Shown here: in pieces, positions 1-64,000 of the stretch
Layout of the letters: the number at the start of each line of letters is the position of its first letter
Numbering within the stretch: position 1 is the stretch's first letter
DNA from: a virus
Length of the DNA: 64,000 bases
IMG/VR virus record: IMGVR_UViG_3300022821_000014
Span: 1-64,000 of that record
Strand: one strand, 5' to 3'
Notes under the pieces: generated by a model
What the model was told of the DNA's origin: nothing
Databases searched by the model: none
The model's input: the letters and a program-made list of their open reading frames with translations, nothing else
Position numbers and translations under genes: made by a program

Positions 1-531
1 AACCTTGTAGTTGAGTTTGTATTTACGACAAACAGCTTCTACAACTGCTAAATCTTGAGCAGACCTGTTTTTATGATATATGAGACAATCTATTTCCCCG
101 TTCCTGTCGACTGGTTTCCACTCTTCGGTATCAATCCCAACTGACCAAACTTGAATGTCTTTTTCTTTCATTAAATCAAACTGTTGATACTTCTCCTTGA
201 CCCACTGAGAAGGTACAACAAAATGGTCAAACATCTTGCACAGGGAAGGGTTGTCTGTCGGAAGCACAAAAAGGTTAGGCCCCATCAGAGCAGGCGCCTT
301 TTCCTGATGAAGTTCATTGATCAATTCAGGGTGGCAAAACTGCAAAACTCCTGTCATCGATGATGCAACCGAGGAGTGTACCCCAATAGGCACCAGTCCT
401 GCGGCGTCCAGCCCTTTTGTAAGATTCCGCACAACCATTCCTGGCCCTCGGTGGGTACTATTAGCGAAGAGCAGTCGGACGGTTTTATCGAATCTTGAGA
501 GGTCTTTGAGTACAATCATGGTTGACTTCAT
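1..531 (-). CDS. Glycosyltransferase-like protein (C-terminus outside window)
   Basis: The reading frame is open from an ATG at 531 to base 1, giving 177 visible residues, and continues beyond the window. An in-frame TGA lies nine bases upstream of the ATG, so the start is 531 or the internal Met at 519. The residues VPSQWVKEKY (about 105-115), followed by a WSVGIDTEEWKP stretch, resemble the linker between the two Rossmann domains of GT-B (GT4-type) glycosyltransferases. Such enzymes transfer a sugar from a nucleotide-sugar donor. The acceptor is unknown; virion glycoprotein, DNA base or host surface glycan are all possible. The partial gene at the other end of the window shows the C-terminal half of a similar enzyme. 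Confidence 0.6.
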   Translation of the reverse strand, partial: MKSTMIVLKDLSRFDKTVRLLFANSTHRGPGMVVRNLTKGLDAAGLVPIGVHSSVASSMTGVLQFCHPELINELHQEKAPALMGPNLFVLPTDNPSLCKMFDHFVVPSQWVKEKYQQFDLMKEKDIQVWSVGIDTEEWKPVDRNGEIDCLIYHKNRSAQDLAVVEAVCRKYKLNYKV

Positions 532-551
532 TCTACATCAACCAAATAAGG

Positions 552-558
552 ATTTATA
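552..558 (-). promoter_or_regulatory. Possible T4-type late promoter box
   Basis: Read on the minus strand this is TATAAAT followed by C, a 7/8 match to the T4 late promoter TATAAATA. It sits about 20 bases upstream of the ATG at 531, in the 35-base gap after the baseplate gene. Only this one good match was noticed in an intergenic position, so it may be chance. Confidence 0.25.
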
Positions 559-566
559 CTCCTGTG

Positions 567-3500
567 TTATCCTGTATTCCCACTTCCGCCTGAGGCTTCA
601 CCGCTGCTGTTTGCGTTACCTTCATTTTCACGAGCGACTGCGTCCCCAAGATGATCAAGTGCCGTTCCTACTGTGCTAATGAGCGAGCGATAGGTTCCCC
701 AGGCATCCGATGGTACAAAGGTGACACTTGTGCTGAAATCTCCTTGTGTGAACTTGTGTTCCACGCCTGTGATAGCGTAAAGGTTGTCAGCCGTAGTCCC
801 CGTCTGGAAATCAATGAAATAAGTTTGCATGAAGTTGAGAAGGGGATTCCCAACACAATCCATTGAAAGTTGTGTTGGGATAATTTGCATTGGAAGCCCA
901 CCAGAGTTTTCTCCGTTTGGCGTAATGGCCTCTTCACGTCGCATACTACGCAGAAGGTTGACTGTCGCAAGTTGTGAGTTCTGCATTGAAGCAAGGCTGG
1001 CTGCCTTCACTGTAGTTCCAGCTGCACCGTATATTATGTAAGGTGAATTTGCCATAATAAATTCCTTCAACTTCTGGGAACCTCCTACAACACGGTAAGT
1101 TCTTTCCGAGTTATTCGGCGTTTGCCTAGAATTGGCTTGTTCATTTCTTGTTTCTGATTCATATGGCAGCCACTCAATAAGTCCCATGCTGGTTGCAGAT
1201 TCAATAATGGTCGAAGCAATTTCTTGGTTGTTATCTACAACAGCCTGGTTTCCTCCTTCAAGATTTGGAAAACTGCCAATGGTACCAATTTGGTCTCGAC
1301 GTGTGGCCTGGATGAGTCGCCCAAGTGACTCGTAGGTTGTTGCTGCCTGGTCAAATACGTGGAGCCTTAATATTGTACGACCATTGGCCTCTTCAGAATC
1401 CTCACCATCATTCTGACCTACTTTCTCTGGAAGTGCCTCAACATATATCCCCACTTGAGGCATGCGGAAAGTTCCATCTGGAGTAACGCCCTGAAGCGCT
1501 CGTTCCATTCGAACACGGAACACAGCTGCATCATCACTGGCTGCGACTGTCGAACGGACTCGCCCCTCTTCATCTGGAAATGACAGACGATGCAAGGCCT
1601 CACCGTCGAGAGTCAAACCATAGGAATTAGCAGCTGGGTCGTCGACCAAGGTATCAGCAACAAAGTTCATGAACTGCTCAAGCGACATGACTGATGAACG
1701 TGAAATGTGTTCCAGGCGGTAACGTGCCAATTCATCAGCAAAATACTCGATATCCACAATGAAATTGGCTATGTTTAGTTTCGACGCTTGCCCTGCATAT
1801 TCGTTGAAAGGATAGAAGAACATCTGCACTTCGTCATAATTGCCAGTGTTAGCAAGCGGTTCTCCGACAAATAGCAGTAAAAGTTTGCCAAGGGAGCAAG
1901 GAAAGGTGTTAGAAATATTAGCTGTGAGTGCGCCACGTCTTGAGTCATTAAAGCGTCGCTGTGAGCTACGCTCACTTTGAGGTAGACTTCTACTTGAGAG
2001 ATATCTCTGCCCCCCGTTTCCATAACCTGGTAAAAGGAATGGGTCAGGGGAATCTTCAAGTTGTGTGACTTTGCGCCCAATTGATTCCTGAATGCTTCTT
2101 CTGAGCGTTGCGATAAGAGTCGGCTGACCAGACGGACCACTCGAACCCCCTCCACGGTGTTGGGTAACCTGATCACCATATAGTTCTTGAATGACTTCAT
2201 ATAGCCGACGAGCGCTCGGGTTTTCGCTTGTCCGATATGCTGTTCTAAATTGAGCCAGCGCTTCCCTTAGGTCGCTTCCGAGCACTGGGTTGTTTGTTGC
2301 ATCCTGAGCTGCATCAAGGATCTGGCGACCACGAATTTCAACTGAAGTAGTAGCTGTGCTTGCTGGGAATGCTCGTGCCCTCAACTCAGCAATTTGCCTT
2401 TGTAGTTCACCAATTTCACGAACCGTATTCGAAAAAGTTTCATTGTCGCTTGACATGAGTTCTGTGTCAAACTCTGAGGAGCCACGCATCGCAATGTTCA
2501 GTTTAATTGACACCTGTCCATCTGCTTCAAAGTTAAATGATGAGTTCACAACCATAAACTTTTCTTTGACACGCATGCCATCAATCAGATCACCATATGC
2601 GTTTTCTGAAACACTGATTTGACCGTCTGGGTGTGTCCAACCATACTCAATTGTAATTTCGTTGGTTCCATATAAGTCTGCTCGAATAAACTCCGCTACT
2701 TCTGGAAGGCGTGAACGGTCGTGAAGTAGAAGTGAGAGGCTGCCACGTTTAAAGCTCCTCAGACCTCTCGAAGGCTCAATTGTAATACTCAGATCAGACA
2801 AGGTCATCAGGGGACGAAACTTGTCAATGATTGGATTGGCTCTTGCTGAGAAGCTGGTATTGTCATCTGCATTTATCAAGGTTTGCGGTGCAGTAAACAA
2901 CTCCATACCTGCACGTGAATAGCGATCTGGTATTGGGTTTTCTTCCGTGGCATTCCTTGAGGAGATACTGGTCCCTTGGACCGTGTCGCCTTCAGCCATA
3001 ATGTCAAGTACTGAGCCTTCTTGTGGTATTACACCCCCGAGCAAAAACTTATTCAACGACAAGTTTTGAAGTCGACCAGATATATCGGACTTCGGCCCTC
3101 GTGGAAAGAAAAACTCAACATTAACATAAGGCATTGCACGTTGTAGTTCAACATTCGGAATTCCATTTAGAAAAATCGTTGCAGCTGCTGTATTTTGTGA
3201 TTCTAAGGTAACTCGTTTTGAATTGGAAAGGTATATCGAAAGTCCTGGGGCATCTTTGGTCGGCTGGTTAGGGGATGAATTAAGTCTTACATTCGAATCT
3301 CCACCTGGTGCGGAGTACCCTAGCATTTGACGAACTCCAGCAGTAGTAACTTCTCTGCGTTCTTCTTCGGATAACTCTGCGTTTCCAATAACAGCTTCTG
3401 GCCTGTAAAAAGTTGCATCTCCTTCATAGTGGACCTGGAGTAATTTTGCGAAGTCATTTTCCAGGACTTCACTTTGTTCAATTTGGGTATTGAAATTCTC

Positions 3501-3725
3501 CATGAAGGTAGTTGTTAAAAACGCACCATCCGAAGTATCGATCAGGTATTCAATAAGCGTCGCCTCGGTTTCTGTTGGCCTAGATATTTCTATGTCTACT
3601 GATGATTCGGAATCATTGACGCTGTCTAGTGAAATCCTTTCGGCCAACTCTCTTATGCTGTGGATACCGTAATATTTTCCTAGGACTTTAACAGCATTGG
3701 AAAGTTTTTGTTGTCTAGTAGGCAT
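567..3725 (-). CDS. Large baseplate hub-like virion protein
   Basis: This 1052-residue protein is probably a structural part of the tail baseplate. The segment near residue 358 (ITIEYGWTHPDG) and the C-terminal segment near residue 990 (ITGVEHKFTQGDF...) look like the core and terminal strands of baseplate hub proteins of the gp27/gpD type, where a domain ends in a 'TGVEH' strand. A short coiled coil lies near residue 440 (IGELQRQIAELRA). It is the last gene of a run with the LysM-like protein and the other large virion protein, which fits baseplate assembly. The hub assignment rests on pattern resemblance only; other baseplate roles are possible. The start at 3725 gives the longest frame. 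Confidence 0.55.
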   Translation of the reverse strand: MPTRQQKLSNAVKVLGKYYGIHSIRELAERISLDSVNDSESSVDIEISRPTETEATLIEYLIDTSDGAFLTTTFMENFNTQIEQSEVLENDFAKLLQVHYEGDATFYRPEAVIGNAELSEEERREVTTAGVRQMLGYSAPGGDSNVRLNSSPNQPTKDAPGLSIYLSNSKRVTLESQNTAAATIFLNGIPNVELQRAMPYVNVEFFFPRGPKSDISGRLQNLSLNKFLLGGVIPQEGSVLDIMAEGDTVQGTSISSRNATEENPIPDRYSRAGMELFTAPQTLINADDNTSFSARANPIIDKFRPLMTLSDLSITIEPSRGLRSFKRGSLSLLLHDRSRLPEVAEFIRADLYGTNEITIEYGWTHPDGQISVSENAYGDLIDGMRVKEKFMVVNSSFNFEADGQVSIKLNIAMRGSSEFDTELMSSDNETFSNTVREIGELQRQIAELRARAFPASTATTSVEIRGRQILDAAQDATNNPVLGSDLREALAQFRTAYRTSENPSARRLYEVIQELYGDQVTQHRGGGSSGPSGQPTLIATLRRSIQESIGRKVTQLEDSPDPFLLPGYGNGGQRYLSSRSLPQSERSSQRRFNDSRRGALTANISNTFPCSLGKLLLLFVGEPLANTGNYDEVQMFFYPFNEYAGQASKLNIANFIVDIEYFADELARYRLEHISRSSVMSLEQFMNFVADTLVDDPAANSYGLTLDGEALHRLSFPDEEGRVRSTVAASDDAAVFRVRMERALQGVTPDGTFRMPQVGIYVEALPEKVGQNDGEDSEEANGRTILRLHVFDQAATTYESLGRLIQATRRDQIGTIGSFPNLEGGNQAVVDNNQEIASTIIESATSMGLIEWLPYESETRNEQANSRQTPNNSERTYRVVGGSQKLKEFIMANSPYIIYGAAGTTVKAASLASMQNSQLATVNLLRSMRREEAITPNGENSGGLPMQIIPTQLSMDCVGNPLLNFMQTYFIDFQTGTTADNLYAITGVEHKFTQGDFSTSVTFVPSDAWGTYRSLISTVGTALDHLGDAVARENEGNANSSGEASGGSGNTG

Positions 3726-3788
3726 GTTATTGATTAAGTACTCTTATGACTCACTTCCTATGAAGTTTGAATCAACAGCTCTGTTTCC

Positions 3789-4082
3789 CTATCCGATAAA
3801 ACGAAACACGTCTTCCAGATTGGGAATTCGGATCTGCGTCCCAGGAGGAGCTTGAAGCATCCATCCAATATTGGATGCGGCCGCTATAACCCAGCTATAT
3901 CGCCCGTCACCATATGCTTTCCCAGCCAACGTATCAAGTCGCTCACGTTCTACTAAGGTGATTTCGTCAAAGCGTATATTACCATTTTTTATATTATTGC
4001 GAATTGCCGTAATCGCAAAAGAAGTGGCAAACCTCTTTTCCGCTCCAAGGATTCTTGTTCGTGCGTACCTGCTATTGACCAT
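3789..4082 (-). CDS. LysM-like tail/baseplate protein
   Basis: This 97-residue protein has a central ERLDTLAGKAYGDGRYSWVI segment and ends in PPGTQIRIPNLEDV. That is the pattern of a single LysM-like fold as in P2 tail protein X and T4 gp53-type wedge proteins: 'D-x-L-A-x-x-x-Y-G-D' followed by 'G-x-x-x-x-I-P'. In contractile tails such small LysM proteins bridge the hub and tube or close the wedge. It lies between two very large virion genes with short gaps, consistent with a tail role. It is too short for a peptidoglycan hydrolase, so structural binding is more likely than enzymatic activity. Confidence 0.65.
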   Translation of the reverse strand: MVNSRYARTRILGAEKRFATSFAITAIRNNIKNGNIRFDEITLVERERLDTLAGKAYGDGRYSWVIAAASNIGWMLQAPPGTQIRIPNLEDVFRFIG

Positions 4083-4096
4083 TCAAAGTTCCCTGT

Positions 4097-7000
4097 TTAT
4101 TGTTCATCTAAAGGAGTTGAACCTTCGTTTGGGCTGGTGAGAGATTCATTTGAGGTGGATTGAGCCCTGCTTGTCTGCTCTTCGGTGTCACCCGCTCTAC
4201 GAACCTTCATCTGTTGTAATATCGAACCAATGTTATAAATGGGTGCAGTCATGTTTCCATTTGAGTCAATGCCAGGATTTAAGTCGTGGACTGGTGCAAA
4301 CTCAAGAGTTATCGTGCACCATCTTGGTGCTTTGGAATTTTCCTCATTTGTCTCCCAAACGGCTCCATCCCAATCGAAGTTGAGGCTTTTAATAAAGCCA
4401 GCTAGGCCTTTTCCTCGTGTACTCCTAAAGGACTGAAAAATAGGATTTCCTCCTACTGAGCCTTGGCTGGTACCTGTTGAACCTGGACCATTGCTTGTAT
4501 TTGCTGCCTGCTCAGACGGAGTTGAGTTTCTCGTGGTCCCAGCTGTTCCATCTGGATTGAAGAAGTTAGCAACATCTTCACGTGTTGTTTCAAACTCAGT
4601 GGTGTCCCTGCCCTGGGTCGCATCCTCTACTGCTTGGGCGTTCACTGAAACTTCGTCTATCCTAATAAATGCATTGGCTTCAACCTGGCTGAAGTCGATC
4701 TCGTACAAGGTTCCTTGTTGTTCACCCGCCAAAGCAGGTTGAAAGGAAATGCGATAGACTCCAGGACTGACTTGACTGTTTACAACAGCCCGTGCACCAA
4801 TAGGCACATCTGGAATGCCTCCTCGACGACGGCTAGCACCTGCCCGCTCAACTTCTCTAATTCGGGCGGCGGTAACGCCCCTGGTAGGACTTGGAACACG
4901 CCTTATAGGCATTTGAGCCGTAAATTCTCTGCTACCTATCTGCAACACTTGTTCTTTGATGCGGAAAAATTCACCTTGGTTGAATACGGGGAGTTCTTCA
5001 ACCTGACCGACACCAAGCTGCCTATCTGTGATATTTTGCCGAAGTTGACGTATACGCTGCCGAGTTTCTGCATCAAATGCCGACTGTTGTTCCGAGATCT
5101 TGAATTTGCTAGAACCAAGCCCAAACAATCTAGCCAAATCAAATTCGCTGAAGTTCGACTTTATTAAATCACCAACTCTAAGACGGATCATAGGAGATGC
5201 AGCTGGTAGTTGGGAGAACGGCTGGATAAACTTTTGGCTGTCAAGAGTTATAGAACGACCTTGCGTATATTGTGGGTAGAGCATCATAAGCAGCTTGTTT
5301 AGCTTAAACCACATAGCATCGAAGTCACCTGGATTTACTGCCACAACCTTGAAACTAAGATTGATAGAACGATTAGTGTTCTTGTAAGTGTATATCTTGC
5401 CAATTCTTCCATAACCCTCTGATTCATTATATTCGGCACTATGTGAATCCGTAACTGAGTCCAGGAATGCATGGAAGGCTATTATTTCATTTGTCCTTAG
5501 ATCATGAAAATAGAATGGCATGTAGTATGAATCCAGGCGCTTTTCCATTTCATCTACAAAATCTCCAGGGAGACGTTTCTTGTCCGTGAGATTGTAATTG
5601 CGGCCCGAGGCCAACCTGTTGTAATTGTTTGTTTCACCAAACAACTCTTCAGCATTTAATATGTCACTATTAATCATGTACATCGACGGAAGAGTATCAG
5701 CGCCCCAGGCAAGCGAGTTTCTGTATTTTGGCCCAAGGCGATCAGACAAACGACTTTTCTTAATCAGAGCTGCTGGGTTTGGAACTTTAGACGTTGTTGG
5801 ATTCGGGCCAAGACCAACTTCACTATAATAATCATTTACACCATCGACAGTCGATTCATCGGTTGATTCTGGCGCAGCCAGCAGGGAAACATCTCCAATA
5901 CTAGCCAGGATATTCATAAACTTAAGAAATTTTGATTCTTTTATGAGGCGAACAGAACCCGCCAAAGCAATTGGGTCACTGTTGGACCCGACTAGTGGAT
6001 TGTAATCAGCCAGGCCACGAGCAGATGAAGAGGCCCCTGGGCCGCCGACAAGTGTTTCCACACTGCCACCAACCGTAGCTAATGGATCGGTAACAGAGCG
6101 GACCAACAACCTGAGGATGCCATTATAGTACCCTGGGTTATTAACAACTTTGGTTGCTGCTGCCCCTAGAGACCTGCCAACAGAACCTACATTGCTAATG
6201 TCAGTATCAAGACCAAAAAATTGCCTTAGTCCCTCTTGAACAGCCGACCCATAGTTATTAGCCGTTTGTATGAGCAAGTTCCCGCCGAGGCCCAGGGCAT
6301 CTAAACCGAAATCAGGATTACTAGTGTCCATCTGAGGCACGAAATGACCCAGGCGTTTCTTCTTGTTTTCCCCAGGCGTGGTTTTGTCTACGTTCAAGCT
6401 ACTTGGATTAGCATTTTCAAGCAATGCTGCTAGTGCTCTAAAAATAGTAGCAAACACACCCACCAGGAGCGTGCTAACCAACAAGCTAGACTGCCCACTG
6501 GATATTGTGTCGAAAGGCACTAAAGGGTTGTTAACAGAGCCAAATGTCGGCTTGCCAACTCCAGCGAGATCAATTTCTACATTCGGCTTGCGAACGTCGT
6601 TATTAATTTTGTTGATAACTTCCTGGGCACCGAAACGGCTAGAATCTATCCTAAAACCCAACCTGGCAATACCAGGAGCAGCTGCCGCTGCTGCTTGTGC
6701 CGCAACTACCTGTTCTAGGTCTTCGAAGTCCGTAGGGATATAAACTTCACCAGAGGCTTCCAGGAGAATCCGACAGCCAAGGCTTCTAAGATTGCTAATG
6801 GTGACCGTCGGGTCCTGCTCAGCATTCTTGAATGTTTTTTGAGGCGAATGTGTACCCAGCCTGCTTTGGATGACGTGCCTACCAGGGCCTGAGTCGTCCT
6901 CAGTGGGCCTGTCAGGGGTTACAAATAAGTCATCTGGTCCATGCAGTGCATTTAAACTTATGGTCCTTGAGACCTCATCTGAGACGATCCCTGGGCTCTC

Positions 7001-7387
7001 TCTAAGAACGGTCAAAAGGGTTGAGGCTTGCTGTTCTGTTTCAGTGTCCAAATCTCCTTTGTCGCCTGGGACGGTTTTTCGCTCGAACTGTCCACTATTT
7101 CCAATTTGCTCGTGATAACCACGAGCCTCTATAGGTTGTTTTGCGAGGTAGGTGTCATCTCGCTCAGGTGTGTCGTCAAAAGTTGTAGCCCCAGGGCTAT
7201 CACTAATTTTGGCAGTTGACGTATTGTTCCCGTCAGTCAGCTTTTGACGAAAGTAGTCGCCAATTTTTTGCTTCGTATCATTTGAATAATCGTCTTCTTC
7301 AAAACGTAATAGTGGGTCATCACCAAGTGGTGCCCTCTCAGTGTTTTCCAGATCAATTTTCTGTGGGATGTCGTCTCTATCTACCAT
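4097..7387 (-). CDS. Large virion (tail/baseplate) structural protein
   Basis: This 1096-residue protein is acidic at the N-terminus (about 1-150, low complexity, Asp/Glu/Thr-rich) and has an Ala-rich segment near residue 230. A well-ordered region near residues 630-720 contains FYFHDLRTNEIIAFHAFLDS, then IYTYKNTNRSINLSFKV and MWFKLNKLLMMLYPQY. The 'tyrosine/threonine strand, then FDxMWxKxNxLxxMxYP' arrangement recurs, from memory, in large baseplate or tail proteins of giant myophages. Position directly after the tape measure gene supports a tail role. No enzymatic motif was seen. The exact function, such as wedge or tail-tube initiator, cannot be decided from sequence alone. Confidence 0.5.
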   Translation of the reverse strand: MVDRDDIPQKIDLENTERAPLGDDPLLRFEEDDYSNDTKQKIGDYFRQKLTDGNNTSTAKISDSPGATTFDDTPERDDTYLAKQPIEARGYHEQIGNSGQFERKTVPGDKGDLDTETEQQASTLLTVLRESPGIVSDEVSRTISLNALHGPDDLFVTPDRPTEDDSGPGRHVIQSRLGTHSPQKTFKNAEQDPTVTISNLRSLGCRILLEASGEVYIPTDFEDLEQVVAAQAAAAAAPGIARLGFRIDSSRFGAQEVINKINNDVRKPNVEIDLAGVGKPTFGSVNNPLVPFDTISSGQSSLLVSTLLVGVFATIFRALAALLENANPSSLNVDKTTPGENKKKRLGHFVPQMDTSNPDFGLDALGLGGNLLIQTANNYGSAVQEGLRQFFGLDTDISNVGSVGRSLGAAATKVVNNPGYYNGILRLLVRSVTDPLATVGGSVETLVGGPGASSSARGLADYNPLVGSNSDPIALAGSVRLIKESKFLKFMNILASIGDVSLLAAPESTDESTVDGVNDYYSEVGLGPNPTTSKVPNPAALIKKSRLSDRLGPKYRNSLAWGADTLPSMYMINSDILNAEELFGETNNYNRLASGRNYNLTDKKRLPGDFVDEMEKRLDSYYMPFYFHDLRTNEIIAFHAFLDSVTDSHSAEYNESEGYGRIGKIYTYKNTNRSINLSFKVVAVNPGDFDAMWFKLNKLLMMLYPQYTQGRSITLDSQKFIQPFSQLPAASPMIRLRVGDLIKSNFSEFDLARLFGLGSSKFKISEQQSAFDAETRQRIRQLRQNITDRQLGVGQVEELPVFNQGEFFRIKEQVLQIGSREFTAQMPIRRVPSPTRGVTAARIREVERAGASRRRGGIPDVPIGARAVVNSQVSPGVYRISFQPALAGEQQGTLYEIDFSQVEANAFIRIDEVSVNAQAVEDATQGRDTTEFETTREDVANFFNPDGTAGTTRNSTPSEQAANTSNGPGSTGTSQGSVGGNPIFQSFRSTRGKGLAGFIKSLNFDWDGAVWETNEENSKAPRWCTITLEFAPVHDLNPGIDSNGNMTAPIYNIGSILQQMKVRRAGDTEEQTSRAQSTSNESLTSPNEGSTPLDEQ

Positions 7388-7404
7388 GTTGACTCACAGG
7401 GTAA

Positions 7405-7569
7405 TTACTCATCCTGTAAGTTTCGGATAGGATTAAGTAATTTCCGCTCAAATTGTTCTGTGATCTCACGGAGTGCTTTTACCACCACCTCCCGTTCGTC
7501 GTCTGGCAGATTTTTTAGAAGCTCCTGATAGATCGGGTCCTGTAAGAATTTTTCAAATAGTTCTGACAT
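7405..7569 (-). CDS. Small acidic helical protein, 54 aa
   Basis: The ATG at 7569 follows the tape measure stop by three bases and the frame closes at TAA 7405-7407. The product is predicted to be helical and charged, with NLPDDEREVVVKALREI in the middle. Because it fills the whole gap between the tape measure and the next structural gene, it is probably translated. A tape-measure chaperone-like role is conceivable from position only. Confidence 0.55.
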   Translation of the reverse strand: MSELFEKFLQDPIYQELLKNLPDDEREVVVKALREITEQFERKLLNPIRNLQDE

Positions 7570-7572
7570 GTT

Positions 7573-10500
7573 TTATTCTAGTCCTGCGAACCTAGAGTTA
7601 GGCCTGGAAATAAGCACATTCTCCAATTCTTGGGCATCGATATTTACAGTGAAGTTGACGTGGAACTGGATTGGCTCTTCTCTTATATCAAGACGTCCAG
7701 TAGAGCGTAGGCCAAGTTTGTTATTTAGTTCACGGAGTCGGGTATTAATGTTTATCACTCTCAGCCGCTGGAGTGCCGAATCAATGTCACCTATGTGTTG
7801 CACCATTCCCACTACAGCATCTTTTGTCATCATCATTAGGTTGGTGTCAATAGTTTCTACACCAGCAAAATACTCACCATTGGTAAAGTTTGCCACTCCT
7901 TCCAAAATTGAGCCAAGTGATCGCAGGGCACCTAGGAATCCACCTGCACCCGTTTCAAGGCTGGGACCTAGCTCAGAAAACAGTTCCATCGGTCGACCGA
8001 TTCCTCTAACAAAATCTGTAAGTGTAAAGCGACCACCTGGATTATAAATCACTTTGAAAACTGCACACAACGAATCGCTCATACGGTTTCCCATCTCCGT
8101 GATGTCTCCGTTGGCCGATCCTGACAAGAAGCTGGTTGTTTGTTCGATTATTTGACCTATGGCTTCAAATATTGTTGAAATCGACTCAACACCGACCTTA
8201 ATATTTCGGCCAGCACGAGGGCTTATAGCAGAGAATGTACTGACTAAATTGTCCAGCATTCCAGTTATTCCTTCGCCAAAGCCACTTGTAACAGCCTCAA
8301 CAACACTAACCAGGGAAGCCATAATGCTTCCTATTTGTTCAGGGTTCGACGCAACCCCTGTGCTATTAGCAAGGTTTCCTACCAAGGCTGACATGCCAGC
8401 TATGGCAGTAAACATTGAGGAAATTAGTGGCGTTGCAGCTTTCAATGCTCCTAACTGTGAACTATCCAGACCAGTAATGGCATCAACAACTAGCCTGACC
8501 ACGTTTACCATACGTGTGAAAATATTACTTCCGTCTGTTCCAATTATTGCATCCAAAAGTGTGGTTATTACCCTGCCGATAGTTCTGCTGACACTTCCTA
8601 GCTCACTGGGATTGTCACGGAACTCCTGTGTAACAAATGTAGTCATCATTCTTGCAAGTGTGCCGACGGCACCGATTATTTCTCCCAGTGCAGATGCTGC
8701 GGTAATCGCTTCTTCGGAGAAACCACCAGAACCTGCCAGCTGGTTTATTTGTTCTACTATTTGTGTTAACGCTCCTTTAATACTGTTAATCACAGTGACA
8801 ATAAACATAGCAAGTTGTGTTGTACGAGCATTAACGGTGTCTCCAGTCAACTCTCCCCACAGGCTGGTGTCGTTGAATGAATCTGGCGGGCGTAAATCTC
8901 TGGCAACTGTACCGATTGTTGAAAGCATATCAGCCAAAAACCTGGTTCTCTCCATGGCGCCGGTGTCACCACTTATACCCTCTAGTCTATCGGCCTCGGA
9001 TATAAGTGTGCTAATGACATCCGTCATTGATGCCGTCATGGTTTGCACTAGTCTTCCAACTGAATTTAGTCGATCAGTCATCGACTCACCTTGTCCCAGG
9101 AGATCTGCCAGGCCAGGTGAAGTTGCTGCCGCAATTGTACCAACGTCAGCAGCAAAACTACCAATAGCTGTCAACACACTTGTAAACAGGTCCATCTTTC
9201 GTTCAGTTGCTGAGTCTAATCTAATTCTACCAATGGCTTGTAACACCTGAACCGTTGTGTCTACCATAGCGAGGATGACATTAGACAAAGCAGCCAAACC
9301 AGTTAGGATGACGGCGGCGCCTGCGCCATAAGTAGCAACTATTACTGTGCCGATTACTCCCGCTGCCGCAGCTACCGCCGCCGCTGCCAAGAAAAACACA
9401 CTCGTCGCTTGCATTATCCTAACCGTTTTATTAATAGATGATTCTGAGTAGCTCTGGAACATGTCGATCATCTCCCTAGCCCCCAGTGCCATCGCAGCGC
9501 CGACCAATCCAATCGCAGCTACGCCGATTATAACTTGCAATGCAAAGCTCTTAATTGCCTCACCCGCCAGTGCCAAAACTGCTATTACTCCAGCAATCTC
9601 TAACATGACAGCACCCGTAGCAATCATAATCAAGGCGGCGCCTTTAATTGCTTCAATCGATATCCCCGCTTTTTGGATATGTCCAGCCAACGCCGTCATG
9701 GCCAAGGCAACAGCAATCAACCCTACAGTGATAACAGTAGCCAACAATGCCATCTTAGCTACATCCCCAGGTGAAATACGTGTGCGTCTTGCTGCCTTGA
9801 CAGCATCACCTGCGCTGCTTGCAGCCTCGCCAACTGCGCTCGCCTGTCGACCGCCACGAGAGACTGAACCACCCCTGGCCACCCTATCCATTCCTTTGAG
9901 TGCACCAGATATAGCGCCTGGTGCTCCTTTGACCGCCGAGCCAATTCCAAACACCATTGACTTTAGAAGACCGCCAGCCAAAGCTGTACCGAGGCCTCGA
10001 ACGAGGCCTCCTATAACTGCTGGACCGAATAAAACACCAAGGATAGTTGGCCAGTTGTCTTCCAGGAAACTTGTGAGTCTTGGACGAACAAAACCCCAAC
10101 CCGCCTCTAACATCTCTGTAAATGATTCCCAGAGCTGGTTCATCAGCCGTCGTCCTTCAGAACTTTCGAAGAAGCTGACAATAGGCTCAAAAACTTCCAT
10201 TAGGAAGCCCATTACCCCAGACGATGCATCTTGCGCCGCTCCTGCCATGGTGCCCATTGGGTCACCAGAAATGAATGATGTTATTCCCCTAAAAACTTCT
10301 GTTAACCCAGAGATGACTTGCCTGGCAAGCCCTGCAAAAATAACCGCCAGGGCCTTTCCAAAAGTTTTGAATCCATTTAACATCCGTCGTCCAGAAGGCG
10401 TACTTGAATCAAACCAGTCAGTAAAAGATTCCTTTAATCGATCAAGCAAGTTAGACAAGGCTAAATTGGGATTGGTTGTCATTTCCTTAAAGAAGTCCCT

Positions 10501-12177
10501 GAAGGCCCCCTTTACGCCGCCGAGCATCTTTGTAAATCTTGCGGGATCAAACAGGTCACCTATACTAGTGAGAATGTCAGAAACCCCAGGGAAGAATTTA
10601 ACAAACATCTGGCCCACCTCACGTCCAGCCCGATAAGTCGCTCTCATAGCTCTACGCAAATTGCGCATTAACCCATAGAACTCTTTGGTACGCCTTATAC
10701 CTCTCAAGAACCCTTGCAAGAATATGTCAATGAAACCGCCCTTCAGGGCGCTTCCCGATTTAACTAATCGTTCAATTGAGCCTGCTAATTTTTGCATAGC
10801 TTCAGCTTGAGACACCTGTTGCTTCTCTGCGTTCTCCCCTTGTTTTTGAATGTCCTGATAGGACAAAGCCTGATTCTGCTGTGAGAAGACTAGGGAAGCT
10901 GTTTTTTCATCTAGGCCAGTTTGTGTGGCTAACAGAGCACGTTCTTGCCTGGTCATTGTTTCTATAGACCTGCCCGCAGCAAAGAAAGCCTTCCTTAAAC
11001 GGTCTATATTTGCCGCAGGATCCTGCTCTTGGACCAACTGCATTGTGTCCAACTGAATACCGAAAGCCTGTGACAACTGAGCTACCGATTCAGCTGCCTT
11101 GTCAAAATCAGCAAACTGGTCTAGCGCACCCGTGAGCTTCTCGATTTCTACACCAAGTTTTCGGGCGTACACAGACACCTGAGAAAGTTCTTGAACACCC
11201 AGGGAGCCGAAGTGTTCAAAATCATCCATCATATTACCGATGTCCTGGGAGATCAGGGCTCCGTTCATACCGAACGCTTCACCCATAGCGAATGCGGTCG
11301 AGGTCATGTGACGACCTACTTCTTGGATGGTGTCACCAGAACGAGCTGCGGTTTGGGTCATAGCCCGCATGCCCTCTTCAGTTAAATGTAAACCCTTTTG
11401 ATAGGCGAAAATTCTTTCGCCTCCCTCAGCTAATTGTCTTTGGAAATTGTGGAACAGAGGACCCATCTGCTCAGCAATCTCACGGAGCGCCGCCATGGAC
11501 TCAGCCATGTTTCCCATTGTACGCCAAACAGATAATCCAGTTTCAGCAAGTTGTCCACCAAAATGAGATATGCCACGCCAAGAGTCAATGACCGATTTAC
11601 CTTCGTTTGATGCAAGGTCGCCAAATGTCGCCCTAACCTTTTCGAACTCTTGTCTGAGCCCAGAGCCTCCGCTACCTACCTGGCCCATCAAACCAGTAAG
11701 CATCTTAAATGGCAGGGCTATAATAGATGCGCCAAGATTAAACAACGTTGATATGAGGCCACCCCCAATATTGATCAAACCAGACATGGCATTCATGGTG
11801 AGCTTGAAGCCACCCGCCATTCCCTCAATAGTTCCCACAACTGGGGCGAGCTTTAACATGGTTTTGCCGAAGCTCTCGGCCTTTTGGCCCATCTTGTCAA
11901 GGTTATCTACGTTTTCTTCAGCTGCGTCCCTAAGGTCCTGCATTACTTTGCCGCTGCTACCAAGTTCTTCAACGGCATCTGCTGCGTTTTTTACAGCTCC
12001 GCTCAAGTTTTCAATGCCACGACCAAGTCCTTCAACGTTCATCTGACGAACAGCCTCGGACATCTGCTGCATAATACCCAATTGGGTATTAAGCAAGGAT
12101 GTCTGTTTAGACATGAGCTTGTTCTGCTCTTCTAGGAGAGCTTTCAGCTCTTTTGCTTGTTCAATTGATGTGGCCAC
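7573..12177 (-). CDS. Tail tape measure protein
   Basis: At 1534 residues this is the longest uninterrupted protein in the window. The first 50 residues are a helical, Gln/Leu-rich coiled coil (KALLEEQNKLMSKQT). Several long hydrophobic and Ala/Gly-rich stretches lie near residues 800-980 (for example VITVGLIAVALAMTALAGHI), and long helical repeats rich in Ser, Thr and Ile follow to the C-terminus. This combination, next to tail genes, is characteristic of tape measure proteins, which set tail length and leave the tail tip at DNA injection. The start codon is GTG at 12177 with AAGGT upstream. The size implies a tail of roughly 200 nm if the usual length rule holds. Confidence 0.8.
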   Translation of the reverse strand: MATSIEQAKELKALLEEQNKLMSKQTSLLNTQLGIMQQMSEAVRQMNVEGLGRGIENLSGAVKNAADAVEELGSSGKVMQDLRDAAEENVDNLDKMGQKAESFGKTMLKLAPVVGTIEGMAGGFKLTMNAMSGLINIGGGLISTLFNLGASIIALPFKMLTGLMGQVGSGGSGLRQEFEKVRATFGDLASNEGKSVIDSWRGISHFGGQLAETGLSVWRTMGNMAESMAALREIAEQMGPLFHNFQRQLAEGGERIFAYQKGLHLTEEGMRAMTQTAARSGDTIQEVGRHMTSTAFAMGEAFGMNGALISQDIGNMMDDFEHFGSLGVQELSQVSVYARKLGVEIEKLTGALDQFADFDKAAESVAQLSQAFGIQLDTMQLVQEQDPAANIDRLRKAFFAAGRSIETMTRQERALLATQTGLDEKTASLVFSQQNQALSYQDIQKQGENAEKQQVSQAEAMQKLAGSIERLVKSGSALKGGFIDIFLQGFLRGIRRTKEFYGLMRNLRRAMRATYRAGREVGQMFVKFFPGVSDILTSIGDLFDPARFTKMLGGVKGAFRDFFKEMTTNPNLALSNLLDRLKESFTDWFDSSTPSGRRMLNGFKTFGKALAVIFAGLARQVISGLTEVFRGITSFISGDPMGTMAGAAQDASSGVMGFLMEVFEPIVSFFESSEGRRLMNQLWESFTEMLEAGWGFVRPRLTSFLEDNWPTILGVLFGPAVIGGLVRGLGTALAGGLLKSMVFGIGSAVKGAPGAISGALKGMDRVARGGSVSRGGRQASAVGEAASSAGDAVKAARRTRISPGDVAKMALLATVITVGLIAVALAMTALAGHIQKAGISIEAIKGAALIMIATGAVMLEIAGVIAVLALAGEAIKSFALQVIIGVAAIGLVGAAMALGAREMIDMFQSYSESSINKTVRIMQATSVFFLAAAAVAAAAGVIGTVIVATYGAGAAVILTGLAALSNVILAMVDTTVQVLQAIGRIRLDSATERKMDLFTSVLTAIGSFAADVGTIAAATSPGLADLLGQGESMTDRLNSVGRLVQTMTASMTDVISTLISEADRLEGISGDTGAMERTRFLADMLSTIGTVARDLRPPDSFNDTSLWGELTGDTVNARTTQLAMFIVTVINSIKGALTQIVEQINQLAGSGGFSEEAITAASALGEIIGAVGTLARMMTTFVTQEFRDNPSELGSVSRTIGRVITTLLDAIIGTDGSNIFTRMVNVVRLVVDAITGLDSSQLGALKAATPLISSMFTAIAGMSALVGNLANSTGVASNPEQIGSIMASLVSVVEAVTSGFGEGITGMLDNLVSTFSAISPRAGRNIKVGVESISTIFEAIGQIIEQTTSFLSGSANGDITEMGNRMSDSLCAVFKVIYNPGGRFTLTDFVRGIGRPMELFSELGPSLETGAGGFLGALRSLGSILEGVANFTNGEYFAGVETIDTNLMMMTKDAVVGMVQHIGDIDSALQRLRVININTRLRELNNKLGLRSTGRLDIREEPIQFHVNFTVNIDAQELENVLISRPNSRFAGLE

Positions 12178-12215
12178 GTTTTACCTTGACTGCTGGTAAT
12201 TATCCCCTGACTTAG

Positions 12216-12244
12216 TTTTCAACGCCTATGAAGTTTCGTATACT
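12216..12244 (+). promoter_or_regulatory. Possible sigma70-like promoter of the GIY-YIG gene
   Basis: A TATACT box at 12239-12244 lies seven bases before the ATG of the plus-strand endonuclease. A weak TTTTCA -35-like hexamer lies 17 bases further upstream. The leader would be extremely short. A gene on the opposite strand to its neighbours needs its own promoter, which is the main argument. Confidence 0.25.
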
Positions 12245-12250
12245 CAATAC

Positions 12251-13060
12251 ATGCAATTAAAAATTGAAAAAGCAAACCAGACCAAGGCAGGAATCTACAA
12301 GATAACAAATTTACACAATGGACGCTTCTACATAGGAAGTGCCAAAAACCTTTCTTCAAGGTACAAATCACATCACTCAAGCCTTCGTCGAAACAAGCAC
12401 CATAACCAATACCTCCAGAACGACTGGAACAAGTATAAAGATACTGCCATATACGAGTTCACAGCAATCCAATTTACCAGCGAAGAACAACGATTGCTCG
12501 TCGAGCAAAAATGGCTCGACAAATTATTTGATGACCCAGGGTGCTGTAATCACAAAAGAAAGGTTAACTCAAAACCTAGAAGCCGATATTCCAACACTCC
12601 CGAAGAAACTGGAAGGAAAATATCAGAAATTCGCAAGAGAAACTGGAAGGACCTCAAGTATAGGAAAGAGCAGACCAAGAAGTTGAAAAAATATGCTTTC
12701 AAGCCTAAGACGTGTACTTTCATCAGCCCAGAAGGTAACGTGACAACCATCACCAATTATAGCGAATTTTGTAGAAACAACCCGCAATATAGAAAACAGG
12801 GGTTCGTTGGGCTCGGCCTCGAAAAAACAAAATCGTACAAAGGTTGGACAAAATACAAACCCACCAGCAAAAAAATTATTCAAATGAATAAGAACGGAGC
12901 CAAGACTTGGTGGTTTAGGAATCCCGCTGGTGAGGAAATCAAAATAATCAACCTACTTAAATTTTGTAGAGAAAATAGTTTAAGCTGTCCTAGTATGCAC
13001 ATGGTTCATAGTGGAAAGCGAAATTCTCACAAAGGATGGACAAAGGCAAATGCCTGGTAA
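12251..13060 (+). CDS. GIY-YIG homing endonuclease
   Basis: This 269-residue free-standing homing endonuclease has a GIY-YIG catalytic domain at about residues 13-100: GIYKIT, then FYIGSAKN, then a catalytic-type Arg/Lys run and EQKWLD. A Lys/Arg-rich linker and two related C-terminal modules of about 40 residues follow (FISPEGNVTTITN-SEFCRNN and FRNPAGEEIKIIN-LKFCREN). Both modules end in a Y/HKGWTK motif and are probably NUMOD-type DNA-recognition units. Such enzymes nick or cut an intron- or gene-less allele to spread themselves. The gene is transcribed against the surrounding tail genes and slightly overlaps the next plus-strand gene, as expected for an inserted mobile gene. Confidence 0.9.
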   Translation: MQLKIEKANQTKAGIYKITNLHNGRFYIGSAKNLSSRYKSHHSSLRRNKHHNQYLQNDWNKYKDTAIYEFTAIQFTSEEQRLLVEQKWLDKLFDDPGCCNHKRKVNSKPRSRYSNTPEETGRKISEIRKRNWKDLKYRKEQTKKLKKYAFKPKTCTFISPEGNVTTITNYSEFCRNNPQYRKQGFVGLGLEKTKSYKGWTKYKPTSKKIIQMNKNGAKTWWFRNPAGEEIKIINLLKFCRENSLSCPSMHMVHSGKRNSHKGWTKANAW

Positions 13061-13409
13061 AAACCCAGAAAACAAGTGTATTGTGGGCCTAGAAGAGGCT
13101 CCCATTAAAGTCAAGGGCGAAAAGCTTGATGAAATTAAGCTCTCGTGGGCAGGTAAGTTATTCTTCGCTGGTGCAGCCGCCTACATTACTGGCAAAGGCT
13201 TACAGCAAAAGGTGAAGTTGCCCATCAAAGTTCGTGGGACTCCACAGCAAATGAGAGCTGTAGTCGATGCAATTGTCAGCTCGAAAGAGTTTCAAAGAGA
13301 GGTTGGTAAGCCTGGCGCTACAATTGACTCCGTTGTTAACAAACTGAGACTTCGGAACTTAACGAAGCAGCGATTCCAGCAATTGACTGGCGTTCCCTGG
13401 CCTCTTTGA
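13050..13409 (+). CDS. Conserved-looking hypothetical protein, 119 aa
   Basis: I chose the ATG at 13050 because AAAGGA lies 14 bases upstream; an alternative start at 13011 would add 13 residues. The product is basic with an amphipathic middle (LSWAGKLFFAGAAAYITGKG), then RGTPQQMRAVVDAIVSSKEFQ and NKLRLRNLTKQRFQQLTGVPWP. The second half looks like a compact helical domain. The family is not recognised. It overlaps the end of the GIY-YIG gene by 11 bases, so its original upstream region was probably replaced when the endonuclease inserted. Confidence 0.6.
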   Translation: MPGKNPENKCIVGLEEAPIKVKGEKLDEIKLSWAGKLFFAGAAAYITGKGLQQKVKLPIKVRGTPQQMRAVVDAIVSSKEFQREVGKPGATIDSVVNKLRLRNLTKQRFQQLTGVPWPL

Positions 13410-13449
13410 CGCCATACAAAACACCCTCTAGACCTAGAAACGATACCAA

Positions 13450-13626
13450 ATGAAAATCACCAAAACGCAACTTAAAAAGTTAATTCAAGAAGCTGTTAGA
13501 GAGCAAGTCGAAGCTTGTTGCTTTTTTACGAGGGCAGGCTGACATCCTAGAGAGATTCACCGAAGACTTGTAGAATGGTGGGGTAAAGGCGGTCGTCGTG
13601 CACAATTGTTTTCCCGCTTGGTTTGA
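13450..13626 (+). pseudogene. Tagged short ORF interrupted by an in-frame TGA
   Basis: From ATG 13450 the frame encodes 30 residues starting MKITKTQLKKLIQEAVREQ. It then meets TGA at 13540-13542 and continues in the same frame for 27 more residues, including HRRLVEWWGKGG, to TGA 13624-13626. The first part is a good example of the N-terminal helix tag shared by many proteins in this window. The second part is protein-like and basic. It could be a decayed gene, a sequencing error or, less likely, a readthrough product. A terminator follows immediately. Confidence 0.4.
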
Positions 13627-13630
13627 ATTA

Positions 13631-13658
13631 AAAAAGCCTCCCTTTTGGGAGGCTTTTT
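13631..13658. terminator. Bidirectional intrinsic terminator
   Basis: A perfect stem of AAAAAGCCTCCC and its complement flanks a short TTTT-type loop, with A and T tracts on both sides. It therefore works in both directions between the convergent plus-strand block and the minus-strand nucleotidase gene. Confidence 0.9.
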
Positions 13659-13677
13659 GGTTACTGCTATGACTAGT

Positions 13678-14331
13678 TCATAGTCCGAGGCGGCGTAGTT
13701 CCTCAAGGGTGGCCTGCGGGTTGTCGAATTGGTGGTGAATAGCAAGTCCACCCGCATTCCTCCACGGAACCACATATTTTGGAAGGTCATCGATGAGCAA
13801 TGCTACTTTACCTGCCTCAGCCACACGACGGATTTCTTCATGCTTTGTATGAGTGATAACAATACGGTTTCTGCCGAGACCAAGTTCACGCTTGACCCAA
13901 TCAGTTTTGCCCTTCTTTGAGTTGGGACCCATCGGGCCCGTACAAATTGTTGGGCGGTAACACTCAATATGTTCCCACAACTCACGACCGCCAGGCATCC
14001 AGTCTAAGCTGGCCCACCAAGAGCGATTGTCGGAAATGAGAGTGTACATGAGGCTACGAACCTTTTTCTTTAACTGAGGGGAGGTCTTGCCTACATTGTC
14101 AAAGCAAACGGGATTGCCCACGAGCCCAGCATCCAGGTCACCGTCAAGCTCTTGGACTGCTTTTTTTATTGCCTTGTAGAACTTTGGACTACGTTCTTTG
14201 TATCGGTTTGGTGCCGCTGCGGCCTGTTCGATTGTCTCATTCATATGAGACACAACGCCACCCATGAAGTTAACAAGGACTCCATCCAGGTCACAGAATA
14301 CTCTGAGTTTATTTCGGTCTATCTTCATCAT
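13678..14331 (-). CDS. HAD-superfamily 5'-nucleotidase-like protein
   Basis: This 217-residue protein has HAD motif I at residues 12-22 (FCDLDGVLVNF, with the two catalytic Asp). A motif III Lys lies in the KKGKTDWVKRELGL region, and a motif IV-type LIDDLPKYV lies near residue 180. This arrangement matches the NT5C/deoxyribonucleotidase branch of HAD phosphatases, which dephosphorylate (deoxy)nucleoside 5'-monophosphates. In phages they probably adjust nucleotide pools or help degrade host DNA. It overlaps the upstream metallopeptidase-like gene by 23 bases. A second, diverged HAD nucleotidase is encoded at 25368-26201. Confidence 0.75.
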   Translation of the reverse strand: MMKIDRNKLRVFCDLDGVLVNFMGGVVSHMNETIEQAAAAPNRYKERSPKFYKAIKKAVQELDGDLDAGLVGNPVCFDNVGKTSPQLKKKVRSLMYTLISDNRSWWASLDWMPGGRELWEHIECYRPTICTGPMGPNSKKGKTDWVKRELGLGRNRIVITHTKHEEIRRVAEAGKVALLIDDLPKYVVPWRNAGGLAIHHQFDNPQATLEELRRLGL

Positions 14332-14989
14332 TGAACGTTTCTACTAGGTTTGCCCACTGTGCTACAGCAACCCCTTCTACAGAGTCATCGCCACCAACAC
14401 CTAACCATAGTTTAGTATCTGAGTGGTCATGATTGTAATTGCCACCAGAAGCCTTGTTGAGAATATGAACCAGTTCATGAATTGCAGGTTGTGCCCTATC
14501 AATCGTTGTCTTCATATGTTTGCTGCGAATTACTGCAATTGGAGTCCGCTTGGTGCCGAACATACCCACTACACTAGTGCTGTAGGCTGCTGTTCCTTTT
14601 GACCAGGCCTGCCACCATGAAGCGTTTCCTGTTTCATAGTTTTGATCGGTCTGATATAAGAATACTACACGATCTTCACCAGCTTTTTGAACTCCTTTTT
14701 TACTAAAAGCCGATTCGGTTGCTGCGATAGCTGCTGCACACTTTTTTGCAAGTTCTACTGCATCAATTTTAGTGCCGTCGACCAGCCAAGCGGTTACCTC
14801 CGAGGTGTCCTTGTCCCTAATTACCGCAATGTCATTATCAACGATGACGATTGCCTTGTTTCCAGCAATTTCTGCTTCTACCCTATGCCCTTCAGGCAGT
14901 TTAGGACCCTTCACTATTTTTACAATGACAAAGATGCCCAGGGCCAAAAAAGCCACTAACGTTACAATTAAAATGATCAAACCTTCCAT
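14309..14989 (-). CDS. Membrane-anchored metallopeptidase-like protein
   Basis: The 226-residue product begins with a strongly hydrophobic helix (residues 4-27), giving an N-terminal membrane anchor. It carries a zinc-peptidase HExxH motif at residues 171-175 (HELVH), followed by HDHSD at 187-191, which could supply a third ligand. The region between, rich in Trp and Ser, has no recognised family. By analogy with HExxH proteins it may be a zinc protease acting at the inner membrane, but activity is inferred from one motif. It lies at the head of a two-gene unit with the nucleotidase. Confidence 0.5.
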   Translation of the reverse strand: MEGLIILIVTLVAFLALGIFVIVKIVKGPKLPEGHRVEAEIAGNKAIVIVDNDIAVIRDKDTSEVTAWLVDGTKIDAVELAKKCAAAIAATESAFSKKGVQKAGEDRVVFLYQTDQNYETGNASWWQAWSKGTAAYSTSVVGMFGTKRTPIAVIRSKHMKTTIDRAQPAIHELVHILNKASGGNYNHDHSDTKLWLGVGGDDSVEGVAVAQWANLVETFNDEDRPK

Positions 14990-15031
14990 AGTCTTCTCCC
15001 TTTGTTGATAAGTAGAGCAACGAATAAAAGA

Positions 15032-15056
15032 AAAGGCGGCCAGAGCTGGCCGCCTT
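15032..15056. terminator. Intrinsic terminator hairpin
   Basis: The arms AAAGGCGGCCAG and CTGGCCGCCTTT pair perfectly around a two-base AG, with short A/T tracts outside. It sits just after the RlaP-like gene on the minus strand and before the metallopeptidase-like gene. Confidence 0.85.
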
Positions 15057-15076
15057 TCCTGAGTTTCATTTTAAGC

Positions 15077-16057
15077 TTAGCGAAGTGTATCCATCGAAAG
15101 CGCTTCTTCGACAAGCTCCTGACAAAGTTCGTCGATCTCCTCTGTCCGAGGCTTCTCAGGAAGTGTTGACGCATCGTAGAGTGCCTGCATCTCACTTTCC
15201 TGCTTGTCGGCCCACTCGATTAGTTCGTCGTAGCTCCAGGCACCATTTCGGATAGCCAGAAGCTCCTCAGCATCGGGGCGGCGAACATTCACTGTGCCGT
15301 CTGTGAGGATCTCACGACACATCCTCATAAGTCGAACAAGGTGCCCCGCATGCTTGGTATCAAAACCAAAGTCAGCCTCAAGCGCCGCTCGCTTCTTGTT
15401 GCGGTTCCGCTTCCAACCCTCGTATTGCTTCCACTCACGGTGTGCACCCTGATACTTCTGTTCCTGACAGAACAGGTGCATAACACTGTCATCAAGCTTG
15501 ATGTTTTGTTCGATCAACTTTTCGGTCGCACCCAACTCGCTTGCTGAGAGCTTACATTCCGTAGGCAGCCCGAACTCTTCACGTGTAGGCTTGTGCGTGG
15601 GAGGCTCTAAAAGCCAACGCTTGTGACCCTTGATCCGCTTCAGCTGCTGATGGGCATATCCGCTAAAAGTGAATTTGGCTTTCTTGCTCAAAAACATCTC
15701 ACGGTGGTCGTAGAGCTTTCGGTACAGCGAAGTTTCAACAATCCAATCCTCGGGGTCAGTAAACAAAACTTCGATGATGTTGGGGTTGGTCTGGCTTGCA
15801 AGCTTCATGAACTTGCGGAGACCATAAACGACCATATCATAAGGGTCATTTCCCTCGACCTGCTCGAAAGTGTTGCGAAGGCCATGGAAGTACTCCTTCG
15901 GCGGGATGCAGAGACCCTTGATGTCGATGTCCGACGTTGGCATCGATGTGCCATATGCTCTACTGCCGTGCACTGTCATAAAGATGGTGCGCTTCTCAAG
16001 CCAGGGGCAAGCCCCGTTGTAGCCCTCGAAAGGGTCAAATGTCCATTTCTTGGTCAT
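15077..16057 (-). CDS. RlaP-type nucleotidyltransferase
   Basis: This 326-residue protein has the DNA polymerase beta-like nucleotidyltransferase signature near its N-terminus. HGSRAYGTSMPTSDIDIKG spans residues 30-48, with Gly-Ser and the two catalytic Asp (43 and 45). The 'GSRAYGTxxPxSDxDxKG' form is typical of the RlaP family of predicted nucleotidyltransferases, which have been linked to RNA repair. The helical remainder (residues 110-326) also fits that family. The gene is flanked downstream by a strong terminator. Substrate and target (tRNA end, protein or nucleotide) are unknown. Confidence 0.75.
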   Translation of the reverse strand: MTKKWTFDPFEGYNGACPWLEKRTIFMTVHGSRAYGTSMPTSDIDIKGLCIPPKEYFHGLRNTFEQVEGNDPYDMVVYGLRKFMKLASQTNPNIIEVLFTDPEDWIVETSLYRKLYDHREMFLSKKAKFTFSGYAHQQLKRIKGHKRWLLEPPTHKPTREEFGLPTECKLSASELGATEKLIEQNIKLDDSVMHLFCQEQKYQGAHREWKQYEGWKRNRNKKRAALEADFGFDTKHAGHLVRLMRMCREILTDGTVNVRRPDAEELLAIRNGAWSYDELIEWADKQESEMQALYDASTLPEKPRTEEIDELCQELVEEALSMDTLR

Positions 16058-16093
16058 GTTTTGCTCGCTTCCTTAGGAGAATGAAAGACAGGT

Positions 16094-16387
16094 TTAAAAA
16101 CTGTAGTTGATATGGCTGTTCAGCCCGATGGCATATGGCATTAGGACGGCGACCTTCTTACCGTCTTCAAACAAGATACCTTGTCGAAGGACCAAGTGTG
16201 ACGCATCCTTGAAATTCATGCTTTGCCGCATGTCTTCCGAACAACCTAGGTAAATATCACCCAGGCTACACTCAGGGTTTGCAGGAACAAACATGGCCTG
16301 GTACCGTGCTGGGGAGTTAAAACTGCCGTCTTTTTTCAGCCACATAACAGAAATGTCAGTATTGTACACTTTTTTTGTCTTGGTCAT
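16094..16387 (-). CDS. Hypothetical protein, 97 aa
   Basis: The family is not recognised. The protein starts MTKTKKVYNTDISVMWLKKDG and continues with AMFVPANPECSLGDIYLG, suggesting a small mixed alpha/beta domain. It lies between the Nmad1-like gene and the RlaP-like gene, with short gaps, and probably shares their transcript. Confidence 0.55.
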   Translation of the reverse strand: MTKTKKVYNTDISVMWLKKDGSFNSPARYQAMFVPANPECSLGDIYLGCSEDMRQSMNFKDASHLVLRQGILFEDGKKVAVLMPYAIGLNSHINYSF

Positions 16388-16431
16388 ACCTCATTATGAC
16401 ATATTCAGGGAGTTTATGAACCTCTTTTAGA

Positions 16432-16725
16432 TTATTCTTCGGGTTTTTCTTTGTTGGCTTTCTCTTTCTGGAGTCCGAGTAAGCCGTAACCAACAATGTC
16501 CCCATATGGGTTTTCACCGAAAGCGTCCTTTTTGGTGGCAATCCGTTTCATCTTGTCAAAGATGCGTACCACACAAAGCATGTCAGTGTACTTCTCGGGT
16601 GGCACTCCGTTAGGATAGAGAAGTTTCAGAAATTCCCCTGCGTCCCTAAACGAACTCCCGTAAGCCTTGTCTTTCTCGTCAACAAGCGCTCCTACTGTTT
16701 TTCCTAAATCTTCGAACTTGCCCAT
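16432..16725 (-). CDS. Nmad1/DUF1599-like protein
   Basis: The start at 16725 is preferred over a longer frame because GGAAGAGA lies directly upstream and the extra N-terminal residues look non-coding. The 97-residue product contains DEKDKAYGSSFRDAGEFLKL and VVRIFDKMKRIATKK. This resembles the 'K..DYG.SF ... VR..DKM.R' core of the nucleotide-modification-associated domain 1 (DUF1599). Those small helical proteins are found near phage genes for modified bases. The match is by eye, and a MazG-like all-alpha fold is the alternative. Confidence 0.5.
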   Translation of the reverse strand: MGKFEDLGKTVGALVDEKDKAYGSSFRDAGEFLKLLYPNGVPPEKYTDMLCVVRIFDKMKRIATKKDAFGENPYGDIVGYGLLGLQKEKANKEKPEE

Positions 16726-16842
16726 TCTCTTCCTGCCTTTCTCTGGGTGAGTGTAGCATGGCTTGAATCTACTTGAAATGCAATTCGACACGCTATTTAC
16801 AACAAATGGCATTTCTAATGTCGATAACTGGAAGACCGTTAG

Positions 16843-17385
16843 ATGGGTTGTCATAAAAAAGTTGGCGAAAAGCATGTGAAGATCAAAGATGAGATCTCAG
16901 GTTATGACAAGGATGTCCTAATCAAAACATACCGACTCCCTAGCGGGGTCCTCGAAAACTTCTTTGTTGATGATAACAACGATTCAGTCCAAATACTAGC
17001 TATCTGTGAAGATGGTATGGTGCTCACTGTGAAACAGTTCCGTCCTGGCCTTGAGAAGGACTGTGTAGAGCTTCCAGGCGGCGGTTTGGAGCCTGGCGAA
17101 GATCCAAAAGAAGCGGCCGTTAGGGAACTTATAGAAGAAACTGGATTCCAAAGCGGAACCATGACTTTCCTTGGAAAGGTTCCATACAGCCCTTACTCAA
17201 CAGGATTTCGATATATGTTTGTCGCTGATGGTTGTGAACGTGTTAGCCGCTTGAACCTGGACGAGAATGAATTCCTAAAGGTCATCAAATGGCCAATGGA
17301 AAGGTTCCGTGAAGAGATCAAAAAAGGAGGTATCAGGGGAACTGATTGCGCCTATGCTGGCCTGGACCAACTAAACCTACTTTAG
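16843..17385 (+). CDS. Nudix hydrolase, ADP-ribose pyrophosphatase-like
   Basis: The 180-residue protein contains a complete Nudix box, G-x5-E-x7-REUxEExGU, at residues 80-102 (catalytic REL-EE at 94-99). The layout, with a beta-rich N-terminal half and SGVLENFFVDD before the box, resembles ADP-ribose pyrophosphatases, which hydrolyse ADP-ribose to AMP and ribose 5-phosphate. It is one of the few plus-strand genes and faces the Nmad1-like gene across a 117-base divergent region. Its end overlaps the next minus-strand gene by four bases. A role in NAD(+) or ADP-ribose turnover during infection is plausible. Confidence 0.85.
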   Translation: MGCHKKVGEKHVKIKDEISGYDKDVLIKTYRLPSGVLENFFVDDNNDSVQILAICEDGMVLTVKQFRPGLEKDCVELPGGGLEPGEDPKEAAVRELIEETGFQSGTMTFLGKVPYSPYSTGFRYMFVADGCERVSRLNLDENEFLKVIKWPMERFREEIKKGGIRGTDCAYAGLDQLNLL

Positions 17386-17726
17386 TCGTCTATTGGTTGT
17401 CCTTCTAGGATCTTAACACGAATTACAGTTCTAAGGCTTGTGTGTTCCAATTCAGTAAGTCGTGTATCAGTGGCTGATTGCCAGTCACGACGGTTCTCAT
17501 TCACATCTTCTCTGAGACTTAGGATCTGTTGCCTTAGGCTCGTTGTCTCCCTCGTCTGGAGTTCAATTTGGTAACGTGTCTCAGCCTTAAACACAAAATA
17601 CCCGACTACTATTGTGCCTAAAGTTACTACAATTGGTAACCAGGTTTTGGTTATAGAGGCTATTTTATCTAGCGTAAGTGGTGATTCTTTTTTACCGTCT
17701 GGCATAACATTCGTAAGTAGTGTCAC
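17382..17726 (-). CDS. Membrane protein with coiled coil, 114 aa
   Basis: One transmembrane helix lies near residues 29-46 (WLPIVVTLGTIVVGYFVF). A long charged helix follows (RYQIELQTRETTSLRQQILS), predicted to form a coiled coil. The topology (short cytoplasmic N-terminus, one helix, coiled coil outside) is shared with spanins and some holin-associated proteins, but no specific match was seen. The start may be GTG 17726 or ATG 17705. Confidence 0.5.
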   Translation of the reverse strand: MTLLTNVMPDGKKESPLTLDKIASITKTWLPIVVTLGTIVVGYFVFKAETRYQIELQTRETTSLRQQILSLREDVNENRRDWQSATDTRLTELEHTSLRTVIRVKILEGQPIDD

Positions 17727-17731
17727 GAATA

Positions 17732-17977
17732 TCAGGAATCTTCTTCACCTGAATCTGGCCTGGTAACAACTCTATCCGAACTTCCACTGCTGTAAGTGTA
17801 ATCCAGGAAAAACAATAGATCAGATGGTAACGTCATCGGTTGGACTGATACCATCTCGTTGACAAAATTACTTGGGAAGATTCGTCTGGAGAATGGGAAG
17901 GTGCGACTAGACTTGTATCTGGCAATCAGCTTACGGAAGCCTTTCACCGTCAACTTTAGTTCGTCGCAATCATTCAT
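17732..17977 (-). CDS. Small protein resembling the N-terminal segment of T4-type major capsid protein
   Basis: The ATG at 17977 is preceded by AAGG at good spacing. The 81-residue product has two parts. Residues about 11-25 (VKGFRKLIARYKSS) match the helix motif of the tiny ORFs near 45.4 kb. Residues about 30-62 (RRIFPSNFVNEMVSVQPMT, then LLFFLDYTY) resemble a conserved early segment of T4-type major capsid proteins, 'FPN..A...VQPM..P.GL.F.LDY.Y'. It is far too short to be a capsid protein. It may be a capsid-derived fragment that now does something else. It follows the gp51-like gene. Confidence 0.55.
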   Translation of the reverse strand: MNDCDELKLTVKGFRKLIARYKSSRTFPFSRRIFPSNFVNEMVSVQPMTLPSDLLFFLDYTYSSGSSDRVVTRPDSGEEDS

Positions 17978-18046
17978 ATTGCCTTGGCCCAACCTCGACT
18001 CCTGCCTGTAGAATCAGTGTAATTTTGAGGTCTCATTTTGTATGGC

Positions 18047-18376
18047 CTACGTAAATCTTCGAAGTTTACTTGGCACAACTGCTCTTTGTTTACCAGACAT
18101 GGCTCGGACATCGGGTGTGTTATGGTGAGCCCCCTTTGAAGGAACCTGTGAACCACCACCCTTGTTAACTTCAACAGCTTTACGGATTTCCTTGTCAATT
18201 CTTTCGATGAGCCAACGTCGGTACCGCACAGGCATGTTGTAGTATGTCCTGAAATCTAGTCCAAAGTAGTACCCAAGCAAGAAGAAGGGTTCAAGGAAAA
18301 CTAACTCTCTATGTTCTGGCGTTAGGCCAAAAAAACGTGGGGCCCATGGGAAGAGCAATGTCTGCCACATGGTCAC
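18047..18376 (-). CDS. 51: gp51-like baseplate hub assembly protein
   Basis: This 109-residue protein overlaps the gp26-like gene by 68 bases in another frame. It contains LEPFFLLGYYFGLDFRTYYN and MPVRYRRWLIERIDKEI, the pattern of small T4-like gp51 proteins: aromatic-rich helix, then 'P.xxRRWxIERIxKE'. In T4, gp51 is needed catalytically for central baseplate hub assembly and is not in the finished virion. The same order, gp26 then gp51, occurs in T4-like genomes. The Lys/Gly-rich C-terminus is likely disordered. Confidence 0.6.
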   Translation of the reverse strand: MTMWQTLLFPWAPRFFGLTPEHRELVFLEPFFLLGYYFGLDFRTYYNMPVRYRRWLIERIDKEIRKAVEVNKGGGSQVPSKGAHHNTPDVRAMSGKQRAVVPSKLRRFT

Positions 18377-19217
18377 AATTCTGGCACATGAATTCTACGG
18401 TCATGTCCACACCTGGTTCATTCTCATCGATGTATTGTCGGAGAGCAAGAGAGTCACGTGCAGGCATATACTGCACAAATTTGGAAATCTGACCTCTGTC
18501 GGTCACGCCATCAATCTCGACGATGGAAGATAGGAGCCTTGTCGTGATTAGGTTTTCGTTCTGGATGCCCTTCTTCTTTTTGACTTCAAGTGCCTGAAGG
18601 ATCTTTTCCTCTTCTTCACCCGTGAGGAACCTGAATCCTATACGCCTTTTGGTCATTGGAAGGTCGAAGTAGAAAAGGTTGGCAAAGTCGTTACCAGGAG
18701 TAAGTTTTAATGGCTTGATGTCGAGGGACGCAAGGTCAACCTGTAGTTCATTTTGTACGCTGCAAGACGGGCAGTTGAATACAGGGTTGTACTCACGGCC
18801 ATAGCCCGAGACTCGGATTGCAACCATGAGTGCATTTCGGTCACCAGAAATCATCTCATTTACATTGACAGACTTATCCAGAAGACAAGACTTGATCAGC
18901 TCAGTAATAACCGTGCCCTTTTTGATGTAAGCACGGCTCATAAGAATATCTTCTTCCCGTGCAGTCATTGCTCGGAACTCGACACGAGTTTTGGCGTGCA
19001 GAGCGTGACCTGCTTCGTATATACGACCTGCTGAAGGCAGTGGTACAGCGTCAACAGGGATATCGAGGCCAAGCTCTTGTTTGGCATACTCCTGCCTGCT
19101 AAGTGGTTGCAATTCGCCCCCACTAGCATCCTCTGCCGCCTGTTTGGCGGCGAACACAGAGTTGCGTAGTTCACGCCTCTCATCTTCAGTCATCGGTTGT
19201 TGTTGGCCTTCGGACAT
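18309..19217 (-). CDS. 26: gp26-like baseplate hub subunit with zinc ribbon
   Basis: The 302-residue protein matches the general plan of T4_baseplate (gp26-type) proteins. It has a conserved N-terminal VDAVPLPSAGRIY (residues 55-67) and a central FRAMTAREEDIL (81-92). A split zinc ribbon is visible, CPSC at 149-152 and CQNC at 278-281. In T4, gp26 belongs to the central baseplate hub. It is followed by the gp51-like gene, the usual partner. The start overlaps the stop of a 23-codon ORF (TAATG), suggesting translational coupling. Confidence 0.7.
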   Translation of the reverse strand: MSEGQQQPMTEDERRELRNSVFAAKQAAEDASGGELQPLSRQEYAKQELGLDIPVDAVPLPSAGRIYEAGHALHAKTRVEFRAMTAREEDILMSRAYIKKGTVITELIKSCLLDKSVNVNEMISGDRNALMVAIRVSGYGREYNPVFNCPSCSVQNELQVDLASLDIKPLKLTPGNDFANLFYFDLPMTKRRIGFRFLTGEEEEKILQALEVKKKKGIQNENLITTRLLSSIVEIDGVTDRGQISKFVQYMPARDSLALRQYIDENEPGVDMTVEFMCQNCDHVADIALPMGPTFFWPNART

Positions 19218-19288
19218 TAATTTAACTCCTTGTTACATTGTTGTGGGCAAATCATATGTATGTCTGACCTATTTTTCTCAACACTCAT
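19217..19288 (-). CDS. Possible 23-aa leader/micropeptide before gp26-like gene
   Basis: The ATG at 19288 has a good Shine-Dalgarno (GAGGTG) seven bases upstream. The frame ends in TAA overlapping the ATG of the gp26-like gene (TAATG). The peptide contains ICPQQC. It could be a real microprotein or a leader that feeds ribosomes to the next start. Confidence 0.35.
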   Translation of the reverse strand: MSVEKNRSDIHMICPQQCNKELN

Positions 19289-19330
19289 TTATTCACCTCA
19301 ACAAATGACAATCTTGCCATAAAACTCAGG

Positions 19331-19654
19331 TTACAGAGTCTTCTGAGTGTACTGGTTTTTCAGGTGTACGCCCTTTGTGAACTGTGCGTTTGAATCACGA
19401 TACTCCATGACCGCAGCAATGAGCCTCCTGGCTTCTCCGACTGTCATTGGAGCATCTGGCTTTGCCTTTGTCGAACTCACAAGTATTGGAAATACCATGA
19501 TTGGTGACACCATAAGTGGCACATAGGGTGCGTACACGTAACCTGTACTTAAATAAGAATATCCCTTTCGGGTCTGTAAATAGATGTCACGTATTTTGAG
19601 TTCAACTAGGTACTTGGCAATAATCTTTCGAATGTCACCTATCTTCAAAACCAA
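19331..19654 (-). CDS. Hypothetical protein, 107 aa, with repeated helix motif
   Basis: A TTG start at 19654 overlaps the preceding small ORF by 20 bases. The N-terminus (LKIGDIRKIIAKYL) and the internal MTVGEARRLIAAVMEYRDS both contain the T-x-x-E-A-R-K-L-I-like helix seen at the start of several tiny ORFs in this genome. The protein thus looks like two such units joined by a hydrophobic, Pro/Val-rich linker (about residues 40-62). Function is unknown. Confidence 0.5.
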   Translation of the reverse strand: MVLKIGDIRKIIAKYLVELKIRDIYLQTRKGYSYLSTGYVYAPYVPLMVSPIMVFPILVSSTKAKPDAPMTVGEARRLIAAVMEYRDSNAQFTKGVHLKNQYTQKTL

Positions 19655-19799
19655 GCTTACTTTCTATCAACGACCAAAGAATTTTTTGGTCAATCAACTT
19701 GTCAATATTCTGGGCTGCTCTACGAAAGCACCTCATGGTTTCTGGTTCAACAGCGTGTAGGTAACCAGCTATTTTTATCCTCATTGCATTTTTTGTCAT
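19635..19799 (-). CDS. Hypothetical small protein, 54 aa
   Basis: ATG 19799 to TGA 19635. The product is helical and basic (MRIKIAGYLHAVEPETMRCF, ending WSLIESKLGFEDR). It lies between two other short ORFs in the same orientation. It is not recognised; support comes from close packing and protein-like composition. Confidence 0.45.
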   Translation of the reverse strand: MTKNAMRIKIAGYLHAVEPETMRCFRRAAQNIDKLIDQKILWSLIESKLGFEDR

Positions 19800-19821
19800 C
19801 GATTACCAAATTCTAGAATCA

Positions 19822-19950
19822 TTATAGGTTCCTAAAGTTTCGAATTATCTTAGGGCCTAGGCCGAGCAATGTTTCTAAATGACGGACGTTGATTGCACTT
19901 CTCTCTTCAAGGTGCAATGCGATAATTTTTCGAGCTTCGTTGATTGACAT
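19822..19950 (-). CDS. Tiny helical protein, 42 aa
   Basis: The ATG overlaps the stop of the FkbM-like gene (TAATG), indicating coupled translation. The peptide begins MSINEARKIIALHLEERS, the same T/S-x-x-E-A-R-K-[LI]-I pattern as in other tiny ORFs at 45.3-45.6 kb. It ends LGPKIIRNFRNL. Function is unknown. Confidence 0.5.
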   Translation of the reverse strand: MSINEARKIIALHLEERSAINVRHLETLLGLGPKIIRNFRNL

Positions 19951-20597
19951 TATGTACCTCTGAGATATAGGGCATCACCCCAAGTGCGCTCAGGCGCAGC
20001 TGTAAGCAGACGTGTGAAATTGTACTCTAGAAGAAAGTCATCTAGTTCTTCAATGAGACAGCAGTCTTTGTAAACTTCCTCGAAGTTCACCTTAGTATAG
20101 ATCGCTCTAAAATCAAAGCGTTCAAATAACGAACCAAACCCCTTGAGGACTTTCAACTCGGCTCCTTGAACATCAATATTGATAAAGTCATAAAGATCCA
20201 GGTCAATCTGTGCGATGTTTTCTCGGACCAGGCTATCGAAGGTTTTTGTTTTGACAGCCTGAGCTTCTACGTACCGAACGTCTGGATATGCTGTTGCGTG
20301 TGTACCAAGTTCTAATAGTGAAGACGACTTTCCATCGTTGGCAATGTTGAACTCAACCATTTCATCCTTTACGTCAGAAATAACAGTACAAAAATACAGG
20401 GAATTGATGGGTACTTTGTGTGTCTTATCATACAAGGGTTTCATCATTTCTTTGTTCGCCTCGATCCACAAGACGTTCTTTACACCAGCTTGAGCGTATG
20501 CCTCTGCTTCCTCACCATGGTATGCTCCAAAGTGGACCACACCCTTGAACGGCCTATCAACATTGGCCTTGATACACTCTTCCATGGAGATGAACAT
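19950..20597 (-). CDS. FkbM-family methyltransferase-like protein
   Basis: This 215-residue protein is a class I SAM-dependent methyltransferase of the FkbM type. GVVHFGAYHGEEAEAYAQAG (about 18-38) is the glycine-containing SAM-binding loop. WIEANKEM follows with the acidic residue after strand 2, and FINIDVQGAELKVLKGF (about 139-155) is the signature 'IDVEGxExxxLxG' region of FkbM. These enzymes often methylate hydroxyls of sugars. It lies directly downstream of a glycosyltransferase-like gene, so the pair may make and cap a methylated glycan. Confidence 0.75.
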   Translation of the reverse strand: MFISMEECIKANVDRPFKGVVHFGAYHGEEAEAYAQAGVKNVLWIEANKEMMKPLYDKTHKVPINSLYFCTVISDVKDEMVEFNIANDGKSSSLLELGTHATAYPDVRYVEAQAVKTKTFDSLVRENIAQIDLDLYDFINIDVQGAELKVLKGFGSLFERFDFRAIYTKVNFEEVYKDCCLIEELDDFLLEYNFTRLLTAAPERTWGDALYLRGT

Positions 20598-20598
20598 G

Positions 20599-21456
20599 TT
20601 AACTTTTCCCTTTTTTGCTGCTGTTTACAAATTTGATTTCGACAGGCACGTGCACTGTACTAGGCTTCACGCCTTTGTAACTGTCAATATCAATCAACTT
20701 ACCTTCAAGGTACTTTTCATTGAGTTCTTCAGGTGTAAATCCTTTAGCAAATCTGTTTTTATACTGGCTTTGTACACGGTTAGCTGGGATGTTAATAAGT
20801 CGTGGCCCTTCTGGATAGCAACTTAGGTAGTCTGGAGTGTCAGGTCGTTTGCTTGCCATGTCCAAAGCTGCCTCGAAAGTATTGGGGTTGTTGTACTCGG
20901 TCGTTTCAACCAGGCTATTGATAAACTCGGTGTTGAATATGTTGCCATCAACCGACATCGGGTAACCCCAGTCACCCTGACAGCCCACCCAAGACCAGAC
21001 GCAGCCTTTGACAAACTTGGGTACTTTCGTATCTTCATTAGTTGCGTAGCAGCGTGTTACACCATCGTGAAGCCGCAAACTAAGTCCCAGCATCAGGACA
21101 TTGTTGCGAATCAAATCAAACTGTTTGTCGCTTGTAGAGACATCATTTACAAAGATTATGTCATCAACCAAAAACATGGTAAATTGTGATGGTGCCCAGG
21201 GAAAACCACGTACCCCTTTTATTGTTTGAGAACGGAAGTTGACCTCCTCATCCCAGATAAGGTATTCAGACTCAGGGAAGTGAGACTGAACTTTTTCGTA
21301 GCCCTTGCGAAACACCTCACTGGTAGCCTTCCAAATAATTGTTACAGTTGGCTCTTCTTCACTCTTAAAGTGTTTGTAAAAGGATTGCAAGCACGCATGA
21401 ACCTGGCAAGCTCGGTTACAAGAGAATATTACTACATTTGTTCTGTCGCTTATCAT
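20599..21456 (-). CDS. GT-A-type glycosyltransferase-like protein
   Basis: The 285-residue product starts NVVIFSCNRACQVHACLQSF, the typical first strand and helix of GT-A transferases. It has MFLVDDIIFV near residues 93-102, with the Asp-Asp in the place of the DxD metal-binding motif. Further acidic and aromatic segments (CQGDWGYPMSVDG) fit a sugar-nucleotide pocket. It precedes the FkbM-like gene by one base. Donor and acceptor are unknown. The start overlaps the stop of a 25-codon ORF (ATGA). Confidence 0.6.
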   Translation of the reverse strand: MISDRTNVVIFSCNRACQVHACLQSFYKHFKSEEEPTVTIIWKATSEVFRKGYEKVQSHFPESEYLIWDEEVNFRSQTIKGVRGFPWAPSQFTMFLVDDIIFVNDVSTSDKQFDLIRNNVLMLGLSLRLHDGVTRCYATNEDTKVPKFVKGCVWSWVGCQGDWGYPMSVDGNIFNTEFINSLVETTEYNNPNTFEAALDMASKRPDTPDYLSCYPEGPRLINIPANRVQSQYKNRFAKGFTPEELNEKYLEGKLIDIDSYKGVKPSTVHVPVEIKFVNSSKKGKS

Positions 21457-21530
21457 TGTCCCTCAACTTTTACTAGCCTACCCACTTGACTAACAAATGC
21501 ATAGAAGTCCGCAAGGCTTAAATTAATCAT
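21453..21530 (-). CDS. Possible 25-aa coupled micropeptide
   Basis: The start overlaps the end of the 83-aa gene upstream, and the TGA overlaps the ATG of the glycosyltransferase-like gene. The frame therefore bridges two genes without a gap. The peptide (LSLADFYAFVSQVGRLVKV) is amphipathic. Evidence is limited to the double coupling. Confidence 0.35.
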   Translation of the reverse strand: MINLSLADFYAFVSQVGRLVKVEGQ

Positions 21531-21778
21531 AGCGGGCTTTTGGTAATGATGCCAATGTTGGCTTTTGTGAGCGCAAGAAGCAACAGCACTTCTTGCATGC
21601 TATCAATTCGTTCTGTCAAATAAGCTTCTTCAATGCCTCGAATCTTCTTATACCTTGCCTGAGCATGTATGAAAACATCTATGTCACGTGCGATAGTAAC
21701 ACACATCGCATTCAGAAGACCCATTATAGCACCTTCATCCTTGGATCTAAGGACTTCTTGTGTGGTCTCTTTTTGCAT
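21527..21778 (-). CDS. Hypothetical helical protein, 83 aa
   Basis: The protein is not recognised. It is predicted entirely helical (LLNAMCVTIARDIDVFIHAQ, then RIDSMQEVLLLLALTKANIG). Its start overlaps the stop of the upstream gene (TGATG), so it belongs to the ThyX operon-like run. The size and helical pattern could suit a small regulator or inhibitor, but nothing specific supports that. Confidence 0.55.
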   Translation of the reverse strand: MQKETTQEVLRSKDEGAIMGLLNAMCVTIARDIDVFIHAQARYKKIRGIEEAYLTERIDSMQEVLLLLALTKANIGIITKSPL

Positions 21779-22188
21779 CAGCCTTTCGTTTCGCCGAACT
21801 CATAGAGTGTATACATCGTTGGTTTTCCATTGGCCCAGCCCCACTTGTAAGCATTTTTACACTCTGGGCAAGGACATTTGATATCCTCGTGCGGGCCCAT
21901 GCCTTTCTGTGCAACCTCGGATTCCTTAACAATCCCAAACACTCTACGACTTGAAACGACTCGACGAAAGATGAGATTCTCAGGTGTCGACTCTATCACT
22001 TTACCATAGGCATGACGCTTCAAGACGGAATTGTAGCCACCACTGGTTTGGTCTTTCCAAGAGCAGTTATTCCTCTCAACCTTTTCCTTCCACTCGATGG
22101 CATATCGCCAGGCTGCTTCAAACTGCTCGTTAGACAGTCCAGCTTGAATTACAAATCGATAGCCTCTTTTTTTCTCGGTGTCACGCAT
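21778..22188 (-). CDS. Hypothetical protein with Cys cluster, 136 aa
   Basis: The product contains a C-terminal IKCPCPECKNAYKWGWANGK (about 103-122), whose CPCPEC could bind zinc. The N-terminal half is charged and helical (FEAAWRYAIEWKEKVERN). It begins inside the end of thyX (overlap of eight bases), so it is probably co-translated with it. No family was recognised. Confidence 0.5.
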   Translation of the reverse strand: MRDTEKKRGYRFVIQAGLSNEQFEAAWRYAIEWKEKVERNNCSWKDQTSGGYNSVLKRHAYGKVIESTPENLIFRRVVSSRRVFGIVKESEVAQKGMGPHEDIKCPCPECKNAYKWGWANGKPTMYTLYEFGETKG

Positions 22189-22933
22189 CTTCTGTTGGCG
22201 GGTTTAGATTCCCATTTTCGTCTGTGTAACCAAAGGCCTTAAGAGAAATGTCAAAATCACCTGTCAGCCTTACTGCTTCAAGCATCTTTGAAGCAAGATC
22301 TCGGACTTCACGCTGAGCATGTGTGCTGTATCGCAATCTCCCGAAATGAGCAAAACTTCTAAAATTGAATTGAATATCGCAGGTTAGTTGGTTACCATAA
22401 GGTAGGTAAAAACGTGCAGACTCTTTAGCACGTGAGCGAGCCTTTCTTTTTGACATACCTTCCTTCTCCGTATAGTGCACTGTCAGATTTTTGAGTGAAC
22501 GGTGATAATGTTCGTAGGTCTGTTCCATGTGAGCAAGGTATACACGCTTCTCTGATTCAGGCCACTCGGTTGGCATATATAGTTTGTCGTTCTTCAGTTC
22601 TTTATAACGGGCGGATTCGCCATTAATAGAGACGCCAATTCTATGTTTTAAGAGATGAATATGAGTGGCTATGTCGGATGTCACAAGAAAGTGCAAGGCG
22701 CTTTTTTCAAATGGTGTGTGGTGCCCGTTTTCCGCAAGCATTTTCAACAATGGGACAACCCTACCTCTTTTCGTTACACCTTTTGAATTTGGTGTGTCCA
22801 GATCTCTGGTGGTGCTTGTCCAAGCTGAGAGGGCGTGTGTTGTATCAGAGCCATAGGTCCCGATCAGCTCGACCTTGTTGTTCAGGTCACCGAAAGTCTC
22901 ATACCAGTTTTCTTCATTAAAATCATCACTCAT
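22181..22933 (-). CDS. thyX: Flavin-dependent thymidylate synthase ThyX
   Basis: This 250-residue enzyme makes dTMP from dUMP using FAD, NADPH and methylene-tetrahydrofolate. The ThyX motif R-H-R-x7-S is present at residues 96-110 as KHRIGVSINGESARY, with Lys for the first Arg, a variation seen in the family. HHTPFEKSALHF (71-82) is the expected strand before it. Together with the class II ribonucleotide reductase and dUTPase in this window it completes a phage thymidylate supply. It overlaps both neighbours by a few bases. Confidence 0.92.
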   Translation of the reverse strand: MSDDFNEENWYETFGDLNNKVELIGTYGSDTTHALSAWTSTTRDLDTPNSKGVTKRGRVVPLLKMLAENGHHTPFEKSALHFLVTSDIATHIHLLKHRIGVSINGESARYKELKNDKLYMPTEWPESEKRVYLAHMEQTYEHYHRSLKNLTVHYTEKEGMSKRKARSRAKESARFYLPYGNQLTCDIQFNFRSFAHFGRLRYSTHAQREVRDLASKMLEAVRLTGDFDISLKAFGYTDENGNLNPPTEDA

Positions 22934-23291
22934 CTAACTTCCTCAATTCTTCTATTTCATCTTCCAAGAATGTCATTTTGCGAAGCATCCCTGGCATATC
23001 TGGACTACTATAGGTGGCAACCTCTAGAATCATCGCCTTCAGTCCTTCATCCCTCCAGATTCGGGTGACACTTCCATGCACCTTACGCCCTGAAGCTTCT
23101 TTCGGATTCAGACGAGTCAATGAAAGCTCCTGCCCAGAGACTATCCCTATTTCATCTGGAGTCTTGAATCTGAGAGAAACCATATCGCCAACACCAAGGT
23201 CTGTTAAACCTTCTACAATTGTTTTCTTCGCTACCGTTTCTTTAAAGCCGAAGAATCTTTTCCAGAAGCCCATCTGGGTAGTATGGGGCAT
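22926..23291 (-). CDS. Hypothetical protein, 121 aa
   Basis: The family is not recognised. The start is 23291 or, more likely, the Met at 23273 (MGFWKRFFGFKE, a basic-aromatic N-terminus). The middle (GVGDMVSLRFKTPDEIGIV) and later strands suggest a small beta-barrel (SH3/OB-like). The end is charged (LEDEIEELRKLDE) and overlaps the ThyX start. It is divergently oriented from the plus-strand gene at 23321. Confidence 0.5.
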   Translation of the reverse strand: MPHTTQMGFWKRFFGFKETVAKKTIVEGLTDLGVGDMVSLRFKTPDEIGIVSGQELSLTRLNPKEASGRKVHGSVTRIWRDEGLKAMILEVATYSSPDMPGMLRKMTFLEDEIEELRKLDE

Positions 23292-23320
23292 ACATGTTTT
23301 AGTTGTTACTACTTACCTTC

Positions 23321-24019
23321 ATGCGTGAACCAGAAATGTGGGAATCAAAGTGGAAAAAGTTTCTTTACGAAGGAATGTCGACCGAGGCGGTTGAGGCCGA
23401 GGATCTATCGGGACTGTTCAATTTTTTTCACATTTCCGAACAAAAGCTATCCAGAGAAGACTTTTTCACCTTCAGCCCACGAAGACCACGACATCCGTTT
23501 GAGGATGATGAGGGCAACATTACAGAGGACGATTACACACCTCGTATTTCTGTGGCGCCAACCGTGAACGATGCACTAGTGGCTCTGGGAGAAGGAAGTT
23601 TAAAAAACGTGGATGGTTGGGGTCACCTTTATGCTGGTCTGAGCCATGCAGACGCAGAAGCCAAGACAGAAGACTGTCCAGAAACAAGTGATATGGAATA
23701 CGGTACGATATTCCGAATGTCAGCCTGGTTGCAAAACAAACTTGATTCGGGAGAAATTGTTCCTCCGTATAAATCCTCAGTTTCACGTTGGCTAGACGGC
23801 GGTGAACAGGGCATAGCACCTTCAAGCCTTCCTAAGGAACTCGCAGATGAATTCGAGTACTGTGTCCCAGACGCCGACGAAACAAAAGAGCAGTGGCTCT
23901 TGAAACCAACCAAACTCATTTACTTAGGTGAAATTGAGGCAGAGACTGGAGATGTTATCCTGTCAGCTGCTGGTCTGCGAGCCGTCCGACAGGCTGGTTT
24001 AAGGACACATAGTTACTGA
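23321..24019 (+). CDS. Hypothetical acidic protein, 232 aa
   Basis: This is a plus-strand gene flanked by minus-strand genes on both sides. ATG 23321 is the first Met; a TTG at 23303 is possible. The N-terminus MREPEMWESKWKKFLYEG is amphipathic and could be a relative of the tag seen on other proteins here. The rest is acidic with many aromatic residues and no motif. MSAWLQNKLDSGEIVPPYKS and PTKLIYLGEIEAETGDVILS suggest a folded enzyme-like domain. Function is unknown. Confidence 0.5.
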   Translation: MREPEMWESKWKKFLYEGMSTEAVEAEDLSGLFNFFHISEQKLSREDFFTFSPRRPRHPFEDDEGNITEDDYTPRISVAPTVNDALVALGEGSLKNVDGWGHLYAGLSHADAEAKTEDCPETSDMEYGTIFRMSAWLQNKLDSGEIVPPYKSSVSRWLDGGEQGIAPSSLPKELADEFEYCVPDADETKEQWLLKPTKLIYLGEIEAETGDVILSAAGLRAVRQAGLRTHSY

Positions 24020-24061
24020 CACCGTGGTGACGGAAGCGGGTAGGCAAAACCCGAGAACAAA

Positions 24062-24184
24062 TTAGTCCTCCTTCTTATCGGCTTCCAGCTCTTGTTGCTT
24101 TTTACCTGCGATTTTTAAAACGAACTTGACTATCTTGTCAAAGTTTACTAGGACGAACTCCAAGCCTTTCATAAACCATTTCAT
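24062..24184 (-). CDS. Small amphipathic protein, 40 aa
   Basis: The ATG at 24184 lies immediately after the stop of the upstream gene, and the TAA is at 24062-24064. The N-terminal half is an amphipathic, membrane-active-looking helix (WFMKGLEFVLVNFDKIVKFV). The C-terminus is charged (QQELEADKKED). It could be a small membrane-associated peptide. Confidence 0.45.
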   Translation of the reverse strand: MKWFMKGLEFVLVNFDKIVKFVLKIAGKKQQELEADKKED

Positions 24185-24796
24185 TTAATCTTCCTCCAGG
24201 ACATCAGATACCAATTCATCCCAGGCTTCCTTGATGCTGACAAACATAGTTGAATCTGGCTCTGGCATAATCCTTTTTGAGTTGCCATGATTGGCAATCT
24301 GATGTTTGACTGCCTGCTGGACCATTTCTTCCGAGCGCTTCCAATTAGGGTCGTAAGGATATAGATAAACATCGGTCTTTAGATCACCTTGACGATCAGC
24401 AATTTTCGCATACCCAAGCTTACTTATTCGGTGGTCCCCACGACCATCTAAGTAGCCTGGCTCTTTTTCAGGAATGACGTTTTCAGGGTTTATTACCATG
24501 CTGATTTGGCGTTTATACTGTGGGTCCATGTGATCGACATAAACCTCTTCTCTTGAAGCGGATGTCACACCAGTGACGTCAAGTTTGTCTATGAACTCCT
24601 TATTCTTTTCAGTGTTTTTCTTACTCACTCTTGGTGAATCCTGTGACTCCCAGCGATCTGGCTCTACATTCCCAGCTACTATACCAGCCCTAAAAAGAGC
24701 ATTCTGTTCATGCAGTTTAGCTCTAAGTCTGGCTGCACGGTCTCTTTGACGTACAAGTTGAAGTCTTTGGCGGTAATCATTAGGGGTCTTGCTCAT
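24185..24796 (-). CDS. Hypothetical basic protein, 203 aa
   Basis: The start at 24796 overlaps the stop of the ParB/Srx-like gene (ATGA). The N-terminal 40 residues are Arg/Gln-rich (RQRLQLVRQRDRAARLRAK), giving a strongly basic helix. The centre has MVINPENVIPEKEPGYLDGR, and the acidic tail ends LVSDVLEED. No domain was recognised. Coupling to the upstream gene suggests the two products act together. Confidence 0.5.
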   Translation of the reverse strand: MSKTPNDYRQRLQLVRQRDRAARLRAKLHEQNALFRAGIVAGNVEPDRWESQDSPRVSKKNTEKNKEFIDKLDVTGVTSASREEVYVDHMDPQYKRQISMVINPENVIPEKEPGYLDGRGDHRISKLGYAKIADRQGDLKTDVYLYPYDPNWKRSEEMVQQAVKHQIANHGNSKRIMPEPDSTMFVSIKEAWDELVSDVLEED

Positions 24797-25371
24797 TTGT
24801 CGTACCACCTTTTTTCTGGTCGGTCTTTGTCCTTCTTTTTCTTTTCACGCTTCTTTTTTATCTTCTTGTCAGTGTTGCCGCCAAGGCCTGGGTCACGTGT
24901 TGGACGACCCTCGCTGTCTAGATTATATAAATGGTCTGGGAGGGAACTACCCATTTGGAAATACTCAACAGAACCTCGTGATCCAATACGTTCTTCGCAC
25001 ATTATGTCTTCGAGCGTTGTTGTTCTAATAAAAGATTCCCAGACATAGTTTTTCGGTAAGTCTATCACCCAAGCTTCAGCGCTCTTCTCACCAGACAATT
25101 TTTTACTACTTAGGCGGTGGTGCCCGTCCTGGATATATAACATCCCGTCGTAGTTGCGAATCACTACAGGTGAACCACCACTGCTCCACTCACCAGATGC
25201 TTGCTTGGTTAGAGTTTCCTGGTCAATTTCTTCTTGTGTGGCTCTAAGTCTTGGATTGTCAAGTCGAATACTCTCCATCCTGCCTTCATCCCACAGCGGT
25301 TCGAGTTTCGAGACAATATATTTGCCTGGGTTTTCTATGACGTCTTGAGCTACTTTGAACGGAGGTTTCAT
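24793..25371 (-). CDS. ParB/sulfiredoxin-like fold protein
   Basis: The 192-residue protein contains PVVIRNYDGMLYIQDGHHRL (about 88-107) followed by strands ending AEAWVIDL. The 'D/N-G-x-x-R' strand-turn is the hallmark of the ParB/Srx nucleotide-binding fold, and here reads DGHHR. Members bind CTP or ATP, or act as nucleases, kinases or DNA-partition factors. The last 40 residues are an extreme Lys/Arg tail, likely nucleic-acid binding. It overlaps the nucleotidase upstream and the basic protein downstream. A DNA-associated regulatory role is inferred. Confidence 0.6.
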   Translation of the reverse strand: MKPPFKVAQDVIENPGKYIVSKLEPLWDEGRMESIRLDNPRLRATQEEIDQETLTKQASGEWSSGGSPVVIRNYDGMLYIQDGHHRLSSKKLSGEKSAEAWVIDLPKNYVWESFIRTTTLEDIMCEERIGSRGSVEYFQMGSSLPDHLYNLDSEGRPTRDPGLGGNTDKKIKKKREKKKKDKDRPEKRWYDK

Positions 25372-26201
25372 TTCCTACCCTTTTTTTGGGTATCAGGTTC
25401 ATCACCTGACCACATACGCTCGTGCTCGACCGACATATCTTTACCCAGTGGTGTGCCTCCTGTGCCTGATACTTTTCCAGAAGATTGTAGAGCGCCACCG
25501 CCAATTCCGATGGCACTAACTTCATTCATGCCCTTGAGTTTGGCGATGACTTCCTCAAGTTCTTTAATAGTCTTCGAAGCTTCGGTATGCATGATGGCGG
25601 TGCCGCCAGCTGCTCGAAAGCGATTGACATATTTGGGGCGATCATCAATGAGGATATCCCACTCGCTTTTGGCGAAGTTCTCTTTGCCTTTAGTACAATG
25701 GAACTCATCTGTGAGCTTGTCGATTCCATGCATCTTGACCCACTCAATTTTTTCTTCCTCACAACGTGGGTGCCTTGTCATTGGAGCTGTGAGAATGTGT
25801 GGCTTCTTACCCGTGAGTTCGGTAGCAGCCGCAATCATCTCTAATACACCAGGCATCACTTCAAGCTCTAGGAAATGTCCATCTTCACTGGCGACCTTGT
25901 AAAGCAAGCCCTCGTGCTTCTGATAGAGCTTCTTCAGCTTCTTCAGATATGGTTCTGATTGCTCGCCCTTGAGGAGTGTCTTGACATCATCCTTGTGCAT
26001 GTTGGCAATCTCGGGCTTCTTTGCCATGAAGGCCTCAAGCTCTTCTCTTGCCTGGCTAGCACTAGGGTTTGCGTCAACACGACCTGTGAAGTCAGCCAAT
26101 ACGCCATCCATATCAAAATAAATTGTTGGTTCTTGTTTTTCCAGCAACTCTTCTATCACTTCTGTTATCATGAATTTAACTAGCTTTTGTATGTTTTTCA
26201 T
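25368..26201 (-). CDS. HAD-superfamily 5'-nucleotidase-like protein with N-terminal tag
   Basis: The product has 277 residues. Residues 1-25 form an amphipathic helix (KLVKFMITEVIEELLEK) like the shared N-terminal tag. HAD motif I follows (YFDMDGVLADF, 28-38), and motif IV-like DILIDDRPKYVNRFRAAGG lies in the last third. This matches NT5C-type nucleotidases that remove 5'-phosphate from nucleotides. The C-terminal 45 residues (GIGGGALQSSGKVSGTGGT) are Gly/Ser-rich and disordered. No Shine-Dalgarno is visible before ATG 26201. A 31-codon ORF at 27033-27128 repeats this N-terminus, so the GIY-YIG gene seems to have landed in this gene's 5' end. Confidence 0.75.
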   Translation of the reverse strand: MKNIQKLVKFMITEVIEELLEKQEPTIYFDMDGVLADFTGRVDANPSASQAREELEAFMAKKPEIANMHKDDVKTLLKGEQSEPYLKKLKKLYQKHEGLLYKVASEDGHFLELEVMPGVLEMIAAATELTGKKPHILTAPMTRHPRCEEEKIEWVKMHGIDKLTDEFHCTKGKENFAKSEWDILIDDRPKYVNRFRAAGGTAIMHTEASKTIKELEEVIAKLKGMNEVSAIGIGGGALQSSGKVSGTGGTPLGKDMSVEHERMWSGDEPDTQKKGRK

Positions 26202-26217
26202 AGTAAAATATGGTGTT

Positions 26218-27057
26218 ATGGTTGTATTAGAATATACGAATGTGCTTGAATTAATAGGCCTCCCAATAAGTAGGTTTTACGTTTATGCTTTGTGTGACCC
26301 ATTGACTGGAAATCCTTTTTATATTGGTAAAGGTTCAAAAAAACGTTACAGAGACCACTTCAAAGAAGCAGCCAACAACAAGTCTTTCAACAAGTACAAA
26401 ACAAACAAAATTAATAAAATACTACGCAAAGGGAATAAAGTTATTGTTGACATAGTCTTTTCCTCCTACGCATCAAAAAAGTGTTATGTGATTGAAAAAC
26501 AATTAATAAAAAAATTTGGAAGGAAAAACAATAAAACAGGCATCTTGACCAACCTAACGGATGGTGGTGAGGGTGGTGTGTGGCGACACACAGAATTACA
26601 CAAGCAAAAACTTCGTAAAAATAACCCAGGTGCGACTGCAACGGCCAAACTGATACATCAAATAGAACCAAAATCTGGCGAAGTTATCAGAACATGGCCT
26701 TCTACTAGACAAGCGGGCCTAAATCTAAAAATTAGATCGTGGAGAAACATATCCGACTCAGCAAATAATCATAAAAACAGAGTCGTCGGCGGCTTCTATT
26801 GGAGATGGGTAAATGATAATTCAATTTTTGAAAACAAACTAATCGGTGTAGAACAACTCAACAACAACAGAAGAGATAAAAGCTTATGTGCGGGTATAAG
26901 AATTCAACAACTCTCCAAAGAAAAAAACTTTATTGCCGAATGGAAAAACATGTCGGTGGCCGCCAGGGAGTTGGGCTTTAACGTCGCTTCAATTTCACGA
27001 GCTATAAAAACAAATAAATTGTATCGTGGTTGTTACTGGTCGAAAGTGTCGAAGTAG
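26218..27057 (+). CDS. GIY-YIG homing endonuclease
   Basis: This 279-residue protein starts at the Met at 26218; a longer frame from 26170 would overlap the nucleotidase start. FYVYALCDPLTGNPFYIGKG is the GIY-YIG motif. It is followed by KKRYRDHF, with a catalytic-type Arg, and EKQLIKKFG, with the metal-binding Glu. Two C-terminal repeats, HQIEPKSGEVIRTWPSTRQA ending GGFYWRWV and QLSKEKNFIAEWKNMSVAA ending RGCYWSKV, are NUMOD1-like DNA-binding modules. It is on the opposite strand to its neighbours and more AT-rich than them, as expected for a recent arrival. Confidence 0.9.
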   Translation: MVVLEYTNVLELIGLPISRFYVYALCDPLTGNPFYIGKGSKKRYRDHFKEAANNKSFNKYKTNKINKILRKGNKVIVDIVFSSYASKKCYVIEKQLIKKFGRKNNKTGILTNLTDGGEGGVWRHTELHKQKLRKNNPGATATAKLIHQIEPKSGEVIRTWPSTRQAGLNLKIRSWRNISDSANNHKNRVVGGFYWRWVNDNSIFENKLIGVEQLNNNRRDKSLCAGIRIQQLSKEKNFIAEWKNMSVAARELGFNVASISRAIKTNKLYRGCYWSKVSK

Positions 27058-27128
27058 ACTGTTGGTTCTTGGGTCTCCACAAGTTCATCCATGACTTGCT
27101 CAACCAATAGTTCGATTAGCTTTTTCAT
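27033..27128 (-). pseudogene. Orphan 5' fragment of the HAD nucleotidase gene
   Basis: ATG 27128 overlaps the stop of the preceding gene (ATGA). The frame encodes 31 residues: an amphipathic start (KKLIELLVEQVMDELVE) and then TQEPTVYFD, before leaving homology and stopping at TAA 27033. The intact nucleotidase at 26201 begins with a similar helix followed by KQEPTIYFDMDG. Of the last 24 aligned residues, about half are identical. The GIY-YIG gene separates the two. The fragment looks like the original, translationally coupled start of the nucleotidase gene. Confidence 0.65.
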
Positions 27129-28243
27129 CCGTATGTGTGTTTCACTTGCATCTTGGTCTGGATAGCTTTAAACTTATTCAAGTCAATAAAGCGGACGTCG
27201 TAGACCTTGTCTAGACCATATTCAAATACCGTTTTGATTATGTCCCTTGAATTTGACATTTCCCTGGTCCACGAATTACTGTCTATATCGATACCAAGCT
27301 TTGGCTCTTCACCCTTTGAGAGTTTGGCCTGAGCAGCCTCTGGGAAATCTGAGAGCGGCGCTTCGACTGCCACTAGTAGTCTTGAACCACGAGGAATTTT
27401 AAGAGTATCAGAGTCTACAACCCACTCCCCCTCTGTAGAATATGTGCGAACTGAATCAACGATAGCCTTCTTCACGTGGGATGTCCACATGTCTAATGAG
27501 ACATCCTTGAATTCCTGTCGGTGTGTTGCCTTATCAACTTCCATCTTGAGGTAGCCAGCAAATTCTTTAGGAGTGTCAAGAGTAAACCCACCATCTCCAT
27601 ATGGCGCCAGAATTTTATACCCAGGTAAATACCCGTCTCGCATCGAGCGCCCCAAGTCTTCCAAGACTTTGTCTCCGTCTTTAATCATATTTTTGGCCAG
27701 GTGACTCCAAACGTTGTCAATAATACGGCGGTTTCCCCTTGGCGCCTCGTCTGCATTGAAAATGCGTCGCAGATAAGCTAAATCATCCCGAGTCAGGTCG
27801 TACGGATCATCATAGCGTACTCGGTCAACACGGCCTTGATTATCATTCATCAGTTTCTTGGCATCCATCACTAAAACAGCGTTGCGTCCAATACCGAGCC
27901 AATGCATCAGGATTTTGCGATTGTCAGAAATGCCCGATACCCCATGGAGAACACCATCGGCGAGGTCTTCTACTTTGTCCGTAACCTTTTCGTTGATTGT
28001 TGTTACGAGCCAAAATACGTTTGGGTTGCCTGGTGTAGACTTCGCTTCATCTAAAACTTCTTTTACGCACTCACTAATGAGATTTTGCAGTTCTTGCTTT
28101 TTGTTCATTTCATGTCGACTGAGTTTTTTGAAGTGCGCTAAATTAAAACCTCTGAAGGCTTCCGTTAGTGGAGCCCGCTCAGCTTCAACAAACACCTCTC
28201 TAACACATTCGCTGATGAGGACTTGCAACTCCTGTTTCTTCAT
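27125..28243 (-). CDS. Tagged paralogous protein A with duplicated N-terminal tag
   Basis: This 372-residue protein has two tandem copies of the tag: residues 1-22 (KKQELQVLISECVREVF) and 46-67 (NKKQELQNLISECVKEVLDE). The first leads to PLTEAFRGFN, with an L-x-E/A site after Glu28. The second leads to LDEA, with a site after Glu66. The remaining ~300 residues are homologous to the next gene: FWLVTT, IGRNAVLVMDAKKL, VRYDDP and EGEWVVDS-LKIPRGS. The last strand resembles the ExE strand of ADP-ribosyltransferases, but this is tentative. Processing in the capsid by a gp21-type protease is inferred. Confidence 0.6.
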   Translation of the reverse strand: MKKQELQVLISECVREVFVEAERAPLTEAFRGFNLAHFKKLSRHEMNKKQELQNLISECVKEVLDEAKSTPGNPNVFWLVTTINEKVTDKVEDLADGVLHGVSGISDNRKILMHWLGIGRNAVLVMDAKKLMNDNQGRVDRVRYDDPYDLTRDDLAYLRRIFNADEAPRGNRRIIDNVWSHLAKNMIKDGDKVLEDLGRSMRDGYLPGYKILAPYGDGGFTLDTPKEFAGYLKMEVDKATHRQEFKDVSLDMWTSHVKKAIVDSVRTYSTEGEWVVDSDTLKIPRGSRLLVAVEAPLSDFPEAAQAKLSKGEEPKLGIDIDSNSWTREMSNSRDIIKTVFEYGLDKVYDVRFIDLNKFKAIQTKMQVKHTYG

Positions 28244-29238
28244 TGCTTTGATTTCCTTGTCCAGAATTTTTTCTTGTATGCATCAAATTTCTTCATTGAG
28301 ATGAACTTGAGTCGGTAGTGGTTTTCAAGCCCATACCGTTTAGCTAGCGCCATAATCTCCAGCGCTTGTTTCTCTTGTACCATCTGCGGTGTAGGCCAGC
28401 CATTTACATGCGATCTAGGGTCTGGGTCTTGAGCAAATTCCTCACGGGCCTCATCGGAAATTGTCTTGGGGTCCACGTCAACGCCAATAAACAATATGCT
28501 GTCCTTAGGGACTGACATAGCATCGTCTTTGACAAACCATTCACCTTCAGATCGGTAGGTGGCACCGATGGCTTTGAGTGCCTTTTCCACGAGGGGCATC
28601 CAATCATCCAAAGTCAGCAACTCCGCATCCTTGACAATGTGTTTCTCATTGTCATTGGCAATCTTGATTGTGGCTTTATGAATCCATGCTGTCAGATCTT
28701 TTAGGGTATTGATAGAAGGCTTCTCAGTTTTGTATGCCCTTCCATACCAACTTGGCGCCAAAGTGCCATAGTCAATATTGTATAAGACTGTAGCCATAGG
28801 TTTACTGGCCTGCTCTGACTTCTTGCCCTGGGCCTTGACATAATCCATGACGGTTTGCATGAGGCCTGTCCAGTCGTAATCATTTTCTGGAGAGCGGTTG
28901 AAAAGCCTGAATAGGGCAGCCATCCCCTTTGAGACAAGGTAATGAGGATTGTCATACATCACACGAGAAACATTATTTACCTCAAGGAACTTCTTTGCTG
29001 GGATGACCAGGACGGCGTTTCGAGCTACTCCGAGCCATTGAACCACAATCTCCTTTGTATCGGAGATTCCTTTGACCCCTACAAGCTCCCCCGTGGCCAG
29101 CTGCTCAAGGGTATCTTCAGAGTGTTCATCGACGGAAGTCACCATCCAAAAAACCTTGGGGATGTCCGCTTCGGTGTAAGAAGCTTCACGGAGTACCTTG
29201 CGGACCTCTTGTTCTATTAAATTATTTAGGGTGCTCAT
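28240..29238 (-). CDS. Tagged paralogous protein B
   Basis: The start at 29238 gives 332 residues beginning STLNNLIEQEVRKVLREAS, a tag with L-R-E/A after Glu18. The body parallels the neighbouring protein A: FWMVTS, VARNAVLVIPAKKF, VMYDNPHYL and EGEWFVKD-MSVPKDS, then VDVDP. The pair arose by duplication. The 'EGEW...P.(G/D)S.L' region could be an ADP-ribosyltransferase-like catalytic strand, as in the packaged T4 Alt protein, but other conserved ART motifs were not clearly found. Start choice is supported by the upstream small tagged ORF, which ends one base before. Confidence 0.6.
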   Translation of the reverse strand: MSTLNNLIEQEVRKVLREASYTEADIPKVFWMVTSVDEHSEDTLEQLATGELVGVKGISDTKEIVVQWLGVARNAVLVIPAKKFLEVNNVSRVMYDNPHYLVSKGMAALFRLFNRSPENDYDWTGLMQTVMDYVKAQGKKSEQASKPMATVLYNIDYGTLAPSWYGRAYKTEKPSINTLKDLTAWIHKATIKIANDNEKHIVKDAELLTLDDWMPLVEKALKAIGATYRSEGEWFVKDDAMSVPKDSILFIGVDVDPKTISDEAREEFAQDPDPRSHVNGWPTPQMVQEKQALEIMALAKRYGLENHYRLKFISMKKFDAYKKKFWTRKSKQ

Positions 29239-29239
29239 G

Positions 29240-29410
29240 TTATCTGGTTCTCCCAACGCCACTGCCAAGGGGGTCTAGATGTGCATCTGCGTATGCGTAC
29301 ATCTCCTCGTAGGATTCAAGTTGCTGAAAGTGTCTGAAGTTAAACCCTCTAACGGATTCTGCCAGTGTCTTTCGCACTTGACTTTCAATTAATTTTTGCA
29401 AGGCGTACAT
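29240..29410 (-). CDS. Small tagged protein, 56 aa
   Basis: ATG 29410 overlaps the stop of the kinase-like gene (TGATG). The peptide begins YALQKLIESQVRKTLAESV and continues RGFNFRHFQQLES, followed by 23 residues rich in Tyr, Ala and Asp. The L-A-E/S site after Glu18 and the RGFN...F..LE motif are shared with the kinase-like protein and paralogue A. It may be a minimal packaged protein, or the remaining leader of a lost larger one. Confidence 0.6.
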   Translation of the reverse strand: MYALQKLIESQVRKTLAESVRGFNFRHFQQLESYEEMYAYADAHLDPLGSGVGRTR

Positions 29411-30114
29411 CAATCCATAAACCCTTCTTCGGTAAGCCCATAATCAGCAATAACTAGGCGTCCATCTGTTGTCATACCCCAGTGGTCATAACGCTCAATA
29501 TCCTCTATGCCTGCTCTAGTGGCCTCAAAAGCCTTTTCAAACAGTTCAAGGTCCAAGTTATTCAAATCACTCAATTCAATAGGCTTGTTTATGGTAAATT
29601 TAGTGAACTCATCTTTGTAGTGGTTGTTATGGTATTCAATGCCTTGAACCAATGCCTCGTCGAATTCTATATTCTGGTAAGCAAGCATAATCACCCATTC
29701 CAGAGCTACCTCGCTAACATGCATTTTACTCATCAGGTCAGCATTGTCAGCGATTATTTTGACACCTTCAGCTATCAACCACATATAATTTTCAGAATCG
29801 AAGTCATAAATCTTAGCCAGGAAGTCTTCAGCACCACTTTTCGTATAAGCTTCTACTTCGTTTCTTGTCTGTGTGTTGCCACGTTTACTGTGAACTATCT
29901 TCAGTATTTTGCCTGAGCCTAGTCCAAATACAATTCTTGCTGCGCCCCTGCCAAGGCGTGGAAGATGGTCTAGCGCATATTGGACTCTCTCTTCGGGAGT
30001 TTCTAAGAGCTTGAAACGCTTCATGTTAAAACCTCTCCAAGACTCAGACAAAGAAACACCTCGTAGTTCTTCAACCACAAGGCTTTCTACAAGTTGTTTT
30101 AGCGTGTTTGTCAC
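29410..30114 (-). CDS. Tagged protein-kinase-like protein
   Basis: The 234-residue product starts at GTG 30114. Residues 1-24 are the tag (TLKQLVESLVVEELRG, then SLSE before a possible cut at Ser25), followed by SWRGFNMKRFKLLE. A kinase-like fold is visible. LGRGAARIVFG (54-64) is a glycine-rich loop and GKILKIV has the strand-3 Lys (69/72). NEVEAY (85-90) offers the helix-C Glu. DHWGMTTDGRLVIADYG (210-226) parallels the catalytic loop with a DYG in place of DFG. It is smaller than typical kinases. If cleaved in the capsid it would be a virion-borne kinase. Confidence 0.6.
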   Translation of the reverse strand: MTNTLKQLVESLVVEELRGVSLSESWRGFNMKRFKLLETPEERVQYALDHLPRLGRGAARIVFGLGSGKILKIVHSKRGNTQTRNEVEAYTKSGAEDFLAKIYDFDSENYMWLIAEGVKIIADNADLMSKMHVSEVALEWVIMLAYQNIEFDEALVQGIEYHNNHYKDEFTKFTINKPIELSDLNNLDLELFEKAFEATRAGIEDIERYDHWGMTTDGRLVIADYGLTEEGFMD

Positions 30115-30122
30115 GCCTATAA

Positions 30123-30989
30123 CTATTCTAGTTCAGGCAAGGAGCATGTAATGTTTTGACACGCAGATGAAGAAACTGGGTGGTCGGTTAAAATAGTCGG
30201 TTCACCAAGCATCACCACTGGCTGCGACACGAGTCTCTGAACCTCTGAAATAACTGTTGCAAACCCGATATAATGTGCGTCTCTTACAAAAGAAGTTGTC
30301 ACACCAACTGCTTGGCCAAAGTTATTAAACAAGGGCCCACCAGAAGCTCCTGGCGAGACGTGTGCTTGGTGAATAATTCTAGTCCTGCCGTTTGGAAACT
30401 CACGAATAGATGAGATCATCCCCTCAGTGAAAAGCCAGAACTGGCTGCTTGGCATCCCAATTTCATAGACCCTTTCACCAATCCTTGGTAAAGCAGGAGC
30501 CATAGAAAACCAATGTACTGAATCTGGTTCACCCTCTACCAGGCGCAGTAAGGCTACATCCTCGCTTGGATTAGTCTGTACCACAATTGCTCTGTGAGTT
30601 ACAGGTTCAGAAATTCGGCTATAGTTTCTAATGAAATTCATGTGAACTTCGTGAGTAATAAACAAGACTTCGCTTCCGATTGTTGGTTCCGCATCAGGTA
30701 TTGGTAACCTTATGGTCAAATCAGATCCAAGTGAATAAACCTGGTATTGGGGGATTTCCACACAATGATTTGCTGTTGCCAAAATTCTCGGTCCAACAAA
30801 AAAGGCTGTGCATTGTGGCGCCGACAAGCCGTCATCCCCTCTCTCAACAAGAGCAACCGTTGAATTCATTGCAGCATTTACCAACTCTGCATTGTCAGCG
30901 AGCCGCTGCTCGGTAGCAGCTGCCAAAACAGTACAACCACCAACTAACAGCCCAAACAGGACTACTAATCCAACAAGTTTTTTATGCAT
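30123..30989 (-). CDS. Trypsin-like serine protease, predicted lipoprotein
   Basis: The 288-residue protein has a signal peptide with a lipobox-like LVGGC (Cys19), so it is probably a lipoprotein in the periplasm. The catalytic triad of the S1/trypsin-like fold is visible: His75 in ATANHC, Asp144 in SEDVALLRL and Ser216 in PGASGGPLF. The next gene encodes a paralogue with the same layout. The ATG overlaps the preceding stop (ATGCATAA), so the pair is co-translated. Such host-type DegP/S1-like exported proteases are unusual in phages. The target may be host envelope proteins or competing phage receptors. Confidence 0.8.
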   Translation of the reverse strand: MHKKLVGLVVLFGLLVGGCTVLAAATEQRLADNAELVNAAMNSTVALVERGDDGLSAPQCTAFFVGPRILATANHCVEIPQYQVYSLGSDLTIRLPIPDAEPTIGSEVLFITHEVHMNFIRNYSRISEPVTHRAIVVQTNPSEDVALLRLVEGEPDSVHWFSMAPALPRIGERVYEIGMPSSQFWLFTEGMISSIREFPNGRTRIIHQAHVSPGASGGPLFNNFGQAVGVTTSFVRDAHYIGFATVISEVQRLVSQPVVMLGEPTILTDHPVSSSACQNITCSLPELE

Positions 30990-31827
30990 TTTCTCTTATC
31001 AACTCTCGGAAATTCCTGTCCATCTGTTCGATTTCTCGTTGTCCTTCCAGAACCCTGATCATAGTTTGGATGTAGTTGATGGGTTTTGCCTGACCTAAAA
31101 CGATCCCTGAGCTTTGTGTGCCCCAACCAGCTGAGTTAACACCGATCATTCGGCCTCTCGCATCCATCAGAGCAGAGCCCGATGAGCCTGGTCCCATGCG
31201 AACTTGGTGAAGGATGTCAATCGTATTGTTTAGGCGAATATGAACCCTAGAGATGATGCCCTCCGTTAAAATCCAAATCTGTCCAACGGGCATTCCTACT
31301 GAGTAAGCAACTTCTCCAGCTCTGAGAGGTTCATTTGTGAGATTCCTCATTTCGAGCCAGTGCTCGGCATCTGGTTCATCAGCTGTAAGTTCTAGCAACG
31401 CTACATCGTGTTCATCTGCATCATCTACTACCACTACAGTAGCGTGTGTAAGTACGGGATGGTTCTCATCCTCGTCGTCTCTACCAACCCATTCAGAATA
31501 ATGCTGATGCTCGATGAAAGAAACCGATTGTCCAACTGGCGATTGATTGCTAGATCCTGGAAGTACGACTGTTATGCCAGGTGCCAGAGTGACTCTGTTT
31601 ACGGCTGGCACACAATGCGCTGCTGTTGCCAAAAGCCTTGGGCTGACATATGTTGCAGTGCAATACGAGCCTCTAATGTTCTCGTTTTCTTCGTGAACCA
31701 GCGCTACAACTGCCTCGTAAACATTCCCCAATTCATCTGGATTACCTGGCACATGCAGGTCTGGGAGCCTGGCCCCACAACTCGTAAGGAACAACGCTCC
31801 CATTAACCAAAAAACTACTTTGTTCAT
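30982..31827 (-). CDS. Trypsin-like serine protease, predicted lipoprotein (paralogue)
   Basis: The start at 31827 (MNKVVFWLMG) is chosen because it opens a lipoprotein signal with FLTSC (Cys17); the longer frame adds a non-signal sequence. It has 281 residues with His71 in ATAAHC, Asp141 in HDVALLEL and Ser216 in PGSSGSALM. The last Gly of the usual GDSGG is Ser here, which is tolerated in some S1-like proteases. The two proteases share VGMP-x-Q-x-W and TEGxIS segments, so they are diverged duplicates. Confidence 0.78.
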   Translation of the reverse strand: MNKVVFWLMGALFLTSCGARLPDLHVPGNPDELGNVYEAVVALVHEENENIRGSYCTATYVSPRLLATAAHCVPAVNRVTLAPGITVVLPGSSNQSPVGQSVSFIEHQHYSEWVGRDDEDENHPVLTHATVVVVDDADEHDVALLELTADEPDAEHWLEMRNLTNEPLRAGEVAYSVGMPVGQIWILTEGIISRVHIRLNNTIDILHQVRMGPGSSGSALMDARGRMIGVNSAGWGTQSSGIVLGQAKPINYIQTMIRVLEGQREIEQMDRNFRELIRENA

Positions 31828-31954
31828 CTTTGCCTCTACTTTCAAAACGTGTGAGAACACGCATATGAATAAATAGAAACAAAACACCGCTTTGTTACAT
31901 TATTGTTACAAATGCTTAATTGCCTAGTTATTACGGCATTCTACGTAATGAGTC

Positions 31955-34900
31955 TTACCCGCACTTTGAATGCCCACAACCTTGGCAGGTAATACAACCT
32001 TCTTGGTAAGCTAGGTCTTTTGAACTACAGTTCGGACACTTTTTGAGTGAAGGTTTAGTACCATTCTCGATGTAATGTTTGAGTACCCGCATCAGACCCT
32101 TGGCCATTGTAAACATCTCATTGTCCTTGTCAGCACCCTTTTCAATTTGTTCGGTGACATATTGGACAGGAGCACCATGCCGAAGTGCAAGTGAAACGGT
32201 CCTAGTGAACGCACTTTCTGTGGTGTTTGCGAAAACTGATGCAAGGTCCTTGATCACAAGCTCATTTTCACCTTCACCTGTGTACAGATTGTAAGTGCCA
32301 TTTTTCTTGATCACACCCCTCTTGCGACTACGTGGAAGGTGGATGTGTTCCGAGCGGCCAGCGAAAATCTCGTAAGGTTTATCATCGTAGATCCCTACAA
32401 AGAAGTTCCACTTCTCACCACGAACCTGCATATGGTAGATGTCACAAGGGAGTTGTCCAGGGCGCTTTGGAGCATGGTGATAGGCAAATTTGTCTGATGA
32501 ACGAATTTCATCCTCCGACACTAATACACCTGTACGACACTTGTCACGATACACAGTAACTCCCTTGCAGCCCGTTTCCCATCCAGCCATGTAAATGTCT
32601 TTGATTGTATCTACTGTAGTATCTTCTGGCACGTTGGTAGTGTTGCTGATTGAGTGACAAACCCACTGTTGAGCAGCGGCCTGGGCCTTTACTTTGTTTA
32701 ACCAGTTAATATCGTTCGAAGTGGCGCCGTGGTAAGGACTGTCCTTTGGATCAGACTTTCCAGTTACTTCCATCCACTTCTTAAACCAGTGATGGTAAAC
32801 CGTGTATTCCTGCCACTTGTCGCCCATGTCGTCAACAAAATCAACACGGGCATCATGATCTCCTGGGTTGATCTTTCGTCGGCGCTTGTAGGACAGCATG
32901 AACGCTGGTTCAATGCCGCTGGTAGTTTGAGTAAGAACTGAAACAGAACCAGCTGGAGCTGTTGTCGTGTTTGCGATGTTCCGTCGACCGTACTTTTGCC
33001 AGGATTTTTTCATTTCTGGATCAAGGTCCATGATGCGGTTGATAAAGGGGTGATCCTTCTCAAGCTCGTAATCATACACAGGGAAGGCACCACGCTCTTC
33101 AGCAAGTTTCACGCTAGAACGGTGTGAATTTAGTGCCAGATTCTTGTATATTTCGTTGATAAGCTCAATCGACTCTGGGGACCCGTAGACAACATTCATC
33201 GCTGCAACGGCATCACCTACCGCTGTAAGTCCAAGTCCAGTCCGTCGCCCATTTTCAGCAGTTGTTCGAATCTTGTTCCATAGATCAGCCTCCATTTTCT
33301 TTACATCAGGAGGTTCTGGATCGGCATCGATTTTCGCCAGGATTCGATCAATAGCTTCCAGCTCAAGCTCAACCAGGTCGTCCATGAGGCGCTGTGAATC
33401 CTGTACAACATTTGCAAACTCTTCCCAGTCAAATGCAGCTTCGGCTGTAAACGGGTTCTTGACGAATGTTACAGAATTGACAAGTAGCAGTCTACACGAA
33501 TCATATGGTGAGAGAGTTATTTCTCCGCAATTATGTGCAAAGGTTCCCTTGAATGACTTTGTACCATCTTGTTGCCCTGTTATACCAGTAATGATGCCAA
33601 CTGTGTGGCTGTCATCTACTGTAATATTGTACACAGAGTGTGTGCCTTCAACCTCTTCAACTAAAACAATCTTATGGTTGTACTCAATACCTGCATCGCA
33701 AACTTCACTGTAGCTTTTAAAGCCATGCTTTATTTTTTGACCCAGCCTAAATGGGACGTTTTCTTGTTTACAGGCAGTTTCCCACTCCTTGGCCAACGGC
33801 TTTCGTCCTAGCTCGTACTGCAAGGAACTCCAAATTTTAATCTGGTCTCGCATTCGAAGCTCAGCCTTTTCTTTTGCCTTACGGTTAATGGCCTTTGTTC
33901 GCTTCGCATTTATACTCTGATCAGAATTCACGTATTCAAGTGAACATGCATGTGTACAGAAAGAAATTTCTCTTCTGTTGTGTTCAGTTACAAATGATGT
34001 TGCACAAGTTTCGCACTCTTTCTTTACCTGAACCGTATTGTCAGAAATAAACGCCTCATAACCTTGTCTGATCATCTCTTGTAGTGTTCTAACCAAACGT
34101 GGGTCTTTGTCAGTGTGTTCATAGCCCAAAGTACTGGCGCAAAGCATAGAAAGTTCAGCAGGGCTTCGGCCTAAGACCGCATGATGCATTTTAGAGAATG
34201 TCTGTGGCAACCCTTTATTCTTGGCAAAATCTTGCCATTCCTGGTGTGAGAACCTTCGGCCAAGATCCTGAGTAAAATTCAGTGCTTCTTTATAGATTTC
34301 CTTAGATTTTTTTCCGAGGAATTTACCGTTGTTTGAACCATTGTTATCATGCGTTGCATGAAATTGCTGATGTTCACGAAAAGTCATTATCTCAAGATTA
34401 TCAGGATCATTATTGGTGCCATCATAATCTTTGTGATGTACAACCAACCCTCCTTTTACCCAGCCATTTTGTTTCTCAGCTTGGTACTTTTCGGTCCACA
34501 ACTTACCTTGAGTGGCTTCAGCTATGAGTCTATGTTCGTATCTCTTTTTAGGTTCTGCCGAGCGGGTCTCAGTTTTTACTTGGTAGTATTTATTACCAGA
34601 CTTATTCATGCAGACAGGAGTCTTGCTGAATGAGGGCAGGCTATCGCCAGGCACTAGATCCCTAGCATTCTTTGTTTGACCGTCCCTGAGAATCATTTTA
34701 TGATTCGGAGTGACCCTAAGGGTCGTTCCATCATCAAGCGTTATTTTTAATAGCTTCTGATTGAGGTTTGTCAGGCGAGGGTTTCTTCCTGTTTTTATTT
34801 CAACATGACCGTTTTTTGGATTTACTGAGTACAGTAGGACATCTTTACCTTCATCTGCGAGCTGTTTAATTGAAACAGCATCTCTACCGTCAGCCAACGC

Positions 34901-35800
34901 AATTAGTGTATCACTAGAAAAACATGGGTTAGTTGATACTGTTCCGAATCCTACTGATTCGTAGGCGTCTGCTGGAGAGTATTTCTTAACTGTATCCCAG
35001 AACAGAAGTCCAGGCTCAGCTGATTCATGGGCTGACTCAATAATTTCGTGCCAAAGCTCTGCTGCATCGACCCAGGCTTCGACCTTTGGGTCTACTTTTT
35101 GAGTGATGGGCCAGCGAAGCTGAACTTCTTGACCCTTCTTGACTGCATTCATAAACTCATCCGAAAGTCGAATGGAAATGTTGGCTCCAGTCACACGCTT
35201 GCGGTCACGTTTGATGTTGATAAACGTGCGAATTTCTGGGTGGTGTACTGAGATTGAGAGCATTAGTGCACCTCGACGCCCTCCTTGTCCTACTTCACGA
35301 CAGGTGTTTGAAAAACGATCCATGAAAACAGCTATACCATCCGTAGTCCTTGCTGCATTTGCCGTTAGGAGACCTTGAGGTCGGATACTTGAGATGTCAA
35401 AGCCAACACCGCCTCGGCGCTTCATCAGCTGAGCCTGTTCTTGGTCTGTCTTAAGGATACCTCCGTAAGAATCATACGGCTCCTCAATCACAAAACAGTT
35501 GGATAGAGACATAACCTGATAAGGGTTTCCGACACCAGCCATCGGCGATCCTTGGGGGATTATGTATTTGAAATCTTTGAGGTACTGGTAAATTGCCTCT
35601 TCGGACAGCCCGTTTTTAAACTTACCTTCAATTCTTGCAAACTCGCTTGCAAGCCTCCTGTGCATATCTTCAGGAGTTGTTTCTTCTAAACCACCTCTTG
35701 GGTTGTTTATAGCATATTTTGTAATAAAAACATTGGCTGCTAGTTCATCGTTCTTGAAATATTTTAGTGATTGCTTATGTGCTTCTTCGAATGTTGCCAT
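31955..35800 (-). CDS. nrdJ: Class II ribonucleotide reductase (NrdJ) with intein
   Basis: The precursor has 1281 residues, of which 816 remain after splicing. The adenosylcobalamin-dependent enzyme reduces ribonucleotides to deoxyribonucleotides. Visible features: an N-terminal 292-residue extein with SPMAGVGNPYQVMSLSNCFV and RRGGVGFDISSIRP, an intein from residue 293 to 757, and CGEITLSPYDSCRLL. A C-terminal zinc site carries two Cys pairs (CPNC and CQGC, ending KCG), as expected for NrdJ. The intein splits the conserved NPCGE, whose Cys is the thiyl-radical residue. Splicing is therefore needed for activity. It sits upstream of the replicative helicase in this run. Confidence 0.92.
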   Translation of the reverse strand: MATFEEAHKQSLKYFKNDELAANVFITKYAINNPRGGLEETTPEDMHRRLASEFARIEGKFKNGLSEEAIYQYLKDFKYIIPQGSPMAGVGNPYQVMSLSNCFVIEEPYDSYGGILKTDQEQAQLMKRRGGVGFDISSIRPQGLLTANAARTTDGIAVFMDRFSNTCREVGQGGRRGALMLSISVHHPEIRTFINIKRDRKRVTGANISIRLSDEFMNAVKKGQEVQLRWPITQKVDPKVEAWVDAAELWHEIIESAHESAEPGLLFWDTVKKYSPADAYESVGFGTVSTNPCFSSDTLIALADGRDAVSIKQLADEGKDVLLYSVNPKNGHVEIKTGRNPRLTNLNQKLLKITLDDGTTLRVTPNHKMILRDGQTKNARDLVPGDSLPSFSKTPVCMNKSGNKYYQVKTETRSAEPKKRYEHRLIAEATQGKLWTEKYQAEKQNGWVKGGLVVHHKDYDGTNNDPDNLEIMTFREHQQFHATHDNNGSNNGKFLGKKSKEIYKEALNFTQDLGRRFSHQEWQDFAKNKGLPQTFSKMHHAVLGRSPAELSMLCASTLGYEHTDKDPRLVRTLQEMIRQGYEAFISDNTVQVKKECETCATSFVTEHNRREISFCTHACSLEYVNSDQSINAKRTKAINRKAKEKAELRMRDQIKIWSSLQYELGRKPLAKEWETACKQENVPFRLGQKIKHGFKSYSEVCDAGIEYNHKIVLVEEVEGTHSVYNITVDDSHTVGIITGITGQQDGTKSFKGTFAHNCGEITLSPYDSCRLLLVNSVTFVKNPFTAEAAFDWEEFANVVQDSQRLMDDLVELELEAIDRILAKIDADPEPPDVKKMEADLWNKIRTTAENGRRTGLGLTAVGDAVAAMNVVYGSPESIELINEIYKNLALNSHRSSVKLAEERGAFPVYDYELEKDHPFINRIMDLDPEMKKSWQKYGRRNIANTTTAPAGSVSVLTQTTSGIEPAFMLSYKRRRKINPGDHDARVDFVDDMGDKWQEYTVYHHWFKKWMEVTGKSDPKDSPYHGATSNDINWLNKVKAQAAAQQWVCHSISNTTNVPEDTTVDTIKDIYMAGWETGCKGVTVYRDKCRTGVLVSEDEIRSSDKFAYHHAPKRPGQLPCDIYHMQVRGEKWNFFVGIYDDKPYEIFAGRSEHIHLPRSRKRGVIKKNGTYNLYTGEGENELVIKDLASVFANTTESAFTRTVSLALRHGAPVQYVTEQIEKGADKDNEMFTMAKGLMRVLKHYIENGTKPSLKKCPNCSSKDLAYQEGCITCQGCGHSKCG
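33530..34924 (-). mobile_element. NrdJ intein with HNH endonuclease
   Basis: The 465-residue intein starts at Cys293 (CFSSDTLIALADGRDA) after STNP and ends AHN before CGEIT, so nucleophiles at both junctions are Cys. Block B is seen as VTPNHKMIL. The final blocks are HSVYNITVDDSHTV, then GTFAHN. The central part contains an HNH nuclease motif: VVHHKDYDGTNNDPDNLEIM, then HQQFHATH. A Cys-x2-Cys pair follows at about 596-599 and 615-619. Endonuclease and splicing parts are both intact by eye. Confidence 0.88.
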
Positions 35801-35822
35801 TGATTATACCTGGTGTTTCAGT

Positions 35823-37220
35823 TCAGCTGCCTGACTTGTTGCTCTGTATCTCACGAAGCTTCCTTCGAATGAAGGAATGGTCGTCAGAGCCCATGTCGCT
35901 TGAGTATTCAGCAACTTCGTCATCTGTCAGGATACGAAGCTTAGACTTAGCTGTGTCAAGGTGAATTTGATATTTGATGCCATCGACGCCAGCTCGGTTC
36001 TTCGCAATGAAGATATTGCCGAAACCATTGGCCTTTTGTGCTGACTTTCTTGAAAGCCCTACAACAAAATCTGCTACGTGTGCCTGACCATAGCCTTCAG
36101 CCATGTTAGTCAGATCGACAACATCATTTTGAGCGCCTTCCTTGTTGGACTGAATTGCTGTCCAACAAGGAACATCAATTTCAGTCGCAAGCTGTCGCAA
36201 CTCTTCCATGACCTTTTTTAGCTCCATGCGAAGCAAGTCATAACGCTCGGAAGACCTCATGATGCCTGCGTAATCTACAATAATGACATCGGGTCGGAAA
36301 TTCTGTGTGGCAAGTTTCTCAATATGCCCACGCAAAGTCATAGCCGTAACTGAAGAAGTAGGGTAGTACTTGATTCGTAGACGACCTAGATTCTCTGCGT
36401 TATCCTGGTAGAACTCTTGGATCGCAGCTTTGTGGTCAAAACATTCAAGACTTGGAAGGTCCAAGATGTGTGAATCATAGCGAATGCCCATGGCACGTTC
36501 ATTCAACTCAAAAGTGTAATGGACAACGTTCTTCTGCTTTAGGAGAGCTTGTGCACCGACGTGCACCAGGAAGTGAGATTTGCCGACACCAGTAGGTGCT
36601 ACACAAACGCCTAGCTCACCAGCACCGAGTCCGCCGTTCAGGATCTTCCGCTGGTCCAACTCGGTAATTCCTGTTGGAACTGTACGGCGGTAGGTTTCTG
36701 AGTAGCGGCTTTCAACGTCTTCAAAAAGATCAAGACCTGGGGAGTGGTGGTTTCCAGCGTGAATCGCTTTCTTCACTATCTCGATTACCTTGTCGTAATT
36801 TTCTGATTCAACCAGGTCAACCGACTGCATTAGTGCGTGTGTGAGCCTTCTACGTTTGCACCAGTCTAATGATTTGTCCTTTACAAGGGGAAGGTCGCCC
36901 AGATCTTCGTGCGTTTTGACCCTCTTTAGGAAAGTCTTTACCTGGTCAAGAAGTACTGCGTCATGTTTGTTTTTCAACTGCTCCTTTAGTTCAGAAATAA
37001 GCAGGTCGATTGAAGGAAACTCTTTGTACTTCTGGTAATACCCGAGGTGCGTGGCTGCTACGAGTCTGAGATGTGCTAGGGTAAAGTACTCTGTGTCGAG
37101 AACCTCGTTCATCTGAGCCGCCCATGGGCGATCTACGATGAGTGCTTGGACAATCTTCGCTTGGAAGTTCTTGTCAAATGAAAAGTGTTGTTTTGGTGGT
37201 GTTGGCATTTCTTCGGTCAT
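35823..37220 (-). CDS. Replicative DNA helicase, DnaB/gp41-like
   Basis: The 465-residue protein has Walker A APTGVGKS (208-215) and Walker B DVIIVDYAG (about 312-320). The helicase core ends in a region with FIAKNRAGVDG, the DnaB 'R-finger' motif region. The N-terminal ~160 residues are helical, as in DnaB-like hexameric helicases and T4 gp41. It unwinds duplex DNA ahead of the polymerase, moving 5' to 3' on the lagging strand. It is divergent from the tagged Nudix gene across a 211-base region and close to the RNR gene. Confidence 0.88.
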   Translation of the reverse strand: MTEEMPTPPKQHFSFDKNFQAKIVQALIVDRPWAAQMNEVLDTEYFTLAHLRLVAATHLGYYQKYKEFPSIDLLISELKEQLKNKHDAVLLDQVKTFLKRVKTHEDLGDLPLVKDKSLDWCKRRRLTHALMQSVDLVESENYDKVIEIVKKAIHAGNHHSPGLDLFEDVESRYSETYRRTVPTGITELDQRKILNGGLGAGELGVCVAPTGVGKSHFLVHVGAQALLKQKNVVHYTFELNERAMGIRYDSHILDLPSLECFDHKAAIQEFYQDNAENLGRLRIKYYPTSSVTAMTLRGHIEKLATQNFRPDVIIVDYAGIMRSSERYDLLRMELKKVMEELRQLATEIDVPCWTAIQSNKEGAQNDVVDLTNMAEGYGQAHVADFVVGLSRKSAQKANGFGNIFIAKNRAGVDGIKYQIHLDTAKSKLRILTDDEVAEYSSDMGSDDHSFIRRKLREIQSNKSGS

Positions 37221-37431
37221 TTACTGCTCCTGTTTTGGCCTTGTAGAGAAAAGTCTGCCATCCTCGAATAGGTGTTTAAACGAGTCTGGTACGTTCGTAA
37301 CCTACGAGCCTGGCAGTAGACAATTGCGGAGCATCGTAGCTTAAAGAGATCCGTCGTGGACAAAATTCCAAGGTAGACCAAAATGATTTGTTTACTATTT
37401 TGTTTGTAAAATACGCATAAAACACGTATTT
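37221..37431. other. Divergent intergenic region, 211 bp
   Basis: This is one of the longest non-coding gaps in the window, lying between the helicase (minus) and the tagged Nudix gene (plus). It must carry promoters for both. AT-rich sequence near 37385-37430, with TTTGTTTACTATTTTG and TAAAAT-like boxes, would suit them, but no convincing -35/-10 pair with 17-base spacing was found. No hairpin or tRNA was recognised. Confidence 0.5.
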
Positions 37432-37995
37432 ATGGTTATGAAAAAAGGCTACCTAAAACAGCTAATCGAAATGGCCGTTTCGGCGGTCCTAAAAGAAATT
37501 GATAATAATGATGAATCTCATCTAGTGCCAGATGAACAAGGTGAATTTCATTCATCGGATGGTGACGATTCTAGATTTTGGGGTAATCGTGGGGCAGGTA
37601 TTTTACTGGTCGCTCAAGATACGGGCAAACTTCTTCTTGTCCTCCGTAGCGGTTATGTGAATGAACCAGGTACCTGGGGCGTCCCAGGCGGGAAGATAGA
37701 TGATGAGGATGAATCCCCAAGTGTTGCGGCCAATAGAGAAGCTGAGGAGGAGCTAGGATACTCGGGCCCTATAGACCTCGTCCCTGCTCATGTCTTCAAA
37801 TCAGGCAAGTTTCGATTCTACAACTTCATTGGTGTCGTACCAAATGAGTTTAAACCCACACTTGACTGGGAAAATGATGATGTAGGTTGGTTTTCAATTA
37901 ACGACCTTCCTTCACCACTACATTTCGGTATTCAATCACTGCTAACAAACTCCGAAAATCAAATCCTAGACGTGTTCAACTCAGTAGGTCATTAG
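37432..37995 (+). CDS. Nudix hydrolase with N-terminal tag
   Basis: The 187-residue protein starts with a tag-like helix (KKGYLKQLIEMAVSAVLKEI), then an acidic linker, then a Nudix domain. GTWGVPGGKIDDEDE begins the Nudix box, which is two residues longer than the usual G-x5-E-x7-REUxEExGU because of the ESPSVAAN insertion before REAEEELGY. The substrate is unknown. The tag suggests it may be carried in the virion with the other tagged proteins. It is one of the plus-strand genes and ends overlapping the exonuclease gene by 15 bases. Confidence 0.78.
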   Translation: MVMKKGYLKQLIEMAVSAVLKEIDNNDESHLVPDEQGEFHSSDGDDSRFWGNRGAGILLVAQDTGKLLLVLRSGYVNEPGTWGVPGGKIDDEDESPSVAANREAEEELGYSGPIDLVPAHVFKSGKFRFYNFIGVVPNEFKPTLDWENDDVGWFSINDLPSPLHFGIQSLLTNSENQILDVFNSVGH

Positions 37996-38994
37996 CAGAC
38001 GCATTTCGCTTGTAAACTTCTCAAAGTCAAAAGCGATTGCCATTCCTGAAGCCAATACGTCCTTGATCAAAGCGATCTTATCCATCTTGGGCTCGTGGTT
38101 TTCAGCGATATGAGTTATCTTGGCAATCTCTTTCGCAGATAGCATTGCTGAAGACAGGTGCATGAGTTTCCAATTGCGCTTTACAATATCTTCTGATTCA
38201 CGAACTTGCTTGAAGACCTTTTGCCGAGCCTTAGCCGCTACTTGCTTATCACAGAATTCCATAATCATACCAGTGTTCAGGTCCATAGATCTATCAGCAA
38301 TTTGTGGGAATCTCTTGACAACCGTCTTTAGCCCAACTCCTGCGACGCCGTGAAGGTTGTCACTGTTATCACCGACAAGGGCACGGGCCATACAGAAATT
38401 TCGAGGTGCTATTCCATACTTTTCAAAAATTTTATCGCCATCATAAACCGTTCTTGTCGCATGATCATAGATGGTTACACTGTCGTCTTCTAGCAGCTGA
38501 TAGAAATCTTTGTCGTTCGACACAATAATTTTATCGGTTGAGTCACTTCTAAAGTGTTGCGATACTAGATAAGCAAGCACATCGTCACATTCTGTGCCAC
38601 TTACAAAGACTTGACACACAGGTGTATGTTTTAATAGCTTGTATAACTGTGACAGTTGTTTAACTTTAGTTTCACCGTCTGTTACGAGTGTATCTCGCAT
38701 AGAGGCAGTCCCTGCCTTGAGCTTCTTAAACTCTTTAATTTTGCCTCTATTGGCTTTGTATTCCTTGTAGATTTTACGGCGTCGGGCTGAGCCGCCGCCC
38801 GTTTCCCATACAACAAACACCTTGGACGGTGCAAAGGTGTCAATAGCGTAGTTTAAAAAACGAAGAAAGCCTACTACTCCTCCGATTGGCTCGCTTTTCG
38901 AGCTAACAGTTTGGTTGACCAAATAATGGCGGATAAACACATTTAATCCGTCTATGAACAGGTATGGCCTATTTTTTTTCTCTCTGGTACTCAC
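37981..38994 (-). CDS. 5'-3' exonuclease/flap endonuclease (RNase H-type)
   Basis: The 337-residue protein has the PIN/FEN N-terminal YLFIDGLNVFIRHYL with the first metal-binding Asp. FVVWETGGGSARRRKIYKEY is the arch-type region. TECDDVLAYL and IVSNDKDFYQLL are acidic metal ligands. VGDNSDNLHGVAGVGLKTV is the helix-hairpin-helix DNA-binding loop. Such enzymes remove RNA primers and flaps during lagging-strand synthesis (T4 RNase H). It lies with helicase, RecA, SSB and dUTPase in the replication block. Confidence 0.85.
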   Translation of the reverse strand: MSTREKKNRPYLFIDGLNVFIRHYLVNQTVSSKSEPIGGVVGFLRFLNYAIDTFAPSKVFVVWETGGGSARRRKIYKEYKANRGKIKEFKKLKAGTASMRDTLVTDGETKVKQLSQLYKLLKHTPVCQVFVSGTECDDVLAYLVSQHFRSDSTDKIIVSNDKDFYQLLEDDSVTIYDHATRTVYDGDKIFEKYGIAPRNFCMARALVGDNSDNLHGVAGVGLKTVVKRFPQIADRSMDLNTGMIMEFCDKQVAAKARQKVFKQVRESEDIVKRNWKLMHLSSAMLSAKEIAKITHIAENHEPKMDKIALIKDVLASGMAIAFDFEKFTSEMRLLMTY

Positions 38995-39164
38995 GCATTT
39001 TCCTTATTTTTGATCCGCATGTTTTTGTTGCCTTATGATACACGACGCACAACGAGTGGGCATTCAACTGTTACTGTGGTAAGCAGCACCTGGTGCCAAT
39101 ACATTCTAGGACGCCTTCTTTCTTGTTTAAAGACCTTTCCACACTCATGTGAAACCAGCCAAAA

Positions 39165-39422
39165 TCAGTTTGAGCATTCAACTATGAAGTTGGTTTCACC
39201 ATTATTAAATCTTTCAACGTGGATAAGTTCATATTCTTGCTCATGTCTGCAAAGACAAATGTTGTTGTCACAACCGACATAACTGACATCGAGTTCTTTG
39301 CATGCCTGCTCACAAAAAAAAGCTGGCTTGAGCATATCATGAACTTTAAAACCTACAAGGAAGAAGAAAGGCAGCATCAAGATGAACCCTAGAATTAAAT
39401 GCTCGAACTGGTGTCTAGTCAT
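39165..39422 (-). CDS. Small membrane protein with Cys-rich tail, 85 aa
   Basis: Residues 9-28 ([19 protein letters not shown]) form one transmembrane helix. The following part contains five or more Cys ([19 protein letters not shown] and ICLC) and ends in charged strands. The Cys pattern suggests an exported domain with disulfides or metal. It precedes dUTPase in the minus direction, overlapping it slightly. No family recognised. Confidence 0.5.
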
Positions 39423-39928
39423 TTATATCCTGTGGAACCAAGTCCACCATCTCCCCGTTCTGTATCTTCAAGAGTCTCTACCGTGTGAATAGAAGGTTGC
39501 TCAACACGAGCGATTACCATTTGTGCGATGCGGTCCCCAGAAGCAATAGCAAATTCTTCTTGGCTATGGTTAATAAGGATCACTTTTAATTCACCACGAT
39601 AATCAGAATCAATTGTCCCTGGAGAGTTGAGGACGGTAATACCATATTTTGCTGCTAGGCCGCTACGTGGTCTTATTTGAGCCTCAAAGCCTTTGGGCAA
39701 TGACATGGCTAGTCCTGTAGATACAATAGCAGAGCGTCCTGGAGGCAGTACTACGGCTTCTGTGGCACTCAGATCCATTCCAGCTGCTTCTGAGGATTTA
39801 TACTCGGGTATCTTTGCCCAGCGGTTAAGTCTTTTGAAACAAATAGCTATCTCTTTTCCTAGAAGAGCTTTTCTGGGCGGTTCGACCCATCGTGGGTCAT
39901 CAGTCTTGTAATCTTCTTTGTACTTCAT
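39419..39928 (-). CDS. dut: dUTPase
   Basis: All five dUTPase motifs are visible in the 169-residue protein: [36 protein letters not shown] and the C-terminal [10 protein letters not shown]. It hydrolyses dUTP to dUMP and pyrophosphate, keeping uracil out of DNA and feeding ThyX. The trimeric enzyme needs the C-terminal motif, which is complete here. The first 40 residues are an extra N-terminal segment. Confidence 0.95.
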
Positions 39929-40389
39929 TTGTCTTGTTCCATGTCTAGAATGATAATAGGTGTATAGATGCCTTCGTCGGTCACATAATACATTCCTCCT
40001 TCTACAATTGTCTTGTCAAAATAAACCCGAACGGTTTCCATCTCATCAACAACTGAGTCTTGAAAATTCAATTCTCCATGTGTGTACTTACCTTTGTCTA
40101 CAAGATTGTCGTATGCAAACTTTGCACGGAAGCAGAGAAGGTGTTCCAGGATCAAATGCGGTCCCCTAGAAGTTACAATAACTCCTTTGCCGCTGTTCTC
40201 ACGAGAAATATTCCTAATCAATTCTGCCAAACCTTTGTTCCATTGAAATTTGTCAAAAAAGAACGGCGCTCCCGCTTTTATAGCTTCTTCTGGGGGAATT
40301 GGTTCGCTGGTGTCTTGATCAATATATACACCTGGCTTCTTCGACCAGAATTTCAATTTGCCCGACTTCTCTTTTAACTCGTACTCCAT
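39925..40389 (-). CDS. Hypothetical protein, 154 aa
   Basis: The family is not recognised. The protein starts [19 protein letters not shown], then [15 protein letters not shown]. Later strands ([20 protein letters not shown]) give a mixed alpha/beta pattern. Its beginning (FWSKKPG...ID) weakly parallels that of the next gene (YWSRLPG...VD), suggesting a distant pair. It is co-transcribed with dut and the recA C-piece. Confidence 0.5.
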
Positions 40390-40405
40390 ACTACCTCTTC
40401 AACCA

Positions 40406-40813
40406 CTAGCCTATTATGACCAATTCAACATGTCCACTATCCTTAATCGACAGGAACAAACTTTCTGTTTTAAACTTGTCAATCTTATACAGTGGAATTT
40501 CTGTACCAGCTAGAATCAAGCTGCCAAAAACAACTTCGTCTGTGTTACAAGGACTAATCTCTGGTGGTCTAAAATTAATGAGAACTTCCATGATTACGCT
40601 AACCAAACTTTCAGGGTCGAGTGAGATCGCCTTGACAATTCCAAGCTCATCTTGTATTGACATTATTAGTGGCATGAGGGTATGATACCACTCGTATACA
40701 CTGTACCGACCTGTACTCCCACTATTCCAGTCATCTGATAACACATCACCTGTTTTGGGGTCTACTAGCTTTCCTGGCAATCTTGACCAATATCTTCTGG
40801 TGGCGAGTTTCAC
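40406..40813 (-). CDS. Hypothetical protein, 135 aa
   Basis: Not recognised. The start codon overlaps the stop of the RecA C-piece (ATGA), so it is likely translated with it. It begins ATRRYWSRLPGKLVDPKTGD, has a helical middle (WYHTLMPLIMSIQDELGIV) and ends in alternating hydrophobic strands. A small co-factor of recombination is possible by position only. Confidence 0.5.
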   Translation of the reverse strand: MKLATRRYWSRLPGKLVDPKTGDVLSDDWNSGSTGRYSVYEWYHTLMPLIMSIQDELGIVKAISLDPESLVSVIMEVLINFRPPEISPCNTDEVVFGSLILAGTEIPLYKIDKFKTESLFLSIKDSGHVELVIIG

Positions 40814-41841
40814 TTTCCATGCGCCTTTAGTGCCTCAGCCTCTTCAACGGAATCCTTGTTTACACCCGCAAAAGTCAAATGTTCCTTTGCATCACGTTGC
40901 ATGACCAATGCATCGGTATATAGTGCGTCAACGTACTCTTGGTAAGCAGGGTTGTAAAGAACCCTGTTGAAATTAGGCTTGTAGAATTTTTCCTCAACAA
41001 GAATTTCACCCGTACTCTGGTCAGTCACAGTGAATGTTTTCCAAGCAGCTGTGCCAGCGACGAGGATCGATTTCCCGTTATGAACTACACCGTAAGCATC
41101 CTTATCTTGTTTGATAACTTCCGTACAATGTGCACGAAACAAGTCAAAAACTTCTTCATGTTCAACAACGCCGACGCCGAAGATAATCTGGAACTCACAA
41201 GTGCGGAATGGCCGAGCTACACGGTTCTTGATCGTCTTGGCTTTCACCTTAATGCCAATGACGTTCCCTGCATTATCTTTAATTTGCTGCTGCCCAGTAG
41301 AAGAAATACGAACACGGACTGAACTTGCGTAAGGGATAGCCATCCCACCAGGTGTTGTAGTGTTGTGGTTAATAAACCCTTCAGCAATATAGTTGTGAGT
41401 GTCTTCCACTTCGCAATCAACAACTTGTATGGGGTGTTGTACTTGTTCAGCACCAATGTAGTCTTCAAGACGAATATACTCGCCATCAACAAAGATCTTA
41501 TGGTCTTTGGTGCCGTGAAGAGTATTTGCTTGGTAGTGCTCGTCTGCATTTTGTTTGACGACAAACGTTTTCAGTGGCTTCCAAACTTCCTGCTTGGATT
41601 CGTGATCATATGAGAGGATTTCATATTTTTCATGTTCTATATTGTAGATTTCTGGCGTATTTAGATCTTCTATACCTATACGTTTTGCCAATTCACGAAA
41701 TGTGATTTCCTCTTCCACGAACTGACGTTCATGCCTTGTTTCAAGATTGTGTTTTTTTATTTCGGTTTCCATAAGTTTCTGTCTTTCGGTGGCAAGCTTC
41801 ACACAATGTTCTTCCGTTTGAGGTTCTCCAAAGAGGTTCAT
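40810..41841 (-). CDS. recA: RecA C-terminal piece preceded by split-intein C-half
   Basis: The ATG at 41841 has GAGG nine bases upstream. The 343-residue product holds about 160 residues of intein, then TTTPGGMAIPYASSVRVRIS. This is the RecA L2 loop and the core strand that follows it. The C-extein continues RFCEF-type strands to KEHLTFAGVNKDS, 183 residues. The rest of RecA is encoded separately upstream and must be joined by trans-splicing. RecA/UvsX drives strand exchange in phage recombination-dependent replication. The gene's start lies inside the end of the intervening endonuclease frame. Confidence 0.85.
   Translation of the reverse strand: MNLFGEPQTEEHCVKLATERQKLMETEIKKHNLETRHERQFVEEEITFRELAKRIGIEDLNTPEIYNIEHEKYEILSYDHESKQEVWKPLKTFVVKQNADEHYQANTLHGTKDHKIFVDGEYIRLEDYIGAEQVQHPIQVVDCEVEDTHNYIAEGFINHNTTTPGGMAIPYASSVRVRISSTGQQQIKDNAGNVIGIKVKAKTIKNRVARPFRTCEFQIIFGVGVVEHEEVFDLFRAHCTEVIKQDKDAYGVVHNGKSILVAGTAAWKTFTVTDQSTGEILVEEKFYKPNFNRVLYNPAYQEYVDALYTDALVMQRDAKEHLTFAGVNKDSVEEAEALKAHGK
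41362..41841 (-). mobile_element. C-part of an atypically split RecA intein
   Basis: This piece carries almost all intein blocks: LHGTKDHKIF (block B), VDCEVEDTHNYIAEG (block F), then INHN with the terminal Asn and Thr as +1 nucleophile. The first ~40 residues (to about RHERQFVEE) overlap the endonuclease frame. EITFRELAKRIG onward looks like intein. The splice partner is only 14 residues long, so the break falls near the S1-type site close to the intein N-terminus. Confidence 0.8.
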
Positions 41842-42598
41842 ATCTTTTTGCCTCTTCAACAGATTTGATATTACCTTCTTCTAAAAGCAAACAAAAAGGA
41901 TAAATGTGATCTACGTGCAATTTTTCTGTTCTATCGCATCTGATGCATTTGTGCTCATCACGTTTCAGAGCACTCTGCCTCCATTTTCGATATGCGTAAC
42001 TTTTCCTAATCAAACTAGCGGTTTTCGTTAAACCACTTTTCCAATTTGGATTTTTTTCTTTTCTTTTTGGGTTTGCTTTATTGTATCTTATTATCCAAGA
42101 ACGCAATTTTTTCCTGTGTTCCTCGGTCGGCTGATATCTTGGACTTGGTATAGCTTTTATTGGATAAAACTGGCTAAGCTTGTCTATAATTCGTTTTGTT
42201 TTTCTTAGTTTGAGATTTAGTTTATTGGCTATGTGCCCGTAAGGTACTTCCGCCTGGCACAATGCAATTATTTGTTCATAATCTTCTGGTGATAAATCCT
42301 GGGGCAGGTATTTGATCTGCTTTTTAGCGCACTGATCCCGAACATATCTGCGATAAACCCTATCGGAAATTCCTAGTTTAGTCTTAATCCACCTGGGCGG
42401 GACGAACCTTTTATCCCAATAACCGTGAAGTTATTTAACTTGTTCCTCCGAAAGGATAACCTTCTGAGCTTCTCCAATGTTTCTTCGCCGCTCTTTCGAA
42501 AAGACCTTTCCCGTATTCGCTGCTGCGATTTTCCGCCTTGTTTCTTTTGAGTGTGCATACCTTTTTTTGTTCTTTGCTGGTTTCATGCAGCTAAACAT
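41741..42598 (-). pseudogene. HNH homing endonuclease between the recA pieces, with in-frame stop
   Basis: From the ATG at 42598, overlapping the end of the N-piece, the frame encodes a NUMOD3-like segment (HSKETRRKIAAANTGKVF), then EEQVK and TAA at 42431-42433. The same frame then runs on without interruption: HGYWDKRFVPPRWIKTKLG, then a helix-turn-helix-like region. It ends with a zinc HNH, CIRCDRTEKLHVDHIYPF followed by NGRTLCEACHRK, stopping at 41741. One nonsense change separates the two halves. The downstream half has no good ATG. It appears to be an inactivated endonuclease that earlier placed itself in the intein. Confidence 0.65.
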
Positions 42599-43325
42599 AC
42601 TTGCGAATTCGAATCCTAGTGTCTGGAGTAACGCAAGGGTCTCCAAACATGACACCGATCTTCTGACGTTGTTGGTTAATGAGAAGGAAGAGGACATTTT
42701 GGTTACCAATAATATTGACGATTTTACGCATGCCTTTACCTAACACACGGGCTTGGAGGCCAATCGTGTTAGAGTCATAATCGCCCTCAAGCTCAGCTTT
42801 AGGAGACGAGGCGGCAATAGAATCCCACACGATTGTTACTGGAACATTCTTTTGCATAGCACGAGCCTTAAGGATCGTTGATTCAGCAATTTTGAAAATT
42901 TCTTCCGTGCACGCTGTCTGACAAAAGATGAAACGGTTACTTACGTCGATACCAATTGCACTAAGGTTATCAAGGCTAGTGGCGTTTTCCGTATCTATGT
43001 AAACAACTATTCCTCCCATCTTCTGGGTCGCCTTAGAGGCTTCGAAAGCAATGTGTGATTTGCCGCTTGATGTTGGCCCCTGAATTTCTACAATCCTACC
43101 TTCTGGAAAGCCCCCGACTGCTTGGTTTGCAATGATCGCATCAAGCTGTCGTGAGCCTGTGCTAATCCATCGTTTGATATTTGTTGGGGCGTCATCGGTA
43201 GAAAGATTGAAAGCGATATTCTCGCCGTTCTCCTTGTTCAACTGCTTAATAAGGTCAGTTGTAAAGTCATCACCCATGTCATCTGCACTGGCGGTGTCTG
43301 TTGTTGTTTTTTTCTTTTTGGCCAC
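42591..43325 (-). CDS. recA: RecA N-terminal piece ending in a 14-residue N-intein
   Basis: A GTG start at 43325 follows AGAGG. The 244-residue product includes an acidic N-terminal segment and Walker A GPTSSGKS (about 80-87). VVYIDTENA is the strand with the catalytic Glu-type residue, TIVWDSIAA is Walker B, and INQQRQKIGVMFGDP leads up to the L2 loop. It then reads CVTPDTRIRIRKYV and stops. The natural RecA sequence would continue TTTPGG, which is found in the separate C-piece. Together the exteins give 413 residues, close to T4-like and bacterial RecA core lengths. Confidence 0.87.
   Translation of the reverse strand: MAKKKKTTTDTASADDMGDDFTTDLIKQLNKENGENIAFNLSTDDAPTNIKRWISTGSRQLDAIIANQAVGGFPEGRIVEIQGPTSSGKSHIAFEASKATQKMGGIVVYIDTENATSLDNLSAIGIDVSNRFIFCQTACTEEIFKIAESTILKARAMQKNVPVTIVWDSIAASSPKAELEGDYDSNTIGLQARVLGKGMRKIVNIIGNQNVLFLLINQQRQKIGVMFGDPCVTPDTRIRIRKYV
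42594..42635 (-). mobile_element. Very short N-intein of the split RecA intein
   Basis: Fourteen residues from Cys231 of the N-piece (CVTPDTRIRIRKYV) form intein block A. They are followed directly by a TAG stop. Most natural split inteins have an N-half near 90-120 residues, so this is exceptionally short. The adjacent endonuclease begins within the same bases in another frame. Confidence 0.75.
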
Positions 43326-43383
43326 GGTACCTCTTGTCTTTAATTGTAGCTGTGCCCATTAATTGATTAAACAGGCTTAGACG

Positions 43384-43408
43384 AAAAAAGGCCAGCGTTA
43401 GCTGGCCT
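43384..43408 (-). terminator. Intrinsic terminator after the SSB gene
   Basis: The stem GGCCAGC / GCTGGCC with a four-base loop is followed on the minus strand by TTTTTT. It lies 25 bases after the SSB stop and before the recA N-piece, separating the SSB transcript from recA. Confidence 0.88.
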
Positions 43409-43432
43409 TCTTCGTTTTAAAGGAGCGGGGAC

Positions 43433-44311
43433 TTAGAAAACAGTACCAACGTCATCATCCAAGTCGGCGAATGCATCTTCAATGCTCTTCACCGTGTTGG
43501 AGTGTTCCTTATCTCGATCGGCACCCTTAGAAGCATTGTGATCCTTGCCTGTGCCCAGTTCCTTGCTCTCGGTATCCTCCTCACCGTCATCTCCAGCTGT
43601 TTTAGCAAGGAAGTTCTCAACCGTTTGCTGAAGCTGCTCAGGGTTACGAACCTGACCCTTGAAGTAAGCCTCAAGGTCTGGTACGGATGCGACAAGAGCG
43701 TCGACGTCCTTTTTTCCCTTGGCGAGCCTTGTGGGCTTGCGGCGAGGAGTCAGGTTGTAGTTCTTGACTTTCCACTTGCCGAACATCTTACCAGAGTCTT
43801 CTACGTCAAGAGTGAAATCAAATCCGTTCTCAGCATCCATCATGTCCTCATCGGCATAATCAGGGTGAGCAAGAATAGAGTAAATGTCCTTGAGGATCTT
43901 GGAGTTCAACTCCCAAATCTGAACGCCCCGATCCTCTTCTCCACGCACAACAATAGGTGCATAAAAGCGATCCTTTGGACGCAGGTTGTTCATAAGACGC
44001 CAGGTCTCACGTGTATTCTCTTTACGAAGCTCATTGATAAGGTCGAAGATTGGGTCTTCTAGCTGATACTGAGCGGGGGATACGAAACGGCGCTCAGAAA
44101 GCTCCTTGTTGTCGTAATAAGACACTTCCTCGAAAGGTTGACCCTGTCGATCGGTGTAGGGCATGAAACGAATTTCATAACTGTTTTTACTGCCATCCGC
44201 AAGTAGTGAAGGCTTGAACCAGGTGAGTTTCACTCGGTCACTTTTGCCCCCGTTGCGGCCACCAGAAAGGTCAGCGATTTTTTGTTTGATTGCATCAAGA
44301 TTATATGCCAT
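43433..44311 (-). CDS. 32: Single-stranded DNA-binding protein, gp32-like
   Basis: The 292-residue protein follows the T4 gp32 plan. There is a basic N-terminus with Lys/Gly (KQKIADLSGGRNGGKSDRVK). A central OB-fold-like region (SYEIRFMPYTDRQGQPF through WKVKNYNLTPRRKP) binds ssDNA. A long acidic, Ser/Lys-rich tail ends FADLDDDVGTVF, the type that recruits replication partners. The zinc Cys of T4 gp32 are not obvious. It ends at a strong terminator and has RecA downstream. Confidence 0.8.
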   Translation of the reverse strand: MAYNLDAIKQKIADLSGGRNGGKSDRVKLTWFKPSLLADGSKNSYEIRFMPYTDRQGQPFEEVSYYDNKELSERRFVSPAQYQLEDPIFDLINELRKENTRETWRLMNNLRPKDRFYAPIVVRGEEDRGVQIWELNSKILKDIYSILAHPDYADEDMMDAENGFDFTLDVEDSGKMFGKWKVKNYNLTPRRKPTRLAKGKKDVDALVASVPDLEAYFKGQVRNPEQLQQTVENFLAKTAGDDGEEDTESKELGTGKDHNASKGADRDKEHSNTVKSIEDAFADLDDDVGTVF

Positions 44312-44346
44312 GTGTATTTCCTATTTGTTTCTATTGTTTGTGTTTA

Positions 44347-45153
44347 TTATTTGGTTGCGCAAACATCATGCTTGCGTGTCATGTAGAATTTACCCATGGT
44401 TTTTGGGTAAACATACTTTTTAATTTTCGTGCTAAGATTATTCCCACTGTATTTCAACTCATAACATTGGGCAGTCTTTATTTTGTACGGTCTTTTATTG
44501 GGAATGCCAGTATTCTCGGTTAACTGGCGTTGTAACTCTTTCAAGAAATCTTGTGAGGCAGACGCAATTTGCAGTCCTAATGTTGGCGTAACACCTTCTC
44601 TGTTTCTAATAAACCAGCAACCATCTCCATCAATAAACCCTCTGATATAATGTGGGTAAAAAGATTCTTTCAGATTGGGCCAGGACAAATTGTGAGTTTT
44701 TTGTGGTGTCACCCCATAACAAGATAAATCAGACTTTAATCTTCTGCTGCTGACTTCAAAAGTCGAATAAGGTCCGTACGTTCTGACCTTATTTTCTGCC
44801 TCTAATTCTTCTCTAAGGTATTCTAACAAATATGCATCTTCATTTTTCAGTGTCAATTTAATTGCATTGCGTTTCGTTGAAACACATCCATCGGCTGCCA
44901 ACAATCCTAGAAAGTAAGCTTTGGAAGGTGTGTTAATATGTGAAAAATATTTTTGATTGACCTTGTTGGACCTGGGTCCAGGTGAACGTAATTTACGGTT
45001 GTGTTTTGTCAGTAACCATCTGACCCAGGATAAACTCTTGTTGAAATATTTGGCTGTCTTAGACACACCTTCGACAAGGTATTTTTTATACACCTCATCA
45101 GGATTATAAGCCATTCGTTGTCTGTTCCATTCCTTTCTATAAGTATGGTTCAT
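44347..45153 (-). CDS. LAGLIDADG homing endonuclease (free-standing)
   Basis: Two LAGLIDADG motifs are visible in the 268-residue product: AYFLGLLAADGCVST and YIRGFIDGDGCWFI. The second Gly-Asp-Gly-Asp-Gly form carries the catalytic acids. Both motifs in one chain indicate a monomeric enzyme. The N-terminal ~75 residues (VEGVSKTAKYFNKSLSWVRW) form a helix-turn-helix-like DNA-binding segment. The start is taken at the Met at 45153; the frame extends to 45234. It stands alone between SSB and the tiny-ORF cluster, not in an intron or intein. Confidence 0.85.
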   Translation of the reverse strand: MNHTYRKEWNRQRMAYNPDEVYKKYLVEGVSKTAKYFNKSLSWVRWLLTKHNRKLRSPGPRSNKVNQKYFSHINTPSKAYFLGLLAADGCVSTKRNAIKLTLKNEDAYLLEYLREELEAENKVRTYGPYSTFEVSSRRLKSDLSCYGVTPQKTHNLSWPNLKESFYPHYIRGFIDGDGCWFIRNREGVTPTLGLQIASASQDFLKELQRQLTENTGIPNKRPYKIKTAQCYELKYSGNNLSTKIKKYVYPKTMGKFYMTRKHDVCATK

Positions 45154-45259
45154 TGGGTCGAAATTGACCAATTCTAAGCGTCCGAGATGAAGATTTATCT
45201 TCAATGATTTCAAGTACTTACGCACTGCAAGCAATTTATTTTGGCCATGTTTTCGAGTG

Positions 45260-45409
45260 TTAAATTGACGCAGAATTGAGGGAAGTTTTACTACTTATGT
45301 GCAAGTTTGTAAGTTTGAGTACCGCTTCTTTAATAGCTACATTCAGTGTGAGTTTGACTACCACCAGACGATACTTCATGATAAGTTTTTGTGCTTCCTT
45401 CACTGTCAT
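45260..45409 (-). CDS. Tiny helical protein, 49 aa (repeat family)
   Basis: ATG overlaps the previous stop (TGATG). The peptide begins MTVKEAQKLIMKYRLVVVKL, the shared T-V-x-E-A-x-K-L-I start of this small family. The rest is hydrophobic and helical. Function unknown; it belongs with the two neighbours as a tandem group. Confidence 0.5.
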   Translation of the reverse strand: MTVKEAQKLIMKYRLVVVKLTLNVAIKEAVLKLTNLHISSKTSLNSASI

Positions 45410-45558
45410 CACAATTTCCTCTTCCACTCAGGCCATGAGGCAACCTGTTGCTTCGCTTTTTCGCTAGCGGAAATGATATCCTTGAGATAATATACCCTGC
45501 GCCAGGCGACCCTTGACTTATATCGGGCTATCAACTTCTTACAATCAGCGGGGTTCAT
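45409..45558 (-). CDS. Tiny basic protein, 49 aa (repeat family)
   Basis: The peptide starts MNPADCKKLIARYKSRVAWR. The KKLIARYKS segment is almost identical to RKLIARYKSS in the capsid-segment-like protein at 17732-17977. It ends EKAKQQVASWPEWKRKL and is coupled to the next ORF. Strongly basic; nucleic-acid or protein binding possible. Confidence 0.5.
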   Translation of the reverse strand: MNPADCKKLIARYKSRVAWRRVYYLKDIISASEKAKQQVASWPEWKRKL

Positions 45559-45646
45559 ACATTTTTACCATATTGCTGGCTGCCTTGACAAGTTCCCAGT
45601 ATCTGGTGTAGTACGTGATCAGCTTTCTACAGTCAGTCTTAGTCAA
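45545..45646 (-). CDS. Tiny protein, 33 aa (repeat family)
   Basis: A TTG start at 45646 lies over the stop of the HD gene. The peptide starts MTKTDCRKLITYYTRYWELV, matching the family's T-x-x-D-C-R-K-L-I start. It overlaps the next ORF by 14 bases. The non-ATG start lowers confidence. Confidence 0.4.
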   Translation of the reverse strand: MTKTDCRKLITYYTRYWELVKAASNMVKMYEPR

Positions 45647-46247
45647 TAACGGAAGTCTTACCAGACGCCTGCATGCAAGCAACTCGAACGGCTGTCTGAA
45701 GAACAACGGACAACATTGGAGATTCGTACAACTCTGAGGAGTACATTTGGTTCATGTGCCCAAGACTAGAAATTGCGTGCACTTCTTCTTCTGTGAGAAG
45801 AACTCTGGAGGAGTTTAACCACCAAAGCGAACGTTGAGTTGGATGCATCTTTGGGAGATTGGTATTCAACTCGTACATCATGCCCTTGTTGCGGTGCCAG
45901 TCACTTTCCTGCTCGACATAGTGGTCTTCTTCCTGATTGCCGATTTTACCTAGGTCGTGAAAAAGGCACGTAACAATCAAACTATCTGCTGATAACTTGG
46001 ACCCGAAAACCCTGTTAAGGTCTTTCGCAAGCTTGAGTACATTCAAGCTGTACTCAACAAGCCCACCTGGGTAGGCACCGACGAATTCAAGACGTGTAGA
46101 GGCTGGCGCAGCTGCCAGCCGTTCTTTTACTTCATCACAGAGTGAAAGAAGTTCAGTTTTCACATCTTCGTTTTTAATGCGACCAACTAGGCTCATATAA
46201 AGTTCCCAATTGGATTCAAGTCTTGCGACCAATTTATCGTGGCTCAT
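45639..46247 (-). CDS. HD-domain phosphohydrolase-like protein
   Basis: The start at 46247 follows AGAGG seven bases upstream. The 202-residue protein has LIVTCLFHDLGKIG (HD motif) preceded by a His-containing helix, and later HRNKG and HPTQ-like His residues that could complete the metal site. HD enzymes hydrolyse nucleotides such as ppGpp, dNTPs or nucleoside monophosphates. The gene sits beside replication genes, so a nucleotide role is plausible but unproven. Confidence 0.65.
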   Translation of the reverse strand: MSHDKLVARLESNWELYMSLVGRIKNEDVKTELLSLCDEVKERLAAAPASTRLEFVGAYPGGLVEYSLNVLKLAKDLNRVFGSKLSADSLIVTCLFHDLGKIGNQEEDHYVEQESDWHRNKGMMYELNTNLPKMHPTQRSLWWLNSSRVLLTEEEVHAISSLGHMNQMYSSELYESPMLSVVLQTAVRVACMQASGKTSVID

Positions 46248-46306
46248 TTTGTTTCCTCTCAACAACTACAAGGTAGCAATGCCGATTAGACTCATAAACC
46301 AAGTTA

Positions 46307-46393
46307 CTAAAGAATTTTTTTCCAAGAAACAGGAACGTTATCGGGGCATTCAGATAAAACTATGTCATCAGACATGCCGCTTATCTTAAACAT
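46307..46393 (-). CDS. Possible 28-aa micropeptide
   Basis: ATG 46393 to TAG 46307, in the 157-base gap before the HD gene. The peptide contains SDDIVLSECPDNVPVSWKK. Codon composition looks coding, but there is no clear Shine-Dalgarno. It may be real or a chance frame. Confidence 0.3.
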   Translation of the reverse strand: MFKISGMSDDIVLSECPDNVPVSWKKIL

Positions 46394-46403
46394 GTTCTAT
46401 CTC

Positions 46404-47039
46404 TCAGTCTAATGAGGCGGCGAGGTATCCGACGACAAAGCCAACCGCAGCTGCACCAACTACTACAAGTCCCCACTGGAGTATTTCACCAAAATCTGTA
46501 TTCCAGAATCCTCCATTGCGTTCTTCTACATAACTTTCGTGTATTTGGATGCGTCGTTCTACTTCACGTTCTAGACCAGCAATGATTACATCGGCCTGAC
46601 GTCGGTCAGAAGTTACCCTTAGTCTCAGCTGACCCACTTCAAGCCTCAAACGGTTCCAGTCAGATTCACGTTGACGTTGCAAAGCTGCTTCTGCTCGACT
46701 GCGTGCCGCTTCTGCTTCGGCGATTAGGTAAGCTACCGCTGATGGATTTAGGAGTACTCCTGGCCATGGCGCCACCTCACCTCTTTGCAGGTACGTCTGG
46801 CGTTCGCCTCGTAAGCCATTTGAAAGTTGTGCAGGGGGTAGTTCAACTTCCTCAAGTGGAGCAAGTGTTAAATCAAGCTCAGGCCAATCAATTGTTGCAC
46901 GAACAGTATCCTCTGTAGAATCCTCTGTAACCTCCTCAGAAGCCCCAGACTCTTCTTGGGCGTATGCACCAGAAGAATTTAGACCAAGGGTTAGGAAAAC
47001 GCTAAAAGCGACTATGGTAGTTATCTTATGCATGTTCAT
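46404..47039 (-). CDS. Exported membrane protein with coiled coil
   Basis: The 211-residue protein has a signal peptide (KITTIVAFSVFLTLGLNSSG, cleavage near AYA-Q), an acidic linker and a Pro/Leu-rich part. An Arg/Glu coiled coil (AEAEAARSRAEAALQRQRES) follows, and a C-terminal transmembrane segment (WGLVVVGAAAVGFVVGYLAA). It overlaps the spanin-like gene by four bases (ATGA). Exported, membrane-bound and coiled, it may cooperate in lysis or superinfection control; no family recognised. Confidence 0.55.
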   Translation of the reverse strand: MNMHKITTIVAFSVFLTLGLNSSGAYAQEESGASEEVTEDSTEDTVRATIDWPELDLTLAPLEEVELPPAQLSNGLRGERQTYLQRGEVAPWPGVLLNPSAVAYLIAEAEAARSRAEAALQRQRESDWNRLRLEVGQLRLRVTSDRRQADVIIAGLEREVERRIQIHESYVEERNGGFWNTDFGEILQWGLVVVGAAAVGFVVGYLAASLD

Positions 47040-47449
47040 TCCGAAGGAATCCCGAAAGTGTTAGTAACAGCCCCTGTGAGAGTTGTTGGGTCCCTATCGT
47101 GTCTGCGCACAATTTGAGTTTGCGTATTATCACGGGTGTCGTCGATTTGACCAAGAACCTCCTTGAACTCAGTCTCAAGCCTATTCTGCTCTACTAAATA
47201 CTCTTGCAGGAGCCTCGCTTGTTCAATCCGCTCTTCTTCAACAATTAGTCTCAATTCTTTGATTTGCTGCTGGTGATCCCTAGATTCCTGGTGATACTGC
47301 TCCAACAGATTTTTATATGACTTAGTTTGATCAAACTGTGAGAATGCACTAGCCGTAAGAAGGCAGACACCAATCACAATAAGAATTGTTAACCAGTTCT
47401 TCTTGACCCAGTCCCAGACTGCGCCGAAGAACTTCTTAAGTTTTTCCAT
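47036..47449 (-). CDS. i-spanin-like (Rz-type) membrane protein
   Basis: The 137-residue product has a basic N-terminus, one transmembrane helix (about 19-36, NWLTILIVIGVCLLTASAF) and a long periplasmic coiled coil (YHQESRDHQQQIKELRLIVE). It ends DPTTLTGAVTNTFGIP, which resembles the C-terminal tail of Rz-type proteins from other large phages. Inner-membrane spanins pair with an outer-membrane partner to fuse the membranes at lysis. A lipoprotein partner was not identified next to it. Confidence 0.55.
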   Translation of the reverse strand: MEKLKKFFGAVWDWVKKNWLTILIVIGVCLLTASAFSQFDQTKSYKNLLEQYHQESRDHQQQIKELRLIVEEERIEQARLLQEYLVEQNRLETEFKEVLGQIDDTRDNTQTQIVRRHDRDPTTLTGAVTNTFGIPSE

Positions 47450-47458
47450 GAATAAACC

Positions 47459-47794
47459 CTAGTTTAACCCGTACTTCTTCTCTTCGGAGTGTACGGTCAA
47501 CTTGGGTGTGTTGTCTGTCTGTTGTTCAAATTGATCAATGGTGTACATCAATTCTTCTGCGAGTGTCGAGCAGTTTACAACTTGTTCATTTAACAGCTCG
47601 ACCCTGTCAATCAAGGTTGAAACCTTCATGCTTAAATTGCTTACGAGTGTAGTCAGGTCTAGATAGTTTTTGTCGGGTTCCTCCTGAGAGATCTTTGTAA
47701 ACGCCTTTTGGTGTATTGAGGCGTCCTTTTCGGAACTTCTGGCATCTTCCAAGATTGTCTCTAGGGCTTCGGTTAGTTTCGTTTTGAACGACAT
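47459..47794 (-). CDS. Hypothetical coiled-coil protein, 111 aa
   Basis: Not recognised. It is predicted to be almost all helix, with heptad-like SNLSMKVSTLIDRVELLNEQ and a charged C-terminus. Positioned between spanin-like and RHH-like genes. Confidence 0.5.
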   Translation of the reverse strand: MSFKTKLTEALETILEDARSSEKDASIHQKAFTKISQEEPDKNYLDLTTLVSNLSMKVSTLIDRVELLNEQVVNCSTLAEELMYTIDQFEQQTDNTPKLTVHSEEKKYGLN

Positions 47795-47796
47795 GG

Positions 47797-48111
47797 CTAA
47801 ACTCCATTTTTATTATTCTCCTTGAGGCGGTCCTCAATGAGCTTATATAACAACTCGGCATCATGCTGGTTAGCACGATGTCTTCCCGAGTTCGTTTGCT
47901 TATGTGTAAGTGCCTCATCCATAAATTGTGACACTCTATCGTCCCTTAAAGAAACAAGCTCAACAACATAAGTCAAAAATTGTTGAGGCGTAAGACCTCT
48001 CTTGAAGAGCACCTTGCGAAGCTCTTTTAAAGAATCAGAATCGAAATCAAGGACGATTTTCGTCTTTTTGATGGACACTTTAGCCTCCAACGGGGCCAGT
48101 GACACCTGCAC
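47797..48111 (-). CDS. Hypothetical protein with RHH-like segment, 104 aa
   Basis: The pattern IKKTKIVLDFDSDSLKELRK (strand then helix) and LTPQQFLTYVVELVSLRDD (second helix) resembles ribbon-helix-helix DNA-binding proteins. The C-terminus is charged and helical. It overlaps the Gly-Asp repeat protein gene. A regulator role is tentative. Confidence 0.45.
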   Translation of the reverse strand: MQVSLAPLEAKVSIKKTKIVLDFDSDSLKELRKVLFKRGLTPQQFLTYVVELVSLRDDRVSQFMDEALTHKQTNSGRHRANQHDAELLYKLIEDRLKENNKNGV

Positions 48112-48745
48112 GTGGCTCAGGGTTTTGTGGCAAGTTCTGAGAACTTACCTCATCTTCCGTTGGCCTAAGGTCGTAGCTTGTGTCAAGAATCTCCATCATT
48201 TCTTTTGCTGTTCTCTCATCGTAGTTACTCTGAACATACTTTTCAGCACGGTTCAGGATCAGTGTGTTTAGATCAATCAGTGATGGAAGGTTATTAGTAA
48301 GCCTCGCCACGCTTCTTGTAAAGTCTTGTAGGTTGATCTTAGGGGTGTTTATAACTGGTTGTTCGCCAGCACCTGCGTCTTCACCATCTGCGGCTGGGTC
48401 TTCTTCGCCTAGATCACCACCTAGATCACCACCTAGGTCACCACCCAAATCCCCTCCGAGGTCAAGGCCGCCTTCTGCGTCAGCTTCGTCGTCAACTGGT
48501 TCTTCATCTTGTTCAAGCAGGAAATCAACAAGTGAGTCAACATTTGCCGATTCGAACATTTCAGAGGTAGGAATAGCTTCACGTTCATATTGAACGAAGT
48601 ACCGATCGATTGCTTGGTCCAACGAAAAAGCCTTGTCAGCCACACTTGCAAAATCCTGCATGGCTTCTGGGCGTTCTTGTGGTTGATATTCTTTTAGTAA
48701 GCTCTCAAGCAACACTTCAAGATTGTTTTTGTTTTTCTTGCGCAT
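48080..48745 (-). CDS. Acidic Gly-Asp repeat protein with tag-like N-terminus
   Basis: The 221-residue product starts KKNKNNLEVLLESLLKEYQP, like the tag. It then has LSLDQ-type helices and a five-fold repeat of G-G-D-L (about residues 94-113), and acidic EEDPAADGEDAG. The C-terminal half (INLQDFTRSVARLTNNLPSL) is helical. The low-complexity acidic middle may be a flexible linker or scaffold-like part. It lies directly after the SOD-domain gene. Confidence 0.5.
   Translation of the reverse strand: MRKKNKNNLEVLLESLLKEYQPQERPEAMQDFASVADKAFSLDQAIDRYFVQYEREAIPTSEMFESANVDSLVDFLLEQDEEPVDDEADAEGGLDLGGDLGGDLGGDLGGDLGEEDPAADGEDAGAGEQPVINTPKINLQDFTRSVARLTNNLPSLIDLNTLILNRAEKYVQSNYDERTAKEMMEILDTSYDLRPTEDEVSSQNLPQNPEPRAGVTGPVGG
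48409..48468. repeat. Five 12-bp tandem repeats
   Basis: Imperfect units of the form CTAGATCACCAC encode the G-G-D-L repeats in the gene on the minus strand. The first three are nearly identical, the last two diverged. Likely grew by slippage. Confidence 0.75.
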
Positions 48746-49668
48746 CAGTAACGCTCCTCTTCTGGACGTACTGGTGAGGGTGTTTCAGGTCCTGGAGGCG
48801 TCGTTGGTGGAACGTCGACCTCCCCTGAAGTGGTCACTTGATCGATAGGCGGACTCATAGCATTGTCGAGCATTTCCTGTGGAACTGCATTATACACAGG
48901 CTTAATCATGAAAAGTGCATCCAGATCACATCTTTCAGCAAGCGCCATACGAGCTTCAACCACGTTCCAGTTGATTTCACGCATCATTGCAACTATGTAA
49001 TCATTTTTGTCATTTTCGTAATCGCAAATGTAAGCATGCTCCCACATGTCCATCACGAGAACAGGTACAGCACCTAGCGGAATGCCAATGTTGTGTGAGT
49101 CAATCACGACATTCATGTAGGTGTTTTTGTAAGGCTCGTAAACCAATACAGCCCAACCACTTTTTGCTGACCTACAAGCTGCCATAAAGTTGAACTGCCA
49201 ATTCTCAAAGGTGCCAAAGTCTCTTGCAAGCCTCATATATGGCAATGCGTCCACACTGATTTCTGATGCTCTATCAGCGACGTTGTGAAAGTAAAGTTCA
49301 TGAAGCTTGATTGAATTCAAGTTATAGTTTTCGTCAACCTTCAGGGAACGATACTCAGAAGAGTTGGAATTCGCCTCATGTTTGCCAGCCCCGTCAAGCG
49401 CCGAGCTTGATTTGTTGAAAGTGTCAACGTAAGAGTTATAAAGCTGTTGGTGTACTCGTTTAGTAACTTCCGACAATGATTCTGTGTTTAAAGTAAAGGC
49501 CTGTGGTATTGCCACTAGTGCTTCTTTGATTACTCTTTTGGCGGTCTTCACAGACTCCACTAAATTTGTGGTTGGCCTGGCCACTTCTTTTTTCGTGTAT
49601 TCAGGTAGCTTTCCTGACCTCTGAAGAGAGTCACGGATAGCACCGTTGATGATTTGCTTCAAATCCAT
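48745..49668 (-). CDS. Fe/Mn superoxide dismutase-domain protein
   Basis: The start at 49668 gives 307 residues. After a tag-like N-terminus (DLKQIINGAIRDSLQRSG) the protein matches an iron/manganese superoxide dismutase. His73 lies in RVHQQLYNSYV and His123 in KLHELYFHNV. DMWEHAYICDYENDK (207-221) is the diagnostic D-x-W-E-H-x-Y with metal ligands Asp207 and His211. WNVVEARM follows the last ligand region as in SODs. The ~50-residue N-terminal extension and Pro-rich C-tail (VPPTTPPGPETPSPV) are not in bacterial SODs. If active, it dismutates superoxide; a structural role is also possible. Confidence 0.75.
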   Translation of the reverse strand: MDLKQIINGAIRDSLQRSGKLPEYTKKEVARPTTNLVESVKTAKRVIKEALVAIPQAFTLNTESLSEVTKRVHQQLYNSYVDTFNKSSSALDGAGKHEANSNSSEYRSLKVDENYNLNSIKLHELYFHNVADRASEISVDALPYMRLARDFGTFENWQFNFMAACRSAKSGWAVLVYEPYKNTYMNVVIDSHNIGIPLGAVPVLVMDMWEHAYICDYENDKNDYIVAMMREINWNVVEARMALAERCDLDALFMIKPVYNAVPQEMLDNAMSPPIDQVTTSGEVDVPPTTPPGPETPSPVRPEEERY

Positions 49669-49769
49669 GGGAATTCTTTCGTTGCGCAACACGGTTAAGT
49701 ATGTGCAGCAATCCAAAAGAAAACCCTAGGAAGGCGCCTAAGCGTGGTGCCTAAGTTTTATTACAATAC

Positions 49770-50918
49770 TCAGCTCTTCTTATTTTTCCTTGGTTTACTT
49801 TTGGTCTCCCAGGGCTCAAACTGTTTGAAGACATCCGATCGAATCACATCCAAACCATACAAGGTCATATTACATAAAGCAGATTGGTGTGTCACCATAA
49901 TGGCATCCAGGTGTCTCAAATGGTCTGGTTCTCCCTTGAGTTTGGCGATGGGTATGTTGTAATTGGCGCCACAACCTCGACGTAATCGGTAATGGTTTAT
50001 TTTCTTCCTGGTTTGGTTTTCGCAGCTTCTTCGCACACTGTTGACAATGTCCGTGGGTAAGTCGACTTGAAATTTTGGTTCCCTGGTAATATAGCTGTGA
50101 CTCTTTTTACACTGAAAAGCGTAGCTGGCGTGTGGACTATGAATATAGTCATTGACTTGTTTCATAAGAGTTTCTGACGTCTGTTTATTACCGTTCCAGG
50201 TTACTATATGGAATTCAAACCAGAGCGACGCCAACTTCTTTTTTAAGAACCGAACCTTGAAGTCTTGAACTGGCGTTTTTTTGGTTAGCTGCTGATGATT
50301 CCAGGAAAGGTGAGACTTTACTCCTATCGGTAAATCGACCACAATGGTCTCTGTGTTCACATAACCTAAAAATAGTGCGGAATTTCCGACGGCCGTTTTG
50401 TAAACATTGCCAACAACCAAGTCTTTGACTTTGATCGAAGCCTGGGCCTTCTTTCCTGCACGCCTGAGTATGCTTTTATAGATGCCCGAGCCTACTTGAA
50501 TCGGTATGAGCTTACGATTGGCCTGCACAAAAATAAATTCACCCTTCAATGTCCTTTTATCCTTTTCGAAACCTTTGCTTCGGATAGCATTGAATAGGAT
50601 GTCAGGCGTGAGTTCAACAACATGTCCAGTAGGTAAACAAGCCTGCATGTATTCGGCACTCCAACCAACTACAGCAAGCTTTGTAGGCTTGTTCAAGTGA
50701 ATATATTTTAGCTTTTCCTTAGCACGTTGCTCTACTTCCTTTTTTGAGGACGTTCCCCAGTAAACCCAGTTAAACAACTTCTCAGAAAACCTTCTTGCAT
50801 CTCCCTGATGTGGGTCTGTAGTTGGTAATCTGTCCCAGTCAGCTCTTGTTGGGGTCTTCTTGCCTTTGAATGAACCATTGAATATTATATGTTTTGGGAT
50901 TGTTGCTGAGTACGCCAT
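49770..50918 (-). CDS. Hypothetical protein, 382 aa
   Basis: The start at 50918 (MAYSATIPKH) is preferred over a longer frame. No family recognised. The protein is basic, with KLFNWVYWGTSSKKEVEQRA near the N-terminus and strands such as FIFVQANRKLIPIQVGSG. Cys/His-containing stretches (YAFQCKKSHSYI, RSCENQTRKKINHYRLRRGC) lie in the last third and could be zinc sites. Possibly DNA-binding. Confidence 0.5.
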   Translation of the reverse strand: MAYSATIPKHIIFNGSFKGKKTPTRADWDRLPTTDPHQGDARRFSEKLFNWVYWGTSSKKEVEQRAKEKLKYIHLNKPTKLAVVGWSAEYMQACLPTGHVVELTPDILFNAIRSKGFEKDKRTLKGEFIFVQANRKLIPIQVGSGIYKSILRRAGKKAQASIKVKDLVVGNVYKTAVGNSALFLGYVNTETIVVDLPIGVKSHLSWNHQQLTKKTPVQDFKVRFLKKKLASLWFEFHIVTWNGNKQTSETLMKQVNDYIHSPHASYAFQCKKSHSYITREPKFQVDLPTDIVNSVRRSCENQTRKKINHYRLRRGCGANYNIPIAKLKGEPDHLRHLDAIMVTHQSALCNMTLYGLDVIRSDVFKQFEPWETKSKPRKNKKS

Positions 50919-50979
50919 TGTATTTCCTAACAATAAACATTGTAACAGCCGAACAAATTGAAGTAAACACTATTGTAGC

Positions 50980-52497
50980 TTAGCCTACCTTTGTTTTAAT
51001 CTTGAAGCTAATTTTGCCTTTGATGCCCGTAGTAAAGAAGTTCTTCCCTGAGTTAGCATAGATTTTACCCTGGAAGTTTGGTGGGTATACCACATTAAAG
51101 TCTTTAAAGAAGGCATCGACCTTGTTCACACGACCCATTTTACTATTAACTTGGATGACAGAGCTATGATTTAAAATTGCTCTAACAGCTGCATCAAATG
51201 AGTCTTCTCTGTTAATCTGAGCTGTTAGTCTCTTTGCAATTCCTGCGAGCAGATGAAAGAATGGGTGGTAGGTAGGTGGTGGGTCGATGATCTCCCAAGG
51301 AGTTTTGCCCCACATTTGCTTAGAAAGCTCAATGAGATTTGGTGTAGACAAGCTTGGGTGGTTTGCCTTCATTCCCTGAACAGCTTTGTCCCTACGCATC
51401 CTTCTCATGTTGACGACAACCTTCATATCCTGGTCGTCTACAATACCCATAATTTTAGCTGATTCCAAGACACCGAGGATTGCGTTGTTGTTGTTAATTG
51501 TTTGAATGATGCTGATTGGAAATCCATATTCGCTCAGGATATGCTGATAACCCTTAGGGTTCTTAGATTGAATTTCGTTCAAAATAGAAAGAAGTGAAGT
51601 CACAGATGCTGCTGCACCTGTGCCAGCCTTAGAGCTAATTCCAACCTTCATTCCATTTGGCGCTTCCAACTCTGAATCTACAAGAGCATTGGTGGCTGAC
51701 TGGAAGAAGCGAATTCTGCACTGAGCATATGAACTTTGTGGTAACAGTATCTTCTCGGAAGAAGCTCTGTCTCCTGTGGACACCCAATTGGACACGACGG
51801 ATATTGGTGCAAGTATCTCGCCAAGATACTTGTTGTATGCCTTCGCATATTTGTTACCACCAGGCAAAACTGGGGACTGCCCGCCTTTTAAGGCGGCGTC
51901 TAATAGCATCTCAACGTGCTCTCCAGCTTCAGCAGGCAAGCCTCCAGATTTTACCATTAGTGCAGTGTTGGTCTTCGCAGTTGATACTACTTCTGCCACA
52001 GTACGGAGATTTTCATCCTGTATGAGGTCACTAGGCTTTAGCGCAAAACCTTCAAGGGCTGCGGCCCCCTTCTTGAGTTTCAGGCCCGTGTCTCTAGCAA
52101 ACTTGGCCATCGTCCATTTGCCATATCCACCATTTTTTGTATTTTGGACATACCTGATATAACCACGGTAGGTGTTATCCTCTTTATTTAAGAGATAAAT
52201 TAAGATGGCACCTTTTTTGTCAGCAGTGATTGAGTTAACTTCTATTAACTCAACATCTATTTCTTCAGTGTTCAGCTCCAGAAATGAATCGACAGCATCT
52301 GAAAGCTCTTCTGAGGAATCGAATGAATCAGATTCACCTGGGAACTTTCGGATGTTGGCAATTTCATATTCTGTTCCATCATTATCAACTAGCAATTGCC
52401 CAGTTTCTCTCGCAGCTACCCCACGGGCTTCGCTCAGGTATAGGCTGATTTCACTATCAATCGCTGACTCAATTAAACGGAGAAGTTGTTTGGACAT
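50980..52497 (-). CDS. Tagged hypothetical protein, 505 aa
   Basis: The product begins SKQLLRLIESAIDSEISLYL, then SEARG with an L-S-E/A site after Glu23. The N-terminal ~120 residues are acidic. The middle contains APNGMKVGISSKAGTGAAAS, a Gly/Ala/Ser loop, followed by VTSLLSILNEIQSKNPKG. The rest is helical. The function is not recognised; it could be a virion enzyme carried with the DNA. It lies just after the DnaE C-piece in the minus direction. Confidence 0.55.
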   Translation of the reverse strand: MSKQLLRLIESAIDSEISLYLSEARGVAARETGQLLVDNDGTEYEIANIRKFPGESDSFDSSEELSDAVDSFLELNTEEIDVELIEVNSITADKKGAILIYLLNKEDNTYRGYIRYVQNTKNGGYGKWTMAKFARDTGLKLKKGAAALEGFALKPSDLIQDENLRTVAEVVSTAKTNTALMVKSGGLPAEAGEHVEMLLDAALKGGQSPVLPGGNKYAKAYNKYLGEILAPISVVSNWVSTGDRASSEKILLPQSSYAQCRIRFFQSATNALVDSELEAPNGMKVGISSKAGTGAAASVTSLLSILNEIQSKNPKGYQHILSEYGFPISIIQTINNNNAILGVLESAKIMGIVDDQDMKVVVNMRRMRRDKAVQGMKANHPSLSTPNLIELSKQMWGKTPWEIIDPPPTYHPFFHLLAGIAKRLTAQINREDSFDAAVRAILNHSSVIQVNSKMGRVNKVDAFFKDFNVVYPPNFQGKIYANSGKNFFTTGIKGKISFKIKTKVG

Positions 52498-52509
52498 ACT
52501 ATGGTGTAA

Positions 52510-54840
52510 TTAGTCATCTTTACGTTCGATCACATCCAACTTGGTAAAATGTGTTGAAAGGCCGAAATCTGACTTTTTAAATCTAGCTAACACAAGTGTA
52601 TTGCTAGGAATCACTGCATCACGCTTAGGGTTGAATCCCCAGATAAAACACCCCTGCTCTGAGCCAGACTCTCCATAGACTTTCATTCTCAGATATGGTT
52701 TTCCATTCCTTGTTTTGGCTACTACACTTCGTTTTACAACTGCCCAATAATAACTGTTTTCACTGCGCCATTCATCAACAGACCCAATACCATTTTCTTC
52801 GAAGTAGGCCTTGATCTCCTTTGTGATGATAAGGTTGATGTTCACTGAACCTGCAAGCGTCTGACTGTGCTCGATCTTCTCATCAATCGTCCAGTCCTTA
52901 AGCCCCTGAGCCTCCTTAATAAGGTCTTCCAGGATTTCTGGTGGACGTGGTTCTTTTTTCCGTGAACAGGCTCTTTTTAGATTATCAGCTTGGTCGACAA
53001 GCACATAATGCATTTGGCGATAGTTCTTGAACATCTTGTCTTCACCGACAAGGTCCATAGACTCAAAAGCTTCAAGCTTTATAAGAGTTGAAAGGGCTCT
53101 CTTGTTGAATTTGCTGTGCCTCCATGTCTGATCCTGATTCCATAGAAGCTCCTCAACCGTTTTGTAGGGTCGGAATTCTTGAATTTCCCTTAGTGTGGGC
53201 ATGCCAACATGCTTCAGTGCCTGGAAACTTGGAATTAGCACTCCGTTTTTGACCTGATAATCTGCCTCAGACTCGTTGATGTCAGGCTTCCCAACCTTGT
53301 AACCAAGACCCTTAGCTTCACCAAGGGCGATTGAGATAGGCGCTTCTTTGCCTGTAACGTGTCCCTTATCAGTTGCACAGTAATCGATATAACTGGCCAT
53401 CCACTCATCTGGATGATAGGTGAGAAGCCAAGCACACTGATATGAAGTGATGGCATAGGCGGTAGCGTGGCTCTTATTGAACGAGTATGCTACGAACTCT
53501 TCCATCTCGTCAAAAATCTTGTAGCTGGTAATCAGCTGCGTGCCGTGTACTTCTTTGCATTTGATGGCGAAATCTTCACGCATCTGCTTTCTCTGTGCGT
53601 CAGCTGCACCCTTGTTAGATTTGTCCTTCTTTGTGAAGGATTTACGAACCATGTCGGTCTCTTCGAGAGGAACCCCAGCCATCTGATGGTAGATGAGCTG
53701 TAGTTGCTCCTGGAAAACAATTAGTCCACAGGTGACATCCAGCACCTCTTCGAGTAACTCATGTTTGTAGATGATGCTCTCAGGGTTTTTGCGGTTGTTC
53801 AAATACAACTTGTCAGCTCCGATGGCTAGAGGTCCAGGGCGGAAAATCGAAGTTGCTGTTGCGATATCAAGGATGGTCCTTGGCTTCATCTTCTTAATGA
53901 ATTTCTGTACGGGAGGCTGGACGAACTGAAAAACTCCAGCCCAGTTGCCGTTCCAATACACATGTTTGTAGACTTTGATGTCATCCATCTGATTGTTGTC
54001 TGGATGAAGGTTCGTATAGAACCAGTCCTGCACATTTCGGAATGTTGGGTATTTGGTACCCTGTTTCTTTAGAATACGTCGAATTGTGTTCTCAAATATC
54101 CTAAGCGTACCAAGCCCAAGAATATCAAACTTTAGAAGCCCGAAACCTTCAAGGTGACGAAAATTCAATCCCTCTTGCCAAGGCGTTTGAAGAACCCCAC
54201 CGCTCTTGATGAGCGGCATGTGCTTATTGGGAGTCTCCGTAATGATGACGCCGCCAGCATGTCGTGAGACGTTTCTCATTTGCTTGAACAACACCTTGAT
54301 GTTGTTTTCAAGGTCAGGGAACTCAACCATAAGCTCCTGAAAAGTCTTGGACTTCTCAGCTGCCTCGTCAAATGTCAATGTCCACAGCTGTCGGTCGAAG
54401 CCTGGCTTCTTCTTCGCCTCACCCAATGCCTCACTTTCAATTTTACGTGTGTATTTATTGACCTCTTCGAATGGCACTCCATTCAAGCGACACAAGTCCT
54501 TAACCAATGAGCGCATTTGAAGTTGGTTGAAGTTAGAAATCGGGATGACGTTCTCTTCACCAAAGTGTTCAGCAATAAGCTGAACTGCTTTCTCACGGTC
54601 TGAGAAATCAGAGTCAATATCGGGAAAGCCTTTCTTGAAGCGTGTGAGGAAACGCTCAAAAAGTAGGCCATACCTGATCGGGTCTAGCTGAGTAATGTTC
54701 AGAACATAAGCAAGCAAAGACCCGCCAGCAGAATTGTGTACTCCTAATCCTTCAATGTTATATGAATGAGATTCACTGACGGTGAGATCATGAACCTTGC
54801 CTGTGTAATGGAATAGAGTCTTTTTTGTTAGCTTTGCCAA
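52510..54840 (-). CDS. dnaE: DNA polymerase III alpha, C-piece with split-intein C-half
   Basis: The TTG start at 54840 has AAGGA eight bases upstream. The 776-residue product starts with 36 residues of intein ending VHN, then SAGGSLLAYVLNIT, the conserved palm motif. GFPDIDSDFS follows with catalytic aspartates at 74, 76 and 78 (P-D-x-D-x-D-F). Beta-binding and OB-like parts follow to the C-terminus. The N-half of the polymerase is encoded separately at 55912. Trans-splicing is required for an active bacterial-type replicase. Confidence 0.9.
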   Translation of the reverse strand: MAKLTKKTLFHYTGKVHDLTVSESHSYNIEGLGVHNSAGGSLLAYVLNITQLDPIRYGLLFERFLTRFKKGFPDIDSDFSDREKAVQLIAEHFGEENVIPISNFNQLQMRSLVKDLCRLNGVPFEEVNKYTRKIESEALGEAKKKPGFDRQLWTLTFDEAAEKSKTFQELMVEFPDLENNIKVLFKQMRNVSRHAGGVIITETPNKHMPLIKSGGVLQTPWQEGLNFRHLEGFGLLKFDILGLGTLRIFENTIRRILKKQGTKYPTFRNVQDWFYTNLHPDNNQMDDIKVYKHVYWNGNWAGVFQFVQPPVQKFIKKMKPRTILDIATATSIFRPGPLAIGADKLYLNNRKNPESIIYKHELLEEVLDVTCGLIVFQEQLQLIYHQMAGVPLEETDMVRKSFTKKDKSNKGAADAQRKQMREDFAIKCKEVHGTQLITSYKIFDEMEEFVAYSFNKSHATAYAITSYQCAWLLTYHPDEWMASYIDYCATDKGHVTGKEAPISIALGEAKGLGYKVGKPDINESEADYQVKNGVLIPSFQALKHVGMPTLREIQEFRPYKTVEELLWNQDQTWRHSKFNKRALSTLIKLEAFESMDLVGEDKMFKNYRQMHYVLVDQADNLKRACSRKKEPRPPEILEDLIKEAQGLKDWTIDEKIEHSQTLAGSVNINLIITKEIKAYFEENGIGSVDEWRSENSYYWAVVKRSVVAKTRNGKPYLRMKVYGESGSEQGCFIWGFNPKRDAVIPSNTLVLARFKKSDFGLSTHFTKLDVIERKDD
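54733..54840 (-). mobile_element. C-half of the split DnaE intein
   Basis: Thirty-six residues with VHDLTVSESHSYNIEGLGVHN. Block F (HDLTV...HSYN) and block G (VHN) are clear, and the +1 residue is Ser. The length is typical of natural split inteins. Confidence 0.88.
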
Positions 54841-55744
54841 TGTTATTTTCCTTGTGCCACTTTCGAGCTTCTTTAATCAGTTGTTTCGGAATGTCAGAGT
54901 CAAATACTAGTCTAGCATAAAACTCGTTGTCTTTGCACCACGCCTTCAGTGCATGGTCTTTTGCGTTGCAGCGCCATTGCAATTTTTTGTAATAGAGGCC
55001 ACCACGACCTTTCACTTCAACAATTCGATTTTGATTTACAATGAAATCTGGGTAGTATCGATGTTCTTTTCCTTCAAATACATACGGAATCCCCTCTAGA
55101 TCAAATCGCTTAAGCGAATAACCTTTTTCTAGTGACCAGATAATGAACGCCAATTCATAAGAACTTTGGTATGTAAGACCTTCATACATACCAGATATCG
55201 CAATAGAATTTTTGATTACATTTTCACGGTATTCTGCGCTCTTCCAAAGCCTTTTCTCAATTTGTCTATACTTCTCTTTCATGCCAGGTTGTGCATGTCT
55301 TCTTTTCTGTGAAGCTGTTTGCCTTGCAAGAGTTTCAGGCCGATTTTGCGCTATAAGTTGGGCTTTGCTATTGTTGGCTCGCCATTCGGTATCGTAGGCA
55401 AACTGTTCTTTGTAACAACTATCACAAACTGGTTTTTGGTGTTTCCTTCTCATAAACCCAAATACGATACAAACATAGTCCTTACCACACGGACATTGGA
55501 TGTAGAGGTTGTTTTTATTGTATTTGCTGTGAAGTTTTTGATTTGCCTGAAACTCCATCCAAGAGTACCCAAACTTAGTTTCGATGCCCGAGCGCCAGGC
55601 TCGTCGCTTCAATGAATGCCAGGTCATCTTCCACTCTGTTAACATAGGTGCTAGCATGTCCTCTGTCAGACATGGAGATTCTATGTTCTCGATTGTCTGT
55701 AGTTGTTCTGCGGTCAACTTTGGACAAATTACACGGCCACCCAT
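54788..55744 (-). CDS. EDxHD/PD-(D/E)xK homing endonuclease between dnaE pieces
   Basis: The 318-residue protein has a helical N-terminus and a zinc-like Cys cluster (CPCGKDYVC at 84-92 and CDSC at 107-110). A nuclease core follows: SYELAF (Glu197), YPDFIV (Asp233) and IVEVKGRG (Glu243, Lys245). This resembles the Vsr-like/PD-(D/E)xK endonucleases described for fractured genes. Its position between the two dnaE pieces matches that arrangement. It overlaps the start of the C-piece by 53 bases. It could cut an intein-less dnaE to spread. Confidence 0.75.
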   Translation of the reverse strand: MGGRVICPKLTAEQLQTIENIESPCLTEDMLAPMLTEWKMTWHSLKRRAWRSGIETKFGYSWMEFQANQKLHSKYNKNNLYIQCPCGKDYVCIVFGFMRRKHQKPVCDSCYKEQFAYDTEWRANNSKAQLIAQNRPETLARQTASQKRRHAQPGMKEKYRQIEKRLWKSAEYRENVIKNSIAISGMYEGLTYQSSYELAFIIWSLEKGYSLKRFDLEGIPYVFEGKEHRYYPDFIVNQNRIVEVKGRGGLYYKKLQWRCNAKDHALKAWCKDNEFYARLVFDSDIPKQLIKEARKWHKENNIGKANKKDSIPLHRQGS

Positions 55745-55840
55745 GTTCGTGAATAGTTGTGTTCAATGGTAAAGGCCGAGGGACTGGTTATGAAACCAAT
55801 ACATGGATTAGAAACATTGGCAAAGGGCAAAAATGCAAGT

Positions 55841-55915
55841 TTAAACCATCTGCTTTTTGTCCCAAAACAAACCAACCCACAAATCACGTGGTTCAAATTT
55901 CACTGCCAGCTTCAT
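55841..55915 (-). CDS. Coupled 24-aa micropeptide
   Basis: The ATG overlaps the stop of the DnaE N-piece (ATGA), TAA at 55841-55843. The peptide contains LAVKFEPRDLWVGLFWDKKQ. The 'FEPRDLWVGxxW' string seems like a small conserved phage motif, recalled without verification. Strong coupling supports translation. Confidence 0.5.
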   Translation of the reverse strand: MKLAVKFEPRDLWVGLFWDKKQMV

Positions 55916-57654
55916 ACTTCAACGACAACATCTTCTTCGGTGAGGTGTTGAGCTTCGACCCAGCTTCTATTTGAAGTTAGAATCTCATGGTTCTTGGTAC
56001 ATCTAATCACCTTACCGTTGTCGAGTTCAAGTTCAATACATTCTTCATCGATGTCATATGTCATAGTGTTTTCCACAGATTGTTCATTACCAAATGCGTC
56101 TATTACTTTATCGCTGATGATGATATCTTGAATTTTGGCATGCAACCCATCCGCCATTTTCACACGAGACCCTGGGAGAAAGCATCCTCGGGCGTTTCCA
56201 ATCAGCATGTGTTCACTTACAATCTCCATAATTTTGGAGTACGTGAGGAAATACTTTGAGAAGTTCAGATGCTTGATGACCTTCAGCTCGTGCTTGAGTC
56301 GGGCAATGTACTCCTGGTTTTCAGCAAACCCTCTGCGTTTTATACCTGCAATTGCCTGACGCTTCAGTTCCTGAAAAGCAACCTGGTCTTCGGTCGCCTC
56401 GGTCCCAACCTTATCATAGATTGTTTCCAACTCAAACTTATCTACCATGCGACTGATCGATGGTAGTTTTACAGAACGATCTGGCGTGATATCATCAATC
56501 TGGTCGTGAGCAATTGTGTGTGTTCGTTCAATAGCCTCGCACACCAGATCGTCATCATAGAAATCCCAGCCCTTGCCTTCCTTATACCTGTGGTATGATT
56601 CCCAAACCTGCTCGGCATTCTTTGGATAAAGTTCACATTTCAACTCTTCCATCTTCTGCGGGAGTTTGGAAGTATCCAAGCCTTGGCCTCTGGAAGACCA
56701 CGCCATCATCTTGTAAATCTCACGCTGCTTCCAGTGGTCTGGGTGAGAGTAGTGTGCATCCACTGTTACAACAAGCTTAGTATTTGTACGCTTACTCGCT
56801 TCAATGAGATGTTGGTTTACAAGATGCTGCGCTCCCAGGGAGTTGAACTGAAGTTCGAGATAATAATTCTCTTCACCAAGAGCCCACTTGAAGCCATCAA
56901 CAACCTTTTTCAATTCCTGTTGAATCTCATCAAAGTGCAGGTCATTGGGCTCCCAGTTCTCGAAGTTTGGGTCTTTCTGTCGGTCAAATACCTTCCGTGC
57001 GGGTACTCCACCTACACATGCCGTTAGAGCAATGATGTTACCCTTTGCGTACTTCTTGAGCATCTCCAGGTCCATCCTGGGGTAGCGATAAAAGCCATCA
57101 ACGTAAGACTCAGAAACAAGCTGGTTAAGTGCTGTAAGGCCCTCACGGTTTTTTGGAAGTAAAACAAGGTGATTTCTCTGGTTCAGAGGGTCGCCATATT
57201 TATTGCCCTTCGTTTCTTCCTCGTTTTCTACTACCGTGCCCGCAACCGTATCTTCCAAATCAAGTTTTGTTGAGGCATATGCATCCCCAAGAAGCTCTAG
57301 ATGTCTCTTGAGCTGGTCCTTAGCATCGACATTACCCTTCTTTACTAGCTTCTCTAGACGCTTGATTTCTCTACGGCCATCATAAATTTCCTGCCATCGT
57401 GGAAGTGAATCAATGAAGTAAGCTTCAATGCCTGGCAGTGCCTTGAAGTTCACGCCCTTCTTTACCAGTTTTTCATGGTGAAAAAACTGGTGTGAATAAC
57501 CATTCATGTTGCCATGGTCTGTAAGCGCCAGGGCATCCATTCCGTTATCAATGGCATAATTGATATGATCTTGCGGCATGCCGATTGCATCACCAATCGA
57601 AAACGTACTGTGGGAATGCAATCCCACAAACTTCTTAGGGTATTTCTTATTCAT
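55912..57654 (-). CDS. dnaE: DNA polymerase III alpha, N-piece with split-intein N-half
   Basis: The 580-residue protein starts with the PHP domain (VGLHSHSTFSIGDA, His13 and His15). PHP metal sites and finger-domain residues follow, up to EHMLIGNARG at residue 490. It then has 90 residues of N-intein, CFLPGSRVKMADGLHAKIQD, with block B KNHEILT, to the stop. The natural polymerase would continue SAGGS. The two exteins give 1230 residues, normal for DnaE. It is the largest enzyme in the replication set and lacks an obvious exonuclease domain. Confidence 0.9.
   Translation of the reverse strand: MNKKYPKKFVGLHSHSTFSIGDAIGMPQDHINYAIDNGMDALALTDHGNMNGYSHQFFHHEKLVKKGVNFKALPGIEAYFIDSLPRWQEIYDGRREIKRLEKLVKKGNVDAKDQLKRHLELLGDAYASTKLDLEDTVAGTVVENEEETKGNKYGDPLNQRNHLVLLPKNREGLTALNQLVSESYVDGFYRYPRMDLEMLKKYAKGNIIALTACVGGVPARKVFDRQKDPNFENWEPNDLHFDEIQQELKKVVDGFKWALGEENYYLELQFNSLGAQHLVNQHLIEASKRTNTKLVVTVDAHYSHPDHWKQREIYKMMAWSSRGQGLDTSKLPQKMEELKCELYPKNAEQVWESYHRYKEGKGWDFYDDDLVCEAIERTHTIAHDQIDDITPDRSVKLPSISRMVDKFELETIYDKVGTEATEDQVAFQELKRQAIAGIKRRGFAENQEYIARLKHELKVIKHLNFSKYFLTYSKIMEIVSEHMLIGNARGCFLPGSRVKMADGLHAKIQDIIISDKVIDAFGNEQSVENTMTYDIDEECIELELDNGKVIRCTKNHEILTSNRSWVEAQHLTEEDVVVEV
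55915..56184 (-). mobile_element. N-half of the split DnaE intein
   Basis: Ninety residues from Cys491, after NARG. Block A CFLPGSRV and block B RCTKNHEIL are clear. The half ends EEDVVVEV at the stop. Junction G-R-G | C faces S-A-G-G in the C-piece. Confidence 0.88.
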
Positions 57655-57722
57655 TAATAACTTTCATGTGAAGGGACTGGCCACAATCCCAAATCTTATA
57701 TAGGCCTTTTTTATAACCAGAG

Positions 57723-58094
57723 TTACTTCGAAACTTCATACGATGGAAGCATGGGCGCTAAAAGTAAAGATTCACTTCCTTCCGTTGCCGCCAGATACAA
57801 GTGAATAACTTGTTCGCCATATAAAAACGACCTCCCTATATAAGGGAGGTTGAATAATGTGGTGCACCTTGTGCTAGCCAGGTACATTAGCAGGTCTCCA
57901 TGCTTTAGTTTAAATTCAAAGGGGCGGTTTTTCGATTCGACGTGCAGGAACGACTCGTGTAGTACTACTCCGTTTGCTTCACATGTTCTGAACTCGGCTT
58001 CTGATATCTCAAATTGCATCTGGGCATTATAGGTCTTGAAATCATGTTTAACACGATACAACTTGCCCTTACAGAACATAACACATTGTGACAT
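57723..58094 (-). CDS. Hypothetical small beta-domain protein, 123 aa
   Basis: Starts SQCVMFCKGKLYRVKHDFK, then FEFKLKHGDLLMYLASTRCT. The K-G-K-L-Y and H-G-D-[LY]-[LV] strands also occur in the 59049 gene, so the two seem to be distant relatives, perhaps SH3-like. Function unknown. Confidence 0.5.
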   Translation of the reverse strand: MSQCVMFCKGKLYRVKHDFKTYNAQMQFEISEAEFRTCEANGVVLHESFLHVESKNRPFEFKLKHGDLLMYLASTRCTTLFNLPYIGRSFLYGEQVIHLYLAATEGSESLLLAPMLPSYEVSK

Positions 58095-58153
58095 GCCCGC
58101 ATCTAGGTTTAAACCAATTTGGTAAATTTGAAAACGCCCGAGTCGGGAGATAT

Positions 58154-59062
58154 TCAGATATTTCTTGGCATTATAGCGGTAGGCCCGTTGAATAGCTCAG
58201 CTGGCCAGAGATTGCTTCGAATGGCAAACACTCGTGTACGATCGTATCTATTTCCACCATCAACTGTGTCATGCCATCTGCCATAATTGGTTGTCCCTAA
58301 CGTCTTGATAAGCCTTTTAGGCCATTCAGAAGATGCATCGGGCCGTGAGGCTTGTAATCTTATTCGACCCATACTAGGGGCATTTACGGAAAACGAGTGG
58401 TATACGTTCCAAGCTAGGTCATGCTCAGCCGAAATATTTTTCCCGAACTCGATTGCTGTCGGGTGTTCGAGACCAACTGTCTCTTTATACGCAGCAGATT
58501 CTACTCTTTGATTTCCTTTGACTAGAGACTCAATTGCCGAGTCAATCTGAACTTGGTAAGTTACCTCATCTGCAAACAAATCGTGGAAAAGAACAGCCCA
58601 CATTTCCGCCTTTTCCCACTTGGGACCTTTACGTGGAACACGTCCACCTGGAGGGGCTACCAGATCCCGAATTTCGGCGCCTGTTATTAAGCGGCCTGTT
58701 TCCCAGTGTCGGAGAGAACCATCTTGAGCAATGTACTTCTTGTCTCTTTTTAGTTCACTCCAAAGATTATCCAGAGCTTGACATGGAGCATGAAGTTCAA
58801 ACTCACGAAGCAAACGCCAAATTGAGCCTTGTTTCATTGAACGTGGATATACACCAATTTTATGTTCTAGACCAGCTGATATCCCTGCGCCGTCATAGGA
58901 CTGCACTGCGCCGAACTTACCACCACCTTCAGCCATAGCTGTTAGCCAAAGCCCACGCCATATGTGACGCTTTTTTTGCTCATCCGTAAGAACGAAATCT
59001 TTGATGCCCAAAATTTTCGCTCCCGACCAAGACCTATACTTTCTCCAGCTAACTTTTGTCAT
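58154..59062 (-). CDS. Putative peptidoglycan hydrolase
   Basis: The 302-residue protein contains LTAMAEGGGKFGAVQSYDGA, then GISAGLEHKIG, near residues 41-70. The 'E-G-G-x-F/Y-A-V-x-x-Y-D' followed by 'I-S-x-G' pattern occurs in some phage muramidase-like enzymes, where the Glu is catalytic. The rest lacks clear motifs. It sits between two genes encoding similar small domains and could be the endolysin, but this is inference. Confidence 0.45.
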   Translation of the reverse strand: MTKVSWRKYRSWSGAKILGIKDFVLTDEQKKRHIWRGLWLTAMAEGGGKFGAVQSYDGAGISAGLEHKIGVYPRSMKQGSIWRLLREFELHAPCQALDNLWSELKRDKKYIAQDGSLRHWETGRLITGAEIRDLVAPPGGRVPRKGPKWEKAEMWAVLFHDLFADEVTYQVQIDSAIESLVKGNQRVESAAYKETVGLEHPTAIEFGKNISAEHDLAWNVYHSFSVNAPSMGRIRLQASRPDASSEWPKRLIKTLGTTNYGRWHDTVDGGNRYDRTRVFAIRSNLWPAELFNGPTAIMPRNI

Positions 59063-59525
59063 TTCCTAATTTTACCTTGTTGAATTGTTTCAAAATGGCT
59101 TTATTGGACATTTGGACAATGTTGACCCAACCAAACTTGTCCCCAAAACCAATATACAACATTCCAGAGTAAACTGTGTCCTTGGACTTGTAACGGATAC
59201 AGACACTATTCGTATTCCAATAACTGCGTTTTGTGCTAACAACAGTGTAGCCTTTTTTTACCAAATTGGCTGCCGCTGCTTTCTTTGATGCAACACAGAC
59301 CAAATTGGTCTTAGTGCCCTCTGACTCCCATAAATCCGCTTTAAGGAATATAACATAATCACCATGTTGAATTTTTGTGTGATTTCTACGCCACTCGGCC
59401 TTTTGTTCCTTGTATAGGTATCGAAAGCGCCCTTGAAAAGAGTATAGCTTACCTGGTACAAGACCAAGGTCTTCTAAATCTGTGATTCTTTTTTTTCGCT
59501 GTTTTCTCTTACGGCGGTCGGTCAT
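59049..59525 (-). CDS. Hypothetical basic protein, 158 aa
   Basis: N-terminus is extremely basic (TDRRKRKQRKKRI). LVPGKLYSFQGRFRYLY and HGDYVIFLKADLW parallel the 57723 protein. Later SGMLYIGFGDKFGWVNIV. It overlaps the putative hydrolase by 14 bases. Unrecognised; probably nucleic-acid binding by its basic start. Confidence 0.5.
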   Translation of the reverse strand: MTDRRKRKQRKKRITDLEDLGLVPGKLYSFQGRFRYLYKEQKAEWRRNHTKIQHGDYVIFLKADLWESEGTKTNLVCVASKKAAAANLVKKGYTVVSTKRSYWNTNSVCIRYKSKDTVYSGMLYIGFGDKFGWVNIVQMSNKAILKQFNKVKLGNDKS

Positions 59526-59599
59526 GATAAGAGTTTGCTCTTCTTGTTGACCCTTGTACAGAGCCCTGATTTATGAGTTAGAGAGCAGGTTTTATATCG

Positions 59600-60355
59600 T
59601 CACAACGACTCCAAATATGCTGGGTTCGTTGTTGTGCCTCTTCTGTAACAATAGAAAGGCATCTTGAGAACCGATGTTCGTTGAAGTAGAAGTGTCATCT
59701 TCGTGTTAAAGTCACTATCTTCGGCTTTCTGACACCTTAGTCCCAAGTTACCTGGCATGAACTTCATGCCATGATCCCAGAGCTGCCTGTAGAAAAGTGC
59801 TGATGCGCCATGCGTCTCGAAGCTTGGACCTACGTAGTAGTGGTTGATGCCACCCGTTTTGAATCCCGTAAAAACGTGCTGCACGACTGCGGAATGTGGC
59901 ATGATGTCTGACTCGGTTGGCCCGTCTGAATCTACTAAAACTGCCTGTGCTTTATCCATTTCCTCTTGTGTCCCACAATTAGCAAAACCGCATAGTGTAT
60001 GATGGCTTTTCATTTTCTGAAGGGTTTTTACCTGCCACTCCAGCCTTTGCGGACATGAAGCATCATCAGCATCTTGAGTTGTCACTAAGTCACCAGTCGC
60101 TTTGGCATCGATGCCATGGTTCAGTGCGAACCACTTTCCACGATTACTAGGGAGGAAAATTGGCTCAACAATTCGGTCATCAAGAGTGACGAGTTTATTA
60201 ATCACCTCACGTGAGTTGTCGTTGGAACAATCATCTACGATGATCACTTCAACATTTTTGTATGTCTGGTTCAAAACGGACGTGACGGCTTGTTCAATGA
60301 ATTGTGCATGATTGAAATTGGCTACGATCACCGAAATTTTAGGCGTGTCAGTCAT
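59600..60355 (-). CDS. Family 2 glycosyltransferase
   Basis: The 251-residue GT-A enzyme starts ISVIVANFNHAQFIEQAVTS, then EVIIVDDCSNDNSREV, NRGKWFALNHGI and VTTQDADDASCP. The DADD is the DxD metal motif, and these are the classical GT2 blocks. It transfers a sugar with inversion. It lies next to another GT-A enzyme, suggesting a glycan pathway. Confidence 0.85.
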   Translation of the reverse strand: MTDTPKISVIVANFNHAQFIEQAVTSVLNQTYKNVEVIIVDDCSNDNSREVINKLVTLDDRIVEPIFLPSNRGKWFALNHGIDAKATGDLVTTQDADDASCPQRLEWQVKTLQKMKSHHTLCGFANCGTQEEMDKAQAVLVDSDGPTESDIMPHSAVVQHVFTGFKTGGINHYYVGPSFETHGASALFYRQLWDHGMKFMPGNLGLRCQKAEDSDFNTKMTLLLQRTSVLKMPFYCYRRGTTTNPAYLESL

Positions 60356-60374
60356 TTATCACATCCTTCCTGCT

Positions 60375-61388
60375 TTAAATGTTTTGGGCATGTTTCTTAC
60401 ACCATTCCAAAATAATTTTGGGTGGACGAGCTTCGAGGGTGACTGAATTGGTTCTATTACCTTGCCATGGAGTATGGAAAATATGCCCGCCTGTTTCTGT
60501 AGCAAGTTTATCAGACAATACCCTAATCTCCTCATCAGTGACTTCGTCCAGGCTCTTGTCGGCAAAGAATGGGTTCCAATCTTCCTTTTTCTTCTCGTTG
60601 TAAAGTGTAAGCCACGAACCATTCCAGAAGTGCTTGAACTTCAAGATTTTGCTCTCTATGGAAAACCAGGAGAAGTGGTAAACGGTTGGTAGATGACCAA
60701 CTATCATATTGAACCACATCTGGTATTGCTTGGCAGCGGCTTCATCAGTGACTGCGAGCTGTCGCATTTTTTCTACATCTTGGGTCATGAAGTTTGAGGA
60801 TACAATAACCTTACCCGTACTTTTGTCGATGTAATCACAGCCGTCTGTTCCACGCTGCGCATACAAAAGACCATCTTCCGTCTTGCGCAGATGTTTAGGA
60901 ATGCCGTGAGTGATATTTGGCAAATTCTTGCTAAGGCGCCATTTCCAAGGGTTTACATCAACCCTTACTTTGTCAAGACTGCCCCAATATTCAACAACTG
61001 GAAGGCACATCACTGGAGCCTTGTCTATATGTTCAGCCGCTTGTTCGATAAGATTTTCAAGCTTTGCACGAATTCCTTCTTCGGCGATCTCATCCACATC
61101 TTGCTGCCACAAGTAGTCACCTGTGCACTTGGATCGTGCGAGAGCTTTCATCTGACCATCATATATGCCGTGGTTGGGTGCATCCCAGGGGACATCCACG
61201 TGATATACAAAGAGATGATCAAATTCGTTCATCAACTCTTCTAGTTTAGCCATTGTACCATCGTCCTTGTCTGAGGAATCTCCGACAACAACCTCGTCGC
61301 AGAAAGCAAGCATGCTTCGGATTGCTTCCTCGAAAGGGTAATTCATTTCTACACAGCACCGTGTAGTGGTGTAGCCTGAGATCTTCAT
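60375..61388 (-). CDS. GT-A-type glycosyltransferase
   Basis: The start at 61388 (MKISGYTTTRCC) is chosen because GGTGG lies upstream. The 337-residue protein has CDEVVVGDSSDKDDGTM near the N-terminus and YLWQQDVDEIAEEG with the DxD motif (about 93-97). Both fit the GT2/GT-A fold. It has additional C-terminal helices. A hairpin precedes the gene. Acceptor unknown. Confidence 0.7.
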   Translation of the reverse strand: MKISGYTTTRCCVEMNYPFEEAIRSMLAFCDEVVVGDSSDKDDGTMAKLEELMNEFDHLFVYHVDVPWDAPNHGIYDGQMKALARSKCTGDYLWQQDVDEIAEEGIRAKLENLIEQAAEHIDKAPVMCLPVVEYWGSLDKVRVDVNPWKWRLSKNLPNITHGIPKHLRKTEDGLLYAQRGTDGCDYIDKSTGKVIVSSNFMTQDVEKMRQLAVTDEAAAKQYQMWFNMIVGHLPTVYHFSWFSIESKILKFKHFWNGSWLTLYNEKKKEDWNPFFADKSLDEVTDEEIRVLSDKLATETGGHIFHTPWQGNRTNSVTLEARPPKIILEWCKKHAQNI

Positions 61389-61416
61389 ATAGTTTGCCAC
61401 CGTTTCACATAAAGGA

Positions 61417-61443
61417 TGCCCTAAGGAGGGCTTCCTTAGGGCA
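61417..61443. other. Inverted repeat upstream of a glycosyltransferase gene
   Basis: TGCCCTAAGG and CCTTAGGGCA form a ten-base perfect stem with a seven-base loop. It is about 29 bases before the preferred start at 61388. No T-tract follows, so it is not a standard terminator; it may protect or block translation. Confidence 0.5.
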
Positions 61444-61484
61444 GTGTATGTTTTTCTTTGTGAGTTGTAAGTCTCAGATTATCT

Positions 61485-61721
61485 TTATTTTTTTCTCTTC
61501 ATTTTATATCGGTACCTAACAGCACAAACTACTCGAAACAACAACCTCAGGAGAACTCCAATACCAAATATACAGGAGGCGGCGAAATTGATAACGGAAA
61601 ACCCTGGGGTTGCCAGGAGTGACATCGCAATGGCTAGGTTGTAAATTCCTATAACGAATAGAGGAATCTCCCAACTCCCAAAGACATACTCATTGAGATT
61701 ACTTATGTGATTTTGCGACAT
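61485..61721 (-). CDS. Small membrane protein, 78 aa
   Basis: The start at 61721 follows the end of the RecB-like gene. Two hydrophobic helices are seen: PLFVIGIYNLAIAMSLL and FAASCIFGIGVLLRLLF. It ends in a basic tail (RYRYKMKRKK) likely facing the cytoplasm. No family recognised. Confidence 0.55.
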   Translation of the reverse strand: MSQNHISNLNEYVFGSWEIPLFVIGIYNLAIAMSLLATPGFSVINFAASCIFGIGVLLRLLFRVVCAVRYRYKMKRKK

Positions 61722-61722
61722 C

Positions 61723-62625
61723 CTAGGGGCAGTGAACGGTGAATTTGTACGGGCAGAACCGACAGGACCATTTGTTTTTGACTGCTCGGCCAGAAATAAT
61801 CTGATTGATGGCGTCATGCACATTTGTAAGAGCCTTCTCGACTGTCTTGGGTCCTGCCGAGATTGGCAGGAAGATAATGCGACTACCATCTTTAGCAGGC
61901 CGACGGCGAAGAAGAACGAACCCACAACGGGCGTCTTTTAGATCAATACCGTGCTTTGAACACCAGAAATACTTATAGAGGATGATCTGCATCTGCTTTT
62001 GGAACGAACGTATTTGCTCAGCACGCCAGCCCCAATTAGTTGTCTTCCAATCGAGAATCCAATAGACATATTCTCCAGGAACGGTTTCACCCTTGAGTCC
62101 ACTGAGTCGGTTCTTCTTCCCAGCCTTCTTTTTCGGAACCTTGATTACTAGGTCGATAAAACCCTTGAAATGTTTATTAACCTGACCCTCGATTGGCTCA
62201 AATAGCTTTTCCTCAGCTGATACCAATTTCCAACCTGGAAATTCTTCATCGAGCCATTGGGGCGTTTTCTCAAGAATACCAGGCATGGCATCGATGAACT
62301 CTTGAGCTGACTCGGAATCCACTGCCTTTTCGCTAAAGAGTAATTTTCCGAGGCGTTCTTGAAACTCAGCTACACACTCTTCAAGAGGTGGAACTGTGCC
62401 CGTTAGGACATATTGCTCCATAGCACCGTGCATGACCTGGCCGAATTCGGTGTGGATGGAAGGCCCGTCCATATTCAGCTTCTTCACATGCTTCAATTTG
62501 TGCATGTGTGAACAATCCATCCAGTTGGCAATCTCCGAATAGGAGATATGCCACTTCTGCGTTGGTAGTACCGTTTTATCTTCAAAAAGAGGGAGTTGTA
62601 TCTTATCTTGGTTCTTATCGGCCAT
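61723..62625 (-). CDS. RecB/Cas4-like PD-(D/E)xK nuclease
   Basis: The start is 62625 or 62661. The 300-residue protein begins QLPLFEDKTVLPTQKW, then ISYSEIANWMDCSHMHKLKH, the family's typical first strand-helix with a Cys. WILDWKTTNWGW carries the catalytic Asp and Lys. QIILYKYFW is the helix after the core. C-terminal WSCRFCPYKFTVHC offers Cys for an Fe-S cluster, as in Cas4/AddB-type nucleases. It may process DNA ends during recombination or host DNA degradation. Confidence 0.78.
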   Translation of the reverse strand: MADKNQDKIQLPLFEDKTVLPTQKWHISYSEIANWMDCSHMHKLKHVKKLNMDGPSIHTEFGQVMHGAMEQYVLTGTVPPLEECVAEFQERLGKLLFSEKAVDSESAQEFIDAMPGILEKTPQWLDEEFPGWKLVSAEEKLFEPIEGQVNKHFKGFIDLVIKVPKKKAGKKNRLSGLKGETVPGEYVYWILDWKTTNWGWRAEQIRSFQKQMQIILYKYFWCSKHGIDLKDARCGFVLLRRRPAKDGSRIIFLPISAGPKTVEKALTNVHDAINQIISGRAVKNKWSCRFCPYKFTVHCP

Positions 62626-63577
62626 TTCGGTATCCAATTTTGCAGTTCTCTCGGAACTCATCTAGTGTCAATGCATTTGAGTAGGAGAATGCGCTCTGTA
62701 GGCCACCCCTAATCTGCTGAACCACCTCTGCGACGTGCTGGCCGACAGGCATTGCCATTGTCTTACCTTCAGGTGTCGGCAGCTCATCTCCACTACGAAT
62801 TTCTCTCATGGCGTCAGCAGATGCCATACCCCGATAAAGCCCTGGATGGGGTGCCTCGGGGCACGAGGCGAACATCCGCCCACTCATAACGAGGTGGGCC
62901 CCAAGGCCGAGGGCCTTAGCAATATCTCCAATCTCACGGACTCCGCCATCAGCGATTATTCTGATATCTGGTCTGTTTAGTTCCTTGATACCTCGTACAA
63001 CGTTTTCGATTGCTGTCACTTGGGGTACAGTAACACCCGTGACGTTCTTTGTCGTGCATGCGGCACCTGGGCCAATACCAACCTTTACAGCGTTGGCGCC
63101 CCATGCAACAAGCGCAGCGGCCCCTTCATCAGTTGCTACATTTCCTGCTACAATATAGGGTTCGTCTCCGTAGTTAGACCTAAGGTGGCCCAGGATACTT
63201 TTCATTAGGTGATGGTGCCCATGGGCGATATCAATGATGAAGTGCTTTGCACCTGCCGTATGAAGCTCGTGAAAACGTTCCCGTGCATCCCCTGCTACAC
63301 CAATTGAGACAAAACAAGGTCTGCCTTGCACTTTTGTATACTCTTCTACAGCGTCACCGATTGATAGAAAGCGATGAATCGCTCCGATTCCACCAGCATC
63401 AGCCATCGCCAGTGCCATTGATCCATTCGTAACTGTATCCATATTTGCAGAAATCACTGGTACGTCAATGATGTTTTTGTGGTGCGCTGGATCTAATACA
63501 CATGCGGTATTCACCTGAGACCGTGAGGTCACAGAGGAGTATTGGGGTACGATGTATACGTCTTTGTATTCTGTCAT
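62615..63577 (-). CDS. IMP dehydrogenase/GMP reductase-like enzyme
   Basis: The 320-residue TIM-barrel enzyme has GIGPGAACTTKNVTG with catalytic Cys174. VISANMDTVTN is the first loop and IIADGGVREIGDIAKALGLG is the phosphate-binding site. It lacks CBS domains, as phage forms and GMP reductases do. Whether it acts as IMPDH (IMP to XMP) or GMP reductase (GMP to IMP) cannot be settled; the sequence after the Cys is not typical of either. It overlaps its neighbours at both ends. Purine balance is the likely role. Confidence 0.82.
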   Translation of the reverse strand: MTEYKDVYIVPQYSSVTSRSQVNTACVLDPAHHKNIIDVPVISANMDTVTNGSMALAMADAGGIGAIHRFLSIGDAVEEYTKVQGRPCFVSIGVAGDARERFHELHTAGAKHFIIDIAHGHHHLMKSILGHLRSNYGDEPYIVAGNVATDEGAAALVAWGANAVKVGIGPGAACTTKNVTGVTVPQVTAIENVVRGIKELNRPDIRIIADGGVREIGDIAKALGLGAHLVMSGRMFASCPEAPHPGLYRGMASADAMREIRSGDELPTPEGKTMAMPVGQHVAEVVQQIRGGLQSAFSYSNALTLDEFRENCKIGYRNGR

Positions 63578-64000
63578 TTATCTAGTGTTTTCCAAAAGAA
63601 TGCTGTGCGGCCTCTAAGGTGTTGTTCAGTTTCATCAACCGAACCAACGAACCATCCCTCATCCTTGTGCTGCACGTTCTCACTTAGAATACACTCTAAG
63701 CCCATAAGTTTGGACTCAATTACGACCCGTGGGCATGTGTCATGCCCTGCTGGCCTGAATACCAGGCCTTTAAACCCACTCAATTTCCGCAAGAAAGCAG
63801 CTGGAGGAAGTCCACCAACAACCTCATATTTCATGCCTTTTTCTTCACACCATTTCTTTGTTTCCTCTTCCGCCTTGATCCAAGAATATCCACCAAGAAC
63901 TGCCCAGGTCTCTGTAGGACTTCGTGTCTCTCTGAGACCCGCTAACATGTCAAGCGTCTCACTTTTGAATGTGGAAGTCTGAACTATGAAATTTGTTGGC
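63574..64000 (-). CDS. Glycosyltransferase-like protein, C-terminal part (5' end outside window)
   Basis: The frame runs open through base 64000, giving at least 142 residues. Signs of a GT-B C-terminal domain are TWAVLGGYSW, YEVVGGLPPAAFLRKLSGF and RPAGHDTCPRVVIESKLMGL. The 'P-x-G-H/E-D-x-x-P-R-x-x-x-E' is the sugar-nucleotide-binding signature. It ends overlapping the IMPDH-like gene (ATGA). Related by type to the partial gene at the start of the window. Confidence 0.75.
   Translation of the reverse strand, partial: PTNFIVQTSTFKSETLDMLAGLRETRSPTETWAVLGGYSWIKAEEETKKWCEEKGMKYEVVGGLPPAAFLRKLSGFKGLVFRPAGHDTCPRVVIESKLMGLECILSENVQHKDEGWFVGSVDETEQHLRGRTAFFWKTLDK

Follow-up and report, generated by a model that had tools for sequence, protein, structure and literature searches.

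In the viral record IMGVR_UViG_3300022821_000014 (90,967 bases), from an uncultured phage, a free-standing GIY-YIG endonuclease gene lies between a truncated 5' end of a nucleotidase gene and an intact nucleotidase gene that begins with a diverged copy of the same 5' end. The explanation that fits best, to which we assign a probability of about 0.72, is that a mobile unit consisting of the endonuclease gene and diverged, AT-rich codons 1 to 30 was inserted between native nucleotidase codons 27 and 28. The window, meaning the whole 64,000-base stretch of DNA that was analyzed, comprises bases 1 to 64000 of the record, and the locus within it contains the following features.

27125..28243, minus strand: upstream gene, function unknown; its core probably begins at 28108
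27033..27128, minus strand: orphan ORF of 31 codons, with codons 1 to 27 read as the native nucleotidase 5' end (helix tag and first beta strand)
26112..27047, no strand: inferred inserted unit of 936 bp, placed where the end of the orphan homology and the GC changepoint coincide
26218..27057, plus strand: free-standing GIY-YIG (LEM-3-like) endonuclease gene (PF22945, phrog_5356, family invariants)
26112..26201, minus strand: putative replacement 5' end of the nucleotidase, codons 1 to 30 (GC 0.28, without a Shine-Dalgarno sequence)
25368..26111, minus strand: remainder of the nucleotidase from codon 31 onward, presumed native (GC 0.49)
25368..25529, minus strand: C-terminal module GGG..TGG.PLG.DM..EH..MWSG, found in separate genes in relatives

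On the minus strand, the gene of unknown function (28243-27125) is followed by the 31-codon ORF (27128-27033) and the nucleotidase (26201-25368), with the GIY-YIG ORF on the plus strand separating the last two. The start of the orphan, which is translated as MKKLIELLVEQVMDELVETQEPTVYFDTFDQ, overlaps, as ATGA, the stop codon at 27125-27127 that ends the upstream gene. Its first beta strand carries the catalytic Asp and, past codon 27, it continues through four codons of endonuclease DNA to a stop. An earlier, sequence-only reading had described this ORF as coupled to the gene before it and the GIY-YIG gene as lying between an orphan 5' fragment and an intact nucleotidase; both descriptions hold, coordinates included, as does the remark that the nucleotidase lacks a visible Shine-Dalgarno sequence, none having been found upstream of 26201. 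The start that it assigned to the nucleotidase, at KQEPT, had to be corrected: the real start is 22 codons earlier, and the gene has its own diverged copy of the helix. The nucleotidase is an NT5C-type HAD enzyme (member of Pfam NT5C, E = 1.8e-11) that keeps the conserved DxDG and IDD motifs. The C-terminal module fused to it occurs in relatives as separate tagged genes (L017:5981-6778, L097:6301-7131, and L100:6294-6944). A scan of the junctions for promoters and terminators gave no signal above chance, and the region has no nucleotide match in sequenced phages.

The GIY-YIG ORF is open from 26170 to 27057 on the plus strand, with a likely start at 26218. Its product matches Pfam PF22945 (E = 1.1e-11, above the curated cut-off) as well as phrog_5356 and has the family-invariant FYVY, YIGKG, R43, E93, and N112 (set A4), with the catalytic Y, R, E, and N of the GIY-YIG domain all present. 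Judged by its sequence, the protein is a LEM-3-like free-standing GIY-YIG homing endonuclease, cleavage and homing being inferred. Its relatives are free-standing genes in other phages, some of them beside the major capsid gene, and only four loci of the family were found in bacterial genomes. The gene is antisense to the nucleotidase, and its stop codon lies inside the YF codons of the orphan, that is, in native nucleotidase sequence. No Rfam intron family, and hence no group I intron core between the gene parts, was matched within 25900-27400. The endonuclease has its own start and stop, and the gene fits the free-standing class, whose members lie outside self-splicing introns and inteins. 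A second GIY-YIG gene (12251-13060, plus strand) is divergent from a 1,534-codon gene ending at 12177; together with a 30-codon ORF that encodes only a helix tag (13450-13542, plus strand) and a second HAD nucleotidase (13678-14331, minus strand), it falls within 12251-14331 of the window. The RecA-like (40810-43325, minus strand) and DNA polymerase III alpha (52510-57654, minus strand) genes appear broken, with intein-like ends and with endonuclease-like genes between their parts (41741-42262 and 54788-55744, respectively), and recall the published fractured genes with split inteins.

Codons 1 to 27 of the orphan align without gaps to nucleotidase codons 4 to 30, sharing 13 of 27 amino acids and 52 of 81 nucleotides, and blastp between the two flanks of the endonuclease gave an E value of 1.8e-5. 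Matches at codon positions 1, 2, and 3 numbered 16, 25, and 11 of 27, leaving 11, 2, and 16 differences (chi-square p = 0.005), and this excess of differences at third positions indicates that both copies evolved as coding sequence. The tag part alone matches at 32 of 54 nucleotides (codon-shuffle p = 0.0006), and the other tagged gene starts that were tried align worse (27/54 or less). The match between orphan and nucleotidase exceeds chance. The two copies differ from each other as much as from other phages, so the pair did not arise by recent duplication of the gene now present. From the orphan to the intact gene, the VYFD codons GTC TAC TTC GAC become the IYFD codons ATT TAT TTT GAT.

The N-terminal amphipathic helix of about 20 residues is common to many unrelated enzymes, including nucleotidase, kinase-like, NUDIX, and tRNA nucleotidyltransferase proteins. 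Helix-tagged genes are located in the window at 25368-30114 (minus strand), 37432-37995 (plus strand), 48080-48745 (minus strand), and 50980-52497 (minus strand), and the tag was also seen elsewhere (L004:7358-8908, L017, L097, and L100). It often ends in (L/I)-x-E, like T4 prohead-protease sites, and may serve to direct injected proteins to the capsid.

A maximum-likelihood search for a GC changepoint along 660 bases of the nucleotidase placed the break at 26109-26111, at codon 31 (2-unit support, 26096-26117; 0 of 500 permutations). GC content is 0.28 in codons 1 to 30, 0.37 in the endonuclease gene, 0.42 in the orphan, and 0.49 in the remainder of the nucleotidase. Gene starts have a general tendency to be AT-rich (mean GC drop of 0.04 in this genome), a point against the insertion reading; the break in the nucleotidase is the strongest near a gene start among 36 window genes (LLR 10.5, with the next at 6.7). 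In the intact gene, homology to the orphan ends at 26112 (codon 30/31); in the orphan, it ends where endonuclease-specific DNA begins. Homology and composition are two independent signals, and they mark one point, between the DMDG codons for the catalytic Asp and for Met. The inferred unit contains the endonuclease gene and replacement nucleotidase codons 1 to 30 and is positioned after native codon 27 (Asp) and before codon 28 (Met). With the composition break sitting at the orphan cut-off, the best fit remains the one suggested from the sequence alone, an insertion in which the 5' end was replaced, perhaps by that of a related phage.

Four viral contigs, representing three distinct sequences (L017, L097/L098, and L100), carry an orthologous nucleotidase with 39 to 40% identity in the same neighborhood, which runs from ribonucleotide reductase to thymidylate synthase. 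In each, the single 5' end is helix-tagged and packed against the preceding gene, and neither an endonuclease nor an orphan is present at the nucleotidase in these sequences. Comparison with relatives lacking the endonuclease was the check proposed by the sequence-only reading, and the intact tagged nucleotidases of the three distinct sequences bear it out; relatives with both ORFs and no endonuclease between them, which would have refuted it, were not found. Alignment scores of the orphan versus the intact start were 49.5 versus 42.0, 45.0 versus 35.5, and 52.0 versus 43.5 against the three relatives. The orphan resembles the 5' ends of the relatives more than the start of the intact gene does, in agreement with the claim of a replaced 5' end. 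We interpret the orphan as the original 5' end, still in its native position, and the intact start as the newcomer. A near-identical empty site was not seen, the nearest relatives being only about 40% identical in protein. Viral contigs contained no close relatives of the nucleotidase, the upstream gene, or the QEPT[VI]YFDMDG DNA pattern, and no nucleotidase was detectable in TerL relatives. A pair of adjacent paralogous genes (34% identical) was not found in the relatives. A 27-kb contig (L008; IMGVR_UViG_3300022845_000015) encodes a terminase 100% identical to that of this phage, and the nucleotidase search found no match in it.

In the mechanism that we propose, the endonuclease would cut the native QEPTVYFD-MDG region, and repair would copy a donor unit (endonuclease gene plus gene end) from another phage, with the 5' end deriving from that phage's nucleotidase. 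The donor is an inference, and none was identified for the 5' end of the unit. Entry would occur within the catalytic DMDG motif, after native codon 27 and before codon 28, and would sever the native 5' end, which would persist as the 31-codon orphan, while the arriving 5' end, with its own start codon and in frame with native codon 31 onward, would restore a complete gene, whose expression as a hybrid is likewise inferred. The recoding of VYFD to IYFD may help to shield the restored gene from renewed cutting.

To survey the layout, the translated left and right flanks of 67 distinct loci of this GIY-YIG family were compared; a locus passed when a short ORF was present on one side and both matches were ≤300 bases from the endonuclease gene, at E < 0.01, with the geometric criterion fixed only after a first look. 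Three of the 67 endonuclease loci passed; in each, the endonuclease gene separates a truncated gene end from an intact gene whose own end has diverged. Among 588 gaps placed elsewhere as controls, 2 passed (Fisher p = 0.009). At L146 (also L147 and L148; the layout is present in three data sets), a 48-codon orphan and the endonuclease precede a portal protein gene, the first ~41 codons of which are 59% identical to the orphan. The GC content of its new 5' end (0.36) is closer to that of the endonuclease gene (0.40) than to that of the orphan (0.62) or the gene remainder (0.50), with a weak changepoint (21 of 300 permutations). In L192, a portal relative with 83% identity, the gene has one 5' end, and no endonuclease ORF precedes it. 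The C-terminal region of the portal protein (L146:4848-7055) matches ADP-ribosyltransferase families (phrog_3895, E = 5e-12). L187 has a 29-codon orphan, the endonuclease, and a 313-codon gene of the crAss-like replication module, orphan and gene being 57% identical over 28 codons; in the crAss relative cr106_1, this gene has one 5' end and no endonuclease. L131 is a 3'-end case, in which the 3' end of a macro-domain phosphatase gene is intact and is followed by an antisense endonuclease and an orphan 3' end, with a weak flank match (E = 0.003). The GC changepoint was not significant in L187 or L131, and no new case came from eight additional endonuclease ORFs in the loci, including one from the window itself. 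Flank matches at L125, L136, L137, L172, L173, L178, and L185 were artifacts of wrong ORF ends, and that at L154 was a low-complexity artifact.

Truncated 5' ends could also have been left by tandem duplication or recombination among helix-tagged genes, with the endonuclease gene landing later beside one of them. Two fragments in the same operon correspond to truncated 5' ends of the kinase-like gene at 29410-30114, one at 29240-29413 (minus strand) and one in the first 45 codons of 27125-28243 (minus strand), with alignment scores to the kinase of 97 and 56; each directly precedes another tagged gene, and no endonuclease is nearby. Such orphans can therefore arise otherwise, in these cases perhaps by recombination among shared tag sequences, and tagged genes and fused modules have been much shuffled in the relatives. 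We nevertheless consider this origin unlikely for the nucleotidase orphan, as it predicts neither a composition break precisely at the codon at which the orphan is cut off nor an endonuclease stop codon inside the last homologous codons of the orphan, nor the layout in L146 and L187, phages without such tag arrays.

Somewhat less probable again is a one-sided co-conversion that brought in a whole nucleotidase with the endonuclease, so that only the native first 27 codons remained. The endonuclease adjoins the gene that it would cut, and flanking-gene co-conversion is established for the intronless homing of T4 SegF and SegG (PMC2988022); however, composition shifts at codon 30/31 of the intact gene, which is genome-like from there on. 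An assembly chimera of two phage variants would be compatible with a single metagenomic record in which the region has no second copy that could be found, but it is hard to reconcile with the clean open frames and exact boundaries at the nucleotidase locus or with other contigs sharing the layout, including L146 to L148 in three data sets, and appears very improbable.

Insertion of a unit carrying its own gene end may extend beyond this locus. We give even odds to a recurring phage homing element in which an endonuclease gene and a recoded target-gene end travel as one unit and force entry into conserved regions (portal, replication gene, and nucleotidase), the carried end restoring the gene, blocking re-cutting, and swapping ends between phages. 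The same layout in three unrelated phages suggests a general, harmless entry route into important genes; the nucleotidase has not been shown to be essential. Such an element would explain how a free-standing endonuclease, without an intron or intein, can occupy a conserved catalytic motif or sit in a portal gene while the gene still works. It predicts overlooked gene-end orphans beside endonuclease genes in phage annotations, gene ends that move between phages apart from the rest of the gene, and a native cut site readable from the orphan-gene junction, the last of which would make cut-site prediction for uncharacterized GIY-YIG enzymes directly testable.

No phage precedent was found in the open literature, from which most subscription journals are missing. 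Phage free-standing endonuclease genes are described as intergenic, gene-splitting, or near introns in the portions of PMC2988022 and PMC10448857 that were consulted, and those portions describe no replaced gene end. The T4 SegA to SegG genes (PMC2988022) are similar in being free-standing phage GIY-YIG genes beside a presumed target, with co-conversion possible; unlike the present case, the T4 genes are described as intergenic insertions or as splitting a gene in two (nrdA and gene 43), and the antisense orientation seen here is an exception among them (segD). Introns with N-terminal duplications are known in fungal mitochondria (PMC7315562), where the element carries a diverged version of a host-gene segment and this version replaces the native stretch, but those introns are spliced, whereas no intron was detected here. 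By analogy, the closest known counterparts are fungal mitochondrial elements, the mobile endonuclease ORFs that carry foreign C termini in Allomyces atp6 and in Glomus atp6, atp9, cox2, and nad3 (PMC3630166). There too, an endonuclease gene and a foreign gene end are inserted in a gene, the native end becomes a truncated orphan, and the hybrid gene stays in frame, with the fungal copies being 64 to 81% identical in DNA (PMC3630166). The present case differs in being in phage DNA, in having the 5' end replaced and the endonuclease antisense, and in that expression of the hybrid has not been shown. Three of the features that mark the fungal elements recur at this locus: the native end is nearer to element-free relatives (in three of three comparisons, with modest margins and distant relatives), a truncated native end lies beyond the endonuclease (the orphan at 27033-27128), and the replacement end is diverged and in frame with the gene.

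Follow-up and report, generated by a model that had tools for sequence, protein, structure and literature searches.

A tagged, C-lobe-less kinase-fold protein in a phage genome fragment and its probable delivery from the virus head

Does the gene at 29410-30114 encode a protein kinase, and does its product travel in the virion to be injected at the start of infection, as the first-pass annotation supposed? The window, that is the whole stretch of DNA analysed, comprises bases 1-64,000 of a virus record of 90,967 bases in total. An open reading frame of 234 residues had been announced for this position and was found exactly there on the minus strand (Table 1). It is a genuine gene. The protein of its closest relative (locus L080, positions 1773-2480) is 58% identical, with pN 0.27 and pS 0.81, the silent sites being saturated. 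The GTG start at the matching position and the N-terminal tag also occur in L080 and in a further orthologue, L105. Identity to L080 is 70% over residues 1-30 (pN 0.20, pS 0.55) and 56% over the remainder, so the tag is translated and kept as protein.

Table 1. Features of the kinase-fold gene and of tagged genes in the window.
Feature	Position	Strand	Basis and remarks
Whole gene: tagged, C-lobe-less protein of predicted kinase fold, 234 aa, GTG start	29410..30114	-	ORF list
N-terminal tag, residues 1-24, ending in L-S-E; candidate prohead-protease site before S25-W-R-G-F	30043..30114	-	model, orthologues
Glycine-rich loop G55-R-G57-A-A-R60	29935..29952	-	between model strands 53-56 and 60-66
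K72, beta3 lysine	29899..29901	-	strand 69-74; 51/51, fixed by search pattern
E86, helix-C glutamate	29857..29859	-	helix 77-92; 51/51, outside search pattern
D205, probable catalytic aspartate, without the His/Arg of HRD	29500..29502	-	49/51
D224-Y-G226, equivalent of the metal-binding DFG	29437..29445	-	D in 51/51, G in 50/51; beside strand 220-222
Truncated tandem paralogue, 57 aa: tag, RGFN linker, glycine loop, stop	29240..29413	-	E 1.5e-6, 44% to kinase gene
Tagged neighbour, 332 aa, tag LIEQEVRKVLRE	28240..29238	-	orthologue beside kinase in L080
Tagged paralogue of 28240..29238, 33% identical; tag twice, residues 9-20 and 55-66	27125..28243	-	tag cores
Tagged NT5C-type deoxynucleotidase, tag LVKFMITEVIEE at residues 7-18, before the domain	25368..26201	-	PF06941, E 1.8e-11, from residue 26
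Tagged NUDIX hydrolase, tag LIEMAVSAVLKE	37432..37995	+	PF00293, E 3.1e-17, from residue 53

The fold was predicted with AlphaFold2 from the window protein and 50 aligned relatives (51 sequences), which gave a model with a pLDDT of 86.3 and a pTM of 0.78. The model runs from a helix at residues 4-19 and a disordered stretch at 19-24 (pLDDT below 50) through strands beta1-3, helix C, strands beta4-5 and further helices to the catalytic loop and the DYG motif. The kinase domain starts at about residue 31, past the helical tag and the disordered linker. The top PDB matches of Foldseek were throughout kinase-fold proteins or their close structural kin, at TM-scores to solved kinases that are low (about 0.3-0.4), and phage proteins annotated 'protein kinase' were matched with E-values of about 4e-6 to 3e-5. 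The best match in VIA-align was PRPK (Z 8.7, 147 residues, rmsd 4.0), followed by ALK2, APH(2'') and PLK4 and, lower down, by NleH (Z 7.5) and RioK1. Every listed chain with a Z of at least 8 has a kinase fold, a Z of 8-9 being modest. AlphaFold2, Foldseek and VIA-align thus point alike to a two-lobed kinase fold with an incomplete C-lobe, and the product is confidently predicted to have a protein-kinase-like fold. Structure prediction had been set beforehand as the check on the kinase-like label; a non-kinase fold did not appear, and the label is borne out by the model and by the kinase-fold proteins that lead both structural searches.

The protein was also analyzed for the residues of a kinase active site. 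The glycine-rich loop, lysine, helix-C glutamate and D-Y-G motif named in the first-pass annotation are all present (G55-x-G57, K72, E86 and 224-226). The catalytic region that it traced stands as far as the D-Y-G is concerned, but the catalytic aspartate is most likely D205 and not the aspartate of DHWG. D205 lies within IED-IERYDHWG, and the residues D210-H211-W212-G213 that follow replace the usual loop ending in asparagine. A loop of the type HRD...N is absent: an aspartate is found there, without the His-Arg. Position 210 is occupied mainly by D (20), S (15) and E (6) in the 51 sequences, and the position of the usual catalytic-loop Asn, near H211, by H (27), S (13) and N (5). The glycine loop, the beta3 lysine, the helix-C glutamate, the catalytic aspartate and the DFG aspartate are each found in 49-51 of the 51 sequences. 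The invariance of G55, G57 and R60 (51/51, partly by search design) and of K72 is discounted as evidence, because the search pattern, which covered the glycine loop and the beta3 lysine, demanded these residues. E86, D205 and D224 lay outside the pattern. Their conservation, although the search did not impose it, argues for a working nucleotide site.

The relatives belong to a large phage family. The HMM of PHROG 4301 ('unknown function') matches residues 49-230 of the window protein with an E-value of 2.7e-12 and matches all 51 aligned members. Followed through Klebsiella phage phiKp_21, the family reaches into 28 phage records, mainly of jumbo phages, in which some members are annotated 'protein kinase' (e.g. 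K64-1 YP_010843357) or 'putative protein kinase' (Salmonella phage Munch 046). In IMG/VR the pattern of glycine loop and beta3 lysine was matched more than 120 times; the 80 loci listed, together with the earlier ones, gave 114 distinct proteins, 36 of them longer than 420 aa. In all, uncultured phages supply more than 100 relatives of the PHROG 4301 type, while jumbo phages such as K64-1 have a branch that lacks the tag. Searches with the window protein alone found no match in Pfam and no related locus; a related-locus search with query A1 returned only two jumbo-phage members, and query A2 was devoid of conserved stretches. PADLOC gave no match and NCBIfam no relevant match. In bacterial genomes the pattern hit four loci, two of which encode proteins (HGDLNDRNWG...DYG) that are read from their sequence as ABC1/AarF-type kinases, the other two encoding unrelated proteins. 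Among the longer relatives, L029, L034, L038, L039, L137, L140 and similar loci encode giant proteins of up to 1763 aa with the kinase domain first. These show apparent extra kinase-like repeats as well as stretches of VYHGT (ART-like) and nucleotidyltransferase-like type, separated by L/I-N-E motifs, and are possibly polyproteins of head-packaged effectors.

Beyond the active site the protein is severely shortened. It ends 8 residues past the glycine of DYG, most relatives ending within 8-26, and the activation segment, the APE motif and helices F-I are absent. On this account of its residues the product is not a textbook Ser/Thr/Tyr kinase. A construct of the Salmonella kinase SteC that was truncated soon after the metal-binding motif is inactive (PMC13395416). 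Loss of the C-lobe combined with the missing catalytic asparagine could mean a pseudokinase: Lys, Glu and both Asp are conserved, but the substrate platform of the C-lobe and the catalytic-loop Asn are missing. A packaged protein that is no protein kinase, either a nucleotide-binding pseudokinase or a phosphotransferase acting on small molecules or RNA through an APH-like substrate pocket built from a helical insert ahead of the catalytic loop, is unlikely, yet it deserves serious consideration. It would account for the missing C-lobe, for the His or Asp in place of the catalytic Asn, for APH(2'')-IVa among the top structural matches and for the inserts of variable length that separate beta5 from the catalytic loop among relatives. 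It accords poorly with the retention of Lys, Glu and both Asp in very divergent members and with the profile matches, which favour protein kinases over APHs. A profile of ten members found only protein kinases among its best 60 PDB chains (E 1e-4 to 3e-3). The profile of the wider family matched the PDB weakly, with the N-lobe of SteC as best hit (E 0.001). Matches to Pkinase were obtained for eight of ten members in one set (best 7e-5) and for 3/51 in the wider set. Actual phosphorylation of proteins by the product is a guess.

Delivery in the virion would depend on the N-terminal tag. In three orthologues an L-x-E motif precedes S-(W/F)-R-G-F, namely LSE24 in the window protein, LFE24 in L080 and LSE22 in L105; the motif is weak taken alone because it is short. 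A similar helix of about 20 residues ending in hydrophobic-x-E opens several unrelated genes of the window virus, among them those of the NT5C nucleotidase, the NUDIX hydrolase and a pair of paralogues. A strict regular-expression test for the tag is circular for the window virus, being built on the same sequences, and was replaced by a profile that left the kinase out and by a test on other phages. The profile spans 12 positions; of the nine cores from which it was made, the kinase gene supplied none and the truncated paralogue at 29240 supplied one. The kinase tag LVESLVVEELRG ranked 12th of 24,072 scored windows, and eight of the 11 that scored higher were training sequences. It reached 9.2 bits, as against 22-30 for the tags of the neighbours, and the 12-residue core of the profile does not cover its LSE. 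In a set of 58 kinases from other phages, the same profile scored the N-terminal block above the internal blocks with p 4.4e-15, a value that is optimistic because the relatives are not mutually independent; it was the best block in 29/57 proteins, where 7.1 were expected. The untagged RaK2-type branch begins at about the residue that matches residue 31 of the window protein, which marks the tag as a separable module. By these comparisons the tag appears to be a real, portable and separately conserved module, within and between phages.

Several observations concern other bearers of the tag. In Alishewanella phage Slicko01 (L006:2876-7909) a row of genes has starts of the type MKIxxLYESLLEE, the last of them being the kinase, with MKIYNLYSTLLEA; several genes before it resemble one another and look ART-like. 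Tagged members in isolated phages include WGH49657 of Slicko01 and BBA65318 of Xanthomonas phage XacN1, where the L-x-E of the tag reads LLE-A and LSE-A. In the window virus the two paralogues at 27125 and 28240 were suspected of being ARTs from an E-x-E-W motif. This identity is unproven, the model (pLDDT 57) being too poor for a fold, and Pfam and PHROG give no match for 28240..29238. In the protein of 27125-28243 the two tags are separated by the RGFN linker known from the kinase, as would be expected if a tag together with a kinase leader had been copied into this gene. A gene at 48745-49716 (minus strand) encodes a C-terminal domain of Fe/Mn superoxide dismutase (PF02777, E 2e-23); its N-terminus, MDLKQIINGAIRDSLQ, is possibly tag-like but was not selected by the tag profile.

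In the T4 system an N-terminal capsid-targeting sequence (CTS) and the gp21 cleavage motif L/I-X-E are known from Alt and the internal proteins (PMC9026906), and in phage P1 the N-terminal 30 residues of DarB are enough for packaging (PMC9024508). The window protein agrees with this arrangement in that a short candidate propeptide at its N-terminus stands apart from the kinase fold, which begins at about residue 31. The tag probably takes the protein into the virus head, from which it would reach the bacterium as infection begins. It is improbable, by comparison, that the kinase-fold protein is made inside the cell and never packaged, its N-terminal helix being a docking or regulatory helix. 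The RaK2-type branch lacking the tag would suit such a protein, as would the fENko-Kae01 kinase, which is unmarked by LC-MS/MS where two neighbouring genes are marked; however, the packaging model also predicts no MS mark on an untagged member. The occurrence of the same tag on unrelated enzymes of the window virus and the adjacency to head genes in relatives likewise speak against it.

The genomic position of the gene was examined in the relatives. In six of them T4-type head genes, homologous to the major capsid, scaffold or prohead protease gene of L020, are found at distances of 118 bases to 7.7 kb: the major capsid gene is 118-120 bases away in L106 and L122, and the distance from kinase to head gene is 4-8 kb in L020, L072, L110 and L127. 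A prohead protease, named by reading the sequence, is present on the kinase contig in L020, L072 and L106. In L020 protease, scaffold, capsid and kinase, the head genes again being named by sequence reading, fall inside 12 kb, and in L089 and L108 the kinase is flanked by structural genes recognised in the same way. In the window virus the kinase has two trypsin-like proteases on one side and the pair of tagged paralogues on the other, and a search of the 91-kb record, which is a fragment, found no prohead protease. The short distance to the capsid gene in L106 and L122 would also suit a role in head assembly, in which the protein, carried into the prohead by its tag, modifies or scaffolds head proteins with no role in the host. 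Such a role is very improbable, since the gene is often duplicated (two copies in L037, L058, L075 and L087) and stands among metabolic genes in the window virus, which is more effector-like.

Further features were noted in the surroundings. The tandem trypsin-like serine proteases directly upstream of the kinase (30123-30989 and 30982-31887, minus strand) are conserved in L080 and L105, and both have signal-peptide- or lipoprotein-like starts. Scattered pieces on the minus strand (17750-18109, 19487-19591, 39925-40389 and 40406-40813) resemble parts of the T4-type major capsid protein of L020; among them are two neighbouring stand-alone ORFs with similarity to residues ~423-518 of that protein. 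A ribonucleotide reductase at 31955-35800 (minus strand) is apparently interrupted by an intein, and an ORF at 52510-54840 (minus strand) has an intein-like N-terminus.

The explanation preferred here, and held with moderate confidence, is that the gene encodes a small kinase-fold effector without a C-lobe that is packaged in the head via a portable capsid-targeting tag and injected. The effector would retain the lobe that binds ATP, along with the catalytic loop and the metal-binding loop (K72, E86, D205 and D224). Its first ~24 residues would form the capsid-targeting tag that the window virus has put on several unrelated enzymes, and this tag would direct the protein into the prohead, where a protease of the T4 gp21 type may cleave after L-S-E24 in the disordered linker. 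The mature kinase-fold protein would then exit the head together with the DNA and could act on host or defence targets ahead of phage gene expression. Packaging, cleavage, injection, phosphotransfer and target are each steps that we infer. The virion-borne, injected character proposed in the first-pass annotation is well supported circumstantially, by the shared tag with its L-x-E and by the head-gene position in relatives. A broader version, in which one portable tag serves many uncultured phages of the T4 head type to load changing enzymes, including kinases stripped of nearly all of the C-lobe that phosphorylate host or defence proteins before phage transcription begins, is offered tentatively, as possible rather than likely. 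If it is true, a class of virion-borne protein-kinase effectors would exist.

These results provide a testable identity for a large phage family listed as 'unknown function'. They suggest that virions deliver kinases ready-made, as T4 does with its ADP-ribosyltransferase Alt, and pose the biochemical question of whether, and to which target, phosphate can be transferred by a kinase whose chain stops directly behind the metal-binding loop. The tag also offers a sequence handle by which packaged proteins can be predicted in uncultured phages. In the open literature, as far as it was covered, no description of PHROG 4301 proteins as virion-borne kinases was found.

Compared with known systems, the jumbo-phage members of PHROG 4301 (K64-1, Munch) share the catalytic residues and the truncated C-terminus of the window protein, but they lack the N-terminal tag, beginning at about the counterpart of residue 31, and their catalytic loop has an Asn, e.g. 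in DLNMGN. The atypical kinases PRPK/Bud32 and RIO are likewise small kinase-fold proteins, with 12-16% identity to the window protein, but retain the C-terminal helical part. The first-pass annotation had likened the protein to T4 Alt and the T7 kinase, a comparison to be made with caution. T7 gp0.7 is a phage kinase that modifies host proteins, but it is longer than the window protein and is synthesised after infection, not carried in the virion. Alt is virion-borne but is an ADP-ribosyltransferase and not a kinase (PMC9026906). Alt and IPI-III of T4 have an N-terminal propeptide with L/I-x-E before the mature effector, an arrangement that the window protein appears to share. For the CTS of IPIII about 10 residues are enough, whereas the putative packaging signal described here has about 20-24 residues and a different sequence. 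The type III effectors SteC, OspG and NleH are minimal injected kinases whose C-lobe is reduced, as it is here; they are, however, bacterial effectors that act on eukaryotic cells, and SteC depends for its activity on a C-lobe portion that the window protein lacks.

C-lobe-less kinase domains made up of the N-lobe and the active site were described in 2017 in polyvalent proteins, which phages are presumed to inject (Iyer et al. 2017, PMC5512222), so the concept of a shortened phage kinase that is injected has a precedent. The window protein has likewise lost the C-terminal subdomain and kept the active site, but it lacks the hallmarks given for polyvalent kinases in the text of that paper, a Glu before strand 2 and a Gln in the last N-lobe strand. 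Arg60 is invariant at the start of strand 60-66, with no Glu preceding it, and position 116 is E in 33, D in 14 and Q in 3 sequences. Moreover, the polyvalent kinases form part of long multidomain proteins, whereas the window protein is a free-standing protein of 234 aa with a tag of its own.

What the first reader, a model, noticed from the sequence alone, without database searches (positions are those of the whole stretch)
41362..42635. RecA encoded as two genes joined by an atypically split intein with a 14-residue N-half
The N-piece reads through RecA to MFGDP, then CVTPDTRIRIRKYV and a stop. The C-piece carries about 160 residues of intein (blocks B, F, G, ending INHN) followed by TTTPGG, exactly where RecA should continue. 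Natural split inteins usually divide near residue 90-120. A split after ~14 residues is rare and near the engineered S1 site. If the two halves splice in trans, this would be among the smallest natural N-inteins.
Basis: partly seen in the sequence, partly recalled or inferred. Interest (0 to 1): 0.93.

Follow-up and report, generated by a model that had tools for sequence, protein, structure and literature searches.

The report
Phage RecA split by tiny intein
A phage makes its RecA-like DNA-repair protein from two separate genes whose ends carry the two parts of a self-splicing protein tag (one part only 14 amino acids), and the same trick turns out to be common in phages, giving a natural collection of very short protein-joining tags.

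Summary
On the minus strand, the phage UvsX/RecA gene is in two pieces: an N-half ending GDP|CVTPDTRIRIRKYV-stop and a C-half of 137-160 intein residues ending INHN|TTTPGG. It is not an assembly error: two independently assembled contigs repeat it. Spliced, it gives GDPTTTPGG, exactly as in an uninterrupted relative (76% identical), and it is the only RecA in the 91-kb record.

It is not a one-off. I found 42 relatives with an intein in the same loop of UvsX (the L2 loop by homology): 36 split at the same place (N-part 14-41 residues) and 6 unsplit, scattered over the tree. A confident AlphaFold model of an unsplit relative has the intein fold and puts the split in the turn after the second strand, the 'S1' site of VidaL and PolB16. 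The strands either side of the split carry opposite charges and swap them together two or three times, which suggests the pieces bind. In twelve relatives the gap holds a Vsr/EDxHD-type endonuclease gene; only this phage has an HNH gene there, with one in-frame stop.

Best reading: a trans-splicing, S1-split UvsX intein in a 'fractured gene'. New member of a known kind. Splicing itself is untested.

The parts
42636..43325 (-). UvsX/RecA N-extein (GTG start), 230 residues ending ...RQKIGVMFGDP
   Evidence: Pfam RecA E=3.1e-43, PHROG UvsX-like E=4.5e-51; translation
42594..42635 (-). Intein N-part (IntN), CVTPDTRIRIRKYV, 14 residues; stop TAG at 42591-42593
   Evidence: aligned with the family; Cys1, V2, P4, T6 invariant
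41741..42586 (-). NUMOD3/HNH homing-endonuclease ORF between the halves, 282 codons, interrupted by one in-frame TAA (42431-42433, codon 52)
   Evidence: PHROG HNH E=9.5e-12; Pfam HNH E=1.3e-4, NUMOD3 E=1.3e-3, just under its cut-off; stop position; also in L002/L003
41362..41841 (-). Intein C-part (IntC): 160 residues from ATG 41841 (GAGG 9 nt upstream), or 137 from ATG 41772; contains GTKDH (block B), VVDCEVEDTHNYIAEGFINHN (blocks F/G)
40813..41361 (-). UvsX/RecA C-extein, 183 residues beginning TTTPGGMAIPYASSVRVRI; stop at 40810-40812
   Evidence: Pfam RecA E=7.2e-12 on this part; spliced alignment to intact relatives

Best explanation
The phage UvsX gene is fractured at its ssDNA-binding L2 loop by a class-1 intein that is itself split at the S1 position, after strand beta-2. 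The two halves are translated separately from one locus. The basic strand of the 14-residue IntN (RIRIRK) docks against the acidic first strand of IntC (FVEEEIT), completing the Hint fold. Cys1, the block-B His, the final Asn and Thr+1 then carry out splicing, releasing the intein and joining GDP to TTTPGG to restore full-length UvsX. The gap between the halves is a landing place for homing endonuclease genes; here it holds an HNH gene with a stop codon in it. Shown: gene layout, catalytic residues, intact-site match, family conservation, predicted fold of an unsplit relative. Inferred: docking, splicing, and the role of the endonuclease.
For: Layout and extein identity. Independent assemblies. 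Intact relatives L140 (GDPTTTPGG, 76% identical to the spliced window protein over the alignment) and L138 (GDNITTPGG) align without a gap at the junction; L142/L143 do the same for the diverged split relative L019. 36 split relatives and 6 contiguous ones. Invariant C1, P4, T6, block-B H, F-block D, HN. AlphaFold model of contiguous L124, mean pLDDT 92.8; best PDB match RadA intein 4e2u, TM 0.74; split site falls between strands 14-19 and 22-27. Charge of IntN strand versus IntC strand: rho -0.81; all 9 acidic IntN pair with basic IntC, 2-3 independent swaps. dN/dS of IntC 0.02-0.21 in seven measurable close pairs of split relatives. No other RecA in the 91-kb record.
Against: No splicing was observed. 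The window's own intein is diverged (at most 49% identity to any relative) and no close pair allows a dN/dS test on its own lineage. It sits one codon earlier than in most relatives (GDP|TTT instead of GDPT|TT), although the product is the same. Pfam's intein profile barely recognises it (E=0.012, below cut-off). The record may be a fragment, so an intact RecA elsewhere cannot be excluded. The charge swap rests on only 2-3 independent events, too few for a significant phylogenetic test.
Confidence: 0.88

Rival explanations
1. The halves never splice. The gene was broken by an endonuclease gene and the two polypeptides assemble non-covalently, as in the split NrdA of phage Aeh1 or gene 43 of phage 25, or the gene is dead.
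For: Such unspliced split phage enzymes exist (PMC2988022). The endonuclease ORF carries a stop, so the element may be decaying.
Against: Those cases are not described there as carrying intein remnants; here the class-1 catalytic residues are kept across diverged relatives, IntC is under purifying selection in relatives, the charges on either side of the split co-vary, and an intact allele matches the spliced junction. The break lies in a DNA-binding loop of UvsX.
Confidence: 0.08
2. The split is a sequencing or assembly error in a normal contiguous intein.
For: Contiguous versions exist in relatives (L105, L114, L124), and the window's HNH gene has a lone in-frame stop.
Against: Same sequence in two other assemblies; the halves are separated by a whole endonuclease gene, not by a slip; 36 relatives are split at the same place.
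Confidence: 0.01
3. The intein only cleaves itself (no ligation), releasing UvsX fragments as a regulatory switch.
For: Some atypical split inteins, e.g. PolB16, show a high tendency for C-terminal cleavage as a side reaction (PMC13014065).
Against: UvsX is a core recombination protein and the record holds no other copy; the spliced junction matches intact alleles.
Confidence: 0.03

Closest known systems
S1-split natural inteins VidaL (IntN 16 aa) and PolB16 OarG (IntN 15 aa) (PMC13014065, PMC10189870)
   Same: Split immediately after strand beta-2; very short IntN, long IntC; class 1 layout; VidaL is cysteine-dependent like this one.
   Different: Host gene is UvsX here (PolB for PolB16; the host of VidaL was not checked); IntN is 14 aa; sequence searches of the PDB with the window intein or the family profile brought up no VidaL or PolB16 structure; PolB16 uses Ser1/Ser+1.
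'Fractured genes' of Dassa et al. 2009 (cited in PMC12350094; the paper itself is not held)
   Same: A phage core gene in two pieces, each with half an intein, and a free-standing homing endonuclease gene in the gap. Twelve relatives carry an EDxHD/Vsr-like enzyme there.
   Different: From memory, those cases are split at the canonical site (IntN about 100 aa); here S1. The window carries an HNH enzyme instead of EDxHD.
AceL-TerL / GOS-TerL split inteins (S2 site; IntN 25 aa for AceL-TerL)
   Same: Natural, short IntN, long IntC.
   Different: Split after the first helix (S2), different host gene (terminase).
Mycobacterium RecA inteins
   Same: Intein in a RecA protein; the fold is matched (3ifj, TM 0.60-0.62).
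   Different: Contiguous and in bacterial RecA (own knowledge); no close sequence similarity found.

Membership tests
Class 1 intein | Cys/Ser at position 1, block-B TxxH, F-block Asp, C-terminal His-Asn, +1 Cys/Ser/Thr | tested here: met
   C1, TKDH, VVD, INHN, T+1; invariant or near-invariant in the family
Class 1 intein | Hint (horseshoe) fold | tested here: met
   AF2 of contiguous relative L124 (about 40% identical to the window's IntC, up to 63% to split relatives): pLDDT 92.8, Foldseek to RadA and other inteins. The window's own C-half folded alone gave a poor model (pLDDT 41), so this rests on homology
Class 1 intein | Protein splicing activity | not testable with these tools
   Needs co-expression
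Natural S1-split intein | Two separate genes, split just after strand beta-2 | tested here: met
   Gene layout; split between model strands 14-19 and 22-27
Fractured gene (split intein plus free-standing homing endonuclease) | Endonuclease gene between the intein halves | tested here: met
   HNH/NUMOD3 ORF 41741-42586
Fractured gene (split intein plus free-standing homing endonuclease) | Endonuclease of the EDxHD/Vsr family | tested here: not met
   HNH in the window; EDxHD/Vsr-like in 12 relatives
VidaL orthologue | Sequence similarity to VidaL | tested here: inconclusive
   No VidaL structure among PDB hits at E<=10 with sequence or profile; VidaL's sequence was not at hand to compare directly
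UvsX recombinase | RecA/UvsX core on both halves | tested here: met

The most novel reading that the evidence does not exclude
The UvsX L2 loop hosts a large natural family of S1-split inteins that has repeatedly switched between split and fused forms, exchanged unrelated endonuclease classes in the gap, and evolved charge-swapped IntN/IntC interfaces, so that members may be mutually orthogonal trans-splicing pairs with 14-20 residue tags.
Probability: 0.6. Interest if true: 0.68.

Novelty: new member of a known kind. Interest (0 to 1): 0.52.

Why it matters
IntN pieces of about 15 residues can be made by peptide synthesis and are sought for protein labelling; only two natural S1 inteins (VidaL, PolB16) are described in the papers read. 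Here a whole family sits at one site of one phage gene, with split and fused sister pairs and charge-swapped pairs. That makes two questions directly testable: how split inteins arise and re-fuse, and what sets the specificity of such a short docking strand.

Tried and rejected
Assembly error: rejected by L002/L003. VidaL homologue: PDB sequence and profile searches did not bring it up. AlphaFold of the window C-half alone: poor (pLDDT 41), not used. Search of annotated phage records: only RecA C-extein matches, no intein; the family was found in IMG/VR only. Genome-collection scan with the family: only weak intein-like matches in bacterial MAGs, not followed. Relatives of the window's HNH gene: nothing closer than 34-38%, elsewhere in other phages. 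L137, which reads ...GFGYN|TTTPGG, runs off its contig and could not be classed. No held paper combines UvsX with 'split intein'; Dassa 2009 is not held.

Full report
OBSERVATION. The window lies in a 90,967-bp virus record. On the minus strand the UvsX/RecA gene is in two ORFs. The N-half (42591-43325) carries RecA up to MFGDP, then CVTPDTRIRIRKYV and TAG. The C-half ORF ends at 40810 and carries intein blocks ending INHN at 41362, then TTTPGG and the rest of RecA. Started at ATG 41841 (a GAGG lies 9 nt upstream) the intein C-part has 160 residues; started at ATG 41772 it has 137. Between the halves is an HNH endonuclease ORF with a weak NUMOD3 match, 41741-42586, with one in-frame TAA at codon 52 of 282. 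L002 (100% identical over 8,927 bp) and L003 (two differences, both amino-acid changing: one in the N-half, one in the HNH ORF) are other assemblies with the same split and the same TAA. A RecA search of the whole record finds only these two pieces.

SPLICED PRODUCT. Joining the exteins gives a 413-residue UvsX that aligns without gap at the junction to uninterrupted UvsX proteins of relatives: L140 (GDPTTTPGG) and L138 (GDNITTPGG), 76% identical over the alignment. By alignment to E. coli RecA (GNPETTTGG) the insertion lies in the L2 DNA-binding loop (the name of the loop is from my own knowledge). Most family members are inserted one codon later (GDPx|TT.GG); in the window the break is GDP|TTTPGG, but the product keeps the same length.

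A FAMILY, NOT A ONE-OFF. A first scan with the C-half found a diverged virus (L019/L005) whose UvsX is split in the same way, with IntN CVDPVTTKIKIRYKK (15 residues) and an EDxHD/Vsr-like endonuclease in the gap. Its intact kin L142/L143 read GDPWTTSGG. A DNA pattern for NHN-TTxGG then found 114 viral contigs, many of them UvsX. After joining N- and C-halves and removing duplicates there are 42 relatives: 36 split (IntN 14 to 41 residues) and 6 with a contiguous intein (L066, L105, L110, L114, L119, L124). L030 was marked contiguous by the script but is split, with overlapping ORFs; it is counted as split and left out of the trees, which hold 36 split rows (35 split relatives and the window, counted by name) and the 6 contiguous ones plus any row the script kept, 43 rows in all as printed. 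L071 also has a 14-residue IntN. The pattern required NHN and TTxGG, so the true family is probably larger.

WHERE THE SPLIT FALLS. AlphaFold2 on contiguous L124 with 38 further family rows gave mean pLDDT 92.8, pTM 0.87; Foldseek's best matches in the PDB are inteins (RadA 4e2u TM 0.74, Aes123 PolB1 9hth 0.66, Mtu RecA 3ifj 0.60). The strands at model residues 14-19 (intein 8-13) and 22-27 (intein 16-21) are neighbours, and the split falls in the turn between them, before helix 1. That is the S1 position described for VidaL (16 aa) and PolB16 OarG (15 aa, called the shortest characterised) (PMC13014065, PMC10189870). Members with IntN of 25-41 residues seem to be split at the same place with an added tail, because their IntC also begins before helix 1.

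EVIDENCE THAT THE HALVES WORK TOGETHER. C1, V2, P4, T6, the block-B His, the F-block Asp and the final His-Asn are invariant across 18 diverged members including the window. In seven close pairs of split relatives where it could be computed, dN/dS of IntC is 0.02-0.21. The net charges of the IntN strand and of the first IntC strand are opposed (Spearman -0.81 over 43 rows; the window is +3 and -3). All nine members with an acidic IntN strand (e.g. TEIEIEFD) have a basic IntC strand (e.g. MKTKIT), and none of the others does. The tree gives two to three independent swaps. This is too few for a phylogenetically corrected p-value, but the coupling is without exception.

EVOLUTION. On a tree built without most of the split-site linker, the six contiguous members lie on separate branches (at least six changes), some as sisters of split ones (L105 with L019, 99/93; L066 with L100, 100/100). 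Split and fused forms therefore interconvert; the direction cannot be told from the count. Twelve split members have a gap of 850-1,120 nt with an EDxHD/Vsr-like ORF, recognised by its shared motif (PDF...ECFGDYWHANP) (Pfam Vsr or DUF559 on the three tested). Six have a shorter gap (73-521 nt) with no clear endonuclease ORF, and the others overlap or nearly abut. The window groups with L071 (98/84) and L069, but alone carries HNH in the gap. The simplest story (inferred) is replacement of one endonuclease by another at an existing fracture, followed by decay of the new one.

WHAT IT IS. A class-1, S1-split UvsX intein in a fractured gene. It works, most likely, by docking of a basic 14-residue strand onto an acidic strand, and trans-splicing. 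Splicing has not been shown here. It is a new member of a known kind; the family-level picture is the more interesting part. Limits: the literature held is open-access only; the papers on VidaL and fractured genes could not be read, so earlier notice of UvsX split inteins cannot be excluded.

Noticed in passing
window 52513-54840, 54791-55744, 55915-57654 (-): The same phage has a second split intein, at the canonical position, in its DNA polymerase III alpha gene: IntN 90 aa (GNARG|CFLPG...), IntC 36 aa (...GVHN|SAGGS), with a nuclease ORF (weak Phage_endo_I/TnsA-like matches) in the gap.
   Followed up: partly
window 33530-34924 (-): A contiguous 465-residue intein with an HNH_3 domain in the ribonucleotide reductase gene (31958-35800): three inteins of three kinds in one phage.
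   Followed up: partly
L022, L024, L025, L026, L028, L030, L035, L039, L045, L054, L061, L072, L082, L087, L092, L099, L103, L106, just after the intein: In 18 relatives the UvsX reading frame stops soon after TT[PS]GG and resumes about 320-1,220 nt later with [K/M]A[IL][PA]FH[AS]S: an intron about five codons after a split intein. Rfam group I intron matches in L033 (79.5 bits) and, below the curated cut-off, in L024, L045, L087, L103. Such a gene would need protein trans-splicing and RNA splicing within about 15 nt.
   Followed up: partly
L071:4305-6897: UvsX in this record (G011) matches in three separate pieces; the N-part appears to have a further insertion near residue 90 in addition to the 14-residue split intein.
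   Followed up: no
window 44350-45234 (-): Free-standing LAGLIDADG endonuclease ORF next to the single-strand DNA-binding protein gene.
   Followed up: no
window 12251-13057 (+) and 26170-27054 (+): Two GIY-YIG endonuclease ORFs on the strand opposite most genes.
   Followed up: no
L137:1-80: A close relative's UvsX C-part is preceded by ...GFGYN|TTTPGG at a contig end: another insertion at the same site, of unknown type.
   Followed up: partly
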